Positions 1 to 64,000 of a stretch of DNA of 64,000 nucleotides are shown one piece after another. The position numbers were made by a program, and so were the translations under genes. The notes under the pieces are model-generated. The model was not told where the DNA came from. It made no database searches and saw only the letters and a list, made by a program, of their open reading frames with translations. Every line of letters begins with the position of its first letter. Position 1 is the stretch's first letter. This DNA is from Symbiodinium sp. CCMP2592 (Eukaryota; Sar; Dinophyceae; Suessiales; Symbiodiniaceae). The stretch spans positions 1 to 64,000 of the forward strand of contig CAJNDT010001255.1 in assembly GCA_905221615.1 (NCBI GenBank), written 5' to 3'.

Positions 1-863
1 CAGCATCAGGGTTTGGCACTCTGCCTTTTTGACTTTGCACATGTGACCCCCAGTGCGCAGCCAAGGGGGTCTTCCTGAGAAGATCACTGAAGAAGTTGTA
101 CCATTTGTGGTACTGTCGACGTTCTGAGCCGTTCCTGTTGCTCTCATCGAAAAACAAGTCCATACGCCACCACAGTTCGCCCTGTGAGAGCCAAGCTGCT
201 CTCGCTGGCAGTTTTGCATCATTTTCCAAGTTAAGCAATTGCCCATCACGGAGCAATAGCATGACCCACAGTTTCAGAAGCATCACCGAAATCCTCCAAA
301 GCAACACTGTACTTGAATCTTACTAAATACTGACACACACCTGCACGTGTGTAACAAGCCCCAGTTCACAACACATTGAATTCTTAAGAAATCAACCCAA
401 AGACTCACGATGACATGTCAGCAGCCACATCATGTCACTCGAACTTGAGACAGGAAACTATCGCAGATGGCACTGAACTGACAACCACATGGAATGATTA
501 ACACAGGCCACCGATGCCTTCAACTGGAGGTCGAGACACCAGCCAGGTCATTGCCACCTGCACGACAGCAGCATACGAACTGAGACAATACCGACAAACA
601 CATCTGATCACGGAGTGACTGAAGCTCTCTACCTTTTCATTGCACAGCTGCACCAGCTCGGATCACTCAGATCCTTCCACGAGGCGGCGAGGATTTTCCT
701 CGGCACCTCGTGGAGGGAACGGACGGGGTCCAGGGCTCAACCCAGTCCCAACATTGGAAAGCAGAATACCAACAAGACAGAATGTAGAAAGATGAAGCAA
801 GCTCATTTAACTCTAGAGAATTATGGCACTCTGCCTTATTGGCACTCTGCCTTCAGCTACAAT
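1..863. other. No gene recognised
   Basis: I see no supported coding sequence here. It holds three copies of the mini-palindrome (15, 825, 841) and otherwise unique-looking sequence. It could be the 3' region of the minus-strand methyltransferase-like gene. Confidence 0.5.
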
Positions 864-2021
864 TCATGTTGGGACATCCCTCATCATATGAAAGGCCACA
901 GCCTTGCCGAACTCCGGGGTGTACTCCTCTGACACCTGAAGATCTTCAGGACTACCGGTGAACTTCTCACCATCTCGATCAACGCAACCAGCACTTCCTC
1001 TGACATGGGAAGGATAGCTGCGCCGCATACCATTGATGTGCTGACAGTTGCTCCACAGTTGAAGCAGTTTCAGGATGGGCTGGCCGAAGGCACCACCATA
1101 GGTTTTGACCTTCATAGCCTGGATCATTCCCATGACACGATCGACGAGTGGAATGTCGAACAGCATGCTGGAGCAAGGCTGCTCGATCACAAACCGGTTG
1201 TCATCCAAAGCCGCGAGCAAAGTCAACAGCAGCGTCACATACATGAAACGATTGCCTTCTTGGCATGCCAGCGATCGCTCAGGTTCTCCCATCCAGTCAT
1301 TGGCAATGGACCTTCCAGTACTGTATTTACAGAGTTGGACGAAGGAAGAGCATGGAGTTCCAAACCACACCAGGCCGTGGTTGTGTGTTTGACACACAGC
1401 ATTGACAGCCAGGCGAAGTCCTCTCACAGAAAGAATATCATGATCTGTGCCGTACCTGATGTCCAAGGCTAGCCCCTGCCAGCCAGCACGGAGCATCTCC
1501 CGACTGAGGTTGCCCTGCCCTGCAAAGATCTCCAGGAAGTGGAACCTGGCACTCTGCCTTATGTTCCTCTTCCAATGACAAAAGTTGATGAGGAATCTCA
1601 TCTGTTTCTTCCATGGCCACGAAGTCATGATGGGAAAAGTTTCTGATAACATTTGTTGCCAGATTGATATCATCCAGGAAAACCCACTGGCTTCAAGAAT
1701 CAAATCATAGTTGCACTCAGGCAGAACTTCATAAGGACCTTCATTATGGAACTCCAGAAGCGACGGGTCAACTTCGCAAAGGCGCAGAACATCCTGTCCT
1801 CTCGAAATGGCCAAGAATCTCTTCTCCAGTTCGATGTTTGCATCAAACTGCCGCCGAATGTCTGCTAACAGTCTTCTTCTTGTTTCAGCCGGGTCATCTG
1901 CTGCTGCAGCCATGGCACTCCGAATTGCACTCTGCATGGCACTCTGTCCTATCCGCAAGAAAGTGTAACACCTTAACCTCAAGGTTGTTCGAATTAACAA
2001 CGTAATTGTGAACCAGCACAT
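864..2021 (-). CDS. SAM-dependent methyltransferase-like protein
   Basis: The ORF has 385 codons. The likely start is the Met at 1913 (MAAAADDPAET), because the codons before it are degenerate copies of the mini-palindrome (RIGQSAMQSAIRSAM). Around residues 162-200 is a Rossmann-type glycine motif, FLEIFAGQGNLS, followed by an acidic strand end (ALDIRYGTDHD). Farther on are WFGTPCSSF and VIEQPCSSM. Together they resemble motifs I, II, IV and VIII of the C5-cytosine methyltransferase class, with TPCSSF where those enzymes have PPCQ. Related domains occur inside the retroelements near 39 kb and 52.7 kb, so this could be a relative or a captured copy. The segment before the motif (ASGFSWMISIWQQ) may contain an unspliced intron. 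A copy of the mini-palindrome (RQSA) sits directly before motif I. Target and activity are unknown. Confidence 0.6.
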   Translation of the reverse strand: MCWFTITLLIRTTLRLRCYTFLRIGQSAMQSAIRSAMAAAADDPAETRRRLLADIRRQFDANIELEKRFLAISRGQDVLRLCEVDPSLLEFHNEGPYEVLPECNYDLILEASGFSWMISIWQQMLSETFPIMTSWPWKKQMRFLINFCHWKRNIRQSARFHFLEIFAGQGNLSREMLRAGWQGLALDIRYGTDHDILSVRGLRLAVNAVCQTHNHGLVWFGTPCSSFVQLCKYSTGRSIANDWMGEPERSLACQEGNRFMYVTLLLTLLAALDDNRFVIEQPCSSMLFDIPLVDRVMGMIQAMKVKTYGGAFGQPILKLLQLWSNCQHINGMRRSYPSHVRGSAGCVDRDGEKFTGSPEDLQVSEEYTPEFGKAVAFHMMRDVPT

Positions 2022-2320
2022 TCAGCAGTTGACACACTTGTGAGTCGATTGATCCATCACAACACAAGGATGAGACAGACATGATGCAATCACTCGTTGA
2101 AATTCACATGTGGCATAGTTGTTGCAGACCATGACTTCATGCTCAAGCACTCAAATACAGCACTGCCAGACCCTCACTCGATTCTCGTTTTTCTGGTACC
2201 GCACACAGCAGTCCATCCATCGTCCTCGACGATTCCGAGGCCACCGAGGTGGCAGACACAAGCATTCTTGGCACTCTGCCTTCTGTAAAGTTTCCAAGCT
2301 GTCATTGCAAGACATCAACC

Positions 2321-3322
2321 TTAGGGCCACCAGAAATCTTCAGGTGGCTCACAGTCGGAGGGTGGTTCTGAGGAGATATACCCCGATCGACGACCACGAA
2401 TGCGAAATCCTTTGCCTTCACCTGCAGACTCATACTGATTTGAGTCTGGGGACGACTGAGCTTCGTCCAGTGCGTCCATCTCCTCATTGTCTGACTCCTC
2501 ACCTTCCTCCACATCTGAGGGGGCTCCATCATCCGCTGAGCCGCGCTGACTCCAGTCCGTGTCTTCTTCTGAGATGTGCCCATAATCAATACCCAAACGA
2601 CCCCGCCCTCCAAGCTCACCAAGACGAACATCTCGAACACCTTCCTCAATCACATCTGAGTCTGAGGCGTGAATCTCACCTTCGGCACGAGCTGGCCCAG
2701 TCAACCAGGCATCCGGGCGAGATTCCAAACGAAAAAAAATTTGATCACGAACTCCACCTTCGAACTCATCTGGCACTCTGCCTTCCGGCACTCTGCCTTC
2801 TGGCACTCTGCCTTCAGCAGCTCCACTGTTGGCGTTATTGTTAGGGCGAGGATAGCCATTTTCAAGCATCGGCCTTGGCGGCACTATTGGTGGCGGCGGG
2901 TTGTCTGCAGCATTGAAACAAATGGCACAAATTCGCCGTTCCAACTGCCGACGTTGCATCTCCTCAGGTGTCAAGTTCTGAAGGGTGACCAGAACAATGC
3001 GGCCCTCCCTAACAGTAACCCCATCCGGCTCGAAGTTGATCAAGATCGGGGTCTCAGGAATGTCCAACGCTTCTGCCACAGCTTGGGCAATCTCAATCTC
3101 ATGTCGCGCAGGGGCAGGAGGTCGTGGGCAAGGTGGCCGATTCGCAGGTATTAGCGGCGGCGGACCCATGGGTGGCCCTGGTACTCTGCCTTCCGCCCCA
3201 CCGCCCTCTTCACCAATGCCATTCACAACGGTTGGCGGCACTCTACGAGGCCGTCGCTTCGGAGTCCTCACCCGGCCGATCCTCCCCGCTGCTGCCGGCT
3301 TGGCCTTCGGCTTCGGTGCCAT
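2321..3322 (-). CDS. Pro-rich, acidic-tailed disordered protein
   Basis: I do not recognise a family. The start is taken at MAPKPKAKPAAAG, a Lys/Pro/Ala-rich N-terminus common in dinoflagellate proteins; the longer ORF runs 11 codons farther. Residues about 1-85 are basic and Pro-rich. A possible folded core, from HEIEIAQAVAEAL to ICAICFNAA, contains a lone CxxC. After it come three tandem EGRVP units (2772-2814) made by 15-nt repeats of the mini-palindrome, and a long Asp/Glu/Ser tail ending in PPEDFWWP. A fourth, diverged copy gives EGRVPGPP near the N-terminus. The acidic tail and low complexity suggest an interaction or scaffold role, but this is inference only. Confidence 0.5.
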   Translation of the reverse strand: MAPKPKAKPAAAGRIGRVRTPKRRPRRVPPTVVNGIGEEGGGAEGRVPGPPMGPPPLIPANRPPCPRPPAPARHEIEIAQAVAEALDIPETPILINFEPDGVTVREGRIVLVTLQNLTPEEMQRRQLERRICAICFNAADNPPPPIVPPRPMLENGYPRPNNNANSGAAEGRVPEGRVPEGRVPDEFEGGVRDQIFFRLESRPDAWLTGPARAEGEIHASDSDVIEEGVRDVRLGELGGRGRLGIDYGHISEEDTDWSQRGSADDGAPSDVEEGEESDNEEMDALDEAQSSPDSNQYESAGEGKGFRIRGRRSGYISSEPPSDCEPPEDFWWP

Positions 3323-4684
3323 GGTGCTTAACTTTAAATATCTTTGATCCACCAAGTTGCAAGCAACTACCTGTGCTGGATAGTACGAACAGGTACTAGA
3401 TGTTGATTGTCATGTTCGTTTCAATACCACATGCAATATGTTCCACTGGACGACACAAGTATTTATGCACATGATCATTAGATGAACATATACTTGAAGA
3501 CAGAGTGCTAATGGATGATGTAGTTTAATGTTCCAAAGCAGTATGCCCCATAATAAGTATATGCATATAATCCATACATACATATATATATATATCTTAT
3601 ATATACCTAGGTCTATGTATAAACTTACCACACACAGTAACGGTTTAGGGTTTAAAAGAGCTTCAGGGTTTTAGGTTTTAAGGAGGTCCATGGTTTAAAG
3701 GTACTTAAAAGCAGAGTGCCACCTAGCTTATGCTTAATCATAAGATGTGTTACTACTCGTAGGGATTTGGTTGGGTTAGCTGGACTGTGCCGATTCAATG
3801 GGATTCGATATTGTATAACTAGCTCCCAAGATTCAATAAGCTCCAACAAGACTTTTGGGAGGGGATGTTACATGTGTGCAATTGTCTGGTACAGGGTCGG
3901 TGTGCCTTCAAAACGTGATGGCCCGAACACTAAGATTCAATAAGATTTTTTCGGGTAGTCCGTAATTCTGCAAATGTCTTCTAAGATTCAAAAAGATTTT
4001 TTTGGGCGAGCTGGAGGCGGTATCCCTTGTAAATTCGATAAGATTCAATAAGATTCAATAAGATTTTTTCGATGTAGGCCACAATTCTGCAAATATCTTC
4101 TAAGATTCAGTAAGATTCAATAAGATTTTTTGGGGCGATCTGGATTCGGCACCCTTTTAAAAATGATAAATCAATAAGATTCAATAAGATTCAATAAGAT
4201 TCAATAAGATTTTTCCGGGGCATGCCACAAGTGTCACAAATGTCTTCTAAGATTTTGCAGGGCCTGTGGGGCGGTATGGGGATGGTGTCCCTTCAAAGGC
4301 CATATGTTTTTTTAAACACGTATGCACCCCATTGCAGACTTCCGTGGTCCTTTGTTGGGTCCCTCCCAACTGGTGTTCTAGGACAGGTTGGATCCTGCCT
4401 TTGGCGCGGATTTGTCCACAGGCATCTGCAGTATCCTTGTGAAATCGACAGACCGCCTGGGATTACAAAGAGACATACATTCCTGATGGCATAATGCAAC
4501 ACAAGGCAACACAATCATGTCAATACATAATGATCATGGAACACATGTTACAACCCATGGCACTCCGCCTTCAGAAACATGTCTGTGACAATGGCATTGC
4601 CACACCTCCAAAATTAATAAGACTCGAGGCCACATCACCGACAACACATACACATGAGCCAGTTATTGTGGCACTCTGCCTTGT
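3323..4684. other. Spacer with telomere-like words
   Basis: No convincing coding region. Around 3640-3710 there are words such as GGTTTAGGG and AGGGTTTTAGG, like degenerate TTTAGGG telomere repeats. A reverse-oriented near copy of the mini-palindrome (GCAGAGTGCC) lies near 3711, and normal-orientation copies lie at 4559 (variant) and 4670. Positions 4260-4560 look like unique sequence. Confidence 0.45.
3820..4260. repeat. Degenerate tandem repeat with AAGATTCAAT units
   Basis: The decamer AAGATTCAAT and TAAGATTTTTTCGG blocks recur many times. A longer imperfect unit of about 120-150 bp is marked by CAAATGTCTTCTAAGATT at about 3971, 4089 and 4236, each time followed by runs of the decamer and then by GGGCGA- or GGGCAT-type sequence. 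No ORF runs through it. Confidence 0.75.
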
Positions 4685-4708
4685 TACCGAGCCACCTTGT
4701 CGACGCAA

Positions 4709-6332
4709 TCAGTCCACCACGGGGTCGTTGACCTCAGGAGCTTCCTCTTCACGAGTGCGGTCGTCAACGAGTTGAGCTTGTATTTCCTGAACGATTGCGT
4801 CCACATCATTAGCATCATCTTCGACAGGAACAGGGGCATTGCTTCCCGTGGACCCCCTCGGACCCAAAAAGAACCTTGCCATAGAGGCTGAGCTCGCACA
4901 CTTGAGAGGGCAAGCGGTGGCCTTGTTCCGCCCGGTCGACTCACAGTATCGATTGATACATTCGCTGTGAAAGAGGTGGCCACACGATAGCGCTTCCAAT
5001 GCCTGCATTCCAGGGAAGCAACAGAAAAAGACACGTCATGTGAGAGGTACTGTTCTGAGGATTAGTGGAATGTACAAACAGGACAGGCACCACTATCAAT
5101 GGTTCATTAACCAAAGGCAAACGAAACCAGCCTGCCTGGCCCGGGTGCATCTCCGAATGGCAAATGACACAGAGGTCCTGGTTCCACCGGTTCGCAGGTC
5201 TGCTCGACTCATTCGGAGCATCCTCCTCCTCCTCCTCAAAGAAGACACTGTCGTCGGCCTCGCGCTCGACCTCGGCCTCGACCTCGGCCCCGGCCTCGAC
5301 CTCGGCCCCGGCCTCGGCCATGACCTCATCATCGACCTCGACTGCGACCTCGTCCTGCGACTCTGTGTTTGGTGCCGTCGCCCTGGCCTTGGACTTGGCC
5401 TTGGCTTTCGACTTGCCCTTGGCTTTTGCTTTGGCTTTCGACTTGGGTGTCGCAAAGGGCACAACGGCATTCACGTCAGCACCGGCTGTCGAGTCACTGT
5501 TCGTGGAGGTGTCTGGCTCTGGCAACTCAACTGTTTGAGGTGCAGTGGTCACTTCTGCAGGAGGCATGACGATCTCCTGATCGGGCCTGATCTCTGCCTC
5601 TGCCGGCGCTAGACCATCGTCATCCATGGCAGGAGCATTCCCATCAACTGGCACTCTGCCTTCCACAACCCTCGGCACTCTGTCTTGTTCACTTCCTGCA
5701 TCCTGGCTGCCTTCGGTTGCCTGGCTTGCATTGGAACCCGGAACGGCATGAGGGGAGGCAGGCGGCTGTTGAATCGGCACTCTGCCTTGTTCCCCAGCCG
5801 GGCTGCGACCCACAGCCTGGCTTGGATTGGAACTAGGAGCAGTCGTTGGCAAAGGACCAGAACGGACCACGTCTGGCACTCTGCCTTCCGACGGCGGAAC
5901 CGTTGGCGGGGCAGCTGGAGCAGGACTCGGATTGAAACTGAGACGTCCCTGCGTCTCAGTGGACTGCCTTGCTCTCGCTCTACGCCTGGCATAGGTCGTG
6001 ACATCCTCGGTCATCCATGTGGACTGCCATCCACACTCCAAGGCAACCCTGTCAACAGAATGCTCAGACATATTCACCCCCAGTCCCAGAACCGGTTTGG
6101 CTATGCGGTTCCAACTGCTGCTATCGCAGACGGATTGACGCCTATGGGCATTCTCACATCGCTGACCAAGCAAGCTGTATTTCATATCGACCCTGAGTTC
6201 ACTGACCTTTGTGGTCGGCTTCAGATTGGTCAATATGAAGAGCAGTTGCAGCGCTGTTTGTTGTGGCAGGTCAGCCGTGACCGCAGCATCCCATGCACTA
6301 TGAACTCGCTCGAGCAGAGCTTTCACCTTCAC
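4709..6332 (-). CDS. RING-H2-type zinc finger protein (two exons seen)
   Basis: Two exons, 6332-5136 and 5002-4709, join in phase 0. Joining completes a RING finger that neither exon has alone: CVIC in the first exon, then SCGHLFHSEC with the C-x-H-x2-H-x2-C pattern of RING-H2 and a CPLKC pair (one residue longer than the usual CPxC) in the second. RING-H2 proteins normally act as ubiquitin E3 ligases that bind an E2 enzyme. The first exon begins at an AG acceptor (its first codon is GTG), so an upstream exon is expected, perhaps the Gln/Met-rich ORF at 6393-6827. Between the N-terminal part and the RING lie a Pro/Ser linker carrying several mini-palindrome peptides (EGRVP, QGRVP), a Lys/Ala repeat region and a Glu-rich stretch. 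The C-terminus is acidic. Confidence 0.7.
5003..5135 (-). other. GC-AG intron in the RING finger gene
   Basis: On the minus strand the donor reads CCAG|GCAGGC and the acceptor ATGCAG|GCATTG. Removing 133 nt joins MHPGQ to ALEALSCGH in phase 0 and completes the RING pattern. AGGC is repeated at both junctions, which fits known dinoflagellate intron features: GC donors and a G after the acceptor AG. Confidence 0.75.
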
Positions 6333-6392
6333 CTCAGTCAGTAAGGCTTATCTAGGCTTTGTGGGGGGAGGGTTCAGGGATCATTGCTGACC

Positions 6393-6827
6393 TTAGGGAT
6401 ACTCGGTTGATTGACAAGCAGCCAGAGGGATCGAACGCAATGTCGTGGCGCTTCTCGGGATTGCATCTGCATCGGTAGTGGACGTTGCCAGCCGATCAAT
6501 CCCGATCGTTGCTGCTTGCCTTGCTCTGTTCTTCTTGGTTTCCTTACGAATCCTCCTCACTTCTTGGTCTTCTGATTCCGACGAGGAGGAGTCGTTGGCA
6601 CGCTGCCTTGATTCACCCACAGCAGCCATCTGCTGCTGTTGCTGCATTTGCTGCATCTGCTGCATTTGCTGCATCTGTTGCTGCTGCTGCATCTGTTGCT
6701 GCTGTTGCAACATGAAAGGGTTCATCATGGCCAGTGGGTTGTTCATTCCCCTTGCTGGGTTCATTGCCCCCGGCATTGGGAACATCATCTGATCACTCAC
6801 ACGAGCGCTCTTCCTCGACTTTCCCAT
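6393..6827 (-). CDS. Gln/Met-rich ORF, possible upstream exon of the RING gene
   Basis: The start is set at MGKSRKSARVSDQMM. The ORF has an Asn/Pro/Met-rich segment, then a long run of Gln with Met at intervals (about 6635-6715), then an Asp/Glu/Ser patch and a basic Lys/Arg stretch. No family is recognised. It lies just upstream, on the same strand, of the RING exon that starts at a splice acceptor near 6333. A GC donor after CTG near 6430 would join it in phase 0, but that site is weak, so a separate gene ending at 6393 is equally possible. A variant of the mini-palindrome falls in the coding part (near 6597), and an exact copy lies just before the start (6848). Confidence 0.45.
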   Translation of the reverse strand: MGKSRKSARVSDQMMFPMPGAMNPARGMNNPLAMMNPFMLQQQQQMQQQQQMQQMQQMQQMQQQQQMAAVGESRQRANDSSSSESEDQEVRRIRKETKKNRARQAATIGIDRLATSTTDADAIPRSATTLRSIPLAACQSTEYP

Positions 6828-6989
6828 TGCTCTCGGCGACTGTCTCTGGCACTCTGCCTGGAAGCACCACTGCAGCACTAAGGGACTCGATCTTGAACAC
6901 ACATATGTTGATTGCGGCCAGGTCAAGAAATTCTTGCGCATCCACCCACTAGTCACTAGAGTCCGTACACACTACGTGGCATGGTCCCA

Positions 6990-9900
6990 TCAACGGCCAG
7001 ATAGCAAGCGTTTCAGCTTCCACAACTCACAATCACTTGCATCATGCATTCCAGCCTTGCCATAGTAGCCAACCACCTTGGACGCCAGCACCTGAAAAGT
7101 TTTATGGGGCTGTCACAGGAAACCAAGGTTGAACCAATCAATTCACAGGCACAGTAATTAATCCATCGAGTTACTGCCGACATGACTGTATGCATAGGCA
7201 TCGTCTTTGTTTTCCAAAACGGCAAGCTGAAATGTGCCAGATCAGACGGACCGCAAAAGTGACAACATTCAAACGCCCCAAGAAATGCGATTTCACATTG
7301 GCACTCTGCCTTGCCGGCACTCTGCCTAGTGACAGCGACACAAAAAAGAATCTGAACAGGCCACACTGTTTGGTGGCACTCTGCCTTAGTCACACCGAGA
7401 ACTCTCTGGCACTCTGCCTTGTGAAAGTCCCCAGTGCCCAAGGACGAATGGGATGAAGAAGAGGAGGTCCACTAGATGGCTTTGTTTTGGCAACACAATT
7501 AATAAACCTACTCGTTCAGCTCAATCATTGACACTGATCAATCCTGAAAGGCATCTGCAGTTACTCCCCAATCAGGAACGAAGTTCGCAGTGGTCTGGTA
7601 AACATCCACATACTCTTCATCTTCCGATGGCGGGACATCATCACCCATCTGGCTCACCGCGTCTAGGTTTTCCCCCCTTGCCTTCTGTTCCAGCTTCTTC
7701 TGACAATACACAAGCATGGTGTAATTGTAAGCATCCCAAATCTTGCAGGACAAAGGCACAATCAAGCTCTGCAGGTCTTTGGGCTTGAATTTTTCCTTTG
7801 AGATGACATCTTCCGTCGTATAAACCTCAACGAGTGTCCTGGAGGCCTCAAACCAGTGCCAGTATGTCAGATGTTTTCCCTTGACTTTATCACGGCCATG
7901 TTTTGGCGGAGTGACATTGAACATGCACTGGAGAATCTGCTCAATGACCGCCACCCCAGTTTCCCTCTGAAGCCACAGGTTCCAGTCCCCAGGCTCAGAA
8001 TTGTTTGGAATCTCCTTCACGTTCTGGTCACACAACAGATCCCAGACAACCGCAGTTTTCGAGCCCTTCGACCGAAAGTGATTCCACGCCATGTCCTTTC
8101 TATCCACTGGCACGTTATTCTTCTCGCATTCTCGGACTGTGATCTCATGGACAGCCATGAGCAGCTTGGTCATGACAGTCGTAGTCTTGCTGTTGAACTT
8201 CCGATCGTTGTGCTGGGGGTTGAACGGCTGATCTTGTGGCACCGGTCTCGCCATACGTGCCCGATTGGCGAGGCGGCCCACCTTCGAAGTCGTCACCGCC
8301 CTGTGACTGCATGGCAGCATTCCCCGCAACGCTCTGAGAGTTTTCTCCTCCTCAGTCTCTGGCTGCAAAAGCTCGGCTGGCACCTTGATCTTGTTTTGAC
8401 CCCTTGGCACTCTGCCTTGGGGGTCCGTAATTCCGAGGTCCTCCTCCGCTTCCAAGAAAGGCTTCACCTCTCCAGGCACTGGCGCAGTCGCACTCTTCGG
8501 GTTTGCGGCAGCCTTCGGGCTCGGGTCCACATTCATAGCCTCCAGCTCGTTCATGACCTTGGCGACGACGGCATCGTGCTCGCTCTCAGTCACCCGGGTC
8601 TCCGGTACAGAAGGCATCGGCTCATCTTGCTCCTCTCGGAGAGGGTCCCCTAGTACCATTGTTGCTTGGCTGTCACCCTCATCCTCGTCCAAGCGATCCG
8701 GGTCGGGCTCCGCCTCCATCTCAAGCGGCGGTTGCTCATCCTGCACCATAACCTCGACAAATTCCATTTCATTGTCCGACGGATCTTGCACAGGCTCCTC
8801 CTCTTCCACCCCAACATCAACCAAAGTGTCCTCCTCCTCGGCTTCCACCTCCTCCTGGGGGTCCAACCATATTCCTCCCTTCTCCGTCTTCATATGCCGC
8901 AAAAAAGCAGGATGAGCTTCGCCTGGACGGCCCTTTCCAACAAGGTGAGTAGGGATATTGGGACGGCCCTTGCCAACAAGTGGCACTAGGGCTGGACGGC
9001 CCTTTCCAACAAGGTCAGTAGGGATATTGTCCTCCACTGGCACTCTGCCTTTGTGGCCCTTTCCGGCAGGCTTGCCCTTTTGGGCGAAGTAAGCTGCTTT
9101 CCCGATCGGGACGGCGTCGCCATTGCTTTTCAAGCCCTGGGCCTTTGCCACCCAGGCCGGCTCAGCGCGTCGGCCCTGCGGAACGAAATTGGAGCCTCTT
9201 GCCGTATCGTCAGCATACTCGGCAAGTTCCTTGGCGAAATCCTCCTCGTCCATCCTTTGCTTTTCCGTCATTTCAGCAGGAGCACTTGCCGACATAAACT
9301 GTGGCTTGGAACCAACAGGCACAGGCTGTCCGTCGCCGAATTTACTTTTGGCAGGAGGCTGCTTTGCCGGCGGGGGACCCATCGGCTCTGGCACTCTGCC
9401 TTGCTTTGCCGGCGGGGGACCCATCGGCTCTGGCACTCTTGGAGGGGGATTCGGCTCGGGATCTGGCACTCTGCCTTGCTTTGCCGGCGGGGGACCCATC
9501 GGCTCTGGCACTCTGCCTTGCTTTGCCGGCGGGGGACCCATCGGCTCTGGCACTCTTGGCTGGGAATTCGGCTCGGGATTCGGCTCATCGTCATGCCAGG
9601 CATCGTATTCGTCCTGGATGACGGGCATTCTGGCCGTTCTGCCCCAGCGATGTTGCTGCTGCTGGTGGCCAGGAGGAGGATGAGCTGGTTGCACCGGGCC
9701 CTTGCCAGGAGGAGGATGATCTGGTTGCACCGGCCCCCTGCCAGGAGGAGGATCTGGTTGCACCCTGCCAGGAGGAAGTGGTTCCCACTCCTGCTGCCAA
9801 GGGTGATCAGGCAGAGGCCCAGCATTTCGCAGCGGTCTTACTGGCACCTGCCACGGAGCAGGAGGCCTCGCCTTTTGCTGAGGCGGTTTATGCAAAGGCG

Positions 9901-11413
9901 GGCGGGCCCCCCTGGGAGGAGTCCCATCAGGATGATGTATTGCTTTGCCTTTGCCTGGCCCTCTGCCTTCTACTGGCACTCCTCCTTTCATCCCTTTGGC
10001 TTTTGCAGTCGCAGATCCAGGGGGATCCCAGGGAGGTGTCGAATCCCAACACTGAGGTGGCGGAGGATTCGGCGGCGCAAGTGCCTGCGGCTGAATTCTG
10101 CTCATTACTGCCCTTGTTGCCTCGCCCCTCATTTGCTGGCATTGTTGCATCAAGTCCAGACCCTGCTGGAACTTTGCTTCCAGATTCTTGCACAACTTGT
10201 ACAGATCGGACACCATTTCACCAACTCTCCACTTATTCGGTCCATAGTCCGTTTTGAATTTTTCGCCAGCAGCAAGCATCTTCTTCCAGACCTGTGACGC
10301 GTACTCGGAGACGGTGGCGCTGTGGTTTGAGGGAATTTGCCAGAAGCTCAGAAAGCAGTTGAGGTGACCCTTCATCTTTTTTGCGGGAACCTCATTAATT
10401 GGTAGGCAACCGGAGCAGTCCACCAAGGCAAACGTCAAATTCTCCGCCCCCACTGGCACTCTGCCTTTGTGGTCCGGCACTCTGCCTCCCATGACAGTAA
10501 TGTTATTCTCATGGAGGTCCCCCAGAAGACTCCCTTCCAGCCTAAGGGTATGCATTTGTAGCTTCAAGACAAACTTGAACAGCTTGAAGAGGATCAGCAT
10601 GGTCTCTTTCTCTGGGAACTTGCTTGGGTCGGAAAACCTCTGGTTGAGGAAGGCTCCCACAGTCGTCCCGTTGCCTTTGGCTTCTGTGACGATCACCGAT
10701 TTTCTCATCCGCGGTGCCACTACGCCCGAGGCATGGGTGACCAAGGTTTTCAAGTCGAAAGCGAGCGGGACAGGAAACGATTGCCAGTGGGTTGTGAACA
10801 TTCGAGATTGCAGAAAACGCCAGTCAAATTGGTTTCCACACTCTGTTTCATCCTTTGCGAGTGGCCTGTGCAGCTTGACACAGAGGTGCACCTGATCTGT
10901 CCGATTATTGAAGTCCAGAGCATCTTCAGGAATAGAATCCACCAGTCTCAGGGCCTCTGCTGCGACTTCCGGGGCTTTGAGGACTTCGGCACTCTGCCTT
11001 TCAGACCGAGGAATCCTGACCTCGCGCAGAAGCTTCAGAATGTCGATGACCCACGGCTGTGGGATCCTCGCAATCATTGAGTCCCGATTCATTCCATGAC
11101 CGACGTATTTCCATTCACACTTGCACTGTTTGAATCCTTTCCCGCCTCTCACGCGGAATTGCAGGCGGACCTCACCGAAGGCTGTGACATAGTAGTCTAG
11201 AGGTTTTTTGATCGGCCAGGGATAATTCGGACCCATCTGCAAGGATCCATCCAGCTGTTGTTCGTAAAACTCACAGGTGATGTTGCCGGCTCGCACATTG
11301 GCCCAAAACGTCTGACCAAGCGGACTCGTATGCACAGGCGCTGTCATCCTGCGGCACTCTGCCTTGTCCAGCCAGATTGCGGCACTCTGCCTTGTCCAGC
11401 CAGATGCAGGCAC
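6990..11413 (-). CDS. Large protein with kinase-fold-like motifs and Pro-rich repeats
   Basis: The main exon (11413-7544) encodes about 1290 residues. The likely start is MTAPVHTSP at 11347; two mini-palindromes and a variant lie directly before it. Residues about 298-304 read GDLHENN and about 331-335 VDCSG. This resembles the catalytic loop and metal-binding site of phosphotransferase or atypical kinase folds (HGDLHxxN ... DFG). Two GRVP insertions lie between them. Residues about 430-800 are Pro/Gly-rich with tandem PEPMGPPPAKQGRVP-type repeats and three VGKGRP repeats (8929-9030). An acidic stretch and a conserved-looking C-terminal part (HLTYWHWFEASRTLVEV) follow. A short last exon, 7091-6990 (VLASKVVGYYGKAG to the stop), fits in phase 0 after a 452-nt GA-AG intron. 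Activity is uncertain because the first His of the loop and the Phe of DFG are changed. Confidence 0.55.
7092..7543 (-). other. Probable GA-AG intron holding four mini-palindromes
   Basis: The minus-strand donor reads TTTCAG|GATTGA and the acceptor TTTTCAG|GTGCTG. Splicing is in phase 0 and replaces the ORF stop with a 33-codon terminal exon. GA donors are known in symbiodiniacean genes. The intron contains exact mini-palindromes at 7300, 7316, 7375 and 7408. If the intron is not real, the protein simply ends two codons later, at 7538. Confidence 0.5.
9362..9559 (-). repeat. In-frame tandem repeat built on the mini-palindrome
   Basis: A block encoding PEPMGPPPAKQGRVP is present four times in two pairs (9362-9442 and 9479-9559). 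Each block carries GGCACTCTGCC or its variant GGCACTCTTGG at one edge, so the mini-repeat has been amplified together with neighbouring codons, in multiples of three. Confidence 0.85.
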
Positions 11414-11474
11414 TCAGCCTTCTCAGTCCAGCTCAAGGCACTCTGCAAAGAATGGCGAGGCGGCACTCTGCCTT

Positions 11475-12472
11475 ATAATGTCGAAATGATATACTACCTC
11501 TGACGTCAATGTGTTGTTAGATTATAGTTACTAGTATTTGACACAATTTAAATTATATCAACTATATTTTGATATTATGCTCACATTGACATTAAATATC
11601 ATGCATATGCCATCATTCAAGGACCACGACTCACTTCACTTTGAGCAACTCCATCGACAGAATAATCATGACATGACACTTTTATTGAAGCAGCAGCTAC
11701 ACGGAGTTTAACTTAATTGAGGGGCCAGACAGACTCAGCATGATCGGGAGCTTAGCACACGAATGAAACCTAATTCAAGGGCTGTGTTGATATTCAAATC
11801 TGCCATATGCCATGATTCAAGGACCACTGCAGCAACATTTGAAACCTGAGCAACCATCATAAGCCATAGGCAAAACAATCATGACATGACACTTCAGAAG
11901 CCCGAGAATGCTAAGTTGAATTTGGCAACGCAGAAGCAGCATGATCGGAAGCTAAGAACAGCACCGATGACCAGCAATCCTGGGGTCTGGAGACGCCAGC
12001 TGACGGCCAAACCTTGCATGGTCACTTTCATTCATACTCAGACTCTCTCAGCACAGTCGCAAACCCAACACATCCAACAGAACTCAGAAGTGCTCGGTCT
12101 TCAGAAGTCTCAGCACTCACAGTTTTGCTTCTGCAGCAAGCAATGCTCTTCTGGAGGCACTACTCTGACAGCGACGAGGCCTTCTCCAAAACACTCACAA
12201 CTTTGATCATGACTTGTTGGTTTGCCTGCACCACAAACAAATAACCTGTTGCTGTGCGAAAGGCAGGCAGAAGTCCACATGAGCAGACATCGGCACTGAA
12301 AAACTTGAGAAGAGTCAGTCGACGAAGCCTGACCCACCTGGCACTCTGCCTTCGTCACTGTCCTGGCCTGTAAATTAATTGATGTTGGAATTTGCCACTC
12401 ACTGAATGGTCCAATTCTGGGCACTCTGCCTTTGGCACTCTGCCTTTTAAGGCACTCTGCCCTTCTTTTTTC
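11475..12472. other. AT-rich spacer without a recognised gene
   Basis: No supported coding sequence. The words CATATGCCATGATTCAAGGACCAC (about 11,605 and 11,803) and AATCATGACATGACACTT (about 11,660 and 11,877) occur twice, roughly 200 bp apart. A diverged tandem duplication of about 200 bp is therefore likely. Mini-palindromes at 12340, 12420, 12434 and 12451 lie at the right end, just 3' of the next gene. Confidence 0.5.
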
Positions 12473-13634
12473 TCACGATTCGCCGTCCATCATCAGGATG
12501 TTTTCTTGCACAATAGCAGGCTCGAACTCGTTGTAATCCTCCTCATCGTCCACACGCTCTTCATTCCAGGCCTCCGGATCATCTTCGTCGTAACCGAATC
12601 TCACCATGGTCGTGGTCCACAAGAGTTGCTCACCTTCGCGGACTTCCCCTTCCCACAGCGTCAAATTCTCAGCCCCCCGCGCCCAGCCCTGATGACAGGC
12701 ATAGAGCCATCTTCTCTCCGTCATCACTTGCATGCCTGCACCGGTGAGCTCCAGCTTCAGGTAAAGTGGCGGTGCCTGTTTATCGATCCTGAACTGAGAT
12801 CATGTTGAAGTTGCTACTTGATTCTAGTCAGTTTTAATTATTAAGATCCGTAGATATAAGATAATAAATAAATGTAGCGTCGAAGCATGGCTTGCATCTG
12901 AGTGGCCATCTAATGCTGTCTGGCCACCATTGGTAGCGTTCAAGGGCCAACTGGGCCGTGGGGCGCAAGGACCAGTGCGGATGGTTTTTGGTCTCCGAGG
13001 AACCGGGTTGCGCCCAAGCGCTGATGCCGTTCCCTTTCAAGAAGTCCCAGCGAATCTGCAGGGAGACATCCAGTCAAGCAGTAAGAAACAGTCACAATCA
13101 ACACATGCTATGATTATCATCAAACACACTGCCCACTGCCTGCCAAACGTCCTCCACGCACATGAAGTATGTGTGAAGGGTCTGGTTGGGGTCTTGCATC
13201 GGGGTCTTGCCCTTCTTTCCCTTGCCCTTGCCAAGATCGCCCTTGCTCGCGCTGGCACTCTGCCCTGTGGCACTCTGCCCTGTGGCAGTCTGCCCTGGCT
13301 TTCCTGCTCCCTTCCCGACCTGACTTGTTCTTTGGGCTTGAGCGTTGTTCAATGAGTTGGTCAGCTGCCAATTTGAAAACTCTTGCAGCTGAGTGCGGTG
13401 GCGGCCTGCCCCTGTGTTTTCCATGGCGGATAATGACTTGCCCACTGCACAATTGGGACAAGGGCACTCTGCCTTACCTGAACCAGACTGCTGCAACAGC
13501 ACAAGTAGGCAAAAATGAGCACTCATTACAATCACCGGAGACTGACTGTTAAAGTCACATTTGCACCCACTGAGTCGCCGGCTGGATTCACTCATCCAAT
13601 CGCCCCAGCGGCCCTGATCACCATGTCGGCACAA
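12473..13634 (-). CDS. Small Cys/Trp-rich protein with acidic tail, multi-exon
   Basis: No family is recognised. Three exons can be joined. The first (up to about 13634, ending at 13140) holds CPCPNC and a Gly/Lys/Ser linker with TGQSATGQSA peptides. The second (13055-12896) encodes IRWDFLKGNGISAW and HWSLRPTAQLALERYQWW. The third (12735-12473) encodes MQVMTERRWLYACHQGWARG and a Glu/Asp-rich end. The introns are GC-AG in both cases: 84 nt (13139-13056, phase 0) and 160 nt (12895-12736, phase 1). The upstream part of the first exon also has a Cys cluster (CGNC, CRLC) just beyond 13634, so the true start is upstream and another intron may exist. The second and third exons look like one small Trp-rich domain. 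Confidence 0.5.
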
Positions 13635-13939
13635 CCGACAAAGGAACTGACAGTTTCCACAACCGAGACGGGCATGATCTCACTTTCTTTTTAAGCTCAG
13701 TCAGTAACACCGGCAGCCAGGTTTAAACGCACGAATTAAGCTGTGACTGCCAGCTGAAAGTGGGAATGTAACTATTAGCCTTTTCAAGGTAAGGACTGTG
13801 TTTCACTTCCAGCCAGCAGTCCAGTGTCGGGTCCAGGACTCTCTGGCTGGGCCAGTGTCGGGACACAAATTTCGACGGCTCAGAATCATTCATTGGAGCA
13901 GAACTGTTTGACCATGGACTTCGGGTTCAGTGTCGATGA

Positions 13940-15238
13940 TCAACTGTACGTGTGCAGCTCATCCTGCATTTCCAGCAGTGCTTCAATCATGTACTCACGA
14001 TCCCGGAATGGAGCATAGTAGGCTCGGTGGTTGATCCACCTGACAATGGCTTGTTCCATGGTCATCGAGGCAAAGGCCATGACTAGGACACAATAAGCAG
14101 CACAGGTCCTGTTAATGCCACCGTAGCAATGGACAAGCACACGAATTGGCCTCTTCTTGCCTCCACGCTTCCGACCACCTCCCTGAAGCTTCATCGCCTC
14201 CAACAAAGCAAGAGCATTACCGAGCTCACCAGGGAATGTCTCATCGGCCACCTTCAAGGCACTCTGCCTTCCATCGGCACTCTGCCTTCCATCAGCGGCT
14301 CTTCCGAACAGGCTGCCCATGTCACTTCCCTTGCTGAAGCCCTTGTCATAGGAGCAGCCATAGCCAAATGAGCCCTTCGTCGATGCCTTCTGGCTTTGCA
14401 TGTGATTGGAAACCTGACAGGGGCCGCTGTAGCCCTTGCTGATTGTCTTGCCCTTGCCCCTGCCGCCATTGGCCTTGCCCATCATTTTGCCCTTGATGGC
14501 ACTCTGCCTTTGACTCTGGCTGAACTCCTCTGCTGAGCGCTGCCAGCACATCATAATCTTTCTGAAATCTGAAATGAGGCGGCGCCAAATGGTCTTGAAC
14601 TCATGACTTCTTTGTTCAGCATCAAAGTCATTGGCATGTGTTTGATCCCAGCCACCATACCGAAGATGTGCAGTGCCAAACGGTCCACAATTCGCCAAAT
14701 ACTGATACCAGTCCCATGGCTCAAAATTCCGAGGTCTGTCATCTGCATTCATAGAGATGACAATGTCAGGCTTGACCCGGAGCTGGTCATATCGGATCGG
14801 GCAACCAATACTGCCAACAAACAGTTGCCACTGGGGATGGTCGTAAATCAAAACATCATCCATGGGCCACGTCTCGACATCATGCTGGCATGGCCGAGGT
14901 GGCGGGATCGACCCAGGCAGCACATCTGTCTGGCCGGTCCATGCTTTGTACAACTTCATATCCATATCTCCGAAATCTGAGATGGCCTCAACTGCCAATT
15001 TGATTCGTTGATCCAATTGTGCAGCCCTTTGGATCTTTCGGAGCCCGGTGGTATAGTCGGCAGCTGATCTGCCACAGTGTAAACAATTCCACCGAAGTTG
15101 TTGCACGGCTTCGTTCCAGTAATCACTGCCAAGGTCAATGTGATTGGCCTGATTCTGATGGTCAGCAGCAGAAGTCTGGCACTCTGGCTCGGAACTCCCT
15201 GAGCACCTTGAAACGGTCGTCGGCATCACTGCTTTCAT
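13940..15238 (-). CDS. Dual-specificity protein phosphatase-like protein
   Basis: The 432-codon ORF ends in a domain with the signature VHCYGGINRTCAA, the HCx5R(S/T) P-loop of protein tyrosine and dual-specificity phosphatases. The Cys is the expected nucleophile and the Arg binds phosphate. A conserved-looking N-terminal part (IRYDQLRVKPDIVISMNADD) resembles the strand-and-Asp region of such folds. It is separated from the P-loop by a long basic Gly/Lys/Ser-rich insert (about residues 245-335). That insert contains the mini-palindrome three times, as QRQSA and tandem DGRQSA (14258, 14276, 14498). The 23 nt encoding MKAVMPTT are repeated downstream of the 112-residue gene because the first exon start lies inside the tandem duplication at 15216-16923. 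RNA 5'-triphosphatase-like activity is an alternative within this superfamily. Confidence 0.7.
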   Translation of the reverse strand: MKAVMPTTVSRCSGSSEPECQTSAADHQNQANHIDLGSDYWNEAVQQLRWNCLHCGRSAADYTTGLRKIQRAAQLDQRIKLAVEAISDFGDMDMKLYKAWTGQTDVLPGSIPPPRPCQHDVETWPMDDVLIYDHPQWQLFVGSIGCPIRYDQLRVKPDIVISMNADDRPRNFEPWDWYQYLANCGPFGTAHLRYGGWDQTHANDFDAEQRSHEFKTIWRRLISDFRKIMMCWQRSAEEFSQSQRQSAIKGKMMGKANGGRGKGKTISKGYSGPCQVSNHMQSQKASTKGSFGYGCSYDKGFSKGSDMGSLFGRAADGRQSADGRQSALKVADETFPGELGNALALLEAMKLQGGGRKRGGKKRPIRVLVHCYGGINRTCAAYCVLVMAFASMTMEQAIVRWINHRAYYAPFRDREYMIEALLEMQDELHTYS

Positions 15239-15682
15239 CGAGCACCCAATTGTCCAACGATTAAAACATTAACAGTGACTAATGCATCACTATACAGTAC
15301 ATTAACCAATGATATGTAACATTTTGTTACTACTGTTACATCAGTATGAATGAATCACTTGATTATCTGGCCGGCAGATGTCGATCATGTATGGTGCAAG
15401 GCAACTCACTGACAGACTATGCAGGCAGGCAGGCAGGCAGCCAGCCTCGGAGACAGCAGGGTCCTGAGGACATCACTGCCACCCGGCACTGTGTAGTCAG
15501 CATGTCATGCTGGGTAACCTTTTTGAATCCAACTTGCGCACACTACCGCTGAGGTCTCAAATCGGACAGTCTAGCTCTGCTGGCGAGATCGTCGAATTCG
15601 AAATCCTCACACACGCAAAACCCGGCACTCTGCCTTCCCTAACATCCGTAAGCAGTCTCGAAGGCTGTACAAACACGATGAA

Positions 15683-16021
15683 TCATTGATTCATCATTGA
15701 CGACACAAATTCGTCTGACACATTGTAATATAAAACTCCTGGCACTCTGCCTTGCCTGCAATCCTGCACAAATCTCGGAAAGAGTACGTGCAGGATCATA
15801 TCATTGATATGATAGTCTACTTGCAAGACTTGCCCACGCTCTTCAGAATTCAGAAACAACCACAATGTCGAAAAGGACTCCTCTAGCAGCTCGTCGAAAT
15901 AAATCACATAATCATCGTAGTCACTGTCCGCGATCGAGCCCACAGTGCTTGCACGCTCATCGGCAACCACAATCCAGTCCGAGTCCAGAGACTCACTGTC
16001 ACTCCACGACATCGACGACAT
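15683..16021 (-). CDS. 112-residue acidic protein, copy 1
   Basis: The family is unknown. The protein starts MSSMSWSDSES, has a Ser/Asp-rich N-terminal third, then a possible helical region (FDELLEESFSTLWLFLNSEERGQV split by acidic residues) and a C-terminal VLYYNVSDEF. The mini-palindrome at 15741 is in frame and gives QGRVP. It differs from copy 2 at roughly a third of positions, many conservative, which suggests it is translated rather than a chance ORF. Confidence 0.55.
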   Translation of the reverse strand: MSSMSWSDSESLDSDWIVVADERASTVGSIADSDYDDYVIYFDELLEESFSTLWLFLNSEERGQVLQVDYHINDMILHVLFPRFVQDCRQGRVPGVLYYNVSDEFVSSMMNQ

Positions 16022-16533
16022 CTGCCGGCTTGCAGGGGGGCCTACTACGACTTAGACTAGAGACAGAGCAGGTCGTCGGCATCACTGCTTTCATCGAGCA
16101 CACAATTGTCCAACGATTAAAACATTAACAGTGACTAATGCATCACTATATAGTACATTAATCAATGATATGTAACATTTTGTTACTACTGTTACATCAG
16201 TATGCATGAATCGCTTGATTCTCTGGCCGGCAGATGTCGATCATGTATGGTGCAAGTCAACTCACTGACAGACTATGCAGGCAGGCAGCCAGCCTCGGAG
16301 ACAGCAGGGTCCTGAGGACATCACTGCCACCCGGCACTGTGTAGTCAGCATGTCATGCTGGGTAACCGTTTTGAATCCAAGTTGCGCACACTACCGCTGA
16401 GGTCTCAAATCGGACAGTCTAGCTCTGCTGGCTAGATCGTCGAATTCAAAATCCCCTAAACACACGCAAACCCGGCACTCTGCCTTCCCCAAGATCCGTG
16501 ATACTGTCGCGGAGGCTGTACAAACACGACAAA

Positions 16534-16872
16534 TCATTGATTCAGTGACGACAGCCATTCGTCTGTCACATTGAAATATAAAATTCCTGGCACTCTGCCT
16601 TGCCTAAAATCCCGCAAAAGTCTCGGAAACAGTACGAACATGATCTGTTCATTGATATGGAAGGCTGCTCGAAAGACTTGCCCACGCTCTTTAGAATCCA
16701 GAAACATCCACAATGTCGAAAAGGACTCCTCTAGCATCTCGTCGAACGGAATCACATAATCATCGTCGTCAGCACTGTCCGCGACCGAGCCCGCAGTACT
16801 TGCACCCTCATCGTCAACCAGAACCCAGTCCGAGCCCACAGACTCACTGTCACTCCACGACATCGACGACAT
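16534..16872 (-). CDS. 112-residue acidic protein, copy 2
   Basis: Paralogue of the copy at 15683-16021, from the tandem duplication. It has the same length apart from small compensating indels, the same MSSMSWSDSES start, and the same in-frame QGRVP from the mini-palindrome at 16590. The reading frame is intact in both copies while spacer sequence between them has diverged by substitutions and small indels. This supports purifying selection on the protein, though no rate was calculated. Confidence 0.55.
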   Translation of the reverse strand: MSSMSWSDSESVGSDWVLVDDEGASTAGSVADSADDDDYVIPFDEMLEESFSTLWMFLDSKERGQVFRAAFHINEQIMFVLFPRLLRDFRQGRVPGILYFNVTDEWLSSLNQ

Positions 16873-17249
16873 CTGCCGGCTTGCAGGGGGGCCTACTACG
16901 ACTTAGACTTGAGACAGAGCAGCTGTAACACGACTATAGTAGATTACGCAGGGCAACAGCGAGCACAACTGCTGCAGCGGCAAGTTGCGATACATGACAC
17001 GCTCACTGACTATGCAAGGCAGCTTGTCCTCTGCGATGGCAGCATGTCTTCAGGATCCTCGTCATGAGCCTCGGTGCCAGGACTGTACCATAATAATGGA
17101 AGTAGCTGAAGCAAGCTGATGCTGAGATCCCAGCAGTTGGCATCCACTTCTCGATGGGCTGGAAGCCGATGAAGACCGATGGGAGAGAAGGAAATGGAAG
17201 AGAAGGCGTTCACTAGGCTTGGATTCAAACCGAACACTTAGACCTGGCC

Positions 17250-17850
17250 AACGGTGTGGGGAGCAACCCCGATGGGGCAGGGACTTAAGTAAGGCAACCT
17301 CGAGAGGCTCGACTGGCACTCTGCCTCTGTCGATCCAAGTCGCAAGGCTCCCTAACTAACGTGACAAGCATGGATGGCCTCCCCTCCTGGTTGGGAGAAA
17401 AATAAAAAAGCCACAACCACTGGACCACCCCACCCGGCACTTTAGCCCATGTGCCCGGGTGTCATATGCCACTGCCCTGGCACGTTGGCCCCAAGGCGGT
17501 CCAGGTACCATCGACAACACCTGACACCCGGCCAACGGTGTCCACGAACCGAGATGGGCAGTCGATCCGTGTGGGTAAGGTGGCACTCTGCCTCTGTCGA
17601 TCCAAGTCGCAAGGCTCCCTAACTAACGTGACAAGCATGGATGGCCTCCCCTTCAAGGCTGTAAGCACGGCTGCGAACAACCCCTCAACCGCCCCACCCG
17701 GCACTTTAGCCCATTTGTCCGGGTGTCATATGCCACTGCCCTGGCACGTTGGCCCCAAGGCGGTCTAGATACAATCGCCTCATAACCTGACACCCGGCCA
17801 ACGGTGCCCACGAACCGAGAAGGGCAGTCGATCCGTGTGGGTAAGGGCAA
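17250..17850. repeat. GC-rich tandem duplication of about 265 bp
   Basis: The block GGCACTCTGCCTCTGTCGAT with following sequence occurs at 17315 and 17582. CACCCGGCACTTTAGCCCAT occurs at about 17431 and 17695, and CCGGCCAACGGTG at about 17528 and 17792. A more diverged third part starts near 17,245. These carry the last two mini-palindromes of the window. Confidence 0.85.
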
Positions 17851-17874
17851 GATCTCAAGGCAAGTCAACATGTC

Positions 17875-18972
17875 ACTACGGCCTCCCTTCTTTGTTCAAT
17901 CACAACCCAAAACTATTTAAAAAGATTAAATATTAAAAATTATTAACTTCAACAACAAATAAACAACAATTTTGTAGACATACAGCAGCAGGAAACCAGG
18001 TAGAACAACAGGAAGCCAATTGACTCACTCAGAAACAAAATCACAAACATGTATTTTTTACACCAAAAATAAAATAAAAGAATTTTAACAACTGTAAAAC
18101 ACAAAAAAACCTATTTAAAAAACTTTTAAATACAAAACAATACTTTTAAATACAAAAAAACACTTTTAAACACAAATAAAGCCAACCACATACAAAAATG
18201 AGATTTTGGGTTCCTTTCATATAAGCCTTGTTGATCTAAACCCTGTGGTTCTGGTTCGGCGCAAAGGGTTAAGGATAGTAGTAGTAGTAGTAGTAGCAGT
18301 AGCAGTAGCAGTAGCAGTAGCAGTAGCAGTAGCAGTAGCCGTAGTAGTTCATACATAGTACATATATATATATATATATATATTTATTTATTTATGTATA
18401 TTTCATAATATATAGCATTATACTATATACGATATAGCATTTTTCGTATGTATGCTAGTAATATATGTATATATATATACACAGTATTTGTAGAATTAAT
18501 ATATATGTTACTATATGTATGTAGATATATATATATATATATATATATATGGTAGCATTATTGTTGATCATCATCACGAACTTCCCTGCTGGTAGAGTCG
18601 TCACCAGTCTGACCAGGAGGTAAATCACTCAGGTTGGGGTTCATGTCCTCACTCGGCCTCATGTTTCCAAAAGAAACCCTAATCCGGAATCGACGAAATG
18701 CAAACTCCGTGGTTCCGATCACACCATGAGCGCGCGAGGGGATCTAACTGCCTTTTTACGGGCGACGCACACAACAACGTACTGTCTTAGGCTCAGTTCG
18801 CCTAGAGACCTATGCTGTGTCGTGACTTCTAAAGGTGTGAAGCCCACCATGACTCACCGCTGTGAGCCATGCACTTCAGCAGTCAACATGAGAGAGTGCA
18901 CCAGCTGTACAAACGAATGTCTGGTATTTCAAACTCCTCCTTGGCTTTGACGCTAGTCTTAAGCCACACTAC
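17875..18972. other. AT-rich spacer
   Basis: A/T-rich, with poly-A-like ATACAAAAAAACACTTTTAAA words (18,080-18,170). No supported gene. The microsatellites inside it are listed separately. Right of 18,560 the sequence is unique-looking and leads into the retroelement 3' end. Confidence 0.5.
18277..18551. repeat. Microsatellites (GTA)n, (AGTAGC)n and (TA)n
   Basis: A GTA run passes into a perfect AGTAGC-type hexamer run (about 18,277-18,345), followed by TA runs at 18,361-18,381 and about 18,525-18,551. The poly-Leu ORF in antisense is a by-product. Confidence 0.9.
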
Positions 18973-20888
18973 TCAAAGATTTCGGGCCCTGATACAGTAT
19001 TGACACACCTTGCGATTCTTGATGTGCCCTACCTGTCGAAGCCCTCGGCAGTTCTCACAGTTGTGAACACAATCACCCCCACCTCAGAAAAATACACTCT
19101 CTCGGATGGCCCCAGCACAATAACAGGATCCGTTTGAACTGCAGTGGAGACTCCTACGGTTCTACTCCTGCTAGGTCCTCCTGTAGAAGATTCACCAGTG
19201 AACCCCGAATGTCCAACAGATCCGGAAGGCTGAGAAGGCATAGTGGCGGTTGAAGTTGCAGGGTATGCGACCTGAACAGGAGAGGTTGCGGAATGGGTAC
19301 CGCTGCAGGCTGCAGTGAAAGCTTGGCCCGACAGGAAAGCAGAGGCAGTCTGCTCCTCTGGAGGGTGCGCGCTGTGCATATGCATGCTGATGCCACCATA
19401 CACCACCGTAGGACCGGCACTTGTCCCAGGGAGCGGTGTCAACGGTTGAGCCGCGCACTTGTACCTCCCGCTCTGCTTGGGATGAACCTCGTCATCCCCA
19501 GTTGGGCTACTCACTTCGCTGCTTATAGCCGCTGCAACCTTCTCCTGGAGTCTTCGGGACCGCCTGGAGCTCTGCTCTGTAGACACTGCACACACCTGGG
19601 CCGCAGGCTCCCGTCGTCGATATGGAGCCCCGCTGGCTTCCCAAATGAACAATGTCGATAGCACCACCAACAATGTGGCTACCGCAAGCTCCCAGGGCCA
19701 CTCTATGGACACCCCTGCTTCATGATCGGAAACCTCCGAGCTGCCCTTGCACAAACAGACTTGAAGCAGCACAAGCAATCCCGAAAGGCAGGGACTTGTC
19801 TGGGCAGCCACCCGTTTCACAGCTGCACCCTCTGCTTGATCCTTGGTGGGATACTCTCCAAAATGCAAAAGATCACACAGAAACTTTGTCCTCTGGGAAG
19901 ACAACGGCTTCGTAAGGATATCTGCCTTCTGGTACTCCCCGCGACAGTGTCTCACGGTCCAACCTTGCTTTAGCAGCTGGCGGATCTTATGCCCTCTCAC
20001 TTTCAAGTGACGAGTCCTTTGATTGCCAGCTCCCCCGATGAAGGAGATAGACGCCGTATTGTCTAGGTTGAGTTCCACTGTCGTGGCTGGGATTCCAAGG
20101 TCAGACAACACAGTCAGAAGCGATTCGGCATAAGTGCATCCTTCCACCGCCTGAATCAATTCCGCCTCCGAGGAACTCAAGGCTATCAACGACTGCTTTG
20201 ATGCCTTCCAAAGCACCGGAACGCCATAAACCTCAACCACGTGTCCCCCGAAAGAGTGCTGGCCTTGCGGACTAAAGGAGGCGTCAGTGTAAACCCGAAT
20301 GGGAGGCGCCTCACCGTCTGGGCGCAGGTGCAGCCTATACCCCTTAGTCTGCGCTAAGTATGCCAGCAAACGTTGCCCAATGGCAATTGCAGCGTGAGGG
20401 TCACCTGCTACCTTAGAGCATAGTATACCGGTCGTGTAGGCGATGTCAATCCGAGTCCGTTGCGACAGCCATAGACACTCGCCGGCAATCCGTTGTGCCA
20501 GCCTGACAGTTGGCTCATCAAACGGTAGGATCTCATGATCATCGCCTGCCAAATACTCCTTTGGGCAAACCAACCTCGACCTCGTCCCCTCTGGAAGCTC
20601 ATGGGATCGAATCAGCTCATCCACATAAGCCTCTTGATCTAGGCTGTAGTGGCCATCTTCATGCTTGCTCAGCTGCATTCCCAGAAACCGGATTGGTGCT
20701 CCTGGCTTGGCCTCGCTCAACCCATCAGTTTCCCACCCGCCTTCAGTGGTGATCCACTCATGAAGCCCTTTTGCGGTGGCTTCGTCGCTCAGGACCAAGA
20801 AGTCGTCCACGTAGGTTATCAGGTAACCCACAAGACTCTTCCCTTTCATGATCCGCCAGATAGAGGAGTCTGACTCCCCTTGTTCCAA
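18973..20888 (-). pseudogene. Copia reverse transcriptase (C-terminal part), RNase H and tail
   Basis: The long ORF contains the RT active-site box YVDDFLVL (about 20,790-20,813) and then RNase H: VYTDASF, SSSEAEL, LNLDNTASI and the copia terminal motif KADILTKPL. After RNase H comes a Glu-flanked hydrophobic helix (WELAVATLLVVLSTLFIW, about 19,640-19,700), a Ser/Thr/Pro-rich region, and VYFSEVG. A one-base shift near 19,060 would continue as GDCVHNCENCRGLRQ and KVCQYCIRARNL to a stop at 18,973, a paired Cys/His cluster that looks metal-binding. RT and RNase H copy the element RNA into DNA; the role of the tail is unknown. Confidence 0.85.
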
Positions 20889-22240
20889 GTGACACCCGAG
20901 AAACCTGGCTGTGAGCAGCTTGGCATCGCGGTGGTCTGACCACCATGCAGGTGCTTCCTAAAAGCCGTACAAAACCTTCCCTAAGGAGTAATACTCCCCT
21001 GGCTCTGCTAAGCCTAAGTCGATCAACCACCTCGGAGGGCGAAGCAAGTACCTTCGGGCAGCATGCTGAGGAAAGCCGACTTTATGTCGGTCGTGAAGGC
21101 TGACCATGCCTGCCGGCAGCCCTCAATGAGGGCTGACCTCACCACTTCAGCCGGCGCTCCGGCTGCATAAAGAGAGTCCGCGTCCACGTGGGACGTCTGG
21201 TTCCCACATCCCACCAATCTGCATTTTCTGCGAAACAGACCGTCTCCTGGGCCACTGGGAGGTTTTGCTGTAAATCACTGTAGTTTGAGGATCCGAGGCC
21301 TCCTGACCTTTGTGGCTTATGAGCACGCCGGGTCCAAGGAGCGTACCGAGCTCCTTTTCGATCGACCCCCGCCACATCTCAAGGTGTCTTCGCACCTCCT
21401 CCTGGGAAGCAGTGTGGGTGATGCTTAGCGGCTCCTGCAGGCTACTCAGTATCATCTCCAGATCCTTCGTAGTAGCGGCTTCTGCCTTGTTGATGCAAAC
21501 CACCTCGGACTCGGTAGTCCCAGAACGAAGAGCCTGTCGAACATGAGTGGGATTCGGCAGTGGGAAAGGTAACTCTGCACTCACTGGTCGACCTGAGGCT
21601 GACTGAGAGACCCTAACAGCCCGAATCTCTGGCGGTGGAGGCCCTGGAGGCTGTAGCTGGGGCTCCTCATACACGTCTTGCAATGGCAGTGGCTCCTCAT
21701 CAACCTCAATCATCTCAACCCTCAAGATGATCATCTCGAACACATCCCGAGGGTAATCGTGGATTGAGAACAGCAGCATCCTGTCTGGGAACGGTGCGTC
21801 ATCAACATAACCATCATCAGAGAACTGCATCACCCTTGCCAGCGTGATGGTGGTCCCATCATCTTGCCTCACAGCAAGGATTGGATCCTGATCCCAATCA
21901 CGTTGCTCCATGACGGTAGCAATGAGAAGGCCTTGAGGAATCCTGGCCGAGAACGGGTTCATTTCTGGATCTTCATTTGCACCTCCCAACACTCTCTGCC
22001 ACCGTTCAAAACGCCTTTCGAACTCTTCTTCATCAAGCTGACACAACTCACCCCATTCCTGTGCGCTCATCCTTGCAAACCTCACGCTCATACCAGCACG
22101 CCTTTGTCTAGGTGGTTGGATCTGGCGGGGCCTTGGTGGATGAAGCATCTGCGGGTTGGGGCCTACCAGCTTGCAAACCTTAGCGAGCGGCGCCTGGGTA
22201 GGAGGACTAAACCCTAGCCCTCGAAGGGTCTCCCGGTCAC
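20889..22240 (-). pseudogene. Copia reverse transcriptase, N-terminal part, broken
   Basis: The 22,240-21,230 part has an acidic linker and then RRHLEMWRGSIEKELGTLLG, the helix that opens RT in dinoflagellate copia elements. After a frameshift, VGCGNQTSHVDADSLYAAG and EVVRSALIEG follow, then TTDIKSAFL (first catalytic Asp region) and SLGKVLYGF. A stop codon directly follows YGF, and another shift is needed to reach the YVDD part. Confidence 0.75.
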
Positions 22241-22894
22241 CTTCCTCCAGGCTAGAGGTTCCCAAAGGGGTGTACCCGGCTGCAACCCAACTAAGTACTG
22301 GTTCCAACATGTGCCGTTTCTTTGGATCAAAAGACACAACCCTTTGGCCTACCCGCACCAAGCTCCCTCTGACTTCTACACCATCTTGGCCACCTCGCCA
22401 CCCTCGGACTCAACCCAGAGGTTCCGGGAAGAGACATGAGCAACCACGTTGCGTGACCCTGGCTCATTTCTTGAGTCGCGATGCACAGCAACTTTCTCGG
22501 CAGCCATGATCATTAACGAAGCCCATTGCCCCCCTTCATCGCCTTTGCTGTTGTGTCTGAGGTAGTAGTTAAGGTACTTCCCCAACATTGGGTGGACCTT
22601 GCTTGCCTTGGTAACACCTCGCAAACCACCGTGACAGTAGGCGCCGAGAATCGTAGAGAACTCCATTGGTCCTCTGTGCTTGCGTCTGGGTAACTCATTG
22701 GCTTGGCCGAAGGCAAGGTTGAGCAGTCTGGCACAGTCATCTACTGAAAACGCTTGCTCATCAAGTAGCTGCTCTGCAAGTACATCTGAGGCCAACTGGA
22801 TCGAACGAACTGCTCTCTTTCCTGTGACCCTTCGGAGAGGAGTACTTGGTTCCTCTGGGTTTGCATGCTCCTCCTCAATGTCTGCCTCTAGCAT
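22241..22894 (-). pseudogene. Dioxygenase-like domain inside copia element 1
   Basis: The sequence runs from an N-terminal helical part (CARLLNLAFGQANEL) through GAYCHGGLRGVTKASKV to AVHRDSRNEPGSRNVV and NLWVESEGG. After a small frameshift near 22,375 it continues QRVVSFDPKKRHMLEPV to VAAGYTPLG. HRD (about 22,470-22,480) and the later His (22,311-22,313) have the order and spacing of the HxD...H iron ligands of 2-oxoglutarate/Fe(II) dioxygenases. The Arg that normally follows the second His is not evident in this copy. Known family features suggest a double-stranded beta-helix; a TET/JBP-like activity on modified bases would be speculation. Confidence 0.5.
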
Positions 22895-22927
22895 GTCATT
22901 CCTACAGGCCTCTTCTGCATCGAACAG

Positions 22928-24420
22928 TTAGTCAGTGCGCCTTATATTCTTTGCTACAAGGTAGGCGTTTGAGGCCGAACGCAGCAGAACATGCCCTCCT
23001 TCCGTGTGGCGACGGGTGAAGATACACTGCACGCTCCCATCGAATGAACGGCCTCTTTGACTTCCCTGTGGGATGCTTGCTCTTGAACACCACCTGCTGG
23101 CCGAACCTGGGAAGGGAACTTGAGCCTTGCAGGGTCCTCTGGCGGTGTTCTGCACACGCAAACTCCATAGCTGCCGGCCATTTCTCCACCCCAAGACCAG
23201 ACGCCGCTAAATGCAACCGGGCCCTACTGTAGCTTTAACCCAACCCACAAGCCGCTCGGCTAAACCATTGGATTTTGGGTCATCTCCTTGGGTGAACGAG
23301 GGTTGGATCAACTGGGACTGAAGCCATTCCATCGTGCCTTTGGACATGAGCTCTTTGGCGCTGTCAGTGTGTGCAACCTTCACTGGATAACCTAATCTCT
23401 GGCACTCCGTGACAATCTCCTGAAGTCCGGCTAAGATTTGCGGGCCTTGCCTCGACTGGATAGGCACAACAAACCTCAGAACCTTGTTAGCACCGTCAAA
23501 GGTCATCTGCTCAACCAAAGCATCAAACTCTGTGTCGGACATAGAGGACACCCCCAACCTGTCCTCCCATGGATCTGTCTCATCCTCGTCGGGATGGCGG
23601 TCGCTGGCAGGCTCACAGGCTGAGGCAGAAAAAGCTCTGGAAAAGGTTCTGCTTCAAGGTCGCTCGCAAGTGCACCTCCGTTAGCTCCTTCGCTTCCGGG
23701 AACCTCCCTAGGCTGGCACTCCTCCTCAACCTGAACCCAATCAGCTTCGGAACCCGACCAGTCTATGTCCTCTAAATCCCGAGCTAGCATATCCTCAGGA
23801 CCTCCAGTCGCAGGGTTCTGGTCGGAGGCAGGTACAGGCTTGGGCTTGGCAGCCTCAGGCAATGCAATCTCAGGAATGCGGAGTCCCGCAACCAAGACGT
23901 ACTTGTACTTTCCTCCCCGATCATCCTGTCCACGTTCCTTGAATGGCCCTGCTAGGTCAAAGCTCAAGGCGTACATGTTGGGACACTTCACTCGTCTGTG
24001 CTGAAGTCCCAATGATCCGCTCATGACACACTGAAGGCAATCCTTACGGAACGGGATGTGGTGGGCATTGATGTGCCTTCTCCACCGTTCGCACTCCTTA
24101 ATTGCACTTAGGGTGGGTGCCCTAGGGTCAGGGTCTATGGGCTTCGTGTCCGGTGAATCAACCTCTATGTCACCTACACCAGCCCCAGGCACTGACTCCT
24201 CAGCAGCAGGTTCCTCTGCCCCTTCGTCTTGGTGCTCCTCACCTTCACTTTCTGAACTGCTGGCCTTAACCATCTCAACACGAGGCTCCCCCTTCAACAA
24301 GGATGCTGCCTTCCCAAACAACGCCAAACTCACTTCCCGGTTGAAGCAGGAGGGCCACGCAGCCTTCGAGGGCAGGCTGTCATCACGCGGAGCGGGATTG
24401 ATGCCTGCAACGCCCTTATC
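22928..24420 (-). pseudogene. Copia integrase, broken
   Basis: The zinc-binding H...H...C..C motif reads HINAHHIPFRKDCLQC (about 24,028-24,076). The core begins at LSFDLAGPF (first Asp). The second Asp is in HTDSAKEL (about 23,349-23,375) and the Glu in NGLAERLVGWVK (about 23,245-23,275). The C-terminal part reads FGQQVVFKSKHP. A frameshift near 23,560 and another near 23,210 split it. An acidic Ser/Glu-rich region precedes the zinc motif. Integrase inserts element DNA into the host chromosome. Confidence 0.8.
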
Positions 24421-24429
24421 TGAAAACCC

Positions 24430-24895
24430 TAGATTGGTGCACCACCGCACCGCACCCCACGCATCCAACCCTGAACCAGCATGCACGACCAGCCGCCACG
24501 CCCCGCCACCGCACCAACACGACCCCACGCATCCAACCGGCAACTCGCACCACTGCCACGACCGACCACCGCTCGCCAGCCCCCACCAGCACCGCCACCA
24601 CCACGACACCAACACGACCCCACAGCCACGCACCACTGCCACGACCCACCACCACACCGACCCCACACCCACGCATCCAACCGCACCACTCCCACGACCC
24701 ACCACCACCCGCCAGCACCACCACCAGCACTAGCACCACCCACCACCGCACCAACACGACCCCACACCCACACATCCAACCTTGAACCTTTAACACCCTT
24801 TATCCCCTGCTCGGCTTCCCATCCCGAACGAAACCCCGAACCCAAACCCCAATCACTTCCCCTCCACACATGCATGCATGCACACACACACACAC

Positions 24896-24944
<49 letters not shown>

Positions 24945-25095
24945 TAGATATAGATTTAGATATAGATATAGATATAGATATAGATATAGATATAGATATA
25001 GATATAGATATAGATATAGATATAGATATAGATATAGATATAGATATAGATAGATAGAAGATAGATAGATATATATATATATATATATATATATA
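24430..25095. repeat. CACCACGACC low-complexity tract and GATA microsatellites
   Basis: About 24,430-24,780 is an irregular C/A-rich tract with CACGCATCCAACC words. After a short unique part, (GATA)n starts near 24,895, passes into (GATATA)n from about 24,944, and ends in (TA)n at about 25,095. ORFs on either strand here are low-complexity artefacts. A telomere-like GGTTTGGGGTTACAGGGTTT word follows at about 25,106. Confidence 0.9.
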
Positions 25096-25136
25096 CGTGA
25101 TTCAAGGTTTGGGGTTACAGGGTTTAGGGCTTACTA

Positions 25137-25196
25137 TATATTTGTATATATGCACAAGTGTCTTTATAAAGACACTTGTGCTTATATACAAATATA
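25137..25196. repeat. 60-bp near-perfect palindrome
   Basis: Two 30-bp arms meet without a spacer at 25,166/25,167. The centre is GTCTTTATAAAGAC. The arms differ at one position only. Confidence 0.9.
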
Positions 25197-25350
25197 TACA
25201 CACATACACATACGCAGGTGCATATCCCTGCTTCATCTCGTTCATGAACTTTAAAACACACACACACACATTTATAAGTGATAACCCCGTTACATTAAAA
25301 TACTATAGATTGTCTACGTCATACAAAACATGGTTTTTGTAGGGACATGT

Positions 25351-25600
25351 TAACATCAAACGCCTGTCAGGTCTCTCTGAGTTTGCTGCTCATCGAGATC
25401 CTGAACTGGGAGGCAGCCGCCGAAACTGTTAACATCACAAGCCTGTCAGGTCTCTCTGGATTTGCTGCTCGTCCTGAACTGGGAGGCAGCCGAAACATGA
25501 AAAGCCGAAGCTGTTCACATCACAAGCTTGTGAGGTCTCTCTGGATTTGCTGCTCGTATTGAACTGGGAGGCAGCCGAAGCATGAAACATGTGCTCAGGG
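25351..25600. repeat. Tandem repeat, three units of about 80-86 bp
   Basis: Units begin near 25,351, 25,431 and 25,516. Each contains GGTCTCTCTG, TTTGCTGCTC and CTGAACTGGGAGGCAGCCG or close variants. The array lies just upstream of the plus-strand ORF pair and may be part of its leader. Confidence 0.85.
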
Positions 25601-25711
25601 TTGCAGGACTGTGGAAGAGATCGAAACAGTTTGAAAGACCACGCTGTGTGACATCTGTAGCTCGAGATTTTTTGTTTTCCAACATCTCGAGAATTTTCAC
25701 CCTCTGCTGCC

Positions 25712-26923
25712 ATGCCGTCGATGAAGCGCCCGGCTGCCTCCGAGGGAAGCTCTACCAGGAAGAGCTTGAAGGCCGAAGACTTGCAGTTGGTGGCCGTCGA
25801 AGGACAAGAGCTCGACGAGAAGATCGAGAACTTCAGGCAGAGCTCCGAGTGTGGATCCGGCACGCAAGCGGTGGATCAGTTCTTCAAGAACTTGACCACC
25901 AATGAACGGATGAGTATTTGGAAGAAGTTTGAGAGCGACCGGCACAGCACCCGGGCCAAGGCCAAGGAAGTCAACGACGCCTTCGAGAACTTGAAGGGCA
26001 AAGGCTCGATGGATCAGAAGAGGGCCATGCTGAAAGCATGGCTGAAAGGCGGCTTGAAGGAGGCTGCCATCGTGGCCAGCCTGGAGTTTGAGAACACCAC
26101 GACCAAGGCCGAGGAAGAGGAGTGGCTGCCCCTCCACAAAGCGAAGTCGCACTACGGCGAGTCCGAGCTCAAAGCTCGCCTGGAAGCAGGCGACTTGCTT
26201 CAATTTCGTGGGTCTGTGATCGTTTGCAGGGCTAAGTTTTAGATTTTGCAACATGTCGGCTTTATGTGCTTTCAACACGGAGGCACGCTGGAGTGGAGGA
26301 AGCGCAAAGACGACAAGAGGTTCATCGAAGTCCGGAAGGTGAAAGAAACCCGGAAGAGAGAATCAACGAGTCGCCATCGCATGTCGGCTACGGGAACTGG
26401 GAAGCTTCAGACCCCCGGGCTTTTGGCAGGCCTTCTTTCGGAGGGCGAAAGCGAGGAGAAGAACATGCCGGAGGACTTGGAAAAGTTGCTGGGTGTGAAG
26501 AATAAGGAGAAGGAGAAGGACCAGAAAGCCTTGAAGGAGAAGGAGACGGAGCAGAAGGCCTTGAAGGACAGGGAGAAGGAGCACGAGAAAGCCTTGCAGG
26601 CCTGCGACTCGGCGAGTGTCGCTTTGGACGAGACGGACAAGGAGAAGGCCTTCACGAAGCTCAGCACGGCGATGAAGTACGCCAGTGCCACCCGCGACAA
26701 GATCGAGCAGAAGATCCAATTCGGCAAGATGTCTTCAGAGATGAAGGGGATGGGGTCAAAGATCATGAAGTCCCTTCGGGCCGTCACGAAGGATTTGCTG
26801 CCTTTGAAAAGCAACCTGAAAAGCGCCAGCACAGCGACCAAGGCGAAGAAGCTGTGCCTCCAGATGGCCAAGTTGATCAAAGACGGCGAGAAGTGGATCA
26901 GCGAGATCCCCGCCGACAAGTGA
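25712..26923 (+). CDS. Dinoflagellate multi-copy family protein, two exons likely
   Basis: Exon 1 starts at MPSMKRPAASEGSS and contains a conserved-looking helical domain (NERMSIWKKFESDRHSTRAK ... EWLPLHKAKSHYGESELKAR). The same frame resumes after one TAG (26,240-26,242) with GTLEWRKRKDDKRFIEVRKV, so a short intron between about 26,212 and 26,282 is likely; its exact ends are unresolved. The second part has a Lys/Glu-rich coiled coil (about 26,480-26,600) and a C-terminal helical domain ending KLIKDGEKWISEIPADK. From memory, this architecture is widespread in symbiodiniacean gene models without known function. It lies 375 bp upstream of, and on the same strand as, the ORF at 27,298. Confidence 0.6.
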
Positions 26924-27297
26924 GTGCGGCGAGATTTGTTATCTCCACCGCTTGGCCAGCTCGATCGCTGACCAAGCTTCGCTGGATATTTTGATATCCT
27001 GTAGTTTTGATGTTTTGCTCCTGCCGCAGGAAACGACAGACTAGAGCCTCGCTCACGCTTTTGCTTGAAAATGCCGCATGACATGCACAGTGGAAGGATA
27101 ACGCCGGCACTGCCCCATGTTTGGGTTACTATAGTAGACTTGACAGGCCAACTTCCAGGCCAACTTCCAGGCCGAAGTCTTTGTGCCGACTCTGGTGCTT
27201 CACAAAAAAAGTGGTTGACGGACCGAGTGCCTTTTGCAATGCCTGCAAGCCTGGAAGCAGCTCCTCAAGCTCGTTGTTGAGTAGCTCAAAACCAACA

Positions 27298-29139
27298 ATG
27301 CCTGGATATAGGCAGGCTTTAGACCTGCAAGCCCATGGGCCTGGAGAGGGCAGCGATGTCGAGCATGACATGCCTGCCGTAGTGCAGGAGCTTCTTCTTC
27401 TATGGTCTCTGGGCGAGATGTCTGCAGCTGCTGTCCAGCGACTGGCTCATTCTCTGGTGTTGGACGGCCAGAGACATGAAAAGATCCTGGAATTAGCAGC
27501 ATTGGGGGCCTTTGGGCAGCAGCCAGGCAACGTGAGCAGGGACTTGCTTACCAGATATAGTGGAGATATCAGGGTATGCAACAGCACCAAACTCCAGGTG
27601 CCGTGTTCAGACCCCAAGTCCAACCCCAAGTTGAGCAGAGAGGAAACATCGTTGCTGCTGCCTCACGACCTTTTCGTCTCTTTAGCCGCCGAGTATAATG
27701 ATACGTTCCAAGCGATCATGGGGCTAGATAAAATACCCGATTTTTGGAAGCAAGTTCGCCGTGACGATTGGCATTGGACTTCGGAGTACCGACAGGCCGA
27801 TTTCTCCAACCCTTACTGCACACCGCTCTGGCTGCACGGAGATGGTGTCGAGTACGCAGACAAAAGAAGTGCCAGGGTTCTCAGTTGGGGAAGTTTGACT
27901 TGCTTGGGCTTTGCCCCAACAGTGTCAGCCTTGTTCGCTTGTTGCTTTGCTAAGCAGGCCACAAACAAGGATGAAGATCCGGATGGTGTGGAGGATACAT
28001 TTCGGCCTCTGTGGCAACAGCTGAAGTGGTCTTTCGAGGCTCTCCTGCAAGGGGATCACCCGTCCAGGGATCACAACGGTGACCGTTTTCCTTCAGGGAG
28101 TTATCGTGCCAAAATGGCTGGGACACCATTGTTTCAGCCGGTGCCAGACGGACCCAAGTACAGAGCCTGCCTGTGGTCGATCGTCGGCGACTACGAATGG
28201 TTCAGTTTGGACTTGAAACTGCCACACTGGAATTCCAAGCAGATGTGCGGTTGGTGCAATGCTCGCAGAGATGACGATGCCAAACTTTGGAGCTGTTTCA
28301 AGCACAAAGGATGGAAGTCCAAAGGCATCAACGACTATGAAGCCAATCCTGTGTTCACGCAGCCCCACATTTATTTGTATACTTTCCCATTCGTGCAATC
28401 TTTGAGTATATGCATTGATGTGCTGCACTGCATGGATCTAGGGGTCCTGGTGAGGTGTGAAGGATCCGTTTTAAAGCATCTCATCTACCACGAGCTGCCG
28501 AGCGATGCCCGAACCAACCTTGACAGAGTCTGGGAGGCAATTCAAAATCGATACGAACCGAACTGCAAATCCAGGCTGACGACCCTGACTTTGGCCATGA
28601 TCGTTCCCAAACCGAAATCGCCTCACGCATCCCACCCAGTATTGAAGCTCAAGGCGGCTGAGGCAAGGCATTTCTTGCCCCCGTTGACTAGCTGTTGTGA
28701 AGCATTGGGGCCGAAGACAAAGGTGCAGAAACTGAGGTTGCAAGGTTTGAAGCAGCTGTGTTCGTGGTATGAACTTTTGGACGAGATCGAGTTCGTGCCG
28801 AACGACGCACAAGCCAGAAAACTGAAGTCTTTGTTGCACGGCTTTTTGATGGTCAATGAGGAGCTGTGTGAATGGGCCAGAGAGCAAGGTTTCAATATTT
28901 ACGAACCAGTACCGAAGAATCCTTATTCCTATCACCTCGCAGAGCTTGCGAAGTACATCTCACCCAAACGGGTCTGGAGCTACAAGCAAGAGTCTTACAT
29001 GGGGGTGATTGCAGGTGTGGCAAACTCGTGTTCCTTCGGCACGAAGCTTCCCAGGATTGGTTTCAAGATAACTGAGAAAATGAGATACCTCATGCACTTT
29101 CACTGGCAATTTGGCCGGGTACAGGACAATGAAGACTAG
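27298..29139 (+). CDS. Dinoflagellate multi-copy protein, possible transposase
   Basis: The frame is open from 27,121; the preferred start is MPGYRQALDLQAHG at 27,298. Upstream in frame is a CRLWC...CNAC cluster that could be part of an N-terminal zinc finger if an upstream exon exists. Visible landmarks: AAVQRLAHSL and LGAFGQQPGNVSRDLL near the N-terminus, DLKLPHWNSKQMCGWCNARR in the middle (CxxC), and DVLHCMDLGVLVRCEGSVLK, an Asp-His-Asp-rich motif common to this family. There is no stop across about 610 codons, so it may be active. I do not recognise a described transposase catalytic triad; the transposase idea rests on its repetitive occurrence and its pairing with the upstream ORF. Confidence 0.55.
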   Translation: MPGYRQALDLQAHGPGEGSDVEHDMPAVVQELLLLWSLGEMSAAAVQRLAHSLVLDGQRHEKILELAALGAFGQQPGNVSRDLLTRYSGDIRVCNSTKLQVPCSDPKSNPKLSREETSLLLPHDLFVSLAAEYNDTFQAIMGLDKIPDFWKQVRRDDWHWTSEYRQADFSNPYCTPLWLHGDGVEYADKRSARVLSWGSLTCLGFAPTVSALFACCFAKQATNKDEDPDGVEDTFRPLWQQLKWSFEALLQGDHPSRDHNGDRFPSGSYRAKMAGTPLFQPVPDGPKYRACLWSIVGDYEWFSLDLKLPHWNSKQMCGWCNARRDDDAKLWSCFKHKGWKSKGINDYEANPVFTQPHIYLYTFPFVQSLSICIDVLHCMDLGVLVRCEGSVLKHLIYHELPSDARTNLDRVWEAIQNRYEPNCKSRLTTLTLAMIVPKPKSPHASHPVLKLKAAEARHFLPPLTSCCEALGPKTKVQKLRLQGLKQLCSWYELLDEIEFVPNDAQARKLKSLLHGFLMVNEELCEWAREQGFNIYEPVPKNPYSYHLAELAKYISPKRVWSYKQESYMGVIAGVANSCSFGTKLPRIGFKITEKMRYLMHFHWQFGRVQDNED

Positions 29140-29290
29140 AGTGTTGCCACTGCTGCAGCTGGAAGAGGTCGTGTCGCTGCCACGTACCGTGTTGCCTTTT
29201 TGTGTTTTGGTGGATCTGCAGTAGATGTATCAACGTTGGGCAGGTTGGATGACGGATCGCATCACAACCATCCTGAAGCATCTGGGCGAT

Positions 29291-29460
29291 AACAGGGGCT
29301 GCAGCAGCCCCATGCGATTGGGCCGAAGAGGCCCACCGACAACAGGGGCTGCAGAAGCCCCATGCGATTGGGCCGAAGAGGCCCACCGACAGCAGGGGCT
29401 GCAGAAGCCCCAAGCGATTGGGCCGAAGAGGCCCACCGACAGCAGGGGCTGCATAAGCCC
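29291..29460. repeat. Three and a half tandem 50-bp units with paired stems
   Basis: Units at 29,291, 29,341 and 29,391, and a partial one at 29,441. Each contains two small inverted repeats, GGGGCTGCAGAAGCCCC and GGGCCGAAGAGGCCC, so each unit can form two hairpins. A (TA)n run follows at about 29,487-29,508. Confidence 0.95.
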
Positions 29461-29514
29461 ATCCAAGATGAAGGGTTCAAAACATGCATATATATATATA
29501 TATATATATGCTTA

Positions 29515-29690
29515 ATTCATATAATTTTCTATCGGTTTTTATGATACTTTTCTATTGGTTTTTATAGTGGTTTCGCTTGGTTTCTTTAAGCATCCACGCT
29601 TGGTTTTCCGTTCCCGATTTTCTATTGGTTTTATGTCTGAAACCAATCGAATGCGCTCGAAATAAACCCAAACCAATCTCTATTGATATT
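29515..29690. repeat. TTCTATTGGTTTTTA short repeats
   Basis: The words TTTTCTATCGGTTTTTATGA and TTTTCTATTGGTTTTTAT, plus further TTCTATTGG/AACCAATC words in both senses, recur between the TA run and the broken end of element 2. No gene. Confidence 0.6.
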
Positions 29691-30198
29691 TACAATCGAT
29701 CTCGAAATTTTTCAATCGATCGATGCCCTGGGCAGTATGGCAATGTTGTTCCCACATAGTTCCCGCATCAGGATGTCCGTACAGAGCTTTGACCAAACGG
29801 CACACAGGCCTTCGGTATTTCTGCCGGTTTGCAGACGGATGCCAAGCTTCATCAGGCAGTTCGACCCAGCACGGTGTGCCAGATAGCTTCGCCTGAATGT
29901 ACGCTTGGATAGCATCGGCCATCTGAACATCGTTCCCAGGAAGACAACCATAGTAATCCGCCCAACGAGAGGCATCAAACGTTGCCGGGGAATTCCCCAA
30001 ATCCTGAAACAATGCGGCTTCCATGTTCTGGTCCTTGACCTGGTCACCGAGTAGTACACCTCGCCCTTTGAACTTCCTGGCAGGATCGTCCTCTTTGAGC
30101 TGGTAGGTAGTTCTTCTCGTAGATAAGTCCATGTACGCGCGCCATGTGCACTTTCTCACCTTTCTTCTTTGCCTCGGCCACCACTTCATCGTACTCAC
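29680..30198 (-). pseudogene. Copia RT fragment
   Basis: After a frameshift near 30,100 the RT continues as LKEDDPARKFKGRGVLLGDQ and FKGRGV (RT entry), DAIQAYIQAKLSG (first catalytic Asp region), PCWVELPDEAW and CRLVKALYGHPDAG. It then runs out of similarity at about 29,720. Typical copia RT would continue to the YVDD box about 60 residues later. Confidence 0.8.
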
Positions 30199-33100
30199 GC
30201 GTGGTGGAGAAGTCGAACACTTCTTGATCCCACAGCCCCTTCCATTCTTTCATGAAGGCTTCCATGGCTTTGGGATTGTTGAGCATCTCCTTGCGTGTTA
30301 CGGGTCGAGTGACCATGGCGTTGAAACACGACTTTGCTGCAGAGTTCTTTTCCCGATGTACGTTTCCGTTGGAAGTCGTACATGGCATAGAAGGAATCCA
30401 GTTCGCATCCATGACCATGTGTGCCGGAACGGCTGGCACGACATCCGCCAAGAACTGTTCCTGTGCATACTGATCCACATACGATTGTGCCCAGGACCAA
30501 CCATCGTCTTCATCCAAGGACACGTTGAGATGCAAATCTATTTCCTCACAAGGAACGATCTTAGGGAAGATCATGTCGTCCATCACCTTGGTGATGATTT
30601 TCTTTCCTATCGCGGCTTTCTCCCGGTCCTTCTTGGCAACCCGAGCTTTGTCTCGTTTATCCTTCTTGTAGGCTGCCTTCTTCTCCGGTTCACTCAGTTT
30701 CTTCCATGCTTCAGGAGAATAAGAGTGGATCGGCCGTCGAGTAGGAAGAGTACGTCTTCCGTCACTTCTGATCTTGTATGGTACTCCCCTCTTGTCAATC
30801 TTGCAAGCTTCGCCGTCGTCGGTGAGGTACACGATACCGTCTCCTTTCTTCCCTGCGCTCCAATGCTCAATTTCTTTGGGAGCCAACTTCTTCTTCTTCA
30901 AGATCTTGATAATCTCACCAGGTTCTTCGCTGTCCCCTTCAGGAATGAGCCTACCGGTTGGACCAACCTCGCGGTGCGATCGTCGGTCTTCCCCTGTTAC
31001 CCTTGGTACAGGAGGAGGTGGCTCTGCGCGTCCAGCTAGTTCTCTGTCTAACTCTTCGAGTCTCTTGTCACCGATGGCATCGATAGCTTCGTGCTCTTCC
31101 GACCTGAATACTTCACCAGACGGTTCCGTCTCAATGTCGGATGGATCAATGTCCTTCAAATCAGGATCTTCTCCAGGATCAGGTGGAGGAAGTAGATCGC
31201 CTGGATCGTCATCGTCTCCACCACCACCGTTTCCTCCGGGCGGACCATCATCACCATTGTCGATGTCGTTTATCTCCTTGCCAGCAAGATCGACATTGTC
31301 CCTGAGTCCTTCGCTGGTTTCATTCATCCTTTCGTACTCAGCTTGCAATGGAAATGTGATCTCCTCTGGGAAGTAGACAACCTCCGTCTCGTACGGTTTC
31401 ATCAACTTCCTGGGAACGGATGCGTCCATTGACAAGTTCGCATTGGCAAACTCTTTCATGTCCCAAACACGATACTTCTTGGACCATCCTTGGCCAGCTG
31501 TGATGATGTACCCGGCAAAGATGCCTGGTATGCCCTTCGGGTCAAACTTGTTGCCATAAGTCTTCGGCCTTGTATCCGTGGGCTTGAAGAAGACCTTGGC
31601 TCCAAAAGGTATGGCTTTCCCTTCGAAGTCTTTCCCTGTCATCCGTTTCCAAGCTGAATCACCATCGCCTTCCACATCTTCGATGTTGAGTTTCTGCATC
31701 ACACAGTTCAGCGCAAATGTCCAATACGGTGCAGGTAATCCGGCGTGTAGCATGGATGCGGCGACAGTGTTGATCACTTCCTGATTCGACCGTTCAGCGA
31801 GCGAATTGTTGTTGGGTTTTCCCGGGAGGGAATGATCGATCACTATCTTCAATTGCTCCATGGCCGAGTCGAATTCCGGTGCCTCATCACTGTATGCCAT
31901 GTGAATCTTGCGCCTTCCCATCACACGCTTTATGGCCATGACGACTTCGTCAGTGTGCCTTGATGCGGTAGGTATTGCAGCAATCATCTTAGCGGCAATG
32001 TCTCTGATGACTAAAACTTCGCGAGCACCGTCATCGATCCCGATACCAGCTTCGGCAGCTTTGCGCATGTCGAGGAAGTCAAACGTGATGAGATCACCCC
32101 AATGCTTGATCACGCGCTGAAATGCTCCACGTTGGGTCCGAAGATGCTTCATCTTCGCGCGAATGCATGACTCACAGTAAGGATTGCGATACCGATGAGT
32201 GCAGAGGTGTGCCAATGTTTTCGCTTCGGCCTTCAGTTTTCCGACTCTGGCCTTGCGGCTCGGAGCACCTTCGCCTTCCACCTCAATGATCACTTCATCG
32301 TCATCACCTGCAGGAATTTCACCCACTCCTGCTCCTTCATCGTCAGGAGGTCTTCCCACTTCTGCTTCTGGAACTTCCTCCCCAGGAGCTTCGTGAGGTT
32401 CAGGATCAGGAGGTCGTCCATGGGCAACACCTTCATCATCTTCTTCGGCTTCACCTGGTACGGCTTTAGCGGCGGCAGCCACATTGACGTCGACACCACT
32501 CACGGGTACCACACCTTTGAAGATTTCAGTGATTGCTCTGGCCTCCGGATCATCATGGACGAACGACTTCGAGCTTCCCGCACGGATGTAGGGAATGTCA
32601 CTGTTCACGAATAAAGAGATCCTCTTGCCCTGCGGGTTGATCATGAATGGCTCCCTTCCGGGTGGCCACACGAACCCGTAGTTGAAGTTCATGCATCGTT
32701 TCCCAATCGATAGCACCGATGGAGTGTCATCCAACACATAGGCATTGATCCGTTCTTCGAATGACTCGGTCTGGAAGTTCGACACCAGATCAGTGTCGGT
32801 TATTCCATTTGCGGTCTGAAACGAAATGGGCTCCGGAGTCACGAGAGTCTCGAGACTATGCTTCTCAATCTTCTTCTGGGATATGAGGTCATGTCCACAA
32901 CCGGTGTCCATCAGGAACTTGATCTTCTTCTTGAGAATGACCGGCTGTACCATGCACTTGAACACTCCTTGATCGATGATTCGTTTGCTGTGCGCAGCAT
33001 CAAGCTCCCGTTCAACAATGGAATCCTCACCATCATAGAATGATACCTCCTCCACTCGGGAGGTTCCTGGGATCCGCACGAACGAAACTCGATCACCGCC

Positions 33101-34318
33101 ATGATCATCGTCAACCATGTCCCTCATGATCTGTGCCCTCAACCTCGCCTTGTGCTTGGCGAACTCCAAATCAACGGCTCGATCCTCGTTGTTGATGATC
33201 GCATCCACGTCAACGGGCGTAACCTTTCGTCTCCTCTCTTTGCTCGACTTTCTGGGTCGTGAGGAAACGAACTTCACGTCCTCGGTGAATGTCACACTGA
33301 GCTTGACAGATTTCCGGGTCGACGTAGTAGTCGGTCCCGGTGACTCATCATCAGTCGAACAATCCGAATCAGCGTCGCTGTCAACGGACGAACAAACCGA
33401 CTCTTCGTCACTCTGTCTTGAGGATCGCTTCCAAATAGCTGGTGCTGATGGATTCCACCTTCGACACAATCTGATGGCGGGCGCCGCTGGGAGTGCCTTG
33501 GCCTTCGCATTCGGTTTGGCTGGTGTTGCCTTGGCTTCGGACTTGGCCTTGGCCTTTGCCTTTGGCTCTGGTGCCGGAGTGGCAGCAGCCTCATGCTTGA
33601 AAGGACAATTCTCCCTTGAGCACGAACCAGTGTTCTTGAATGAGTAGCATATCCGATTTCCTCCTCCGGATGGACTTGGAGTTCTTGATCTCGGAGTGAT
33701 TGGTCTTTCTGGAGTCTTCTTGGAATGACTGAATGGGCACTTGTCACCATTCCGACACCCAGCATCTGTGAAATGGAATTTGCAGCGGATGTGCTTCTTG
33801 CTCTTGTCACCCTTGTTGTCCGCTGATTCACTTCTTGTCTTCTTCTTCGGCTTCGGCTTGACCTTCGCATGGCTCTTCGCCTTGCTCTGAGGCAGGACGG
33901 GAGCTGCGTTGTCGGGCTTGGTAGGAGCCACCTTTACCTTGGGAGAAGGTACTCCCTTGGGTGGTGTCTTGTCAGGTACCTTGGCCGGTGCAGCGAGCAT
34001 GTCCTTGCCCTCCAACATTTGGCGCAAACCGATTTGTGTCTGAGTGAGATTTGCTTGTTCACGTCTCCGCATGATGGTTCGCTCAATGATCTTGATGAGG
34101 TTGTCATACGATCGATCCTCGTGGTTGTAAGGTAGATGTTCATAATGCATACCCAACTCCATTTTCATTGCGGGTGAATCCTTGATCTTGCTGTACAAGC
34201 AATCTCGAAGCGCTGTCTTGGATGGTACGTCCTCCGGCCTCATCCGTCCAAGGACTTCCAACCATGTCTGTTTGAACGTGTGAAGCTTGTTGTCACCCTG
34301 GTACTGGAGCTTCACCAA
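30044..34318 (-). pseudogene. Copia Gag C-terminal part, protease, integrase and RT entry
   Basis: One open frame of 1424 codons. Gag core: KLHTFKQTWLEVLGRMRPED. Two CCCH fingers: CKFHFTDAGCRNGDKCPFSH (C-x8-C-x5-C-x3-H, about 33,738-33,792) and CYSFKNTGSCSRENCPFKH (C-x8-C-x4-C-x3-H). Protease: FLMDTGCGHDLIS (about 32,889-32,915). Integrase zinc motif HRYRNPYCESC, core with LITFDFLDM, YSDEAPEF and NNNSLAERSNQEV as the three acidic sites. An acidic Gly/Pro linker and RT entry (KEWKGLWDQEVFDF) follow. It begins with GTG, so translation must enter from the upstream Gag frame. Apart from the truncation this frame is undamaged. Confidence 0.85.
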
Positions 34319-35841
34319 GTAGTTAAGACCTGACTAGGAGATCGTATTTCAGGGGATCGTACCTCACCTCCTACGGAAAACGAAGGCACTACTTCCTTTC
34401 CTACATGTTCCCAGCCAGTCGACTCAGTAGTTCTTGAAGACATGGGCACACTCGGAGGTCGAACTGATCCAGCATTCAAGTTGGAACTTCGTGCCGCCTC
34501 CAGTTCGCTGCGCGTCCTTGATTGAAGATCTTCCTGTGTTCTGAGCGCTCTCCTGAGTTCGTTCAGTTCGTCATGCAAGGCTGGCAATGCCTGCCTCGCG
34601 TGATCTTCGTTCTGTTGAAGCTGATCTTCTGCATCTTGCATCCTCTTCACTGCCATGTTGCGAAACTCTTCTTCTTCACCAAATCGTTCGCGAAGCCGAT
34701 GACGTTCTTGATCGATCGCTGCACTGTTTCCAGCCAATCCTTGAACTTCGTTCATGACTCGCAACTCCTGGTTCCTGGCGAGAAGGAATCGCTCCTGCAT
34801 AGCATGCATGGCTTGTTCAGAACTCGCCGTGCTTGATCGGAGGAACAAGTTCTCCCTGGCTTGCTCGTGAAGTTCCTGTGTCAGATGCTCATACTCACGC
34901 GCCATAAGTTCTCCGTCGCCTTGAGCTCGGGTTTCCAACTGCACGAAGTTCGCAGCTGTTTCTGTTCGAACCACGTGAAGCTGCTGAGCGAGTTCCTCGG
35001 CAACTGCGTGTCCTCGACGCTGTTGAGCAGAGTTCTGTTCATCCATTCGGAACAACGCTGCTTCATAGTCACGCTTCATCTCCTGTTTGACATTGTTGAT
35101 GTGTCGCATGGCCAAGCATGCTTGATCACGTTGTCGTTCCAATTCTTCAATGCGAAGTCCAGATCCCTCATCTTCTTGCTACATCTCCTTGATCTTCTCC
35201 ATCAGGGTTTGCACGACACCTTCGTACTCCTGCACTTGGCTCCGATAGTACATCTGTTGTGCAAGACTCGAAGCTTCGAGTTGTTGTCGCATCTCCTGAT
35301 AGACGTTCGGACCATCGGCTATAGCCGGGGTAGCAGCCGATGAAGCATCACCTTGCACCGGTATGGTATCAAGGGTCATGTCTGCATCGTCAGCTTCATG
35401 GGGATGATTGGTGACCATCTTCCTCCATGTCATGGATCTGTCCCGTCCTCTGGTAGTCGATGTCCTAGATCGTGCTGAAGAGCTTCTCGAAGACGCTGGT
35501 TTCGACTTCTTCTCCAATGTTATCACTCCTCTGTCCTTTGTCCTCGACGGAGTCCTTGGCACCTGAAAACCAGATGTTTCGGATCGTCGTTCTGTAGCTT
35601 TGCCAGTCCTTGATCCTGAGGATGTTGGACGTGATGGCGTAGATGCTCTTGGTGAATTCTTCGCTTTTGCTTTGGGAACTGCCTTTGCGATGGCGAGCGC
35701 TGAAGATTGACCTTTGTCATCTTCCGTGGAGCTATCAACGGATTGCACCACTGTGTCATCAGCAGTCGAGTCACCGACCGCCGGCGCTGCCACGTCGGCA
35801 CCGAAAGAAGTTGTCGTATCTTGACTTGATCCCGAGTTCAT
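34312..35841 (-). pseudogene. Gag N-terminal part with long coiled coil, one in-frame TAG
   Basis: The frame starts at MNSGSSQDTTTSFG and runs through a Ser/Arg-rich basic segment to KIKEM. A single TAG (35,179-35,181) interrupts it, and it resumes in the same frame with a Gln/Glu-rich coiled coil (MERQRDQACLAMRH to about 34,560). It ends at 34,312, where the pol frame begins in another phase. A readthrough or frameshift mechanism is possible, but simple mutation explains it equally well. Confidence 0.7.
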
Positions 35842-36069
35842 TGTGGAAGTGGTAGATCAAGTAGTCCTTGTTGTAGATAGGCAGAGCCGCGTACGGCTGA
35901 TAACCTGCGTGGGGATTTGATCTTGATGATGCCCTTGTCGCTCACCCCACAGAGCTATGTTGAATATTGGCGTGGTTGCCCTCTACGAACACCGCCACTC
36001 TCTCTTTCCCTTTCCCACACGTAAGCCTTACTTCCCGTGCAGGCAGATCCAGAGCTCGCTTGTTTTGCA
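35842..36069. other. Leader or flank of element 2
   Basis: No ORF of note. It contains a small inverted repeat GCCGCGTACGGC (35,887) and CGTGGGGATTTGATCTTGAT. It is a candidate place for the 5' LTR and primer site of element 2, but no matching copy was seen at the truncated 3' end. Confidence 0.35.
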
Positions 36070-36435
36070 CCCTCGCGGCCAGCGCCAAACTATCTAAACT
36101 ATTTAAACGGGCCCTCCGCCCGGCCCTCCAGGACTCACCCAAACCATCCAAACTATCTAAACCCTCCCGGTTTAAATGGTTTAGACAGTTTGGGCCCTCC
36201 ACCCGGTCCTCCAAACTATCCAAACTATCCAAAGCCCCCTGGTTTAGACAGTTTGGATAGTTTGGGCCTTCCGCTCGACCCCCCAAGCTATCCAAACTCG
36301 CCGGGTTAGATAATTAAAACAGTTTCGGCCCCCAAACTATTTAAACTATCTAAACCGGCTTGCCGGACTCCACCAAACTATCTAAACTGTCTAAGCTATT
36401 TAAATACTATCTAAACCCAAGAAACCCTAAACCCT
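36070..36435. repeat. Telomere-like degenerate repeat array, left
   Basis: Words of the type AAACTATCTAAACT and CCTGGTTTAGACAGTTTGG in both senses recur, and the tract ends with AAACCCTAAACCCTC, a TTTAGGG-like telomere word in antisense. It is the same family as the array at 42,940-44,850. A (GC)n run follows at 36,540-36,558. Confidence 0.85.
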
Positions 36436-36593
36436 CTGATGCTGAAACTTAATGCTATATTTTGTATTAACAGTAGCACAAACTACTACTCACTACAAAC
36501 CCCAAACCCTACCCCGAAACCTGTCAACCGCACGCTCCGGGCGCGCGCGCGCGCGCGCCCCTAACCCCTATCCGAATGGAGGTTGAGAGATCT

Positions 36594-36682
36594 CCGAACT
36601 TTTCTCTTGATGCAAAACAGGCCTTCATCGAACAAGTCATGATCTGATGCCGTAGTGCCTGAGCAGAGAAGTGTGTTCGCAC
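36594..36682 (-). repeat. 3' terminal direct repeat of element 3
   Basis: Matches 42,677-42,765 at 87 of 89 positions. On the minus strand it begins GTGCGAACACACTTC and ends AAAAGTTCGG. It does not have the common TG...CA ends exactly. Confidence 0.9.
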
Positions 36683-36689
36683 TCCCCCT
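36683..36689 (-). promoter_or_regulatory. Candidate polypurine tract of element 3
   Basis: Minus-strand AGGGGGA directly abuts the 3' terminal repeat, the position where LTR elements keep the primer for plus-strand DNA synthesis. Confidence 0.5.
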
Positions 36690-36823
36690 GCGCACCAGAG
36701 TGCGCACTTCAAAGAGCTCAGATGATCAGCAGAAAAATTGTCCTTCTTAAAAGATTTCAGACGCTTGAAGCGTCCGTGGCTCAAGGCCCTTGTGTCTTGG
36801 TTCTTCTCGGACATATGCATCGC

Positions 36824-37279
36824 TCAAGACTTGGAGTTCTCATCGCCTCCGGTAGCTCTTGTAGAGATCTCAAACTCAGTACGGCCAATCCAGGACTCCT
36901 TCAAGTAGCGGGCAGGAAGGGGGCGAAGGTCGGTGAAGCTGACCTGTAAAACCCTAAAGTCCAACCGAGCGCTCCAGTTCCTTGAAGAGATCGATCCGTT
37001 TTGCGGGTCTTCAGATTCCAACTGCACAGCGAACTTGCAAGAACATCATCGAGCTCGTCACGGTCAATCCGATGCTCAGAACTCAACAAAGCTTCGGCTC
37101 GAGCTTCGCTTTCCTCAATTGAGAGTTTGGGCGGCGCCTTCAGTCCGCACGAGCTGCAACTGAGAGTTGCACCACACATTTTGATTGATGTTTCACAGAC
37201 ATAACATTTAGCTTCTTCAGACCACATGTTAAAGATCCGTGTCTCAGTCTCTCCCTCACACCTCTCACTCTCTTCGTTC
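36824..37279 (-). pseudogene. C-terminal tail of element 3 with zinc-ribbon-like cysteines
   Basis: CYVCETSIKMCGATLSCSSC shows two CxxC pairs, followed by SIEESEARAEALLSSEHRID and DELDDVLASS. After a shift near 37,020 the frame continues QLESEDPQNGSISSRNW and RYLKESWIGRTEFEIST to a stop at 36,824. The sequence is unlike RT or RNase H. Its role is unknown. Confidence 0.5.
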
Positions 37280-38561
37280 TCACTCTCTTCTCTCTCTCTC
37301 TCTGGGCACCTGATCTGCCGGGCGTTCAGAAGTCGAGTGACGAGCATCGTGAGCATCTTCAAGACCACTTCCGCTTTGGGACTCTGACTCCCCCCCCGTG
37401 TCAACCAAGACGCGGGCCGCAACAGGACGTTTTCCAACGATACGACGACGAGGAGGTGACACTGGTTCGCCTTCCTCAGCCTCGAAGTCAGGAGGCTCCC
37501 TGACGCCCTCGTACACGACCGGAGCCACATGAAACCTGCAGTTGGTTTGGCCCGGAAGGGGCGGAAGCCGAACTACAGTACATCCAGAAATGTTTGCAGC
37601 AGGGCACAGGACTTCTCCGCGGATGGCCCGTGGGGCGTAAGGGGTTTTCCGTGACCAATTTCGGCTTTGTACAACAACACTAGCACCAAAAGGAGGAAGC
37701 CTACATTTGGGTCCTGGACCTTTCAACGTGTGCATGCTATTCCAATACCGTTGTGCAGTGTACTGTCGCAAAGCAGAAGGCCAATGCTCCCGCCCAATCC
37801 CCGGTTGTGCTCTCAGAAGAGCTCGGACTCCCGCCTTCACCTGACCCACCGTGCCTTCGATTCTCCCGTTTGCCTTCGGATCGGACGGCGGACTATACGT
37901 AGGATGAATATCGCGCGAGGCACACCAACCCCGGAAGCCGGCATTAGCAAACTCCCGTCCCCCGTCTGAGTGCACCCGTCGGACAGCAAGATTAAGAAGT
38001 GAGATCCGCGCATGGATACGTTGCACTGCCCTCATCTTCCACTCCTTCTTCTCTCACATTCTCTCCCTCCTCCTTTCTTTCTTTTTCATCCTCTGCGGCT
38101 TGGAGCACTTGAGGCTTTCCGTCCTTGTAGACAAGGACGCCGAGCGTAGCAACAAGTATGAACCTCGCTGGCTTGGTTAGCGCATGATCCTGTCCAGCAA
38201 CCCAAGGACCACTCAAATCAAGATTTAGGCATAACGCGTTGGCGTGAGCATGGCGTTGCCTGAGATGTCTAGGTCCCCTCATGGCTGCTTCCAAGCATAC
38301 CCGACAATCCCGCCTGAACACCACATGATCCGTCTCGCAATGCCTTCGGAATTCCTCTTCCTCACGCGTCAAGGCTTGCAATGCAACTCGCTCCTCCCCT
38401 TCTACTTCACGCCTTTCCATATCCGAAGTTCCTATCCACTCCCGAATGGCCCTAGACACCCGATGAGTCAACCCCGGAGCCCATCGGCTCCGTTTTGGGA
38501 CCCCGTAGTCCCTCACAGGAATGCCTCCACCCTGTCCTGTCACAACGTGAACAGTTTCCAA
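37280..38561 (-). pseudogene. Integrase of element 3
   Basis: Zinc motif HCETDHVVFRRDCRVC (about 38,300-38,345), first Asp in LNLDLSGPWV, second in RRVHSDGGREF (about 37,955-37,985), Glu in KANGRIEGTVGQVK. A C-terminal part with FGASVVVQSRNW follows. A short Glu/Lys-rich segment encoded near 38,040-38,110 separates the first from the second Asp, with a frame change there. Confidence 0.8.
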
Positions 38562-40416
38562 GAGTTCGTGAGGATCCCAGTGGGCTGCCGTCTCTCATGT
38601 CCAAGTGGTCCCTGATCAAACTCAGCTAGGAAGAACCCGGACTGTGGTGGACTACGAACAGGACGAGAAAGATCAGGCGGATATTGCGGACTCCCCCCTA
38701 CCAGAAGGTTGCTGAACTCCGGCCACGCCCAAACCGACGGGACCTCATCCTTTCGACAACTCTCCGAAGCATACTTCAATGGATCCTGCGATTGCTCCAG
38801 AACCAAAAGACTCCCATCATCCCTGGACTCATCTGCCAAGTGATGCAGTACCATGGTGCGGAAGAGGAGCACGGACTCATCTTCAACTACCTTCTGCTCT
38901 TCTGGGCTGTTGGACGCCAATCCAAACCTAGTACCATCCGTCCTACCGCGAAGCGGCCTGGACCCTCCCTCTCTCTCTTTCACCTCCCTCGCACAGCGGT
39001 ACGTGCTACTTGGGGGGCTAGCCACTACTGCCGCAACTCTCCCGGACGCACACAGAGTGGCTAACCAAGAAAACGTACTCTCATCCAGGAGGTCCCTGCC
39101 CTTGAGGACATCTACATTGAGCACCGTGGCACGATGACCAAAAGAGCTCACCGCTTCTACAGAGGTCTTTCCAGAGAATAGATGCAGCACTATGTGTCGC
39201 GACATAGCCAAGGTTTTGCGCCCTCTCCGGTTGAGATTCATGAAAACACTTGCACCTTCAGGAGGCACATCACATCGCGAAGGAACTGATCTGGATACGA
39301 GCCACTCGGGCCCGTTTGGTGCAAACCCTCTTAGCCACGTCATGAGCTTCTTCTCTGAACCCCATGCCGATTGCACATCCTCACTCTCCACCCCGGTCTG
39401 AAGAGCCCTTAACTGAAGTGCTTGCTGCAATTCGTTGTTCCGATGCTGCTCCAGTTCCTGGATCAAGCGTAGGCATAACTCCTCTGGAACAACAGGGCAA
39501 GCATCCACCAAAGTAGATGGGAGCACTCCGATAGTGGGGTGAGTAATGATGCAGCTGTTCTGGCTCCAGTTGACCCGACAGCCAAGTTTTTCAATCAGAA
39601 GGCCGAGAGGGCAGATAGGGGAAATCTGCTCGGGAGACAATATGGTGTTCAGGGTGATATCCTAAGCTGTTGAGCGCCTACGGCTAACGAAACCCGCACA
39701 GGAACCGCTAACTCCCATTCACCCGGCAGGGCGCTTCTCAGAGGATGTGTGGCCCCACCGTCCAACAGGCCAGTGGGTGCTCTAATTCTACGTGCTATCA
39801 CCTGGGGTACCACAATCGCTCCATCAGTTGCGCTCTCCTCTCTACCCTCATCTCTCACCATAGTGCCCTCATCCCTCATAGGAACTTCCGGACAATCATC
39901 CCTCTGATCGCTCTCTTCCTTTTCTTGGACTGTGAGTGCCACAAGACGAAGCGATCTAAGCAGATTCTGAGCTTCCTGAAGAACTTGCGCCTGCGCATCG
40001 GCTACCCCACTCCCAGACTGAACCGAAGCAGCCTTGGCTGAAGGGCCACCCACAGTGGAGCTACCCTTAGTGGCATTCTGGCTTTCGGCCTGAGTCTTGG
40101 CGGCCGTCACGGACGCACTCTCATTCAATGTTGCTGGATTCGAAGAACCAGTTCCCGGATGTTGCCCAGGGTTTTGCACCGAACCTAACCCCGAATTTTG
40201 CGCTACACCCGAATTTTGCGCTACACTATTCCCGGACTCCCCAAAAGGCTTGCCTTTACCCTTGCCCCTTGCCCTTAGGCCGAGTGCACTCAGACTGCCG
40301 ATGTTGATCCGAACCGCAATTGTAGCACCTAGATTGCTTCGTAGAACTCGAAAAGTCATGCCAATCCCTGCACTCCACCCTTCGCACAGCCCTTGGAGGT
40401 GAGGTAAAACCGACAC
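38540..40416 (-). pseudogene. Protease and C5-methyltransferase-like domain of element 3
   Basis: Protease: TGLLDGGATHPLR (about 39,748-39,775), a retroviral-type DGGA site. After a frame change near 39,645, a segment with CRVNWSQNSCIITHPTIGVLPS completes the protease region. Then IVLHLFSGKTSVEAV (motif I-like), LNVDVLKGRDLLDE, VAAVVASPPSSTYRCAR (motif IV-like, with PPS in place of PPC), LVLEQSQDPLKY (motif VIII-like ENV/EQP region) and DQGPLGHERRQPTGILTN. This is the layout of the methyltransferase-like domain of dinoflagellate retroelements. The catalytic Cys is missing here, so this copy is probably inactive or structural. Confidence 0.7.
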
Positions 40417-42664
40417 GGATTGCGAAAGGAAGCACCCCTACCGCCAGTCTCCGCCGAGGCGTCTGGAGTTTTTCCTTCCCCTCTTTCCCCTTACTCCCCT
40501 TGCCTTCTGCCCCACCCCCTTTGTTGTCAGGTCTGTCACCCTTTTCATTTCCCTTTTGTTGAGCTCCCGCACCATTGTCAAGCTTGTTGAGCTTTGGGGC
40601 GTGAGCGGACTCAGCTCCCGATACGGCCACCTGCTCCCACTCACTCTGCAAAATGCGCATGAACTCCACTGCCGAAGCCATCGTAGGATTGTGATCCAGT
40701 CGAAGAAGATTGCGGGCCGTGGAAATGCGGAATGCCACTTGAGCGTGCACTGGCTTCCGAAGGAGCTGCTCCCCTAGAGTATCGACTCCACGAAGGATGA
40801 GTGCCGGGTCAGGCACCACCACTGACATGGTGCGCGCGCGGGCGTAACACCGACTCCAGGTCCTAAGTGCTTGCACCGCGTCTCCCGCGGTCTTAGCCGT
40901 GCCCAAATGCGTTAGCTCCCCAAGGACCTGTGCCCGCTCCTGAAGCCCTCCTGGACCGTAAAGCTTCAGAACTTGAAACAGCAAGCCCACACAGTGCAAC
41001 GACCGCGAGGCCAAAAGCTCATCTCTTATGACAGCTGGCACCGCCGCCTGAAGCATACCATAAGCCCGGCTTTCAAGCCGACGGAATCTCACGTGAGAGA
41101 GCTCTAGACTCACCTGCGAAATGATGGACCCCTTTTCGATGGCGGTAGCCTGGAACCAACGATCATATAACCCTTGAGCCTCCCACTCGACGCGCTGCCA
41201 CCAAACCTGTGAAGGGTCCGACAGGTCGTAAAGAAGAGGCCTGATTTGGGCCAACCAATCAGCAGCACGAGTAGCTGCAGAGGGGAGATCCGGATCTCCC
41301 AGCGTTGGCAAGGTGCAAAAGGATCCCGGCCCCCCACACGGCCACCCAAATCTGTCCAGTCCAGCCCCTTCCAAGGATCCCCATTATCCTCAGATGAGTA
41401 GCCTCCCACACTCCCCGATGTCCCCAATCCCATGGGCAAGGCGGTTGCCTGTCCAGGATAACACCCTGAAGCTGCACCTTGAAACCCCACTAGCCTTAGC
41501 TGCGCTCGGAAGCAATGGGTTCCCACCGAACATACTCCTTCCAGCTCCATTTCCTATCCCGGTAGTCGATCCAAGCCTCATAGACTCTTCGCTGAAACCT
41601 GTCTCCCTCGAAGCTTGAGGTGGTGGGGGTCTAAGCTGAAACCAGGGCGTGGGAGGAGGTGGCGGAGCACGAGAGCGTACTTCACGAGCATAACTAATGC
41701 TACCGATGTGGAGCTCTGGCGCTCCCGGAGGAATTGGGGTTCCATGAGGAGTCGAGTTCAATCTTTGGACCCGCTCGGCCGAGAGAGGTGGAGGTTCTGG
41801 ACTTCTCTGAAGATCCCGCACTGAAGGAGGTGACATCGCAAGATCCCAACCCTTGTCAGTCTCCAGAGCCTCCTTAGCGGCATTGTACCCCAGCTCAAAC
41901 GCCCTTTGGTACGCCACAGACGAGCCTTCTAAGGACCCGGCATTGAGCGCAGAGTCAAGTGCTGATGTTGGGCGCTCAGTGGAAGGATTAGGAGGGATAA
42001 ACCTACCTAGCTCACTCTCACCCCAACCCTGAACTTGATTGCCCTCTTCACCTAACTCTATGGTAGCCTCAATCCCGTCCGTTACTCCACCTGATGCAAC
42101 AGATCTCCAAGCGTCTTGACTTCCCACCTTGTCGTCCTCCAGCTTCTCCAGCCGCAGACGAAGAGCTTCATTCTGGGACATCAGCTCCACATTCTGTTGC
42201 ACAACACTCTCAAGGATCTGCTTCATCTCCCGAAGGACCTGTCTCTCTCCTAGCGTCAGACCCGGGGGCTGACTAGCAGGAGTCTCTGATCGCGCTGTTT
42301 CAGACACCGTGGTTCGAACTGCACCTGTCGGCTCGATCGCCGTCTCTTCAGGCCTCCGCAGTTCCGTTGATGGTGTTGACGGTTCAGGTTGATTATCACT
42401 CGACATCCGGAGTTGGACTTCTTCCCGAGCCCTTTGTGACCAGAATGGATTAACAGTAGGACTTGCAGATTCGGCACCCGTCGCCCCGCTTCCAGTGGTC
42501 ATCTCAGCAGCATTTTCCAGAGCCGGCACCTGCGTGCCCTGAGCCCCGGTATCTACCTCTCTCCCACTTGGTTCCGACGACGTAGCAACCGCATCTTCAG
42601 GATCCCGTGTTTTACCGTCACCAACCCCTTTTCCGGATCTCTTGCGCATTGCTAGAGAATCCAT
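40256..42664 (-). pseudogene. Gag of element 3 with CCHC zinc knuckle
   Basis: The start MDSLAMRKRSGKGVGD lies right after the 5' repeat. It contains Pro/Thr/Glu-rich disordered parts, a coiled coil (GERQVLREMKQILESVVQQN), and, after two compensating frame changes around 41,300-41,550, a helical Gag core (WLAQIRPLLYDLSDPSQVWW) ending in a Lys/Gly-rich segment and CYNCGSDQHRQSEC (C-x2-C-x4-H-x4-C). The frame ends at 40,256, with the protease frame overlapping it by about 160 bp. Confidence 0.8.
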
Positions 42665-42676
42665 TTAACAGCGGAT

Positions 42677-42765
42677 CCGAACTTTTCTCGTGATGCAAAA
42701 AAGGCCTTCATCGAACAAGTCATGATCTGATGCCGTAGTGCCTGAGCAGAGAAGTGTGTTCGCAC
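42677..42765 (-). repeat. 5' terminal direct repeat of element 3
   Basis: Partner of 36,594-36,682. It ends only about a dozen bases before the first Gag ATG (42,664), so the leader is very short. Outside it the telomere-like word CCTAAACCCC begins at once. Confidence 0.9.
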
Positions 42766-42939
42766 CCTAAACCCCGTAAAAATGTAAAACCTTAAAATTT
42801 AAACCCTGCAAGCCATAAACCCAGCAAAACTGAAACTAACTCTGACTCTACTAAGGGCGTCGCGGAAACATCCACCATGTAACACCGGGCGTCGCGAAAC
42901 CACCCATGCTGTAACACCGGGCGTCGTGCAACTATTCAC
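42766..42939. other. Short GGGCGTCG-type repeats
   Basis: After telomere-like words, ACACCGGGCGTCGCGAAACC-like units occur two to three times (42,852-42,930). No gene. Confidence 0.6.
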
Positions 42940-44850
42940 CTAGTTTAGATAGTTTGGATAGATTGGTGGAGTACCGGAGGGCCGGACGGAGGGTTCGGTT
43001 TAGACAGTTTATATAGTTTGGGCTCTCCGCCCGGCCCCCCAAACCCGCTAAACCATTCAAACTATCTAAACCTCCCAGGTTTAGAGGGTTTAGCCGGTTT
43101 AGCTGGTTTGCGCTCTCTGCCCGGCCCCCAAACCCGCTAAACCGGCTAAACCCGCTAAACCGGCTAAACTATCTAAACCTCCCTGGTTTAGAGGGTTTAG
43201 CCGGTTTAGCGGATTTAGCTGGTTTGGGCTCTCCGCCCGGCCCCCAAACCCGCTAAACCGGCTAAACTATCTAAACCTTTCTGGTTTAGAGGGTTTAGAG
43301 CTAAACCGGCTAAACTTGCCAAACCGGCTAAACTATCTAAACCTCCCTGGTTTAGAGGGTTTCGAGGGTTTAGCCGGTTTAGCGGGTTTAGCTGGTTTGG
43401 GCTCTCCGCCCGGCCCCCCAAACCCGCTAAACCGGCTAAACCCTCTAAACTATCCAAACCCACCTGGTTTAAATGGTTTAAACGGCTTAGCTGGTATAGC
43501 TGGTTTGGACTCCCCGCCCGGCCCCCAAACCGTCTAAACTATCTAAAACGGCCTGCCCCGGACTAGCCCAAACCAGCTAAACCACCTAAACCATCTAAAC
43601 CCACCTGGTTTAGATGGTTTAGACGGTTTAGCTGGTTTGGGATCCCCGCCCGGCCCCCCAAACCATCTAAACTATCTAAACCGGCCTGCCCGGACTAGCC
43701 CAAACCAGCTAAACCACCTAAACCATCTACACCCACCTGGTCTAGATGGTTTAGACGGTTTGGCTGGTTTGGGCTCCCCGCCGGGCCCCCAAACCATCTA
43801 AACTATCTAAACCGACCTGCCCGGACTAGCCCAAACCAGCTAAACCATCTACACCCACCTGGTCTAGATGGTTTGACGGTTTAGCTGGTTTAGCTGGTGT
43901 GGGATCCCCGCCCGGCCCCCCAAACCATCTAAACTATCTAAACCGGCCTGCCCGGACTAGCCCAAACCAGCTAAACCACCTAAACCACCTAAACCATCTA
44001 CACCCACCTGGTCTAGATGGTTTAGACGGTTTAGCTGGTTTGGGCTCCCCGCCGGGCCCCCAAACCATCTAAACTATCTAAACCGGCCTGCCCGGACTAG
44101 CCCAAACCAGCTAAACCACCTAAACCATCTACACCCACCTGGTCTAGATGGTTTGACGGTTTAGCTGGTTTAGCTGGTGTGGGATCCCCGCCCGGCCCCC
44201 CAAACCATCTAAACTATCTAAACCGGCCTGCCCGGACTAGCCCAAACCAGCTGAACCACCTAAACCACCTAAACCATCTACACCCACCTGGTCTAGATGG
44301 TTTAGACGGTTTAGCTGGTTTGGGCTCCCCGCCGGGCCCCCAAACCATCTAAACTATCTAAACCGGCCTGCCCGGACTAGCCCAAACCAGCTAAACCAGC
44401 TAAACCATCTACACCCACCTGGTCTAGATGGTTTGACGGTTTAGCTGGTTTAGCTGGTGTGGGATCCCCGCCCGCCCCCCAAACCATCTAAACTATCTAA
44501 ACCGACCTGCCCGGACAAGCCCAAACCAGCTAAACCAGCTAAACCCACCTGGTTTAGATGGTTTAGACGGTTTGGCTGGTTTGGGCTCCCCGCCCGGCCC
44601 CCCAAATCATCTAAACTATCTAAGCCGGCCTGCCCGGACTAGCCCAAACCAGCTAAACCAGCTAAACCATCTAAACCCACCTGGTTTAGATGGTTTAGAC
44701 GGTTTGGCTGCCACACGGGCGGCGTGAGCTGCTGTCCAGGACTTGCAGACGGGCTCGGCTGGTTTAGCTGGCTTGGGCTCGCCGCCCGGCAGCCCAAACC
44801 ATCTAAACTATCTAAACCGGCCTGCCCGGACAAACTATCTAAACTATGTA
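42940..44850. repeat. Telomere-like array with 280-bp higher-order units
   Basis: Short words AAACCAGCTAAACC, AAACTATCTAAACC and their complements GGTTTAGATGGTTTAGACGG alternate, forming many inverted segments around CCACCTGG. GGGATCCCCGCCCGGCCCCC recurs with GATCC at 43,641, 43,903, 44,183 and 44,463, and GGGCTCCCCGCCGGG at about 43,771, 44,042 and 44,322. From 43,903 the pair repeats every 280 bp, each unit being two related halves of about 140 bp. ORFs across it (PNRLNYLNLPG type) are by-products. Confidence 0.9.
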
Positions 44851-44879
44851 AACCTTCCTCCAGCGGACCCAGAGCAACA

Positions 44880-47800
44880 CATTATACAGAAAGGTTGCTC
44901 TTACACACACACATATATATATATATGTATGTATGTATATATATATATATATATGTATCTGTGTGCGTGTGTTTGTATGTATGTATGCATGTATGCATCC
45001 GTGTATATGTGCATATACGTATGTGTATATGTCTACCTTTGCATAACACCCAAATAACGAATTATTCCTATTCGTGCTCAATCCTCTGATTCCATCACGG
45101 AGCTCTTCAGTGCTTCGATAGTCATGCTACATGTCAGTGACGAAGCAAGGAGGCAATCCAGTGAGCAGTACAGGCGGGCATGGTTCATCACCTAGTGCGT
45201 GTGGGATGGAAGCCATACAAGCCCCAGGATGCCAAATCGCGGTCGCAGAGTGAAAATCGCACTCTGCAGGAGCATCCGTGAGCTTACGAGCGCAGTCCCA
45301 TTGTGGCAAAACTTAACCTGCTTTGCATACTGTACTCTTCTTTTGGACAAGGGCCCCGCCGTAACGGCCATGGCGAGGGCGATCGCAAGCGCATCGACAG
45401 CCGAGCCTCCGAACCTGGCCGTCCCAAGGGCCCCGTCGCAACATGTCCCGAGTCACAACCAATATGTGGACATAGGCTCCCACAGCAGGATGCGCCCAGC
45501 GATTCCTTCCGTGCAAGCGACAAATCTCTCACTTAAAACTTAAATCCTTTAAAGTTTGCGTTGTGATTCTGCGCTCTGCCGCTCCATGGCAGGCTCGACC
45601 GTTTAAACTTCAAACGGGCCTAGCGAAAGAGTGGCTGCAATTCCCAGAGCCACCAGGAGCTCCTGAAGTCACGGCCAAGGAAAGGCCTCAGACTCCCTGT
45701 TGCACAGAGGCTTATAGGGCTCCTTCCTGAGGACACGCCACAAGTCAGCAAATGTTGGAACCTGCTACGCGGTTTGCCACTTAGCGCTTGAGGAACACCC
45801 GCTCCGGGCTCTGTACCAACTCACCGGTTGCGAGCGCCTCAAAATTGCTCAAGAAATCATTGACACGCCAAAGTGCTGGGCTGCGCAGCGGCTGCACTGC
45901 TCCGCGCTGCCGGCCTGCAGAACCAGTGAGGCAGCCTGAAGCGGTGGAGTCGGCTGTGGCGCTGTCGGCCACCAGTGCACACGGCCTGTGAACCAGCGTT
46001 GCCGCCGCAGCCAACAAGGGCCGTCAAGTAAAATGCGATGATGAGGTGCCTGCAGCCACGATCTGGCGACCTTCTATCCTATCTACGTAGCTTCATCTAT
46101 CTGACTGAACGGTACCGGGCTTCTGCAACAAAACATCGAAGAATTCCAAGATGGCTGACGAGACCTGTCACAGTATAGCCAAAAATCGTGTTCTTCAGGC
46201 TGCAGGCAGGAAGTCAGAAAGCGTGCCGACAGAAAGACAAGCAGCCCCAGTAGCCAGGGCCTTCAGACAAAGAGCCGTAAGAGGGACTTCACCAGGCACT
46301 GGCACAACCGTTCGGGATCAGGGCAGGCGGCCATACAACTCCGTCTGCACACTTTTGCCCACATACCTGAACGACTTCCGCCCCTCCCGAACTAGAATTG
46401 TCAAGTCACCACTGAGAGGATCGCGGCTCGGGCGCAGATGAGTACAAATCGCATTCTTCCTTCATTCTGAGATGCAGGAATGCAGGGTTATTCCAAATCA
46501 ATTCAGAGCCTATCGCACGGAGCCTTGTTTCCAAGACCCAACAAGCAGTCGAGTGGTAGCTGCCGTGGAGCCTGGCAAAGCGAGGTAGCGCAGCGGCGAA
46601 GCCCAGGCCGAATCGACTGGACCGAAAAGGGCACTGCGTCTGGCACTTTGGCACCCGACTGGCCTCAAGAAGGTCTGCCAAGTTGATGCACGCAAGGCCT
46701 GGGTCCTGCCCATAGAATGCTCAAGACAAAAAAGCGAAGCCGCATACTTCCGCATGCCTGCGTGTCGTCGTTTTGGGCGACCTTCCAGACTTCGACACGC
46801 CGCAAATCTAGGCTTGATACAGATGCTGTGGATCTATGTCTCGCTTCTGCTTCTCAACAGCTTTCGCATTGAAATCATGTCGAGAATGCTCGTGGACCGC
46901 GGCATGAAAGCCCGCGTTTCGCGCGTTTGTAAAGTGCTTCCATAGATTTTCGAGGATAGGGACGCAGTCCCCCAGCGACCCCGCCTTCACAAAGAAGACG
47001 CCGTCGGGCGCGTCTCCGACACAAACCGCATTGGAGCCTCGGAGCGGACAGCACAGCATCGTAGCATGGCTGTTTCAACAATATTTTTTCTCGTATACTG
47101 CAGTGCATCGCTCACCGAACCGATCGAACCGGTCCGTACCGCAGAATATCGCAACATCCCACCACCAGCCACTCCACACACCACCATCAGCCACCAGTTC
47201 CAGCCCCAGCCATCAGCCACTCCAGTCACCAGCTGCAGCCACCAACCCTCCGCATCCCCAAACCAGAGGGGGATGGCAGCCAGCAGGCCAGCAGGTGGCT
47301 GAAAGCAGGTGGTTGGAGGTGGGGGGCTGGAGGCAGGAGGTTGGTGGCTGGAGGTAGGTGGCTGAAGGCAGATTGATAGGTCTGATGGGTATTCGGTATT
47401 GCGTATCGCACCGAACCGAACCGAAACTCCGCAATACATATACCGCTAAATATCGCGTACGTATCGGCATCGACCGCTCCACACGCGAAGCCGAGCCGAG
47501 CCGCGGAGAAGTATCCGAATGACCTCGTCGATCCTCATGTCTGGCCTCAGCCATGGCTGGAGTGTAGGCATCCCAAGTTGCACGAGTTCGGGCTGGGTCG
47601 AGTCGTGTCTGATCACTCGGCGAACCCATTATACAGCTTATTTGAGCTTATTGCCTCTAATTTCTGAGTTCATCCCATAAACAACATGAGGCAACAGCCG
47701 CAGAGTGATAGGGGAGCTAGATGGAGTCCTGCAAAGGATGCACCACAACACCACTGAACTTCGAAAGCAAATCGCTCCAAGGTTGTGGCATGACTGGCTG

Positions 47801-49703
47801 GCTGGTGACCCAACGATTTGGCGGAGGCACCTGGAACTACAAGTTTGAAGGAATGAACCTGCCCCCTTGGATTGAAACCAGCCTGCTTCATCTCGCCTGA
47901 CTTGCTGGGTTTGCACGTCATTCGGCATCTGCGACATCGCCAGCCTAGCTACTTGGCTTCAAGCCGATGCACCTACAGCAGCCAGCACCGTTCCCAGCCA
48001 GGCCGAGTAGCCGGACAGTATCGTCGCTGTTGCTGTCAAGAATGCACTGGGCAAGTCTCGGTGGTAAACCACAAATGTATCCTCGCGAGTTGCTGCGACA
48101 TCCTTGCCCCGATCGCAGGCGTCCTTGTAGCGATGTTGGGGTATTCGTCTACGCTGTGGACCTGCATCCAGCAAACCGACGAACGGACAGCATGCACGGC
48201 AGCCCAGCCTTCGAGAATGGGGGCTGGCCATGCCCAGCATGTCGTGGAGCACATGGGCACCATTGAACGCAGAACATGAAACTGTGCACGGGTTGCTGGC
48301 ATGCAGGGGAATGCATGCGTGAAGCCGAAGACAGCTCTGCGTCTTTGCGGACTGTGCCTGTTTATCGATCTGGGCCGCAGCGACAGCTGAAGATGACACA
48401 TGCCTTGCCTTGCAACAACCCACGTGGGCCGTCACCAACCGCTCGTGTCACTGAACTGAAAGCATCAGGCCGCATTTTTGCTCATCAAAGCTGGCTGCGC
48501 AGTAGTCAAGCAGAGCTGCGAATCCTGGCCCTGAGGGACCCCTTTCTGGAACGCGCGGGCCCCATGCCCGGAGATTGTGTGGAGAGCTTTGCCTGTTTTC
48601 TCGTTGAAACGCTTCATCGCTCCGATTGCGTGCCTGGCTCGCCGGTCGAACAGACACACTGGCGGCACTGGGGACTGTGTTGGGCTCCATGTGGCTGGAC
48701 GACGGTTTTTGCTCTTCACATCGTGGGGACCCCGTGCTGGAGGCATTCCATGCAGGCCGCATCGCCCGCAAAACGATGCCCTTCTCCTGGACATGAAGGG
48801 GCTGGGAATGGGGAATGCGCACTCTGAGCACGAGCTGGCACCAAAAGGAAACAGGGAGAGGGATCGGGAGAAGGAGTGGGACGGACAAGCAATCGTCACT
48901 AAACACGTCCAATTTCTTCCATCTAGATGGTCTGCAAATTCGAGAAAGACAATGAACCCGATGAGTACTAGCTGATGAGCCGATGGTGGCTTTCCTGTTT
49001 ATATCTATATCCAAAAGCGGACCAATGACACAGCTTCGGTTAGCAGGGCCACCCCCAGGTCTAACAATTGGAGTTTCGGTCGGCAACCCCTAGGCCCAAG
49101 GTCTTGCGGACCGCCCCCCCATTTGAACACCCCCCCTTCTGTGGAAGGATCTGGGTAAAGGAAGCCCCGCAAGACCTAATGATGTGCCCTTGCACGAATG
49201 GCCACATCTGCAATGCCTGCACATGGACATGCTTGCAATGCTGCATGCGGCGAGCCTATAACACTACATGTCTTGTTATTAGGAGGTCCTGACTTGAGAA
49301 GCATCGGGGATTCATTGAAAGGGCTGAACTTTACTGATTCCAGGATACGCTTTGTGGTTGGGTCCTCACGACCTGCGAGTGGTGAGACGTGCCTCAAAGC
49401 CTGCTCCTTTGTGCGATGCTCTTGCTGTTCTTGCGTTGGGACATCTGGCATGGCTGGTGCAACTGGTGTCTGCGCATTGTGATTGACAGCAAACACAATG
49501 TGACGACGTAGCGCGGGCATGTCTGCTGGAACATGCTGTGTGACACCTTTGTGCTTGGAGCACACTTCAACCTTATGCTCCTTTTGGGACCTTCCAAGCA
49601 CCTCGACTAAGCGGGATGAGTTGGTGTAAAACCTAAATGAGGCATGAAGCGGTTTATCGTCATTACCCCACCAAGCAACATCACAACCGTGAACCTCAAC
49701 TCC
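44880..49703. other. About 4.8 kb without recognisable genes
   Basis: A (TA)n/(GTAT)n microsatellite lies at about 44,910-45,040. The rest is mixed-composition unique sequence with many short overlapping ORFs and no motif I could defend. CCAGCCACCAGCC-type low complexity with CACCGAACCGA words occurs at about 47,105-47,420. Exons of genes with short exons could be hidden here. Confidence 0.4.
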
Positions 49704-51113
49704 TTAACCACAGGGCGACGTTACGGGGCCAGACCAGGGTACACCCATGGCCCTTCTGCAACGCGTGACGTGCGTGAGAAGCAAAGGCTTGGACTTGCTG
49801 TTAAACCTTACAAGCTGAGCTAACCACCTCCCTTTAGCAGCGTCACCATCCCTGCACCTATACCCAATTAAGTTGGGCAGCGCTCCCCAAAGGAGGTGTG
49901 TGACACCAAGCTCAGAGTGGGACTTGCCAAAAGCTGAACTGGGAGAGCAGTCGTACTCAAACACTGCGGTAAACCCTTTTCCTTTTGCCTTCGCTCTGCG
50001 TGCCCTTCGGTTGGTTCCCTTCTGGAAAACCGGCCTTTGCTGAGGAGCTTGCTTTGCAGACACACCGGCGGGAACACCAAACACTGGAGGCTGATCACCT
50101 GTTGCTTCGGCGAGCTTTGTGCTGGTTGCTGTCGCTGAAGGAACAGCGGCACCGGCAACTGAAGAAACCTCAGCGTCCCCCCTGACCGGCGCTTCCGGCA
50201 CAGGAGCAGGAGTGGGCGGAGCCACGCTTTCTGCAGCGGGTGTCCGTGGCACAGTTTCTGCGGGAGTTGGTGGTACTGGCCTGCCTGGTGTAGGAGGCAG
50301 GGAGCGACGCTCTTCCTTCTCCTTACGCTCTTTCTCAAGAAGTTCCGTGAAACGCTTGCGGCACTCTCGCGTGTGTACCGAAGCCTTTCCGTAGCAAGCT
50401 TTACACCCAGGGGTTTCCTTAAACTTAATGATACGCTCAACAGTGATATAGACGCTCCTATGCCTAAGGGGAGGCTTAGCGTCACTACGGCATCTCCTGA
50501 AGCGGGATGTCTGGGAGCTCGCCCTCTGCAGCCCCTTCAACCAGGGCGCGGTGATTAGCGTTGGCCACAGGAAAGACTGGAGGGCCTTCCTCGATAAAGA
50601 GTTCGTCTTGCGGAACGTCAACAACCAAGGCGTTGCGCTTGGAACGGAACGAGGACTTTGGTCACGAACCTATATCTCAAACCTGCATCTAGGCGCCACC
50701 CCAAAATTCAAACCAGGCTGAAGGTTCGGATCCAGAGCCCTTGTCGAGGGTCCCTTCTTGCGGTAATAGCTTAGCTGTCCAAAACACGCACGGATTCCCT
50801 CAAAAGGAGCCTTTGTAAGAACTTCCCACTGTGACTTTGCCTTGTCAGAGTGGCTCGCTCGGTCAAAGGAGAGCGAGAGGCATGCGTAAGGGTAGGAGTA
50901 CGTGTGGAAGTCGCAGGGCAAACCCGACTGAAGGTGGATGCTCTTACAGCACGCTTTCTCCTCCCTGACGTCACGCTCAAGCACCAAGTTATGAGGCCAC
51001 TTGTTCGGCAAGGAAGTCTCTGGGACGAGCCCGACCTCTGATGCTGCCCCTTCAAGCTCACCAGCTTCGTCCATCTTGACAAGACAAACCGGAGGCTTTG
51101 AGGCTGGGTGCAA
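49704..51113 (-). pseudogene. Post-integrase region of element 4B
   Basis: The part upstream of about 50,670 encodes KWPHNLVLERDVREEKACCK and similar sequence. Then comes GCKACYGKASVHTRECRKRF (a C-x2-C-x6-H-x4-C cluster, about 50,340-50,410), which in dinoflagellate copia elements sits between integrase and RT. A Pro/Ala-rich linker and FEYDCSPSSAFGKSHSELG follow, the start of a further domain with a motif I-like EYxCSPxS. Coding similarity ends near 49,704. Confidence 0.55.
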
Positions 51114-51263
51114 ACCGAAGAAGTGCCAGAAGTTCTTGGCGTGGTTCTGAAGCGTATTGGGTAAGCAACCCTAGCCCCTGAAAACACATCCCTTACAACG
51201 TGGTGTGACTTCAAGCCCCCTGTCCCTATGCCTCGGTGATCGTCACCTCGGGCCATGATAACA

Positions 51264-52283
51264 TCATCTGTTGCGATTTGCTGCCACGACGCGGACATCC
51301 CAAACCGGGCCTAGGTACACACCCTTGGTCCACCTCGACAGAAGATCGTAGTGCCCACCCTGGCCGTAGCGCTTCTGCTTGATGGCGACACGTGTTCCAA
51401 AGGGACACGGCGGGTGGTAGGTCTCGGGCCGTAGTCGTTGCTCTCGTTGATGCCGTGCAGCGATGATCATTGCCGGGGCCCAGTGCGCGGTACTCAACCC
51501 TGAAGTTCGTAGGAGCTTCCGCGCTTGCCCCTTCATATATCTCACTGCTCTCTCTGCAGTCCCGTTTGACTGAGGCGATTGGCCCTCAGTCCGAGTGAGC
51601 CAAATGCCATTGTTGAGAGCCCACTCCTGTAAAGCAGGTGAGCGAAGTTCATGAGCTCGATCACTGTGAATTCTTACCACTGCCAAGTTTAGTTGTCTCA
51701 AGTACAATAATTTCTTGGATCGCCTGCATGACCTGCTTGCCACTCTTGCCCTTCAGTGGTTTGGCGACGTATAGGTGGTCCATTGGTATTCCTGCATTGC
51801 CTTCGCCGGACTCATCTTCAAGCTCATCCTTCTTTTGCTGCTCCTCTGCCTCGGCGTCGTCATCCCACAACCAACTTCCAGAGTCCTTTGCGGTGATCTT
51901 CTTTGCCGACAACTCCTCTCCATCACCTGGCATAGAGGGCTCGTAGTCCGACAAGTGGTCTCCCTCTTGTACTTCCGGCGGTAGGGGATCAAGTTCAAGG
52001 CCAGCAAAGTCATAGGTTGCATCCGCCAGGTCTCCAGCCTCAAACTCCTTCGGGGGCTCCTGATCCGCAAACCTTGGCTTGGTGTAGGCCGTGTAGGCGG
52101 CGGCGAGGAAGAACTTATACCCCGAGCCGCAGGCATCTTGGACGTCACTCTCATTTCTACGCCAACACATACGCACTTTCTTGCTTTGTGCGCCTGTGGG
52201 GGCGTCCGGTTCCAAGTGCCATCACACATTGTTCGCAGTCCTTCCTGAAGGGTACGTGGTCTCGTTGAATATGGAGTTTCCAT
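51264..52283 (-). pseudogene. Integrase of element 4B
   Basis: Core parts: an acidic insertion rich in Asp/Glu (51,830-52,100), MDHLYVAKPLKGKSGKQVMQ and, after a frame change near 51,700, NLAVVRIHSDRAHELRSP (Asp, about 51,640-51,670) and SPQSNGTAERAVRYMKGQ (Glu, about 51,545-51,580). The C-terminal part reads PFGTRVAIKQKRYGQGGHYD and WTKGVYLGPV. The zinc motif HIQRDHVPFRKDCEQC lies just upstream (about 52,225-52,272). Confidence 0.8.
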
Positions 52284-53336
52284 CCCTGTTCTTTCGTGAG
52301 CTTGCGCAACTCCATGGTTTCTCCGGGGTCACCTCGATCTCGGCCGTCTCCCACACCCTTGCTTCGAATGCCATCAACAATAGCTCTCCGAAGTCCTGGG
52401 CTCCACTGATCTTCTCGAAGACCCAGTCCTGCTCCTTCCTTTTGGAGCTGCGATCGTTGGTCCTTCGTGCCATCCAGGTAGCTCAGGTCCAGGTTCTGCA
52501 AGATGGTGGTAGGGGCCTTCATTGAGTGTCCAGGCTCTTCTTGCTTGACTTGCACTCTTGAAATGCCGATGTCCTTTACCACCTCTTCAAAGTCCCCGAT
52601 CAGCTTATGCTTCCACACCGCCTCATAGTGGGATGGGGCCCCAAAAGCAAACAATGGTTCCATCCCCTCCATGGCTGTGTAGCTCACCAGATGCAGGAAG
52701 AGCTGCTTTGCCATCAACTCGATCTCGGTGTCGTGCTTGTAGCCATTGAAACCATCGGCTGTTGCTGGCTCGCCCTTGGCAACAGGTCCGGCACGGGGGA
52801 TTGCCGATGACTGCTTTCACTTTCCCCATCATTGCTCCCCAGAGGAGGGCCTTGTAAGGTGTCCCCCTTCATGTTCCATCCGTTGTCCAAGCCCGCGTCC
52901 ACGTTGATCACAACCGCTTCACCCGGTAGCTGCGAGGAACTTGCTCCCACCAGCGTTTGCAGCGGATCCTGCTTCTTGTTCTTGCCCGTACAGACCCATG
53001 CGTCCGACTTGAAAACCCGCTTCCTCATTCTCCTTGGCATCGGGAGCTTCTTCAGATACTCCCATCCCTGTTTCCCATCCAGCATCATCTCAGGGAAAAG
53101 GCATGGTCGGGAAGCCCTTCGAAGATGGTCGACTTGTAAAGAGCCTGCAACACATCCACCGCCTTGCCTTCCTCCGCGTATCGAGCCAACAAGACTCGCC
53201 AGTCCGAGTTCCTCACTTCAATCATCCGCACCGCATTCAGCTCCGTTCTGAGGTCTTCGGTTCGCGCTCTCAGCTCCTCGACCTTCTTCATCTCCAGCTC
53301 TGCTATGATCGCCGCCGCCTGGCCCGCATCCGTCAT
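52284..53336 (-). pseudogene. Methyltransferase-like domain of element 4B
   Basis: Across three frames: an N-terminal helix (KVEELRARTEDLRTELNAVR), then GEAVVINVDAGLDNGWNMKG (strand-Asp, about 52,870-52,920), GKVKAVIGNPPCRT (motif IV with PPC, 52,785-52,823), LFLHLVSYTAMEGMEPLFAF, and finally QEEPGHSMKAPTTILQNLDL, matching the DQGxxGH...PTTIxTN end seen in element 3. Unlike element 3 this copy keeps the Cys of the PPC motif. It lies between protease and integrase as in element 3. Confidence 0.65.
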
Positions 53337-53436
53337 CTCAGGACACCCGGCCTTAAGCCTCGTTTTGATCCTGCCGAGCTTGGGGTGGTGAAGGTAGAAT
53401 CCATTCCGTGTCCAACGAACGGTGCAGTTGAGGACC

Positions 53437-54363
53437 TCAGTGAGCTTTCCAAGGCACTATCGTTTGGGCCTCATGCTGCGCCTTGGTGTCCACGATGATG
53501 CTTCCAGTGGGGGTCTGGTGTAACACCCTTTGCTCATCTCCAGCCACGGAAACTTCCTGGCACGTTTCTCTTTCTTGTTCACTTCGAGCAGGTCTGAGTA
53601 CGTGCGTTGATCCCGAATCCAACAGAACACCCGGGTCTTCGCCATCCCTCGCTTCCGCCTTGGCCACTCTCATTGCCTTCAACCTCAACTCATCCACCTG
53701 TCGCTGAATGGACTCGTAAGTGGGTACCGCCGTTGACGACGAAGACGATGTTGAGCTCGCCTGCTGAGTTGCCAACATCGACCTTATAGCATCTTCGAGG
53801 CGTCCTCCATCATTCTTTTGAGATCATCGGCTTCGCCCTCGAAGTAGGGTAGTAGGTGAAGGCTCCGCTGCCGGCTGGGAGCTTGGTGGTGATGGTGGTG
53901 GTTCTTGTGGTCATGCCATTGATCTTGCCGCAGTCGCCGAACCCGAAGTAGTGGAAGCGACTGCTCAGCTTTAGGTCTCGCGCCCTGCGAAGACCCTTTG
54001 TCCTTCACTGGGCAGTCCTTCTTCACATGGGCCGTACTCGAACACACCAAGCACCTGCCGTCCTTTTGGGGGATGAGCCCCAACAATCCACTCTTCGTCA
54101 ACACCCTGCTTCCGACTTCGCGAACCATTTGCACTGCTTCCGGGCTGCCGGAGGTTCATGCTGTTCAGCTTGGGTCCCTTCTCTCCTCCTCCCGCCCTGG
54201 CCTGCTCGGTTCCAGAGGTTGTCGTGGTAGCCGCAGTGGATCTCCCCTTACCCTTGGTCCCCGCATGGAAGGCGTCCTTGGCTGCAGCATCGCCTTCTCC
54301 AGCAGGTTGCTCTTGTGCTGAACGACCATTGCGCACGACTGTAGTACTCGGTTTTAGACTCAT
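53437..54363 (-). pseudogene. Gag end and protease of element 4B
   Basis: The zinc knuckle reads CLVCSSTAHVKKDC (about 54,011-54,055). A basic Gly/Thr/Ala-rich region lies upstream of it (to 54,363) in another frame. The protease is GVLLDSGSTHVLRP (about 53,598-53,640), a DSGS-type aspartic protease site, preceded by a Ser/Thr run. Frame changes occur near 54,130 and 53,780. Confidence 0.75.
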
Positions 54364-54441
54364 TGCGCATCACGACTGCTACGATTTGCCCGATCACCCG
54401 GTGGTAGATCTTGACGGTCTTGACGGCCACTGCAAGCCCGA

Positions 54442-55199
54442 TCACCTTGCGATAATCGGGTAACCCGAAGCCTTCACATCCAAGACAATCTTTTGGACCG
54501 CCGGAAGCACGGCGGCGGCCTTCTTGTTGTTGACAGGAACCGCCAAGTAGAGCGTCGAGGTTTCAATAGGTTCTTGGAACATAGCCATCAGCTCCTTGCA
54601 ACGTTCTTTTTCCTGTTCCACCTCCGACTCTGGCAAATGGCCTCATCAATCTCCGCCTCGGTGCCAGTGGCACTGCCGCGAACGCACACAGAGCAGTCTC
54701 GACGAATCGGCTGCTGACCTCTCATCCCATGAAGACGCCAGGCACCTCGTGTATCTCTCACCTGTGAATCGTGAGAGTGACACATCCATGATCCCCATCC
54801 TTCACATACTCCCGCGCATCCGAACATCCCGCCAAGTCGCCAAATCTCATCATCACCTTCATCCGATCCACGACAAACCCTATCCCAGTCCTCGATCAAG
54901 AGCCTTACAGCCCCCTGTCCACGCACAGTTTGGCCCGCGGTAAATAAAGCATGAAGAAAGTGAACTTTGCCTCGGTGTGAACCACCCACGCTCTGATCCA
55001 GATGGGAGCCTTGACAATCACGTGCGATCACTGTAGTGATCCTTCCCGATGCCGCTCCCCAGGACAACACCTGCCGAACATCCTGGAACTCATTATCCAC
55101 CAGTAGGGCGTTCACCTTGATGTAGATCGACTCCTGAGCACCACCAAGACGCTTCAGCTCATCCCGCGGCCGATCAACAGACGGCGGGTACCAACCCAC
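54442..55199 (-). pseudogene. Methyltransferase-like remnant and integrase start of 4A
   Basis: SIYIKVNALLVDNEFQDVRQ, SWGAASGRITTVIARD and RLLIEDWDRVC look like diverged forms of the strand-Asp, motif IV and motif VIII parts seen in elements 3 and 4B. MRGQQPIRRDCSVCVRGSAT is the second half of an integrase zinc motif, and STLYLAVPVNNKKAAAVLPA with VKASGYPI is the opening of the core. The assignment of the methyltransferase part is weak on its own and rests on position. Confidence 0.5.
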
Positions 55200-55225
55200 G
55201 AAGGTGAACGGAGGAGGCGCTTCCG

Positions 55226-56106
55226 TTAGCGCCTATTCACATTGATGCCCCTCAAGAGTTCCCAGATTCCTTTGTTCGGACGCCAAAAAATCAGAGCATC
55301 TTTCACCTCATCACGGTACATAAGAAACGGAGCCTCGTCAACCGCTACCCTACCTGACTCGAGGGTTCCTGCACAAACTCCAGGGCCATCACCGGTGGTA
55401 CAGCAAGGCCAGGTGGGGGGCAAAGAGGATCTACATCAGACCCCGTTGAACCACACGAGCTTCTTGAAGTTCCAGCTGCTGTCGAAGCTGTCTGGCCTCG
55501 GATACCTGAGTCCACTCTGGAGAAATCCCCGCCGCTGAACCACTGCTTGACGGAGGTCGAGGATCTTGATCAGGTAGCGATGGGCTCCCAGGTGGTGCCG
55601 ACAAAAAGGGTGGCGGCGGTGAGATCGTAGCCGCCACATCACTAACTCTCCACTGCTCGAGAAGACGAAAGCGGAGGTTGTACCGCCTGCGTGTCGTCGC
55701 GCGCCGATCCGGTTATCTCCAGCACTGACGTCCGAGGTCCGGTCCGCTCCAACGGGAGCGTCGGCGGTGATGCCGCTGTTCCATCCACAGGAAGCTGACG
55801 CGGCTGGTGATCGGTCACCGCCGCTGAGTTGCTCGTACCATTTCCAACTGCTGGGCTCACTCCACCAGGACTATAAAAGTTCACTGACGAAACCCCGTTT
55901 GGCAGCGGACTCTCTCTCTGCTGTGCACCCACACCATGATCTTCTCGGAGTGGCTCAGGGGGAAGCTGCTCGTAGTTCGGGCCACGAGTCTCACGCTCCA
56001 CCACGGGCGTTGGGCTCATACCCAGCCGGTGTGCAGGTGAAGCAGAGGTTACAGGTACTGCAGCACTTGCGGCCATGGCACTCACATGCGATTTTTTGGC
56101 TACCAC
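55226..56106 (-). pseudogene. Gag-like N-terminal region of 4A
   Basis: MVAKKSHVSAMAASAAVPVT begins a Pro/Ser/Thr-rich sequence that stops at 55,642. In shifted frames, SPEWTQVSEARQLRQQLELQ (helical) and FLMYRDEVKDALIFWRPN follow. The composition resembles the N-terminal Gag of elements 2 and 3, but no diagnostic motif is present. Confidence 0.35.
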
Positions 56107-57017
56107 TTAATTGTCGGACTCGCATGGATTGCGCATTGCAGGTGATGCGTCGGATACGGATTGGGTTAGCCTCGTCACGCCCTCAACCAATACCAACCTT
56201 CAATTAGCATAAAGATGCAGATGACAAGGACAGATGAGGCTCCAGGTTTTCTGGGCCTGCTTCAGCTACACCGCCCAGAATGTGCAAGGGCACAGGACAT
56301 GACAGCTGCCAAAGGACTTCAAGGATCAGTGTTCAAACAGCGAACCAGTGCAGGCACTATCAAGGACACACACAGCTCCAGTGCTACACTCTATGCACAG
56401 GTTTCCGAGCCACGAGCGTACGCGTGCTCTTCTTCTCGGCTCCTCGTTCTTTTAACACGGCCTCCGCAGCCCCTGTCAAAGTCTCTGGCAGAACCGGTGA
56501 ATGCCATCACGTTACTGTCCAGCACTCTTCATCCCTTTCCGCGGTCTGCTTCACACCATGACTCAAGTCACAAGTCCCACAGACTCTCCTCTCCTGCAGG
56601 TCCGACCCTTTCTCAGTTGTGGAACCACCAGCTCAACCCTTTGGCACTTGCACAGTGAGGATGTCAAGGGCCAGCATCCATGTTGTCATGTACAATGTCC
56701 CTCGCAGCCAGCAGTGGGCACATAGAGTGGGTACCCAAGGCAGAAGCCTGCATACTCCATGGCAAGCTTACGGTATGCGGTGCCTGGCCACGTGACCAAT
56801 GGTCTTGCAAGGTGGGAGGACGGGTAGTGGGCAGTACTGTTGCAGGGCTCGTCGAGCAGTCCCAGTGGAGAGGATCAACAGTCAGCATCTCAACTCTGCA
56901 CATCCAGCATCTGTATTGTCCTGCAGCGCCCATGGCATCCACTGCATCATAGCATCAGTCGGAGCTTGCAGGGCGCGCTTATAGTGTCCACAGCGTCGTA
57001 GCATGCATATCAGAGCT

Positions 57018-57305
57018 TGCAGAGCGACTTGAGCAGAAAGGACGGTTATGTATGGAAACCCAATCCCTGCGGCCAGCAGTCCTGCGTGGTGTTATGTCAT
57101 GCTTCCCATGGATCATGTGCCATGTAGATCGAAACATCCAGTTGATATTTCAGCTACTGTCAGTCTCACCCAAGCTTTCACGAGCCCCCTTTGCAGAGTA
57201 ACCTGAGCAGAAAGGACTGCCACGTAGCGAAACCAGATCCCTTCGACCAGCAGTCGTGTGTGGTGTGGCTGCGTGCATCTCAGGTACCATGCGCCATGCA
57301 GGATG
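57018..57305. repeat. Imperfect tandem duplication, about 174 bp period
   Basis: TGCAGAG...TGAGCAGAAAGGAC at 57,018 recurs as TGCAGAGTAACCTGAGCAGAAAGGAC at 57,192. The following CCAGCAGTC(C/G)TG(C/T)GTGGTGT and CATG(T/C)GCCATG blocks also match. A third, shorter match (GAGCTTGCAGGGCG) lies near 56,963. Confidence 0.75.
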
Positions 57306-57810
57306 TATCACCAAGTGAACAGTCGTCGACTGTCAGTTTTGTCCACAATGCCAGTTGTGGAACGATTCCGAAGTGGCCATGGCAGCGCTGACGCAGGTTA
57401 GTGGTTGCTTATGGGAGGAAAGCGGGGTTATAAACCACAGAGGTAAGCACATTTGGCGCACACAAGGCAAACTTCTGCGAGGGTAAGTTTAAGTAAGTTT
57501 CCCCGTGTTGTGATCAATCGCACTCGGATGGCGGATGTCCGCGCTTAGCACTAGATCCTATGCCAATGTGCGCACTGATCTGAGCCAGCAAGGGCTTGAC
57601 GTGCAACGGACGGCCATCTGACAGCTTTCAGCAATAGAGCCCCCAGTGTCCTGCGCTTCGGCCGGGGGGAGCCGCCTAGGCTAGGCAGTCTGAACGGCGG
57701 AACCGTCGGCTGCTGCTGGCCATGAAAGGGTCCAGCAGAGGGAACGACATTGCTGCAAACGAATGAGCTATCCTGTTCCCACGCCGATCTTTTGGATATG
57801 GGCCGATCGG

Positions 57811-57833
57811 CTTAGTGCCAAAATGGCCACAGA
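57811..57833 (-). other. Spliced-leader-like relic
   Basis: Minus-strand TCTGTGGCCATTTTGGCACT plus AAG resembles the conserved 22-nt dinoflagellate spliced leader (ending GCCATTTTGGCTCAAG). The 11-base core GCCATTTTGGC is exact, with a few substitutions and one extra base outside it. Such relics mark reintegrated processed transcripts in dinoflagellates. A chance match to the short palindromic core cannot be excluded. Confidence 0.4.
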
Positions 57834-58331
57834 TAAAACAGGATCATTAGGAGACATATATGTATATATAAATGAATGCATATGCATTCACACACACACA
57901 TATCATGCACTGGCCACGCAACAGTGCCCCAAACAACCAAAGGCTTGACCGTCGCTTGCTGGCCAGCTGCTGAAGTGGTGCACGATAAACTCGTAGAAGT
58001 GCTGGCCATAGTGCATGGGCTGACAAGACACCGCTGTACAGTGGTCGGCGAACTCGTCGGAAAGGAATGTGATTTCAGCACCTCTTTCCATTGCACGAAG
58101 TGGCACAGTGTCTGATCAGAAATCAGCGACCATAACATCCCAGAGCTTGCCACGCGCAAGAACCTGGTGTCTGGATTGTTGCTGTTCCAAATTCCACGAC
58201 ACCGCTCCACCTGTGAGCCCGGGCAAAGCGGGACAGGTCAGTGAACATCGCACTCGGATTGGTCGAGTCGCTTCTGATCCGGATTCGTCGCTGTCTAAGC
58301 CAAGCGCAACTCTTTTCTTGTGCCTCATGAG

Positions 58332-59130
58332 TCATGAGGCAATTCGATGAGGCGCCGCCTTGCTGCTTTGCTTAGCGACGACGCTGTCTCTCTCGCGGCC
58401 TGATCTTTGCTTCCAGCTTCCTCTGCTTTGCAGCTGCTCGACGCTGCTTAAAGACCTGCAGCGCGCTTCGCTGTCACTTGAAGGTTTCGAAATTTCTGTG
58501 AAGGCCTCTTGCTGGTGGCGCTGCTCCTGCTCCTGCTGCTCTAGCACTCGCGGCGTTTGTTGCAGCGTTTGCTGCTGCTTGAACTCTTCTGCCTCTGCCC
58601 TCTTGTCGGCTGCAGCTTCGATTGCTAGCTTCTGTCGTGCTTCCTGCAATGACTCAATCACGTGGCGAAGCTGAGAGTATGTAGCCGTCTGCCTATTTTA
58701 GGGGTCCTCCTCCTGTTGCTTTTCGCGTGGCCTTTCGATCTCCTGAGCCAGGTCTGGCAAGGTCTGGGACCATCGGTGGCGCTTGTGCAGCAAATTGCTA
58801 CGCAAAGACATGCATGGCACCCCACCCTGCGCTGCTTCTCCGCTCGTCGCTGTTGTTCCTGTAGGTCGAAAGCCGAAAGCGTTCATCCAGCTCTTTGTAC
58901 ATAGTTAGGTTTGGGAAGCCAACGACATCCCAGCAACACTTTGCGGCATGAAAGACGGGCTTCGAAATCTGCAAGGACATCAATGCCAAGTAGTGAGAAA
59001 AGCCATTCGCCGTTGCACACCAGGGGCCTCGCGTTCCCGGTCTTCCTCTGCGTCTCGCTTCTGACGCCGCTCTTCACGGAGTTCCTGCGAAAACGCAATG
59101 CAAGGGGCGAAGTAGAGGAAGAGTGACAGA
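58332..59130 (-). CDS. Coiled-coil protein gene built of short exons (partial model)
   Basis: The last exon (about 58,661-58,332) encodes IESLQEARQKLAIEAAADKR and a Gln/Glu-rich stretch. Upstream, short blocks behind AG acceptors read EIERPREKQQEEDP (near 58,700-58,745), EQQRRAEKQR (near 58,830-58,862) and ELREERRQKRDAEEDRERE (near 59,030-59,086). Each is charged and in heptad-like style, and each is followed by a possible GC or GT donor. No folded domain is visible. Upstream exons probably lie beyond 59,130. Exact splice sites are not resolved, so treat the span as a locus, not a finished CDS. Confidence 0.4.
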
Positions 59131-61587
59131 GCCCGAAAGTTTGGTTACGAGCGGTTCTGATGAGAGTTGTCCTGGTCAAGCAAGATGATCCGCCACCTCG
59201 ACTCCTCGCCACCGACCTGTCGGCATCGCTCCATGCTGCATCAAACATGCACGGTGATGGGAGTCTCCATCCAATCTAGGGGCGACTTGCTTTCATCTTC
59301 ACAAGTAATTTCTAAAGCCATTCCGCGCAGTATCGCGCAGTTGTCCATAACTTGCTTCAGATCGCCTTTCGCGCGGACTGCTTTATGTCTGGGCGTCAAC
59401 GAGCTCTGGTTGGAGGACGAGACTTTTGGCAGGACAATCCAGGGTCTGAGGATATTGGATTCAACCACAGCCGCTCAAGGACTCAAGCCACCTCAGCAGG
59501 GACGAGTCGTGCGCATGCTGGAGTTGCAACATGCACCTTCGTCGGGAAAGCTGGCAGACAGCCGGCAATGATGGCAACGGTCCACCTTATCGCTGTGAGC
59601 TGCTTGATGTTTAGTTTAGAAGCTAGGGCGACTGCACCACTCAGCACGATCAACCAACAAGAGTTGGAACCCGAAGCCAAAGGAAGGCACCCAAAGAAAG
59701 CCACGACAGCCTTGCTTGCCCACCGGACTCGATCAGGCGTCAAAGGCTCGCTGCGAAGTATCTGGTTGACAGAACTGTACTGCAGCTGGGATAGCACCCG
59801 GTTCAGATTCACAAAGCGAGCCTGCCTGCCTTCGGCAGATGTAGTGAATCAGGCGAGGCTGCTCCAAGATGGCCTCCATGTCAATGTTGCGGGCGCGCTT
59901 CAGGAAGTCCACACACACGACGGTGCGAAGAACATCGCCCCAGTCAATAACCAATAACAGATGGAAGCATCAAAGACAGCAGCAAGTCGACGACCTCCAT
60001 GACCCTCGCCAAGCGGCTGACACTGCGCCATCACGAATCACGAGTGAGGGGTTCTAAACATCCCCACCCTCGCCTCACCACCTCACGAGGTGGATGTTTC
60101 AGCTGTTTGACCTGTCAATCACGAGTCGTTCTTGAGTAATTATATTGGCATCCCCTGCCCTGTCACGTGAGCTGAGGCCCACTGCCTCCTCGATTTCTTT
60201 GTTGGTGATGTCCCGCAAAGGATGCTCGGCCTCCTGCCACTGCGTTCGTCACAACTGCAAAGTCGACGAGAGCGGGAACCTCACCACCGGCACGGCGAAC
60301 TGCGGTGAAGACCTGGTCGGCGAGGGCGGGGGCCGCGGCGTAAGCCCCGGCCCTGTCAGCCCGACCGTGCATGGCTGGCCAGCTTAACACCGGCTACCGC
60401 TTTCATTCGTGGTCTCTGCTTCCCGACCCACGTAAAATCGTCCAGTATGCAACAAACGATCCAACACTTAGGCAATGCTTGAGCGGGACTATAAGGCCCG
60501 TAGGCAGCCTTCGGGTGCGTGAGTATGCTGTAAATCGTGCATTTCTTGAAACTCTAGCTAGCCTGTGGGGATTTGGGAACCTTCCAAGTTTTCCGCAACT
60601 TTTGAATGTTGTTTTTCTTATAAACTCTGGCCTCTTGGGATTCAGGAACCTCACGCAAATCGAAAGCCTTTTGAGTTGTTGACATTTTGAGTTGTCTGGA
60701 ATCTGGCCTCTGGGACATTGGGAACCCTGTATTTTTTTAACAGAATTTAACATTTCTGAAACTTGTTCTCAAATGTTTCAAGTTTGAGTGTGGTTGGAAC
60801 TCTGGCCCCTGAATTTCAGGAAATTTGGCTTTCGGAGATTCGGATTGATGCTTTTGAATTGGTTGTAAAAGATGGCCCCTGGGGATTTCCTAGCCTTTTG
60901 CTTTGACGTTTTGGAAAGTTTAAATTATTTGGGAATCTGGGTTTGCAAACACCTCGAATTTTTACAAATGTTGAAGATCTGGCCTTTGGGAAAAGAGCAG
61001 CGGGCAAAGAACACGAAGGCAGAAAGAGCGAACCAGTCTGGACGGAAGCCCCGAGTTGTATCAACAGAGAAAGAAAAACTCAAAAGAAGGACGCAAGCTA
61101 AATATTGGATTGGTCAAACAGAGGCAACTCGTGGGTCAGTCAGTGTCCCTGATCCTTTGCAAAACAGATACAGTGTGAATGGTCATGCGTGTGCATATAT
61201 ATATATATATATAGAAGTGCGAATATAGATGGTGATCATGTCTGTATACATGTTGTTGAGGATGTTGAAAAAAACAAACTTCAGGAACGGCGAGAGGGAG
61301 ATGTGCATAAATGCATCTTGTCACACCTCTCGAAACTGAAGAGGACGGAAGAGAAAGGAAGAGACGGAAAGGAGGCGAAAGGAACTGGAGAGAACTACCT
61401 GCTTCTGCCTTTGCTTCTGACAATGCTTTTTGAGCTGAAGAATCAAATAATCATACATCGCAGAACGGGCCATGGCAGAAAGGCCCAATGTAGGCTTCAC
61501 ACAGCAGCGGCTGGGCGAGAATCTGGGCATCGTAGACTGTGAAAGGCGACGCGTCGCCGAGGCGACAAGCCCCTCTCGGTCATCCTC
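59131..61587. other. Possible unresolved exons and intron-like repeats
   Basis: On the minus strand, VCVDFLKRARNIDMEAILEQ (59,860-59,920), QVMDNCAILRGMALEITCED (59,270-59,350) and LRDITNKEIEEAVGLSSRDR (60,150-60,215) look like possible exon pieces but cannot be joined with confidence. From about 60,560 to 60,990, degenerate units with CTGGCCTCTGGGA and GGGAACCTT recur every 70-100 bp. A (TA)n run is at 61,195-61,213. Confidence 0.3.
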
Positions 61588-64000
61588 TTAGGCTCTTACG
61601 CTCCCATTTTTGTCTCGCGCCGTGGGAATCGGACAAACCAGCGCGCCTTGCACCGAGAAAATGCGCTCCTTCTTCTTCCGACCCCGCCCGTAAGCACGGC
61701 TAGTGATGTGCAGAAGTGCACCACAGGCACAGGTCATACCCCTGAAGGATTTGTTCTGGCGATAGTCCCAAAGAGTCTGTTCCTCGCCCCAGGCATGGCC
61801 AATGCCCTCGCCGAGACTCTCAGTGCCAGTTGGAAGGGAGGAGGCGGAGGAGGCCATGGAGGCCAACGGCGGCTGCGGCTGCGGCGGCTGCTGCTCTGTC
61901 TCGGAGCGGCTCAGGCTCAAGTTCAAGGCATCTTCGATGCGACGGCGACGGTCTTCCTCCATTTCTGGATCGTTGTCGAAGTAGAAGATCTCGGCCTCCC
62001 CGTGTCGCGCACGGCCGGCTCCCTGAACGTGGCTCTTGGCACTGCTGAAGAAGTCGTAACGTACCACATAGCGACAGTCTGGCACATCCAAACCTTCCTC
62101 CAGGGATGCAGTGGCCACCAAGACTCGGCAGGTGGTGCGGAACCGCTGCAGATTCCACAAACGAAGACCTTCCTCCATGCCCTGAACACCACACACCTCG
62201 AAACAGAGGAAACAAAGCTTATTATAAGCATTGAACTCTCACTTACAAGGCAAGACGACACCGGCCGGGGTGCATGGGCGATCTCGACCCCGGTAGATGC
62301 TTCCAGAAGCCGTGCCATGGGTCCAGCCACCGACACACGCTCAACAAAGACTAAGATTTTGTCCGTTGAACCCGACAGGAGACGCCTCAGAAGCTTGCAC
62401 AGTGCCTCAAACTTCCTGCTCGCTTCATCACTCACTGTGCTCACCCTGCTGGACAGAACTTCCCGGCAATGAGGCAGCAGTGCGAGGGCCCTCTGCAAGC
62501 ACTCCACGGCGTCTCCATCTGCAAAAGCCAACTTGCTGGAGAGCTTCGCCTTCGTTGAAAGAGAATGGGAGATGCTGCAATGAAGCGCGAGATCCTGCCT
62601 GGACCACTTCGAGAAGGCTTTCCTGCACCTCGGAAAAGCAGAAATCTCGTGGCGAAAGGATGTGAAACTTCGGCTCAGCCTTTCTTGTGTCGAAGGGCGA
62701 AGGGCTGGTAGGCTGCAGGCCCCAGGCTCTCCAAAACTCCACGGAGGCGGCCCTTCTCTCTTTCGAGGGAGTTCTGAAGCTCCCAGTTGAACTGCGTCAG
62801 CTCTTTCAAGTTCTCGACAAGGATATCCAAGTGGCTCGCATACCTAGCGTAGGCCGCCAGTGTCCCGTCCCGATCTTGTGCTGACTCAAACCTGGCAGTG
62901 GGGAGATGCCGCACTGCCGCCGCACTGCTGCACTTGCCGTCTCTATATGTCCGCGTGACCAGGGCACTTTCGTGAAGCGCCGCTCGCTGTGCGACAAGGT
63001 CGGGTGAACCTCGGATCCAACGCAACGGCGGCAAGCCTTGGCAAGCTGTTGCCATCCGACAACTCGTGCCCACACACCTCTCCCCTCTGCTCTGAGCCGG
63101 TAGCCCGGCCTGGGGCGAGAAAGCCTTGGCCCTGAAGCGGTCCTCCAGCACCTCCGGCAATGCAGGCCAGACTCTGCGCTCTGCGCTGCCCTTCACCATG
63201 GAGGCCCGACGCCTCCAGCCGGCGTTCCGGATCCTAGCGCCGGCGCTTCTCACGAACCGAACTCGCTCGGGAGCTGGCTCTTGGGCACTGACCGAGTTTC
63301 CATGCATGAAGCTGGCCGTGAGTCCCAAGATCCGTGCAGGACAGCAGCCATCTCTCAGCAGTCTGAGGACTTCGGCGTAGGGATGGCGACCTGCTCTGAG
63401 GCTCAGGAGTCTGTGATGGGTCGCCAGTCCCGCCAGGCCTACCGCGTGGTGCGCCTCAAACTTGACAATATCAGCAACATGTCCAACAGCAATGCTCAAA
63501 ACCAAGTCTACTATGCAGGCCCCTGACCTCATCAAAGATTACGCAGCGAAGCCGTTCGGCAATAAGCTGACCTGTCTCGAGAGCCATCCGAATCACCTCG
63601 CCGGTTGCGACAAAGACCTGCCACCGCAGCACCGTCACCGCTCAGCAGCTCAGCACGTCGCTTGTCGTGCGACTCGTGCCTCGGCTTGAGGAGTGCTGGC
63701 CACGGAGAAGTTTTGCAAGTGTCGGCGGAGATACTCCGACTGCTGAACGACGAGCGCACGTGAGTTGACCACAAAGATGCTCGGAACACCCAGCGCGTCC
63801 AGTAGCATGCACCTAAGCCTTTGCAAGTCGCGAACTGTTGCACCTTGACTTTTAGTTTATCCTCGCGGCGCAACCAGAGTCTTCCCAGTGCCAGTCGGCA
63901 TGTTCAGGATCGAGTTCTGGCTGAGGGCTTTTCTGAAAGCTTCCAGCTGATGAGGCCAGGCCCCGTATCCTGAAGCTGTCTGTACACCATTTGCATGTCT
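61588..64000 (-). CDS. Dicer/RIG-I-type DExH helicase, N-terminus outside window
   Basis: The gene runs off the right edge. In minus-strand order: WPHQLEAFRKALSQNSIL then NMPTGTGKTLVA (motif I, about 63,878-63,898); IFVVNSRALVVQQSEYLRRH (motif Ia); LRWQVFVATGEVIRMALETG; VIFDE joined across a 73-nt intron to AHHAVG (motif II); HPYAEVLRLLRD and RILGLTASFMHGN (motif III); SRKFEALCKLLRRLLSG and KILVFVERVSVAGPMARLLE (motif IV); RVLVATASLEEGLDVPDCRY (motif V); HVQGAGRARHGEAEIFY (motif VI, 62,002-62,025). DExHHA with a Q-x2-GRAR box is typical of Dicer and RIG-I-like helicases. After the helicase come an Asp/Arg-rich helix, a Gln/Pro linker and CACGALLHITSRAYGRGRKK with a later Cys, ending at 61,588. 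No RNase III or PAZ domain is present. Further introns exist (near 63,650-63,860, 63,000-63,280 and 62,200-62,240). It may act on double-stranded RNA in silencing or defence. Confidence 0.75.
63455..63527 (-). other. Intron inside the DEAH box of the helicase gene
   Basis: Donor GATGAG|GTCAGG and acceptor TTTGAG|GCGCAC. Removing 73 nt joins CVIFDE to AHHAVGLAG and restores the DEAHHA motif. The exact restoration of a catalytic motif supports both the intron and the gene call. Confidence 0.85.

Follow-up and report, generated by a model that had tools for sequence, protein, structure and literature searches.

A short oriented palindrome dispersed through a giant transposon-like element of the dinoflagellate Symbiodinium

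The window, by which is meant the whole 64,000-nucleotide stretch of Symbiodinium sp. CCMP2592 DNA analysed here (C1255:1-64000), opens with about 18.3 kb of sequence that carries several genes on the minus strand, many copies of an 11-bp mini-palindrome and, at its right-hand end, a terminal inverted repeat (TIR). The features are as follows.

1..18276, genes on the minus strand: gene-5' part of a giant TIR element, ~18.3 kb, with 96-99% matches to C1:1157003-1190172
15..17592, minus strand: 44 exact motif copies (sense GGCAGAGTGCC; consensus AAGGCAGAGTGCCAG) and a further 10 with one mismatch
864..2021, minus strand: 385-aa ORF, a gene also present in a distant family
2324..3409, minus strand: 362-aa ORF with three motif copies in a 15-bp tandem (EGRVP)
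3499-3509, plus strand: second reverse-oriented near-copy of the motif, two mismatches
3710..3720, plus strand: reverse-oriented motif copy with one mismatch, next to telomere-like sequence; both C1 units carry it without mismatch
4712..6347, minus strand: RING-like gene with three motif copies as GRVP; profile matches below curated cut-offs
7541..11413, minus strand: 1291-aa ORF with 10 motif copies, of which two precede the presumed ATG
13943..15268, minus strand: 442-aa ORF with three motif copies, RQSA frame
17314..17846, unstranded: two subterminal direct repeats of ~267 bp each, each starting at a motif copy
18223..18276, unstranded: terminal inverted repeat at the gene-5' end of the element, with simple repeat adjoining outward

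The initial annotation regarded this region as a gene block, a description that has to be replaced: repetition on many contigs, with TIRs, rules out a host gene block, and the oriented 11-mer is part of a giant TIR-bounded, transposon-like element of which the window holds the gene-5' part. The right end of this part also matches a copy on C2890, and the remainder is missing because the contig begins at window base 1. The element measures 26.6 kb in C2890 and, once an internal duplication is set aside, 28.7 kb in C1; both TIR ends were read at these two loci. The 54-bp TIR of the window matches the C2890 copy at its opposite end (85%, in inverted sense), and genome-wide a 33-mer of the TIR has 589 exact matches (control, 0); of the 100 TIR places listed, 34 neighbouring pairs are convergent, none divergent and two in the same direction. 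There is a 5-bp target-site duplication (TCTAC) at C2890; the C1 copy sits in an AT repeat and the window has one end. The 962-aa protein of the element has the same score at 46 of the 51 scored loci. The element exists in many genome copies, including shorter TIR-bounded ones.

Giant eukaryotic DNA transposons such as Polinton/Maverick and Teratorn are similarly tens of kilobases long, with TIRs, several genes and shorter TIR-bounded copies, and have a short target duplication like the one at C2890. The element differs from them in its TIR of ~54 bp and in its dispersed oriented motif; among its scanned ORFs no Pfam-recognisable protein-primed DNA polymerase, retroviral-type integrase, protease or capsid was found, though divergent versions may be present. 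The chassis is a giant TIR transposon, which is a known kind; for the dispersed, oriented, family-specific motif we know of no precedent.

None of the three main element proteins matched a Pfam family. The 962-aa protein, which had no Pfam match below E 0.1, contains a possible DDE set by reading (ADGSTHS, LGLDQGS, EFH), its model being of low confidence; neither this model nor that of the 385-aa protein gave a Foldseek match with E ≤ 0.001, and a PDB sequence search, made with protein A1 only, gave no match. The motifs FAGxGN, PCSSF and EQP, together with a medium-confidence model, weakly suggest that the 385-aa protein is C5-DNA-methyltransferase-like, and it occurs together with the 962-aa protein in the distant family. 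The 1291-aa ORF, for which no Pfam or NCBIfam family was matched, carries what reads as a kinase-like signature (GDLHENN...DCSG), the 442-aa ORF ends in a dual-specificity-phosphatase-like stretch that scores below the curated cut-off, and the RING-like gene apparently comprises at least two exons (a 468-aa ORF at 4944-6347 and a 108-aa ORF at 4712-5035). Viral contigs searched with the element proteins yielded nothing useful, and searched by motif they gave at least 80 loci with one match each, taken as chance.

Written as GGCACTCTGCC, the motif has 44 exact copies on the plus strand and none on the minus strand of the whole window, all before 17.6 kb, which bears out the count of about 44 oriented copies in 17.6 kb given in the initial annotation. 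One-mismatch copies number 10 on the plus strand (all before 15.2 kb, four of them exact in a C1 copy) and one on the minus strand, at 3710; this last and the two-mismatch copy at 3499 correspond to the few diverged reverse near-copies reported there. As had also been said of the following 46 kb, no exact copy was found on either strand of 18277-64000. Confinement of the motif to one block is correct within the window and incorrect genome-wide: the 1.1-Gb, dinoflagellate-type genome contains 20,442 exact 11-mers against 244 for the control, an excess that agrees with the earlier view that the 11-mer is beyond chance, and as far as seen these copies belong to one repeated element.

Counts by contig strand are near-equal genome-wide (10,552 plus and 9,890 minus; reversed control, 126 and 118), which is compatible with elements inserted both ways; the C1 element has 105 motif copies in gene sense along its body and nine reversed, in the terminal array. 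Each of the two C1 internal units contains one reversed copy. The motif follows gene sense at L149, L150 and L151 and in the C1 body, and also at L142, judged there by the 99.9% match of L142 to the window, so that its alignment with gene direction, as first described, holds at the loci examined. Reversed motif copies sit in telomere-like repeats.

In the copy followed from one end to the other, the gene-sense strand bears dozens of motifs, which occur in three frames and in both coding and noncoding sequence. Five long ORFs hold 20 of the 44 window copies, counting two that precede the presumed ATG of the 1291-aa ORF, and 24 fall outside them; the placement in exons, introns and spacers claimed before is sustained as placement in coding and noncoding sequence, the introns being putative. 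Across seven ORFs, 30 copies (two of them ahead of an ATG) are read in three frames, encoding GRVP (22/30), RQSA or KAEC. Three frames and presence in both coding and noncoding sequence point to constraint or spread at the nucleic-acid level and speak strongly against a protein-level motif. Direct reading of the unit confirms the lack of stops in six frames; the 11-bp units stay in stop-free open frames, and their peptides are retained in proteins predicted from other records. It is highly improbable that the motif arose as a hitchhiking coding repeat (EGRVP), expanded by slippage and spread by internal duplication: the 15-bp tandem units do range from one to three copies among homologues, and the GRVP frame prevails in ORFs, but the three peptides are unrelated, over half of the window copies are not in any of the five long ORFs, and sequence past the two bases on either side of the motif looks unrelated between copies.

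The distant family (L152, on a mis-binned contig) has a mini-palindrome of its own, CCCTTGCNNCNACGCAGGG, a pattern derived from L152 itself, which occurs 13:0 by strand against an expectation of 0.23; the focal motif was not found in L152, even with one mismatch allowed. In the MAG of L152, 11 of the 15 places with this pattern are on the L152 contig and the remaining four equal the control. Chance as the origin of the motif is excluded by the window, genome-wide and L152 counts, set against controls or expectation. A distant family with a different sense-strand mini-palindrome implies turnover of the motif sequence under a retained design.

In gene sense the focal motif could possibly fold as a GGCA-GAG-UGCC hairpin. 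The short RNA stem put forward in the initial annotation is compatible with the data and somewhat strengthened by paired-arm changes in the different motif of the distant family, but the focal motif is nearly invariant and its one-mismatch copies include no compensatory variants. In L152 the arms show double changes in two of six pairs, and none in slid versions; these changes are of two kinds and represent two events, one of which (7622) is possibly a chance match. The double-change result was reached by 20 of 500 shuffles and the covariation score by 10 of 500, and slides of -2 and +3 scored 0.129 and 0.157 for covariation, against 0.129, without double changes. The hairpin is short, at -4.4 kcal/mol (z -2.2).

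The history of individual sites bears on whether the motif is itself a parasite, a very small sequence, self-inserting or hairpin-templated, that invades the element and, in a second version, the distant family, is useless to the element and owes its orientation to transcription-coupled insertion. The 11-mer is near-invariant, clusters at 13-28 bp spacing, several clusters having differing spacers, and, among copies 96-99% alike, does not stand out as better conserved than the remaining sequence (differences in motif versus rest, 5/528 versus 245/17,720 and 3/418 versus 161/13,767, a third comparison going the other way at 12/440 versus 168/14,298). Between the window protein and P0002 there is also one 4-residue (12-nt) presence/absence in otherwise conserved sequence. 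Against such a parasite, the 'empty' site of the window retains AAGGCA, as would be expected after deletion between GGCA repeats; elsewhere P0001 holds another stretch of equal length where GRVP stands; and two motifs of like habit in two families would take two such parasites. The clean insertion with target duplication that had been envisaged is not seen, since the element copies compared share the same motif sites, with no clean empty site, and the sole apparent absence keeps the deletion-compatible remnant. We consider this origin unlikely.

Somewhat unlikely, too, is a site acting on DNA, in which the duplex motif would be bound by the transposase or an accessory protein of the element, or self-methylated by its DNA-methyltransferase-like protein. 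The motif has dyad-symmetric arms, forms an array at the 3' terminus (nine units in C1, seven in C2890) and begins the 267-bp repeats at the 5' terminus; the reversed copies of the terminal array mean that it reads the same inward from either end, which fits a subterminal binding array on DNA as well, and the 385-aa gene, weakly methyltransferase-like, persists in the distant family. However, copies occur throughout the element body and not at the ends only, and a near-perfect dyad should, as a duplex, need no single orientation over ~27 kb, so that by this reasoning the one orientation speaks against a duplex reading. The plant elements Ac and En/Spm carry a short motif repeated near their ends with inward symmetry, and TNPA and transposases bind such subterminal repeats; the motif described here, in contrast, spans the entire body and the genes.

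The reading we favour, at a little under an even chance, is that the motif copies are recognised by an element-encoded factor on a single-stranded sense molecule, probably RNA. The sites, dispersed over the element and belonging to it, would be read as a short hairpin, most likely on its transcripts, by a factor that co-evolves with the motif and gives each family its own 'dialect'. Against this reading, the motif is not spared mutation in recent copies, and the terminal array of reversed copies also suits binding on DNA. Such tags might let the element RNA, or a single-stranded intermediate, be recognised as self and be protected, exported, packaged or modified. Candidate factors are the 962-aa protein and its 385-aa, DNA-methyltransferase-like companion. 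A more specific form, possible though on the doubtful side, is that dozens of family-specific micro-hairpins, running through the genes in whatever reading frame, tag the sense RNA or ssDNA of giant dinoflagellate transposons for a co-evolving, element-encoded reader, which may be DNMT2-like and act on RNA hairpins; this would amount to a code of self-recognition with dialects.

Several known systems share parts of this design. Single-stranded RNA viruses have packaging-signal hairpins, many on one strand, that overlap coding sequence and are recognised as a set, whereas here the carrier is a DNA-transposon-like element and the motif is nearly invariant per family. DNA uptake sequences of Neisseria and Haemophilus are short, overrepresented in coding and noncoding sequence and divided into lineage dialects; they are host-genome-wide, in contrast to a motif tied to a mobile element in one orientation. 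Rickettsia palindromic elements and other small palindromes are short units in reading frames without stops, but the motif here is only 11-15 bp, oriented and bound to one mobile element family. Dinoflagellate introners are high-copy short sequences in genes and are introns (PMC11453091); the motif is far shorter and stays in open frames, apparently without being removed by splicing. In a related alga, Maverick elements are reported at domain boundaries (PMC11071213). No description of motif or element appeared in literature listings for dinoflagellate palindromes and introners, palindromic elements, gene blocks, giant transposons or Polintons, and the motif letters occurred in no text whose title concerned algae or transposons.

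If the favoured reading is true, the motif would make this a eukaryotic transposon that marks itself, punctuated over its whole length, genes included, as its distant relative is with another sequence, and would give a direct test of how a very large element is recognised in the unusual dinoflagellate nucleus. The motif is usable as a marker to find and class such elements, and EGRVP, RQSA or KAEC peptides in gene models of this kind can flag a transposon, a caution for annotators. Homologues with other repeated peptides, QGVLP five times in P0024 and RGVVP three times in P0023, hint at more motif dialects.

All 44 copies of the 11-mer GGCACTCTGCC in the window are on the + strand, and bases 18277-64000 lack it on both strands, as the initial annotation had reported; of the reverse near-copies it mentioned, that at 3710 has one mismatch and that at 3499 two. 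Its confinement to one gene block holds within the window and does not extend to the assembly, in which the window is contig C1255:1-64000. Over the assembly's 1,098,105,373 bases, exact matches number 10,552 in the forward and 9,890 in the reverse orientation, against 126 and 118 for a control. Judged by the style of its proteins and retroelements, the genome is probably of dinoflagellate type. The 11-mer is absent, even at one mismatch, from 15 stretches picked by hand and blind (148,629 bases in total, including 4,000 from the end of the window), and a pattern with fixed distant context gives 5 matches against 5 for its control; one of these 5 matches is a further copy of the block. The motif copies therefore derive from few distinct contexts, which is what a repeated unit would produce. 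A dense repeat at 43000-44900 contains the words AAACTATCTAAACC and AAACCAGCTAAACC, the latter in both orientations.

The repeated unit is a giant, transposon-like element bounded by TIRs, and the window's first 18.3 kb match C1:1157003-1190172 (contig C1, same assembly) at 96-99%. The C1 copy carries a 14.8-kb part in tandem duplicate, and its unit extends ~10 kb past the portion present in the window. Features of the copies are as follows.

C1:1146661-1190175, element copy, both ends common with the C2890 copy
C2890:918875-945518, element copy, both ends common with the C1 copy, TCTAC on each side
L121:7101-7911 (= C1:1147101-1147911), 3' terminal array, TTAGGG/TTTAGGG-rich, ~93-bp units, motif reversed

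The ends of these two copies match each other inverted over ~54 bp, and a 33-mer from the TIR has 259 + 330 exact matches in the genome (control 0). Taking the first 100 TIR places by contig order, neighbours converge in 34 pairs and diverge in none, 2 neighbours less than 80 kb apart share a direction, and 32 places are unpaired, bearing in mind that neighbouring TIRs are not necessarily two ends of one element and that decayed ends escape an exact match. Pair lengths are 4.2-6.8 kb (9 pairs), 11-24 kb (5) and 29-59 kb (20). The counts and pairing fit a mobile element that is bounded by TIRs and has given rise to derivatives shortened internally. The short class of 4.2-6.8 kb, seen for example on contigs C51, C102 and C113, probably represents internally deleted, non-autonomous derivatives. 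Without one duplicated unit, the C1 element holds 66 sense and 10 reversed motif copies (left 18 + 9, right 48 + 1); 20,442 genomic copies divided by 76 suggests ~270 full-element equivalents.

Searching the genome with the database protein P0003 gave 100 matches at 50 scored loci of 14,520 candidates, with open frames of 1,036-1,342 aa and an internal stop in 2 of the 100. With P0024 as query, the element's 962-aa protein was found at an identical score in 46 of the 51 loci scored (776 candidates), which points to recent spread. Homologues of the window proteins come from ENA, JGI and Logan, plus one EukProt gene model (P0010). One database protein, P0015, has the methyltransferase-like C-terminus of the element behind an N-terminus that looks bacterial, and is probably an assembly chimera. 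Tandem repeats of AAGATTCAATAAG at 3828-4260 vary in number between element copies.

The window shares its motif sites with both C1 units: 5 of 48 compared sites differ by one base from one C1 unit, and 3 of 38 from the other. At 3180, 6597, 9957 and 15178 the window has a one-mismatch copy where a C1 copy has the exact motif, so these four have decayed; the copy at 5650 is exact in the window and altered in one C1 unit. P0002 carries AECQ where the window protein has no counterpart and the window DNA reads AAG GCA AGG. Such a remnant would also be expected after a deletion between GGCA repeats, so the difference may reflect loss in the window instead of the insertion proposed initially.

In gene sense the consensus is AAGGCAGAGTGCCAG (61 sites from the window block and the left part of the C1 copy), with A at −2 in 54 and at −1 in 57 sites, and after the motif A in 43, then G in 35; beyond these bases the surroundings appear unrelated. 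Thirty copies in seven ORFs (window and C1 left part) read as GRVP (22), RQSA (6) or KAEC (2). Two of these, one in the RQSA and one in the KAEC frame, precede the ATG presumed to start the 1291-aa gene. Of the window's 44 copies, 24 are not in any of its five long ORFs. Orientation with the genes, also claimed initially, is borne out in the loci examined: the motif follows gene sense in the C1 body and in loci L149, L150, L151 and L142 (the last via its match to the window), with some reversed exceptions. These are the telomere-like 3' terminal array of ~93-bp units (nine reversed copies in C1, seven in C2890, where one sense copy precedes the array) and one copy per internal C1 unit (20732, 35505) beside telomere-like sequence, whose decayed window counterpart lies at 3710. 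With reversed copies at the 3' end and sense copies in the body, the motif reads GGCAGAGTGCC inward from either end.

A distant family is found on one contig, the single relative among 115 candidate stretches in a contig search with the 962-aa family.

L152, JASJEH010000121.1, 7,769 bases, filed under a bacterial MAG (Methyloceanibacter)

We infer that L152 is a eukaryotic-type contig, probably of dinoflagellate type, mis-binned in this MAG. Homologues of the 385-aa and then the 962-aa protein are encoded on it consecutively, in the same order as in the focal element; the coding is in pieces, which on our reading suggests introns. GGCACTCTGCC is absent from L152 on either strand, one mismatch included. 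Instead, CCCTTGCNNCNACGCAGGG occurs 13 times (≤3 mismatches), always on the gene-sense strand (expected 0.23; 13 reached in 0 of 200 shuffles), a chance figure that is optimistic as the pattern derives from L152 itself; four of the 13 are exact, and the 13:0 strand split was not built into the derivation. Across the whole MAG (≤2 mismatches), 11 of 15 places are on L152, all +, with 4 elsewhere against 4 for a control. Within its ORFs the motif is read in two frames or more (LAATQG at 4810, 5596 and 6623; PCSDAG at 929). When the motif is folded into a hairpin that has a 6-base loop and one bulged T, pairing holds in 94.4% of cells, and both sides have changed in two of the six pairs (C-G to U-A), a result reached in 20 of 500 shuffles; slid versions give no double change, but slides −2 and +3 equal or exceed the covariation score. 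The copies at 3320 and 3752, being identical, are counted once. Relatives known from proteins alone have other repeated peptides in these loops: P0024 has five copies of QGVLP and P0023 three of RGVVP, whereas no 5-mer occurs more than twice in any of 200 shuffles; in the other distant proteins, P0025-P0027, no 5-mer is present three times.

Strict strandedness, indifference to frame, presence in noncoding sequence and turnover of sequence with the design retained argue that the motif serves the element as a recognition site at nucleic-acid level. We favour recognition on single-stranded sense nucleic acid, RNA first, because a duplex dyad would need no single orientation. Two observations count against this: among recent element copies, motif bases show no clear excess of conservation over other bases, which is expected anyway in transposon copies after insertion, yet gives the reading no support; and the terminal arrays also fit a DNA-binding role.

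Elsewhere in the window, several long − strand ORFs at 19029-42664 look by reading like copia-type retroelements, that at 19029-20957 having no Pfam match at E ≤ 0.01. A − strand gene at 61588-63538, which lacks the motif, encodes a Dicer-like or other helicase (Helicase_C match, E 3.7e-12, within 61588-62238).
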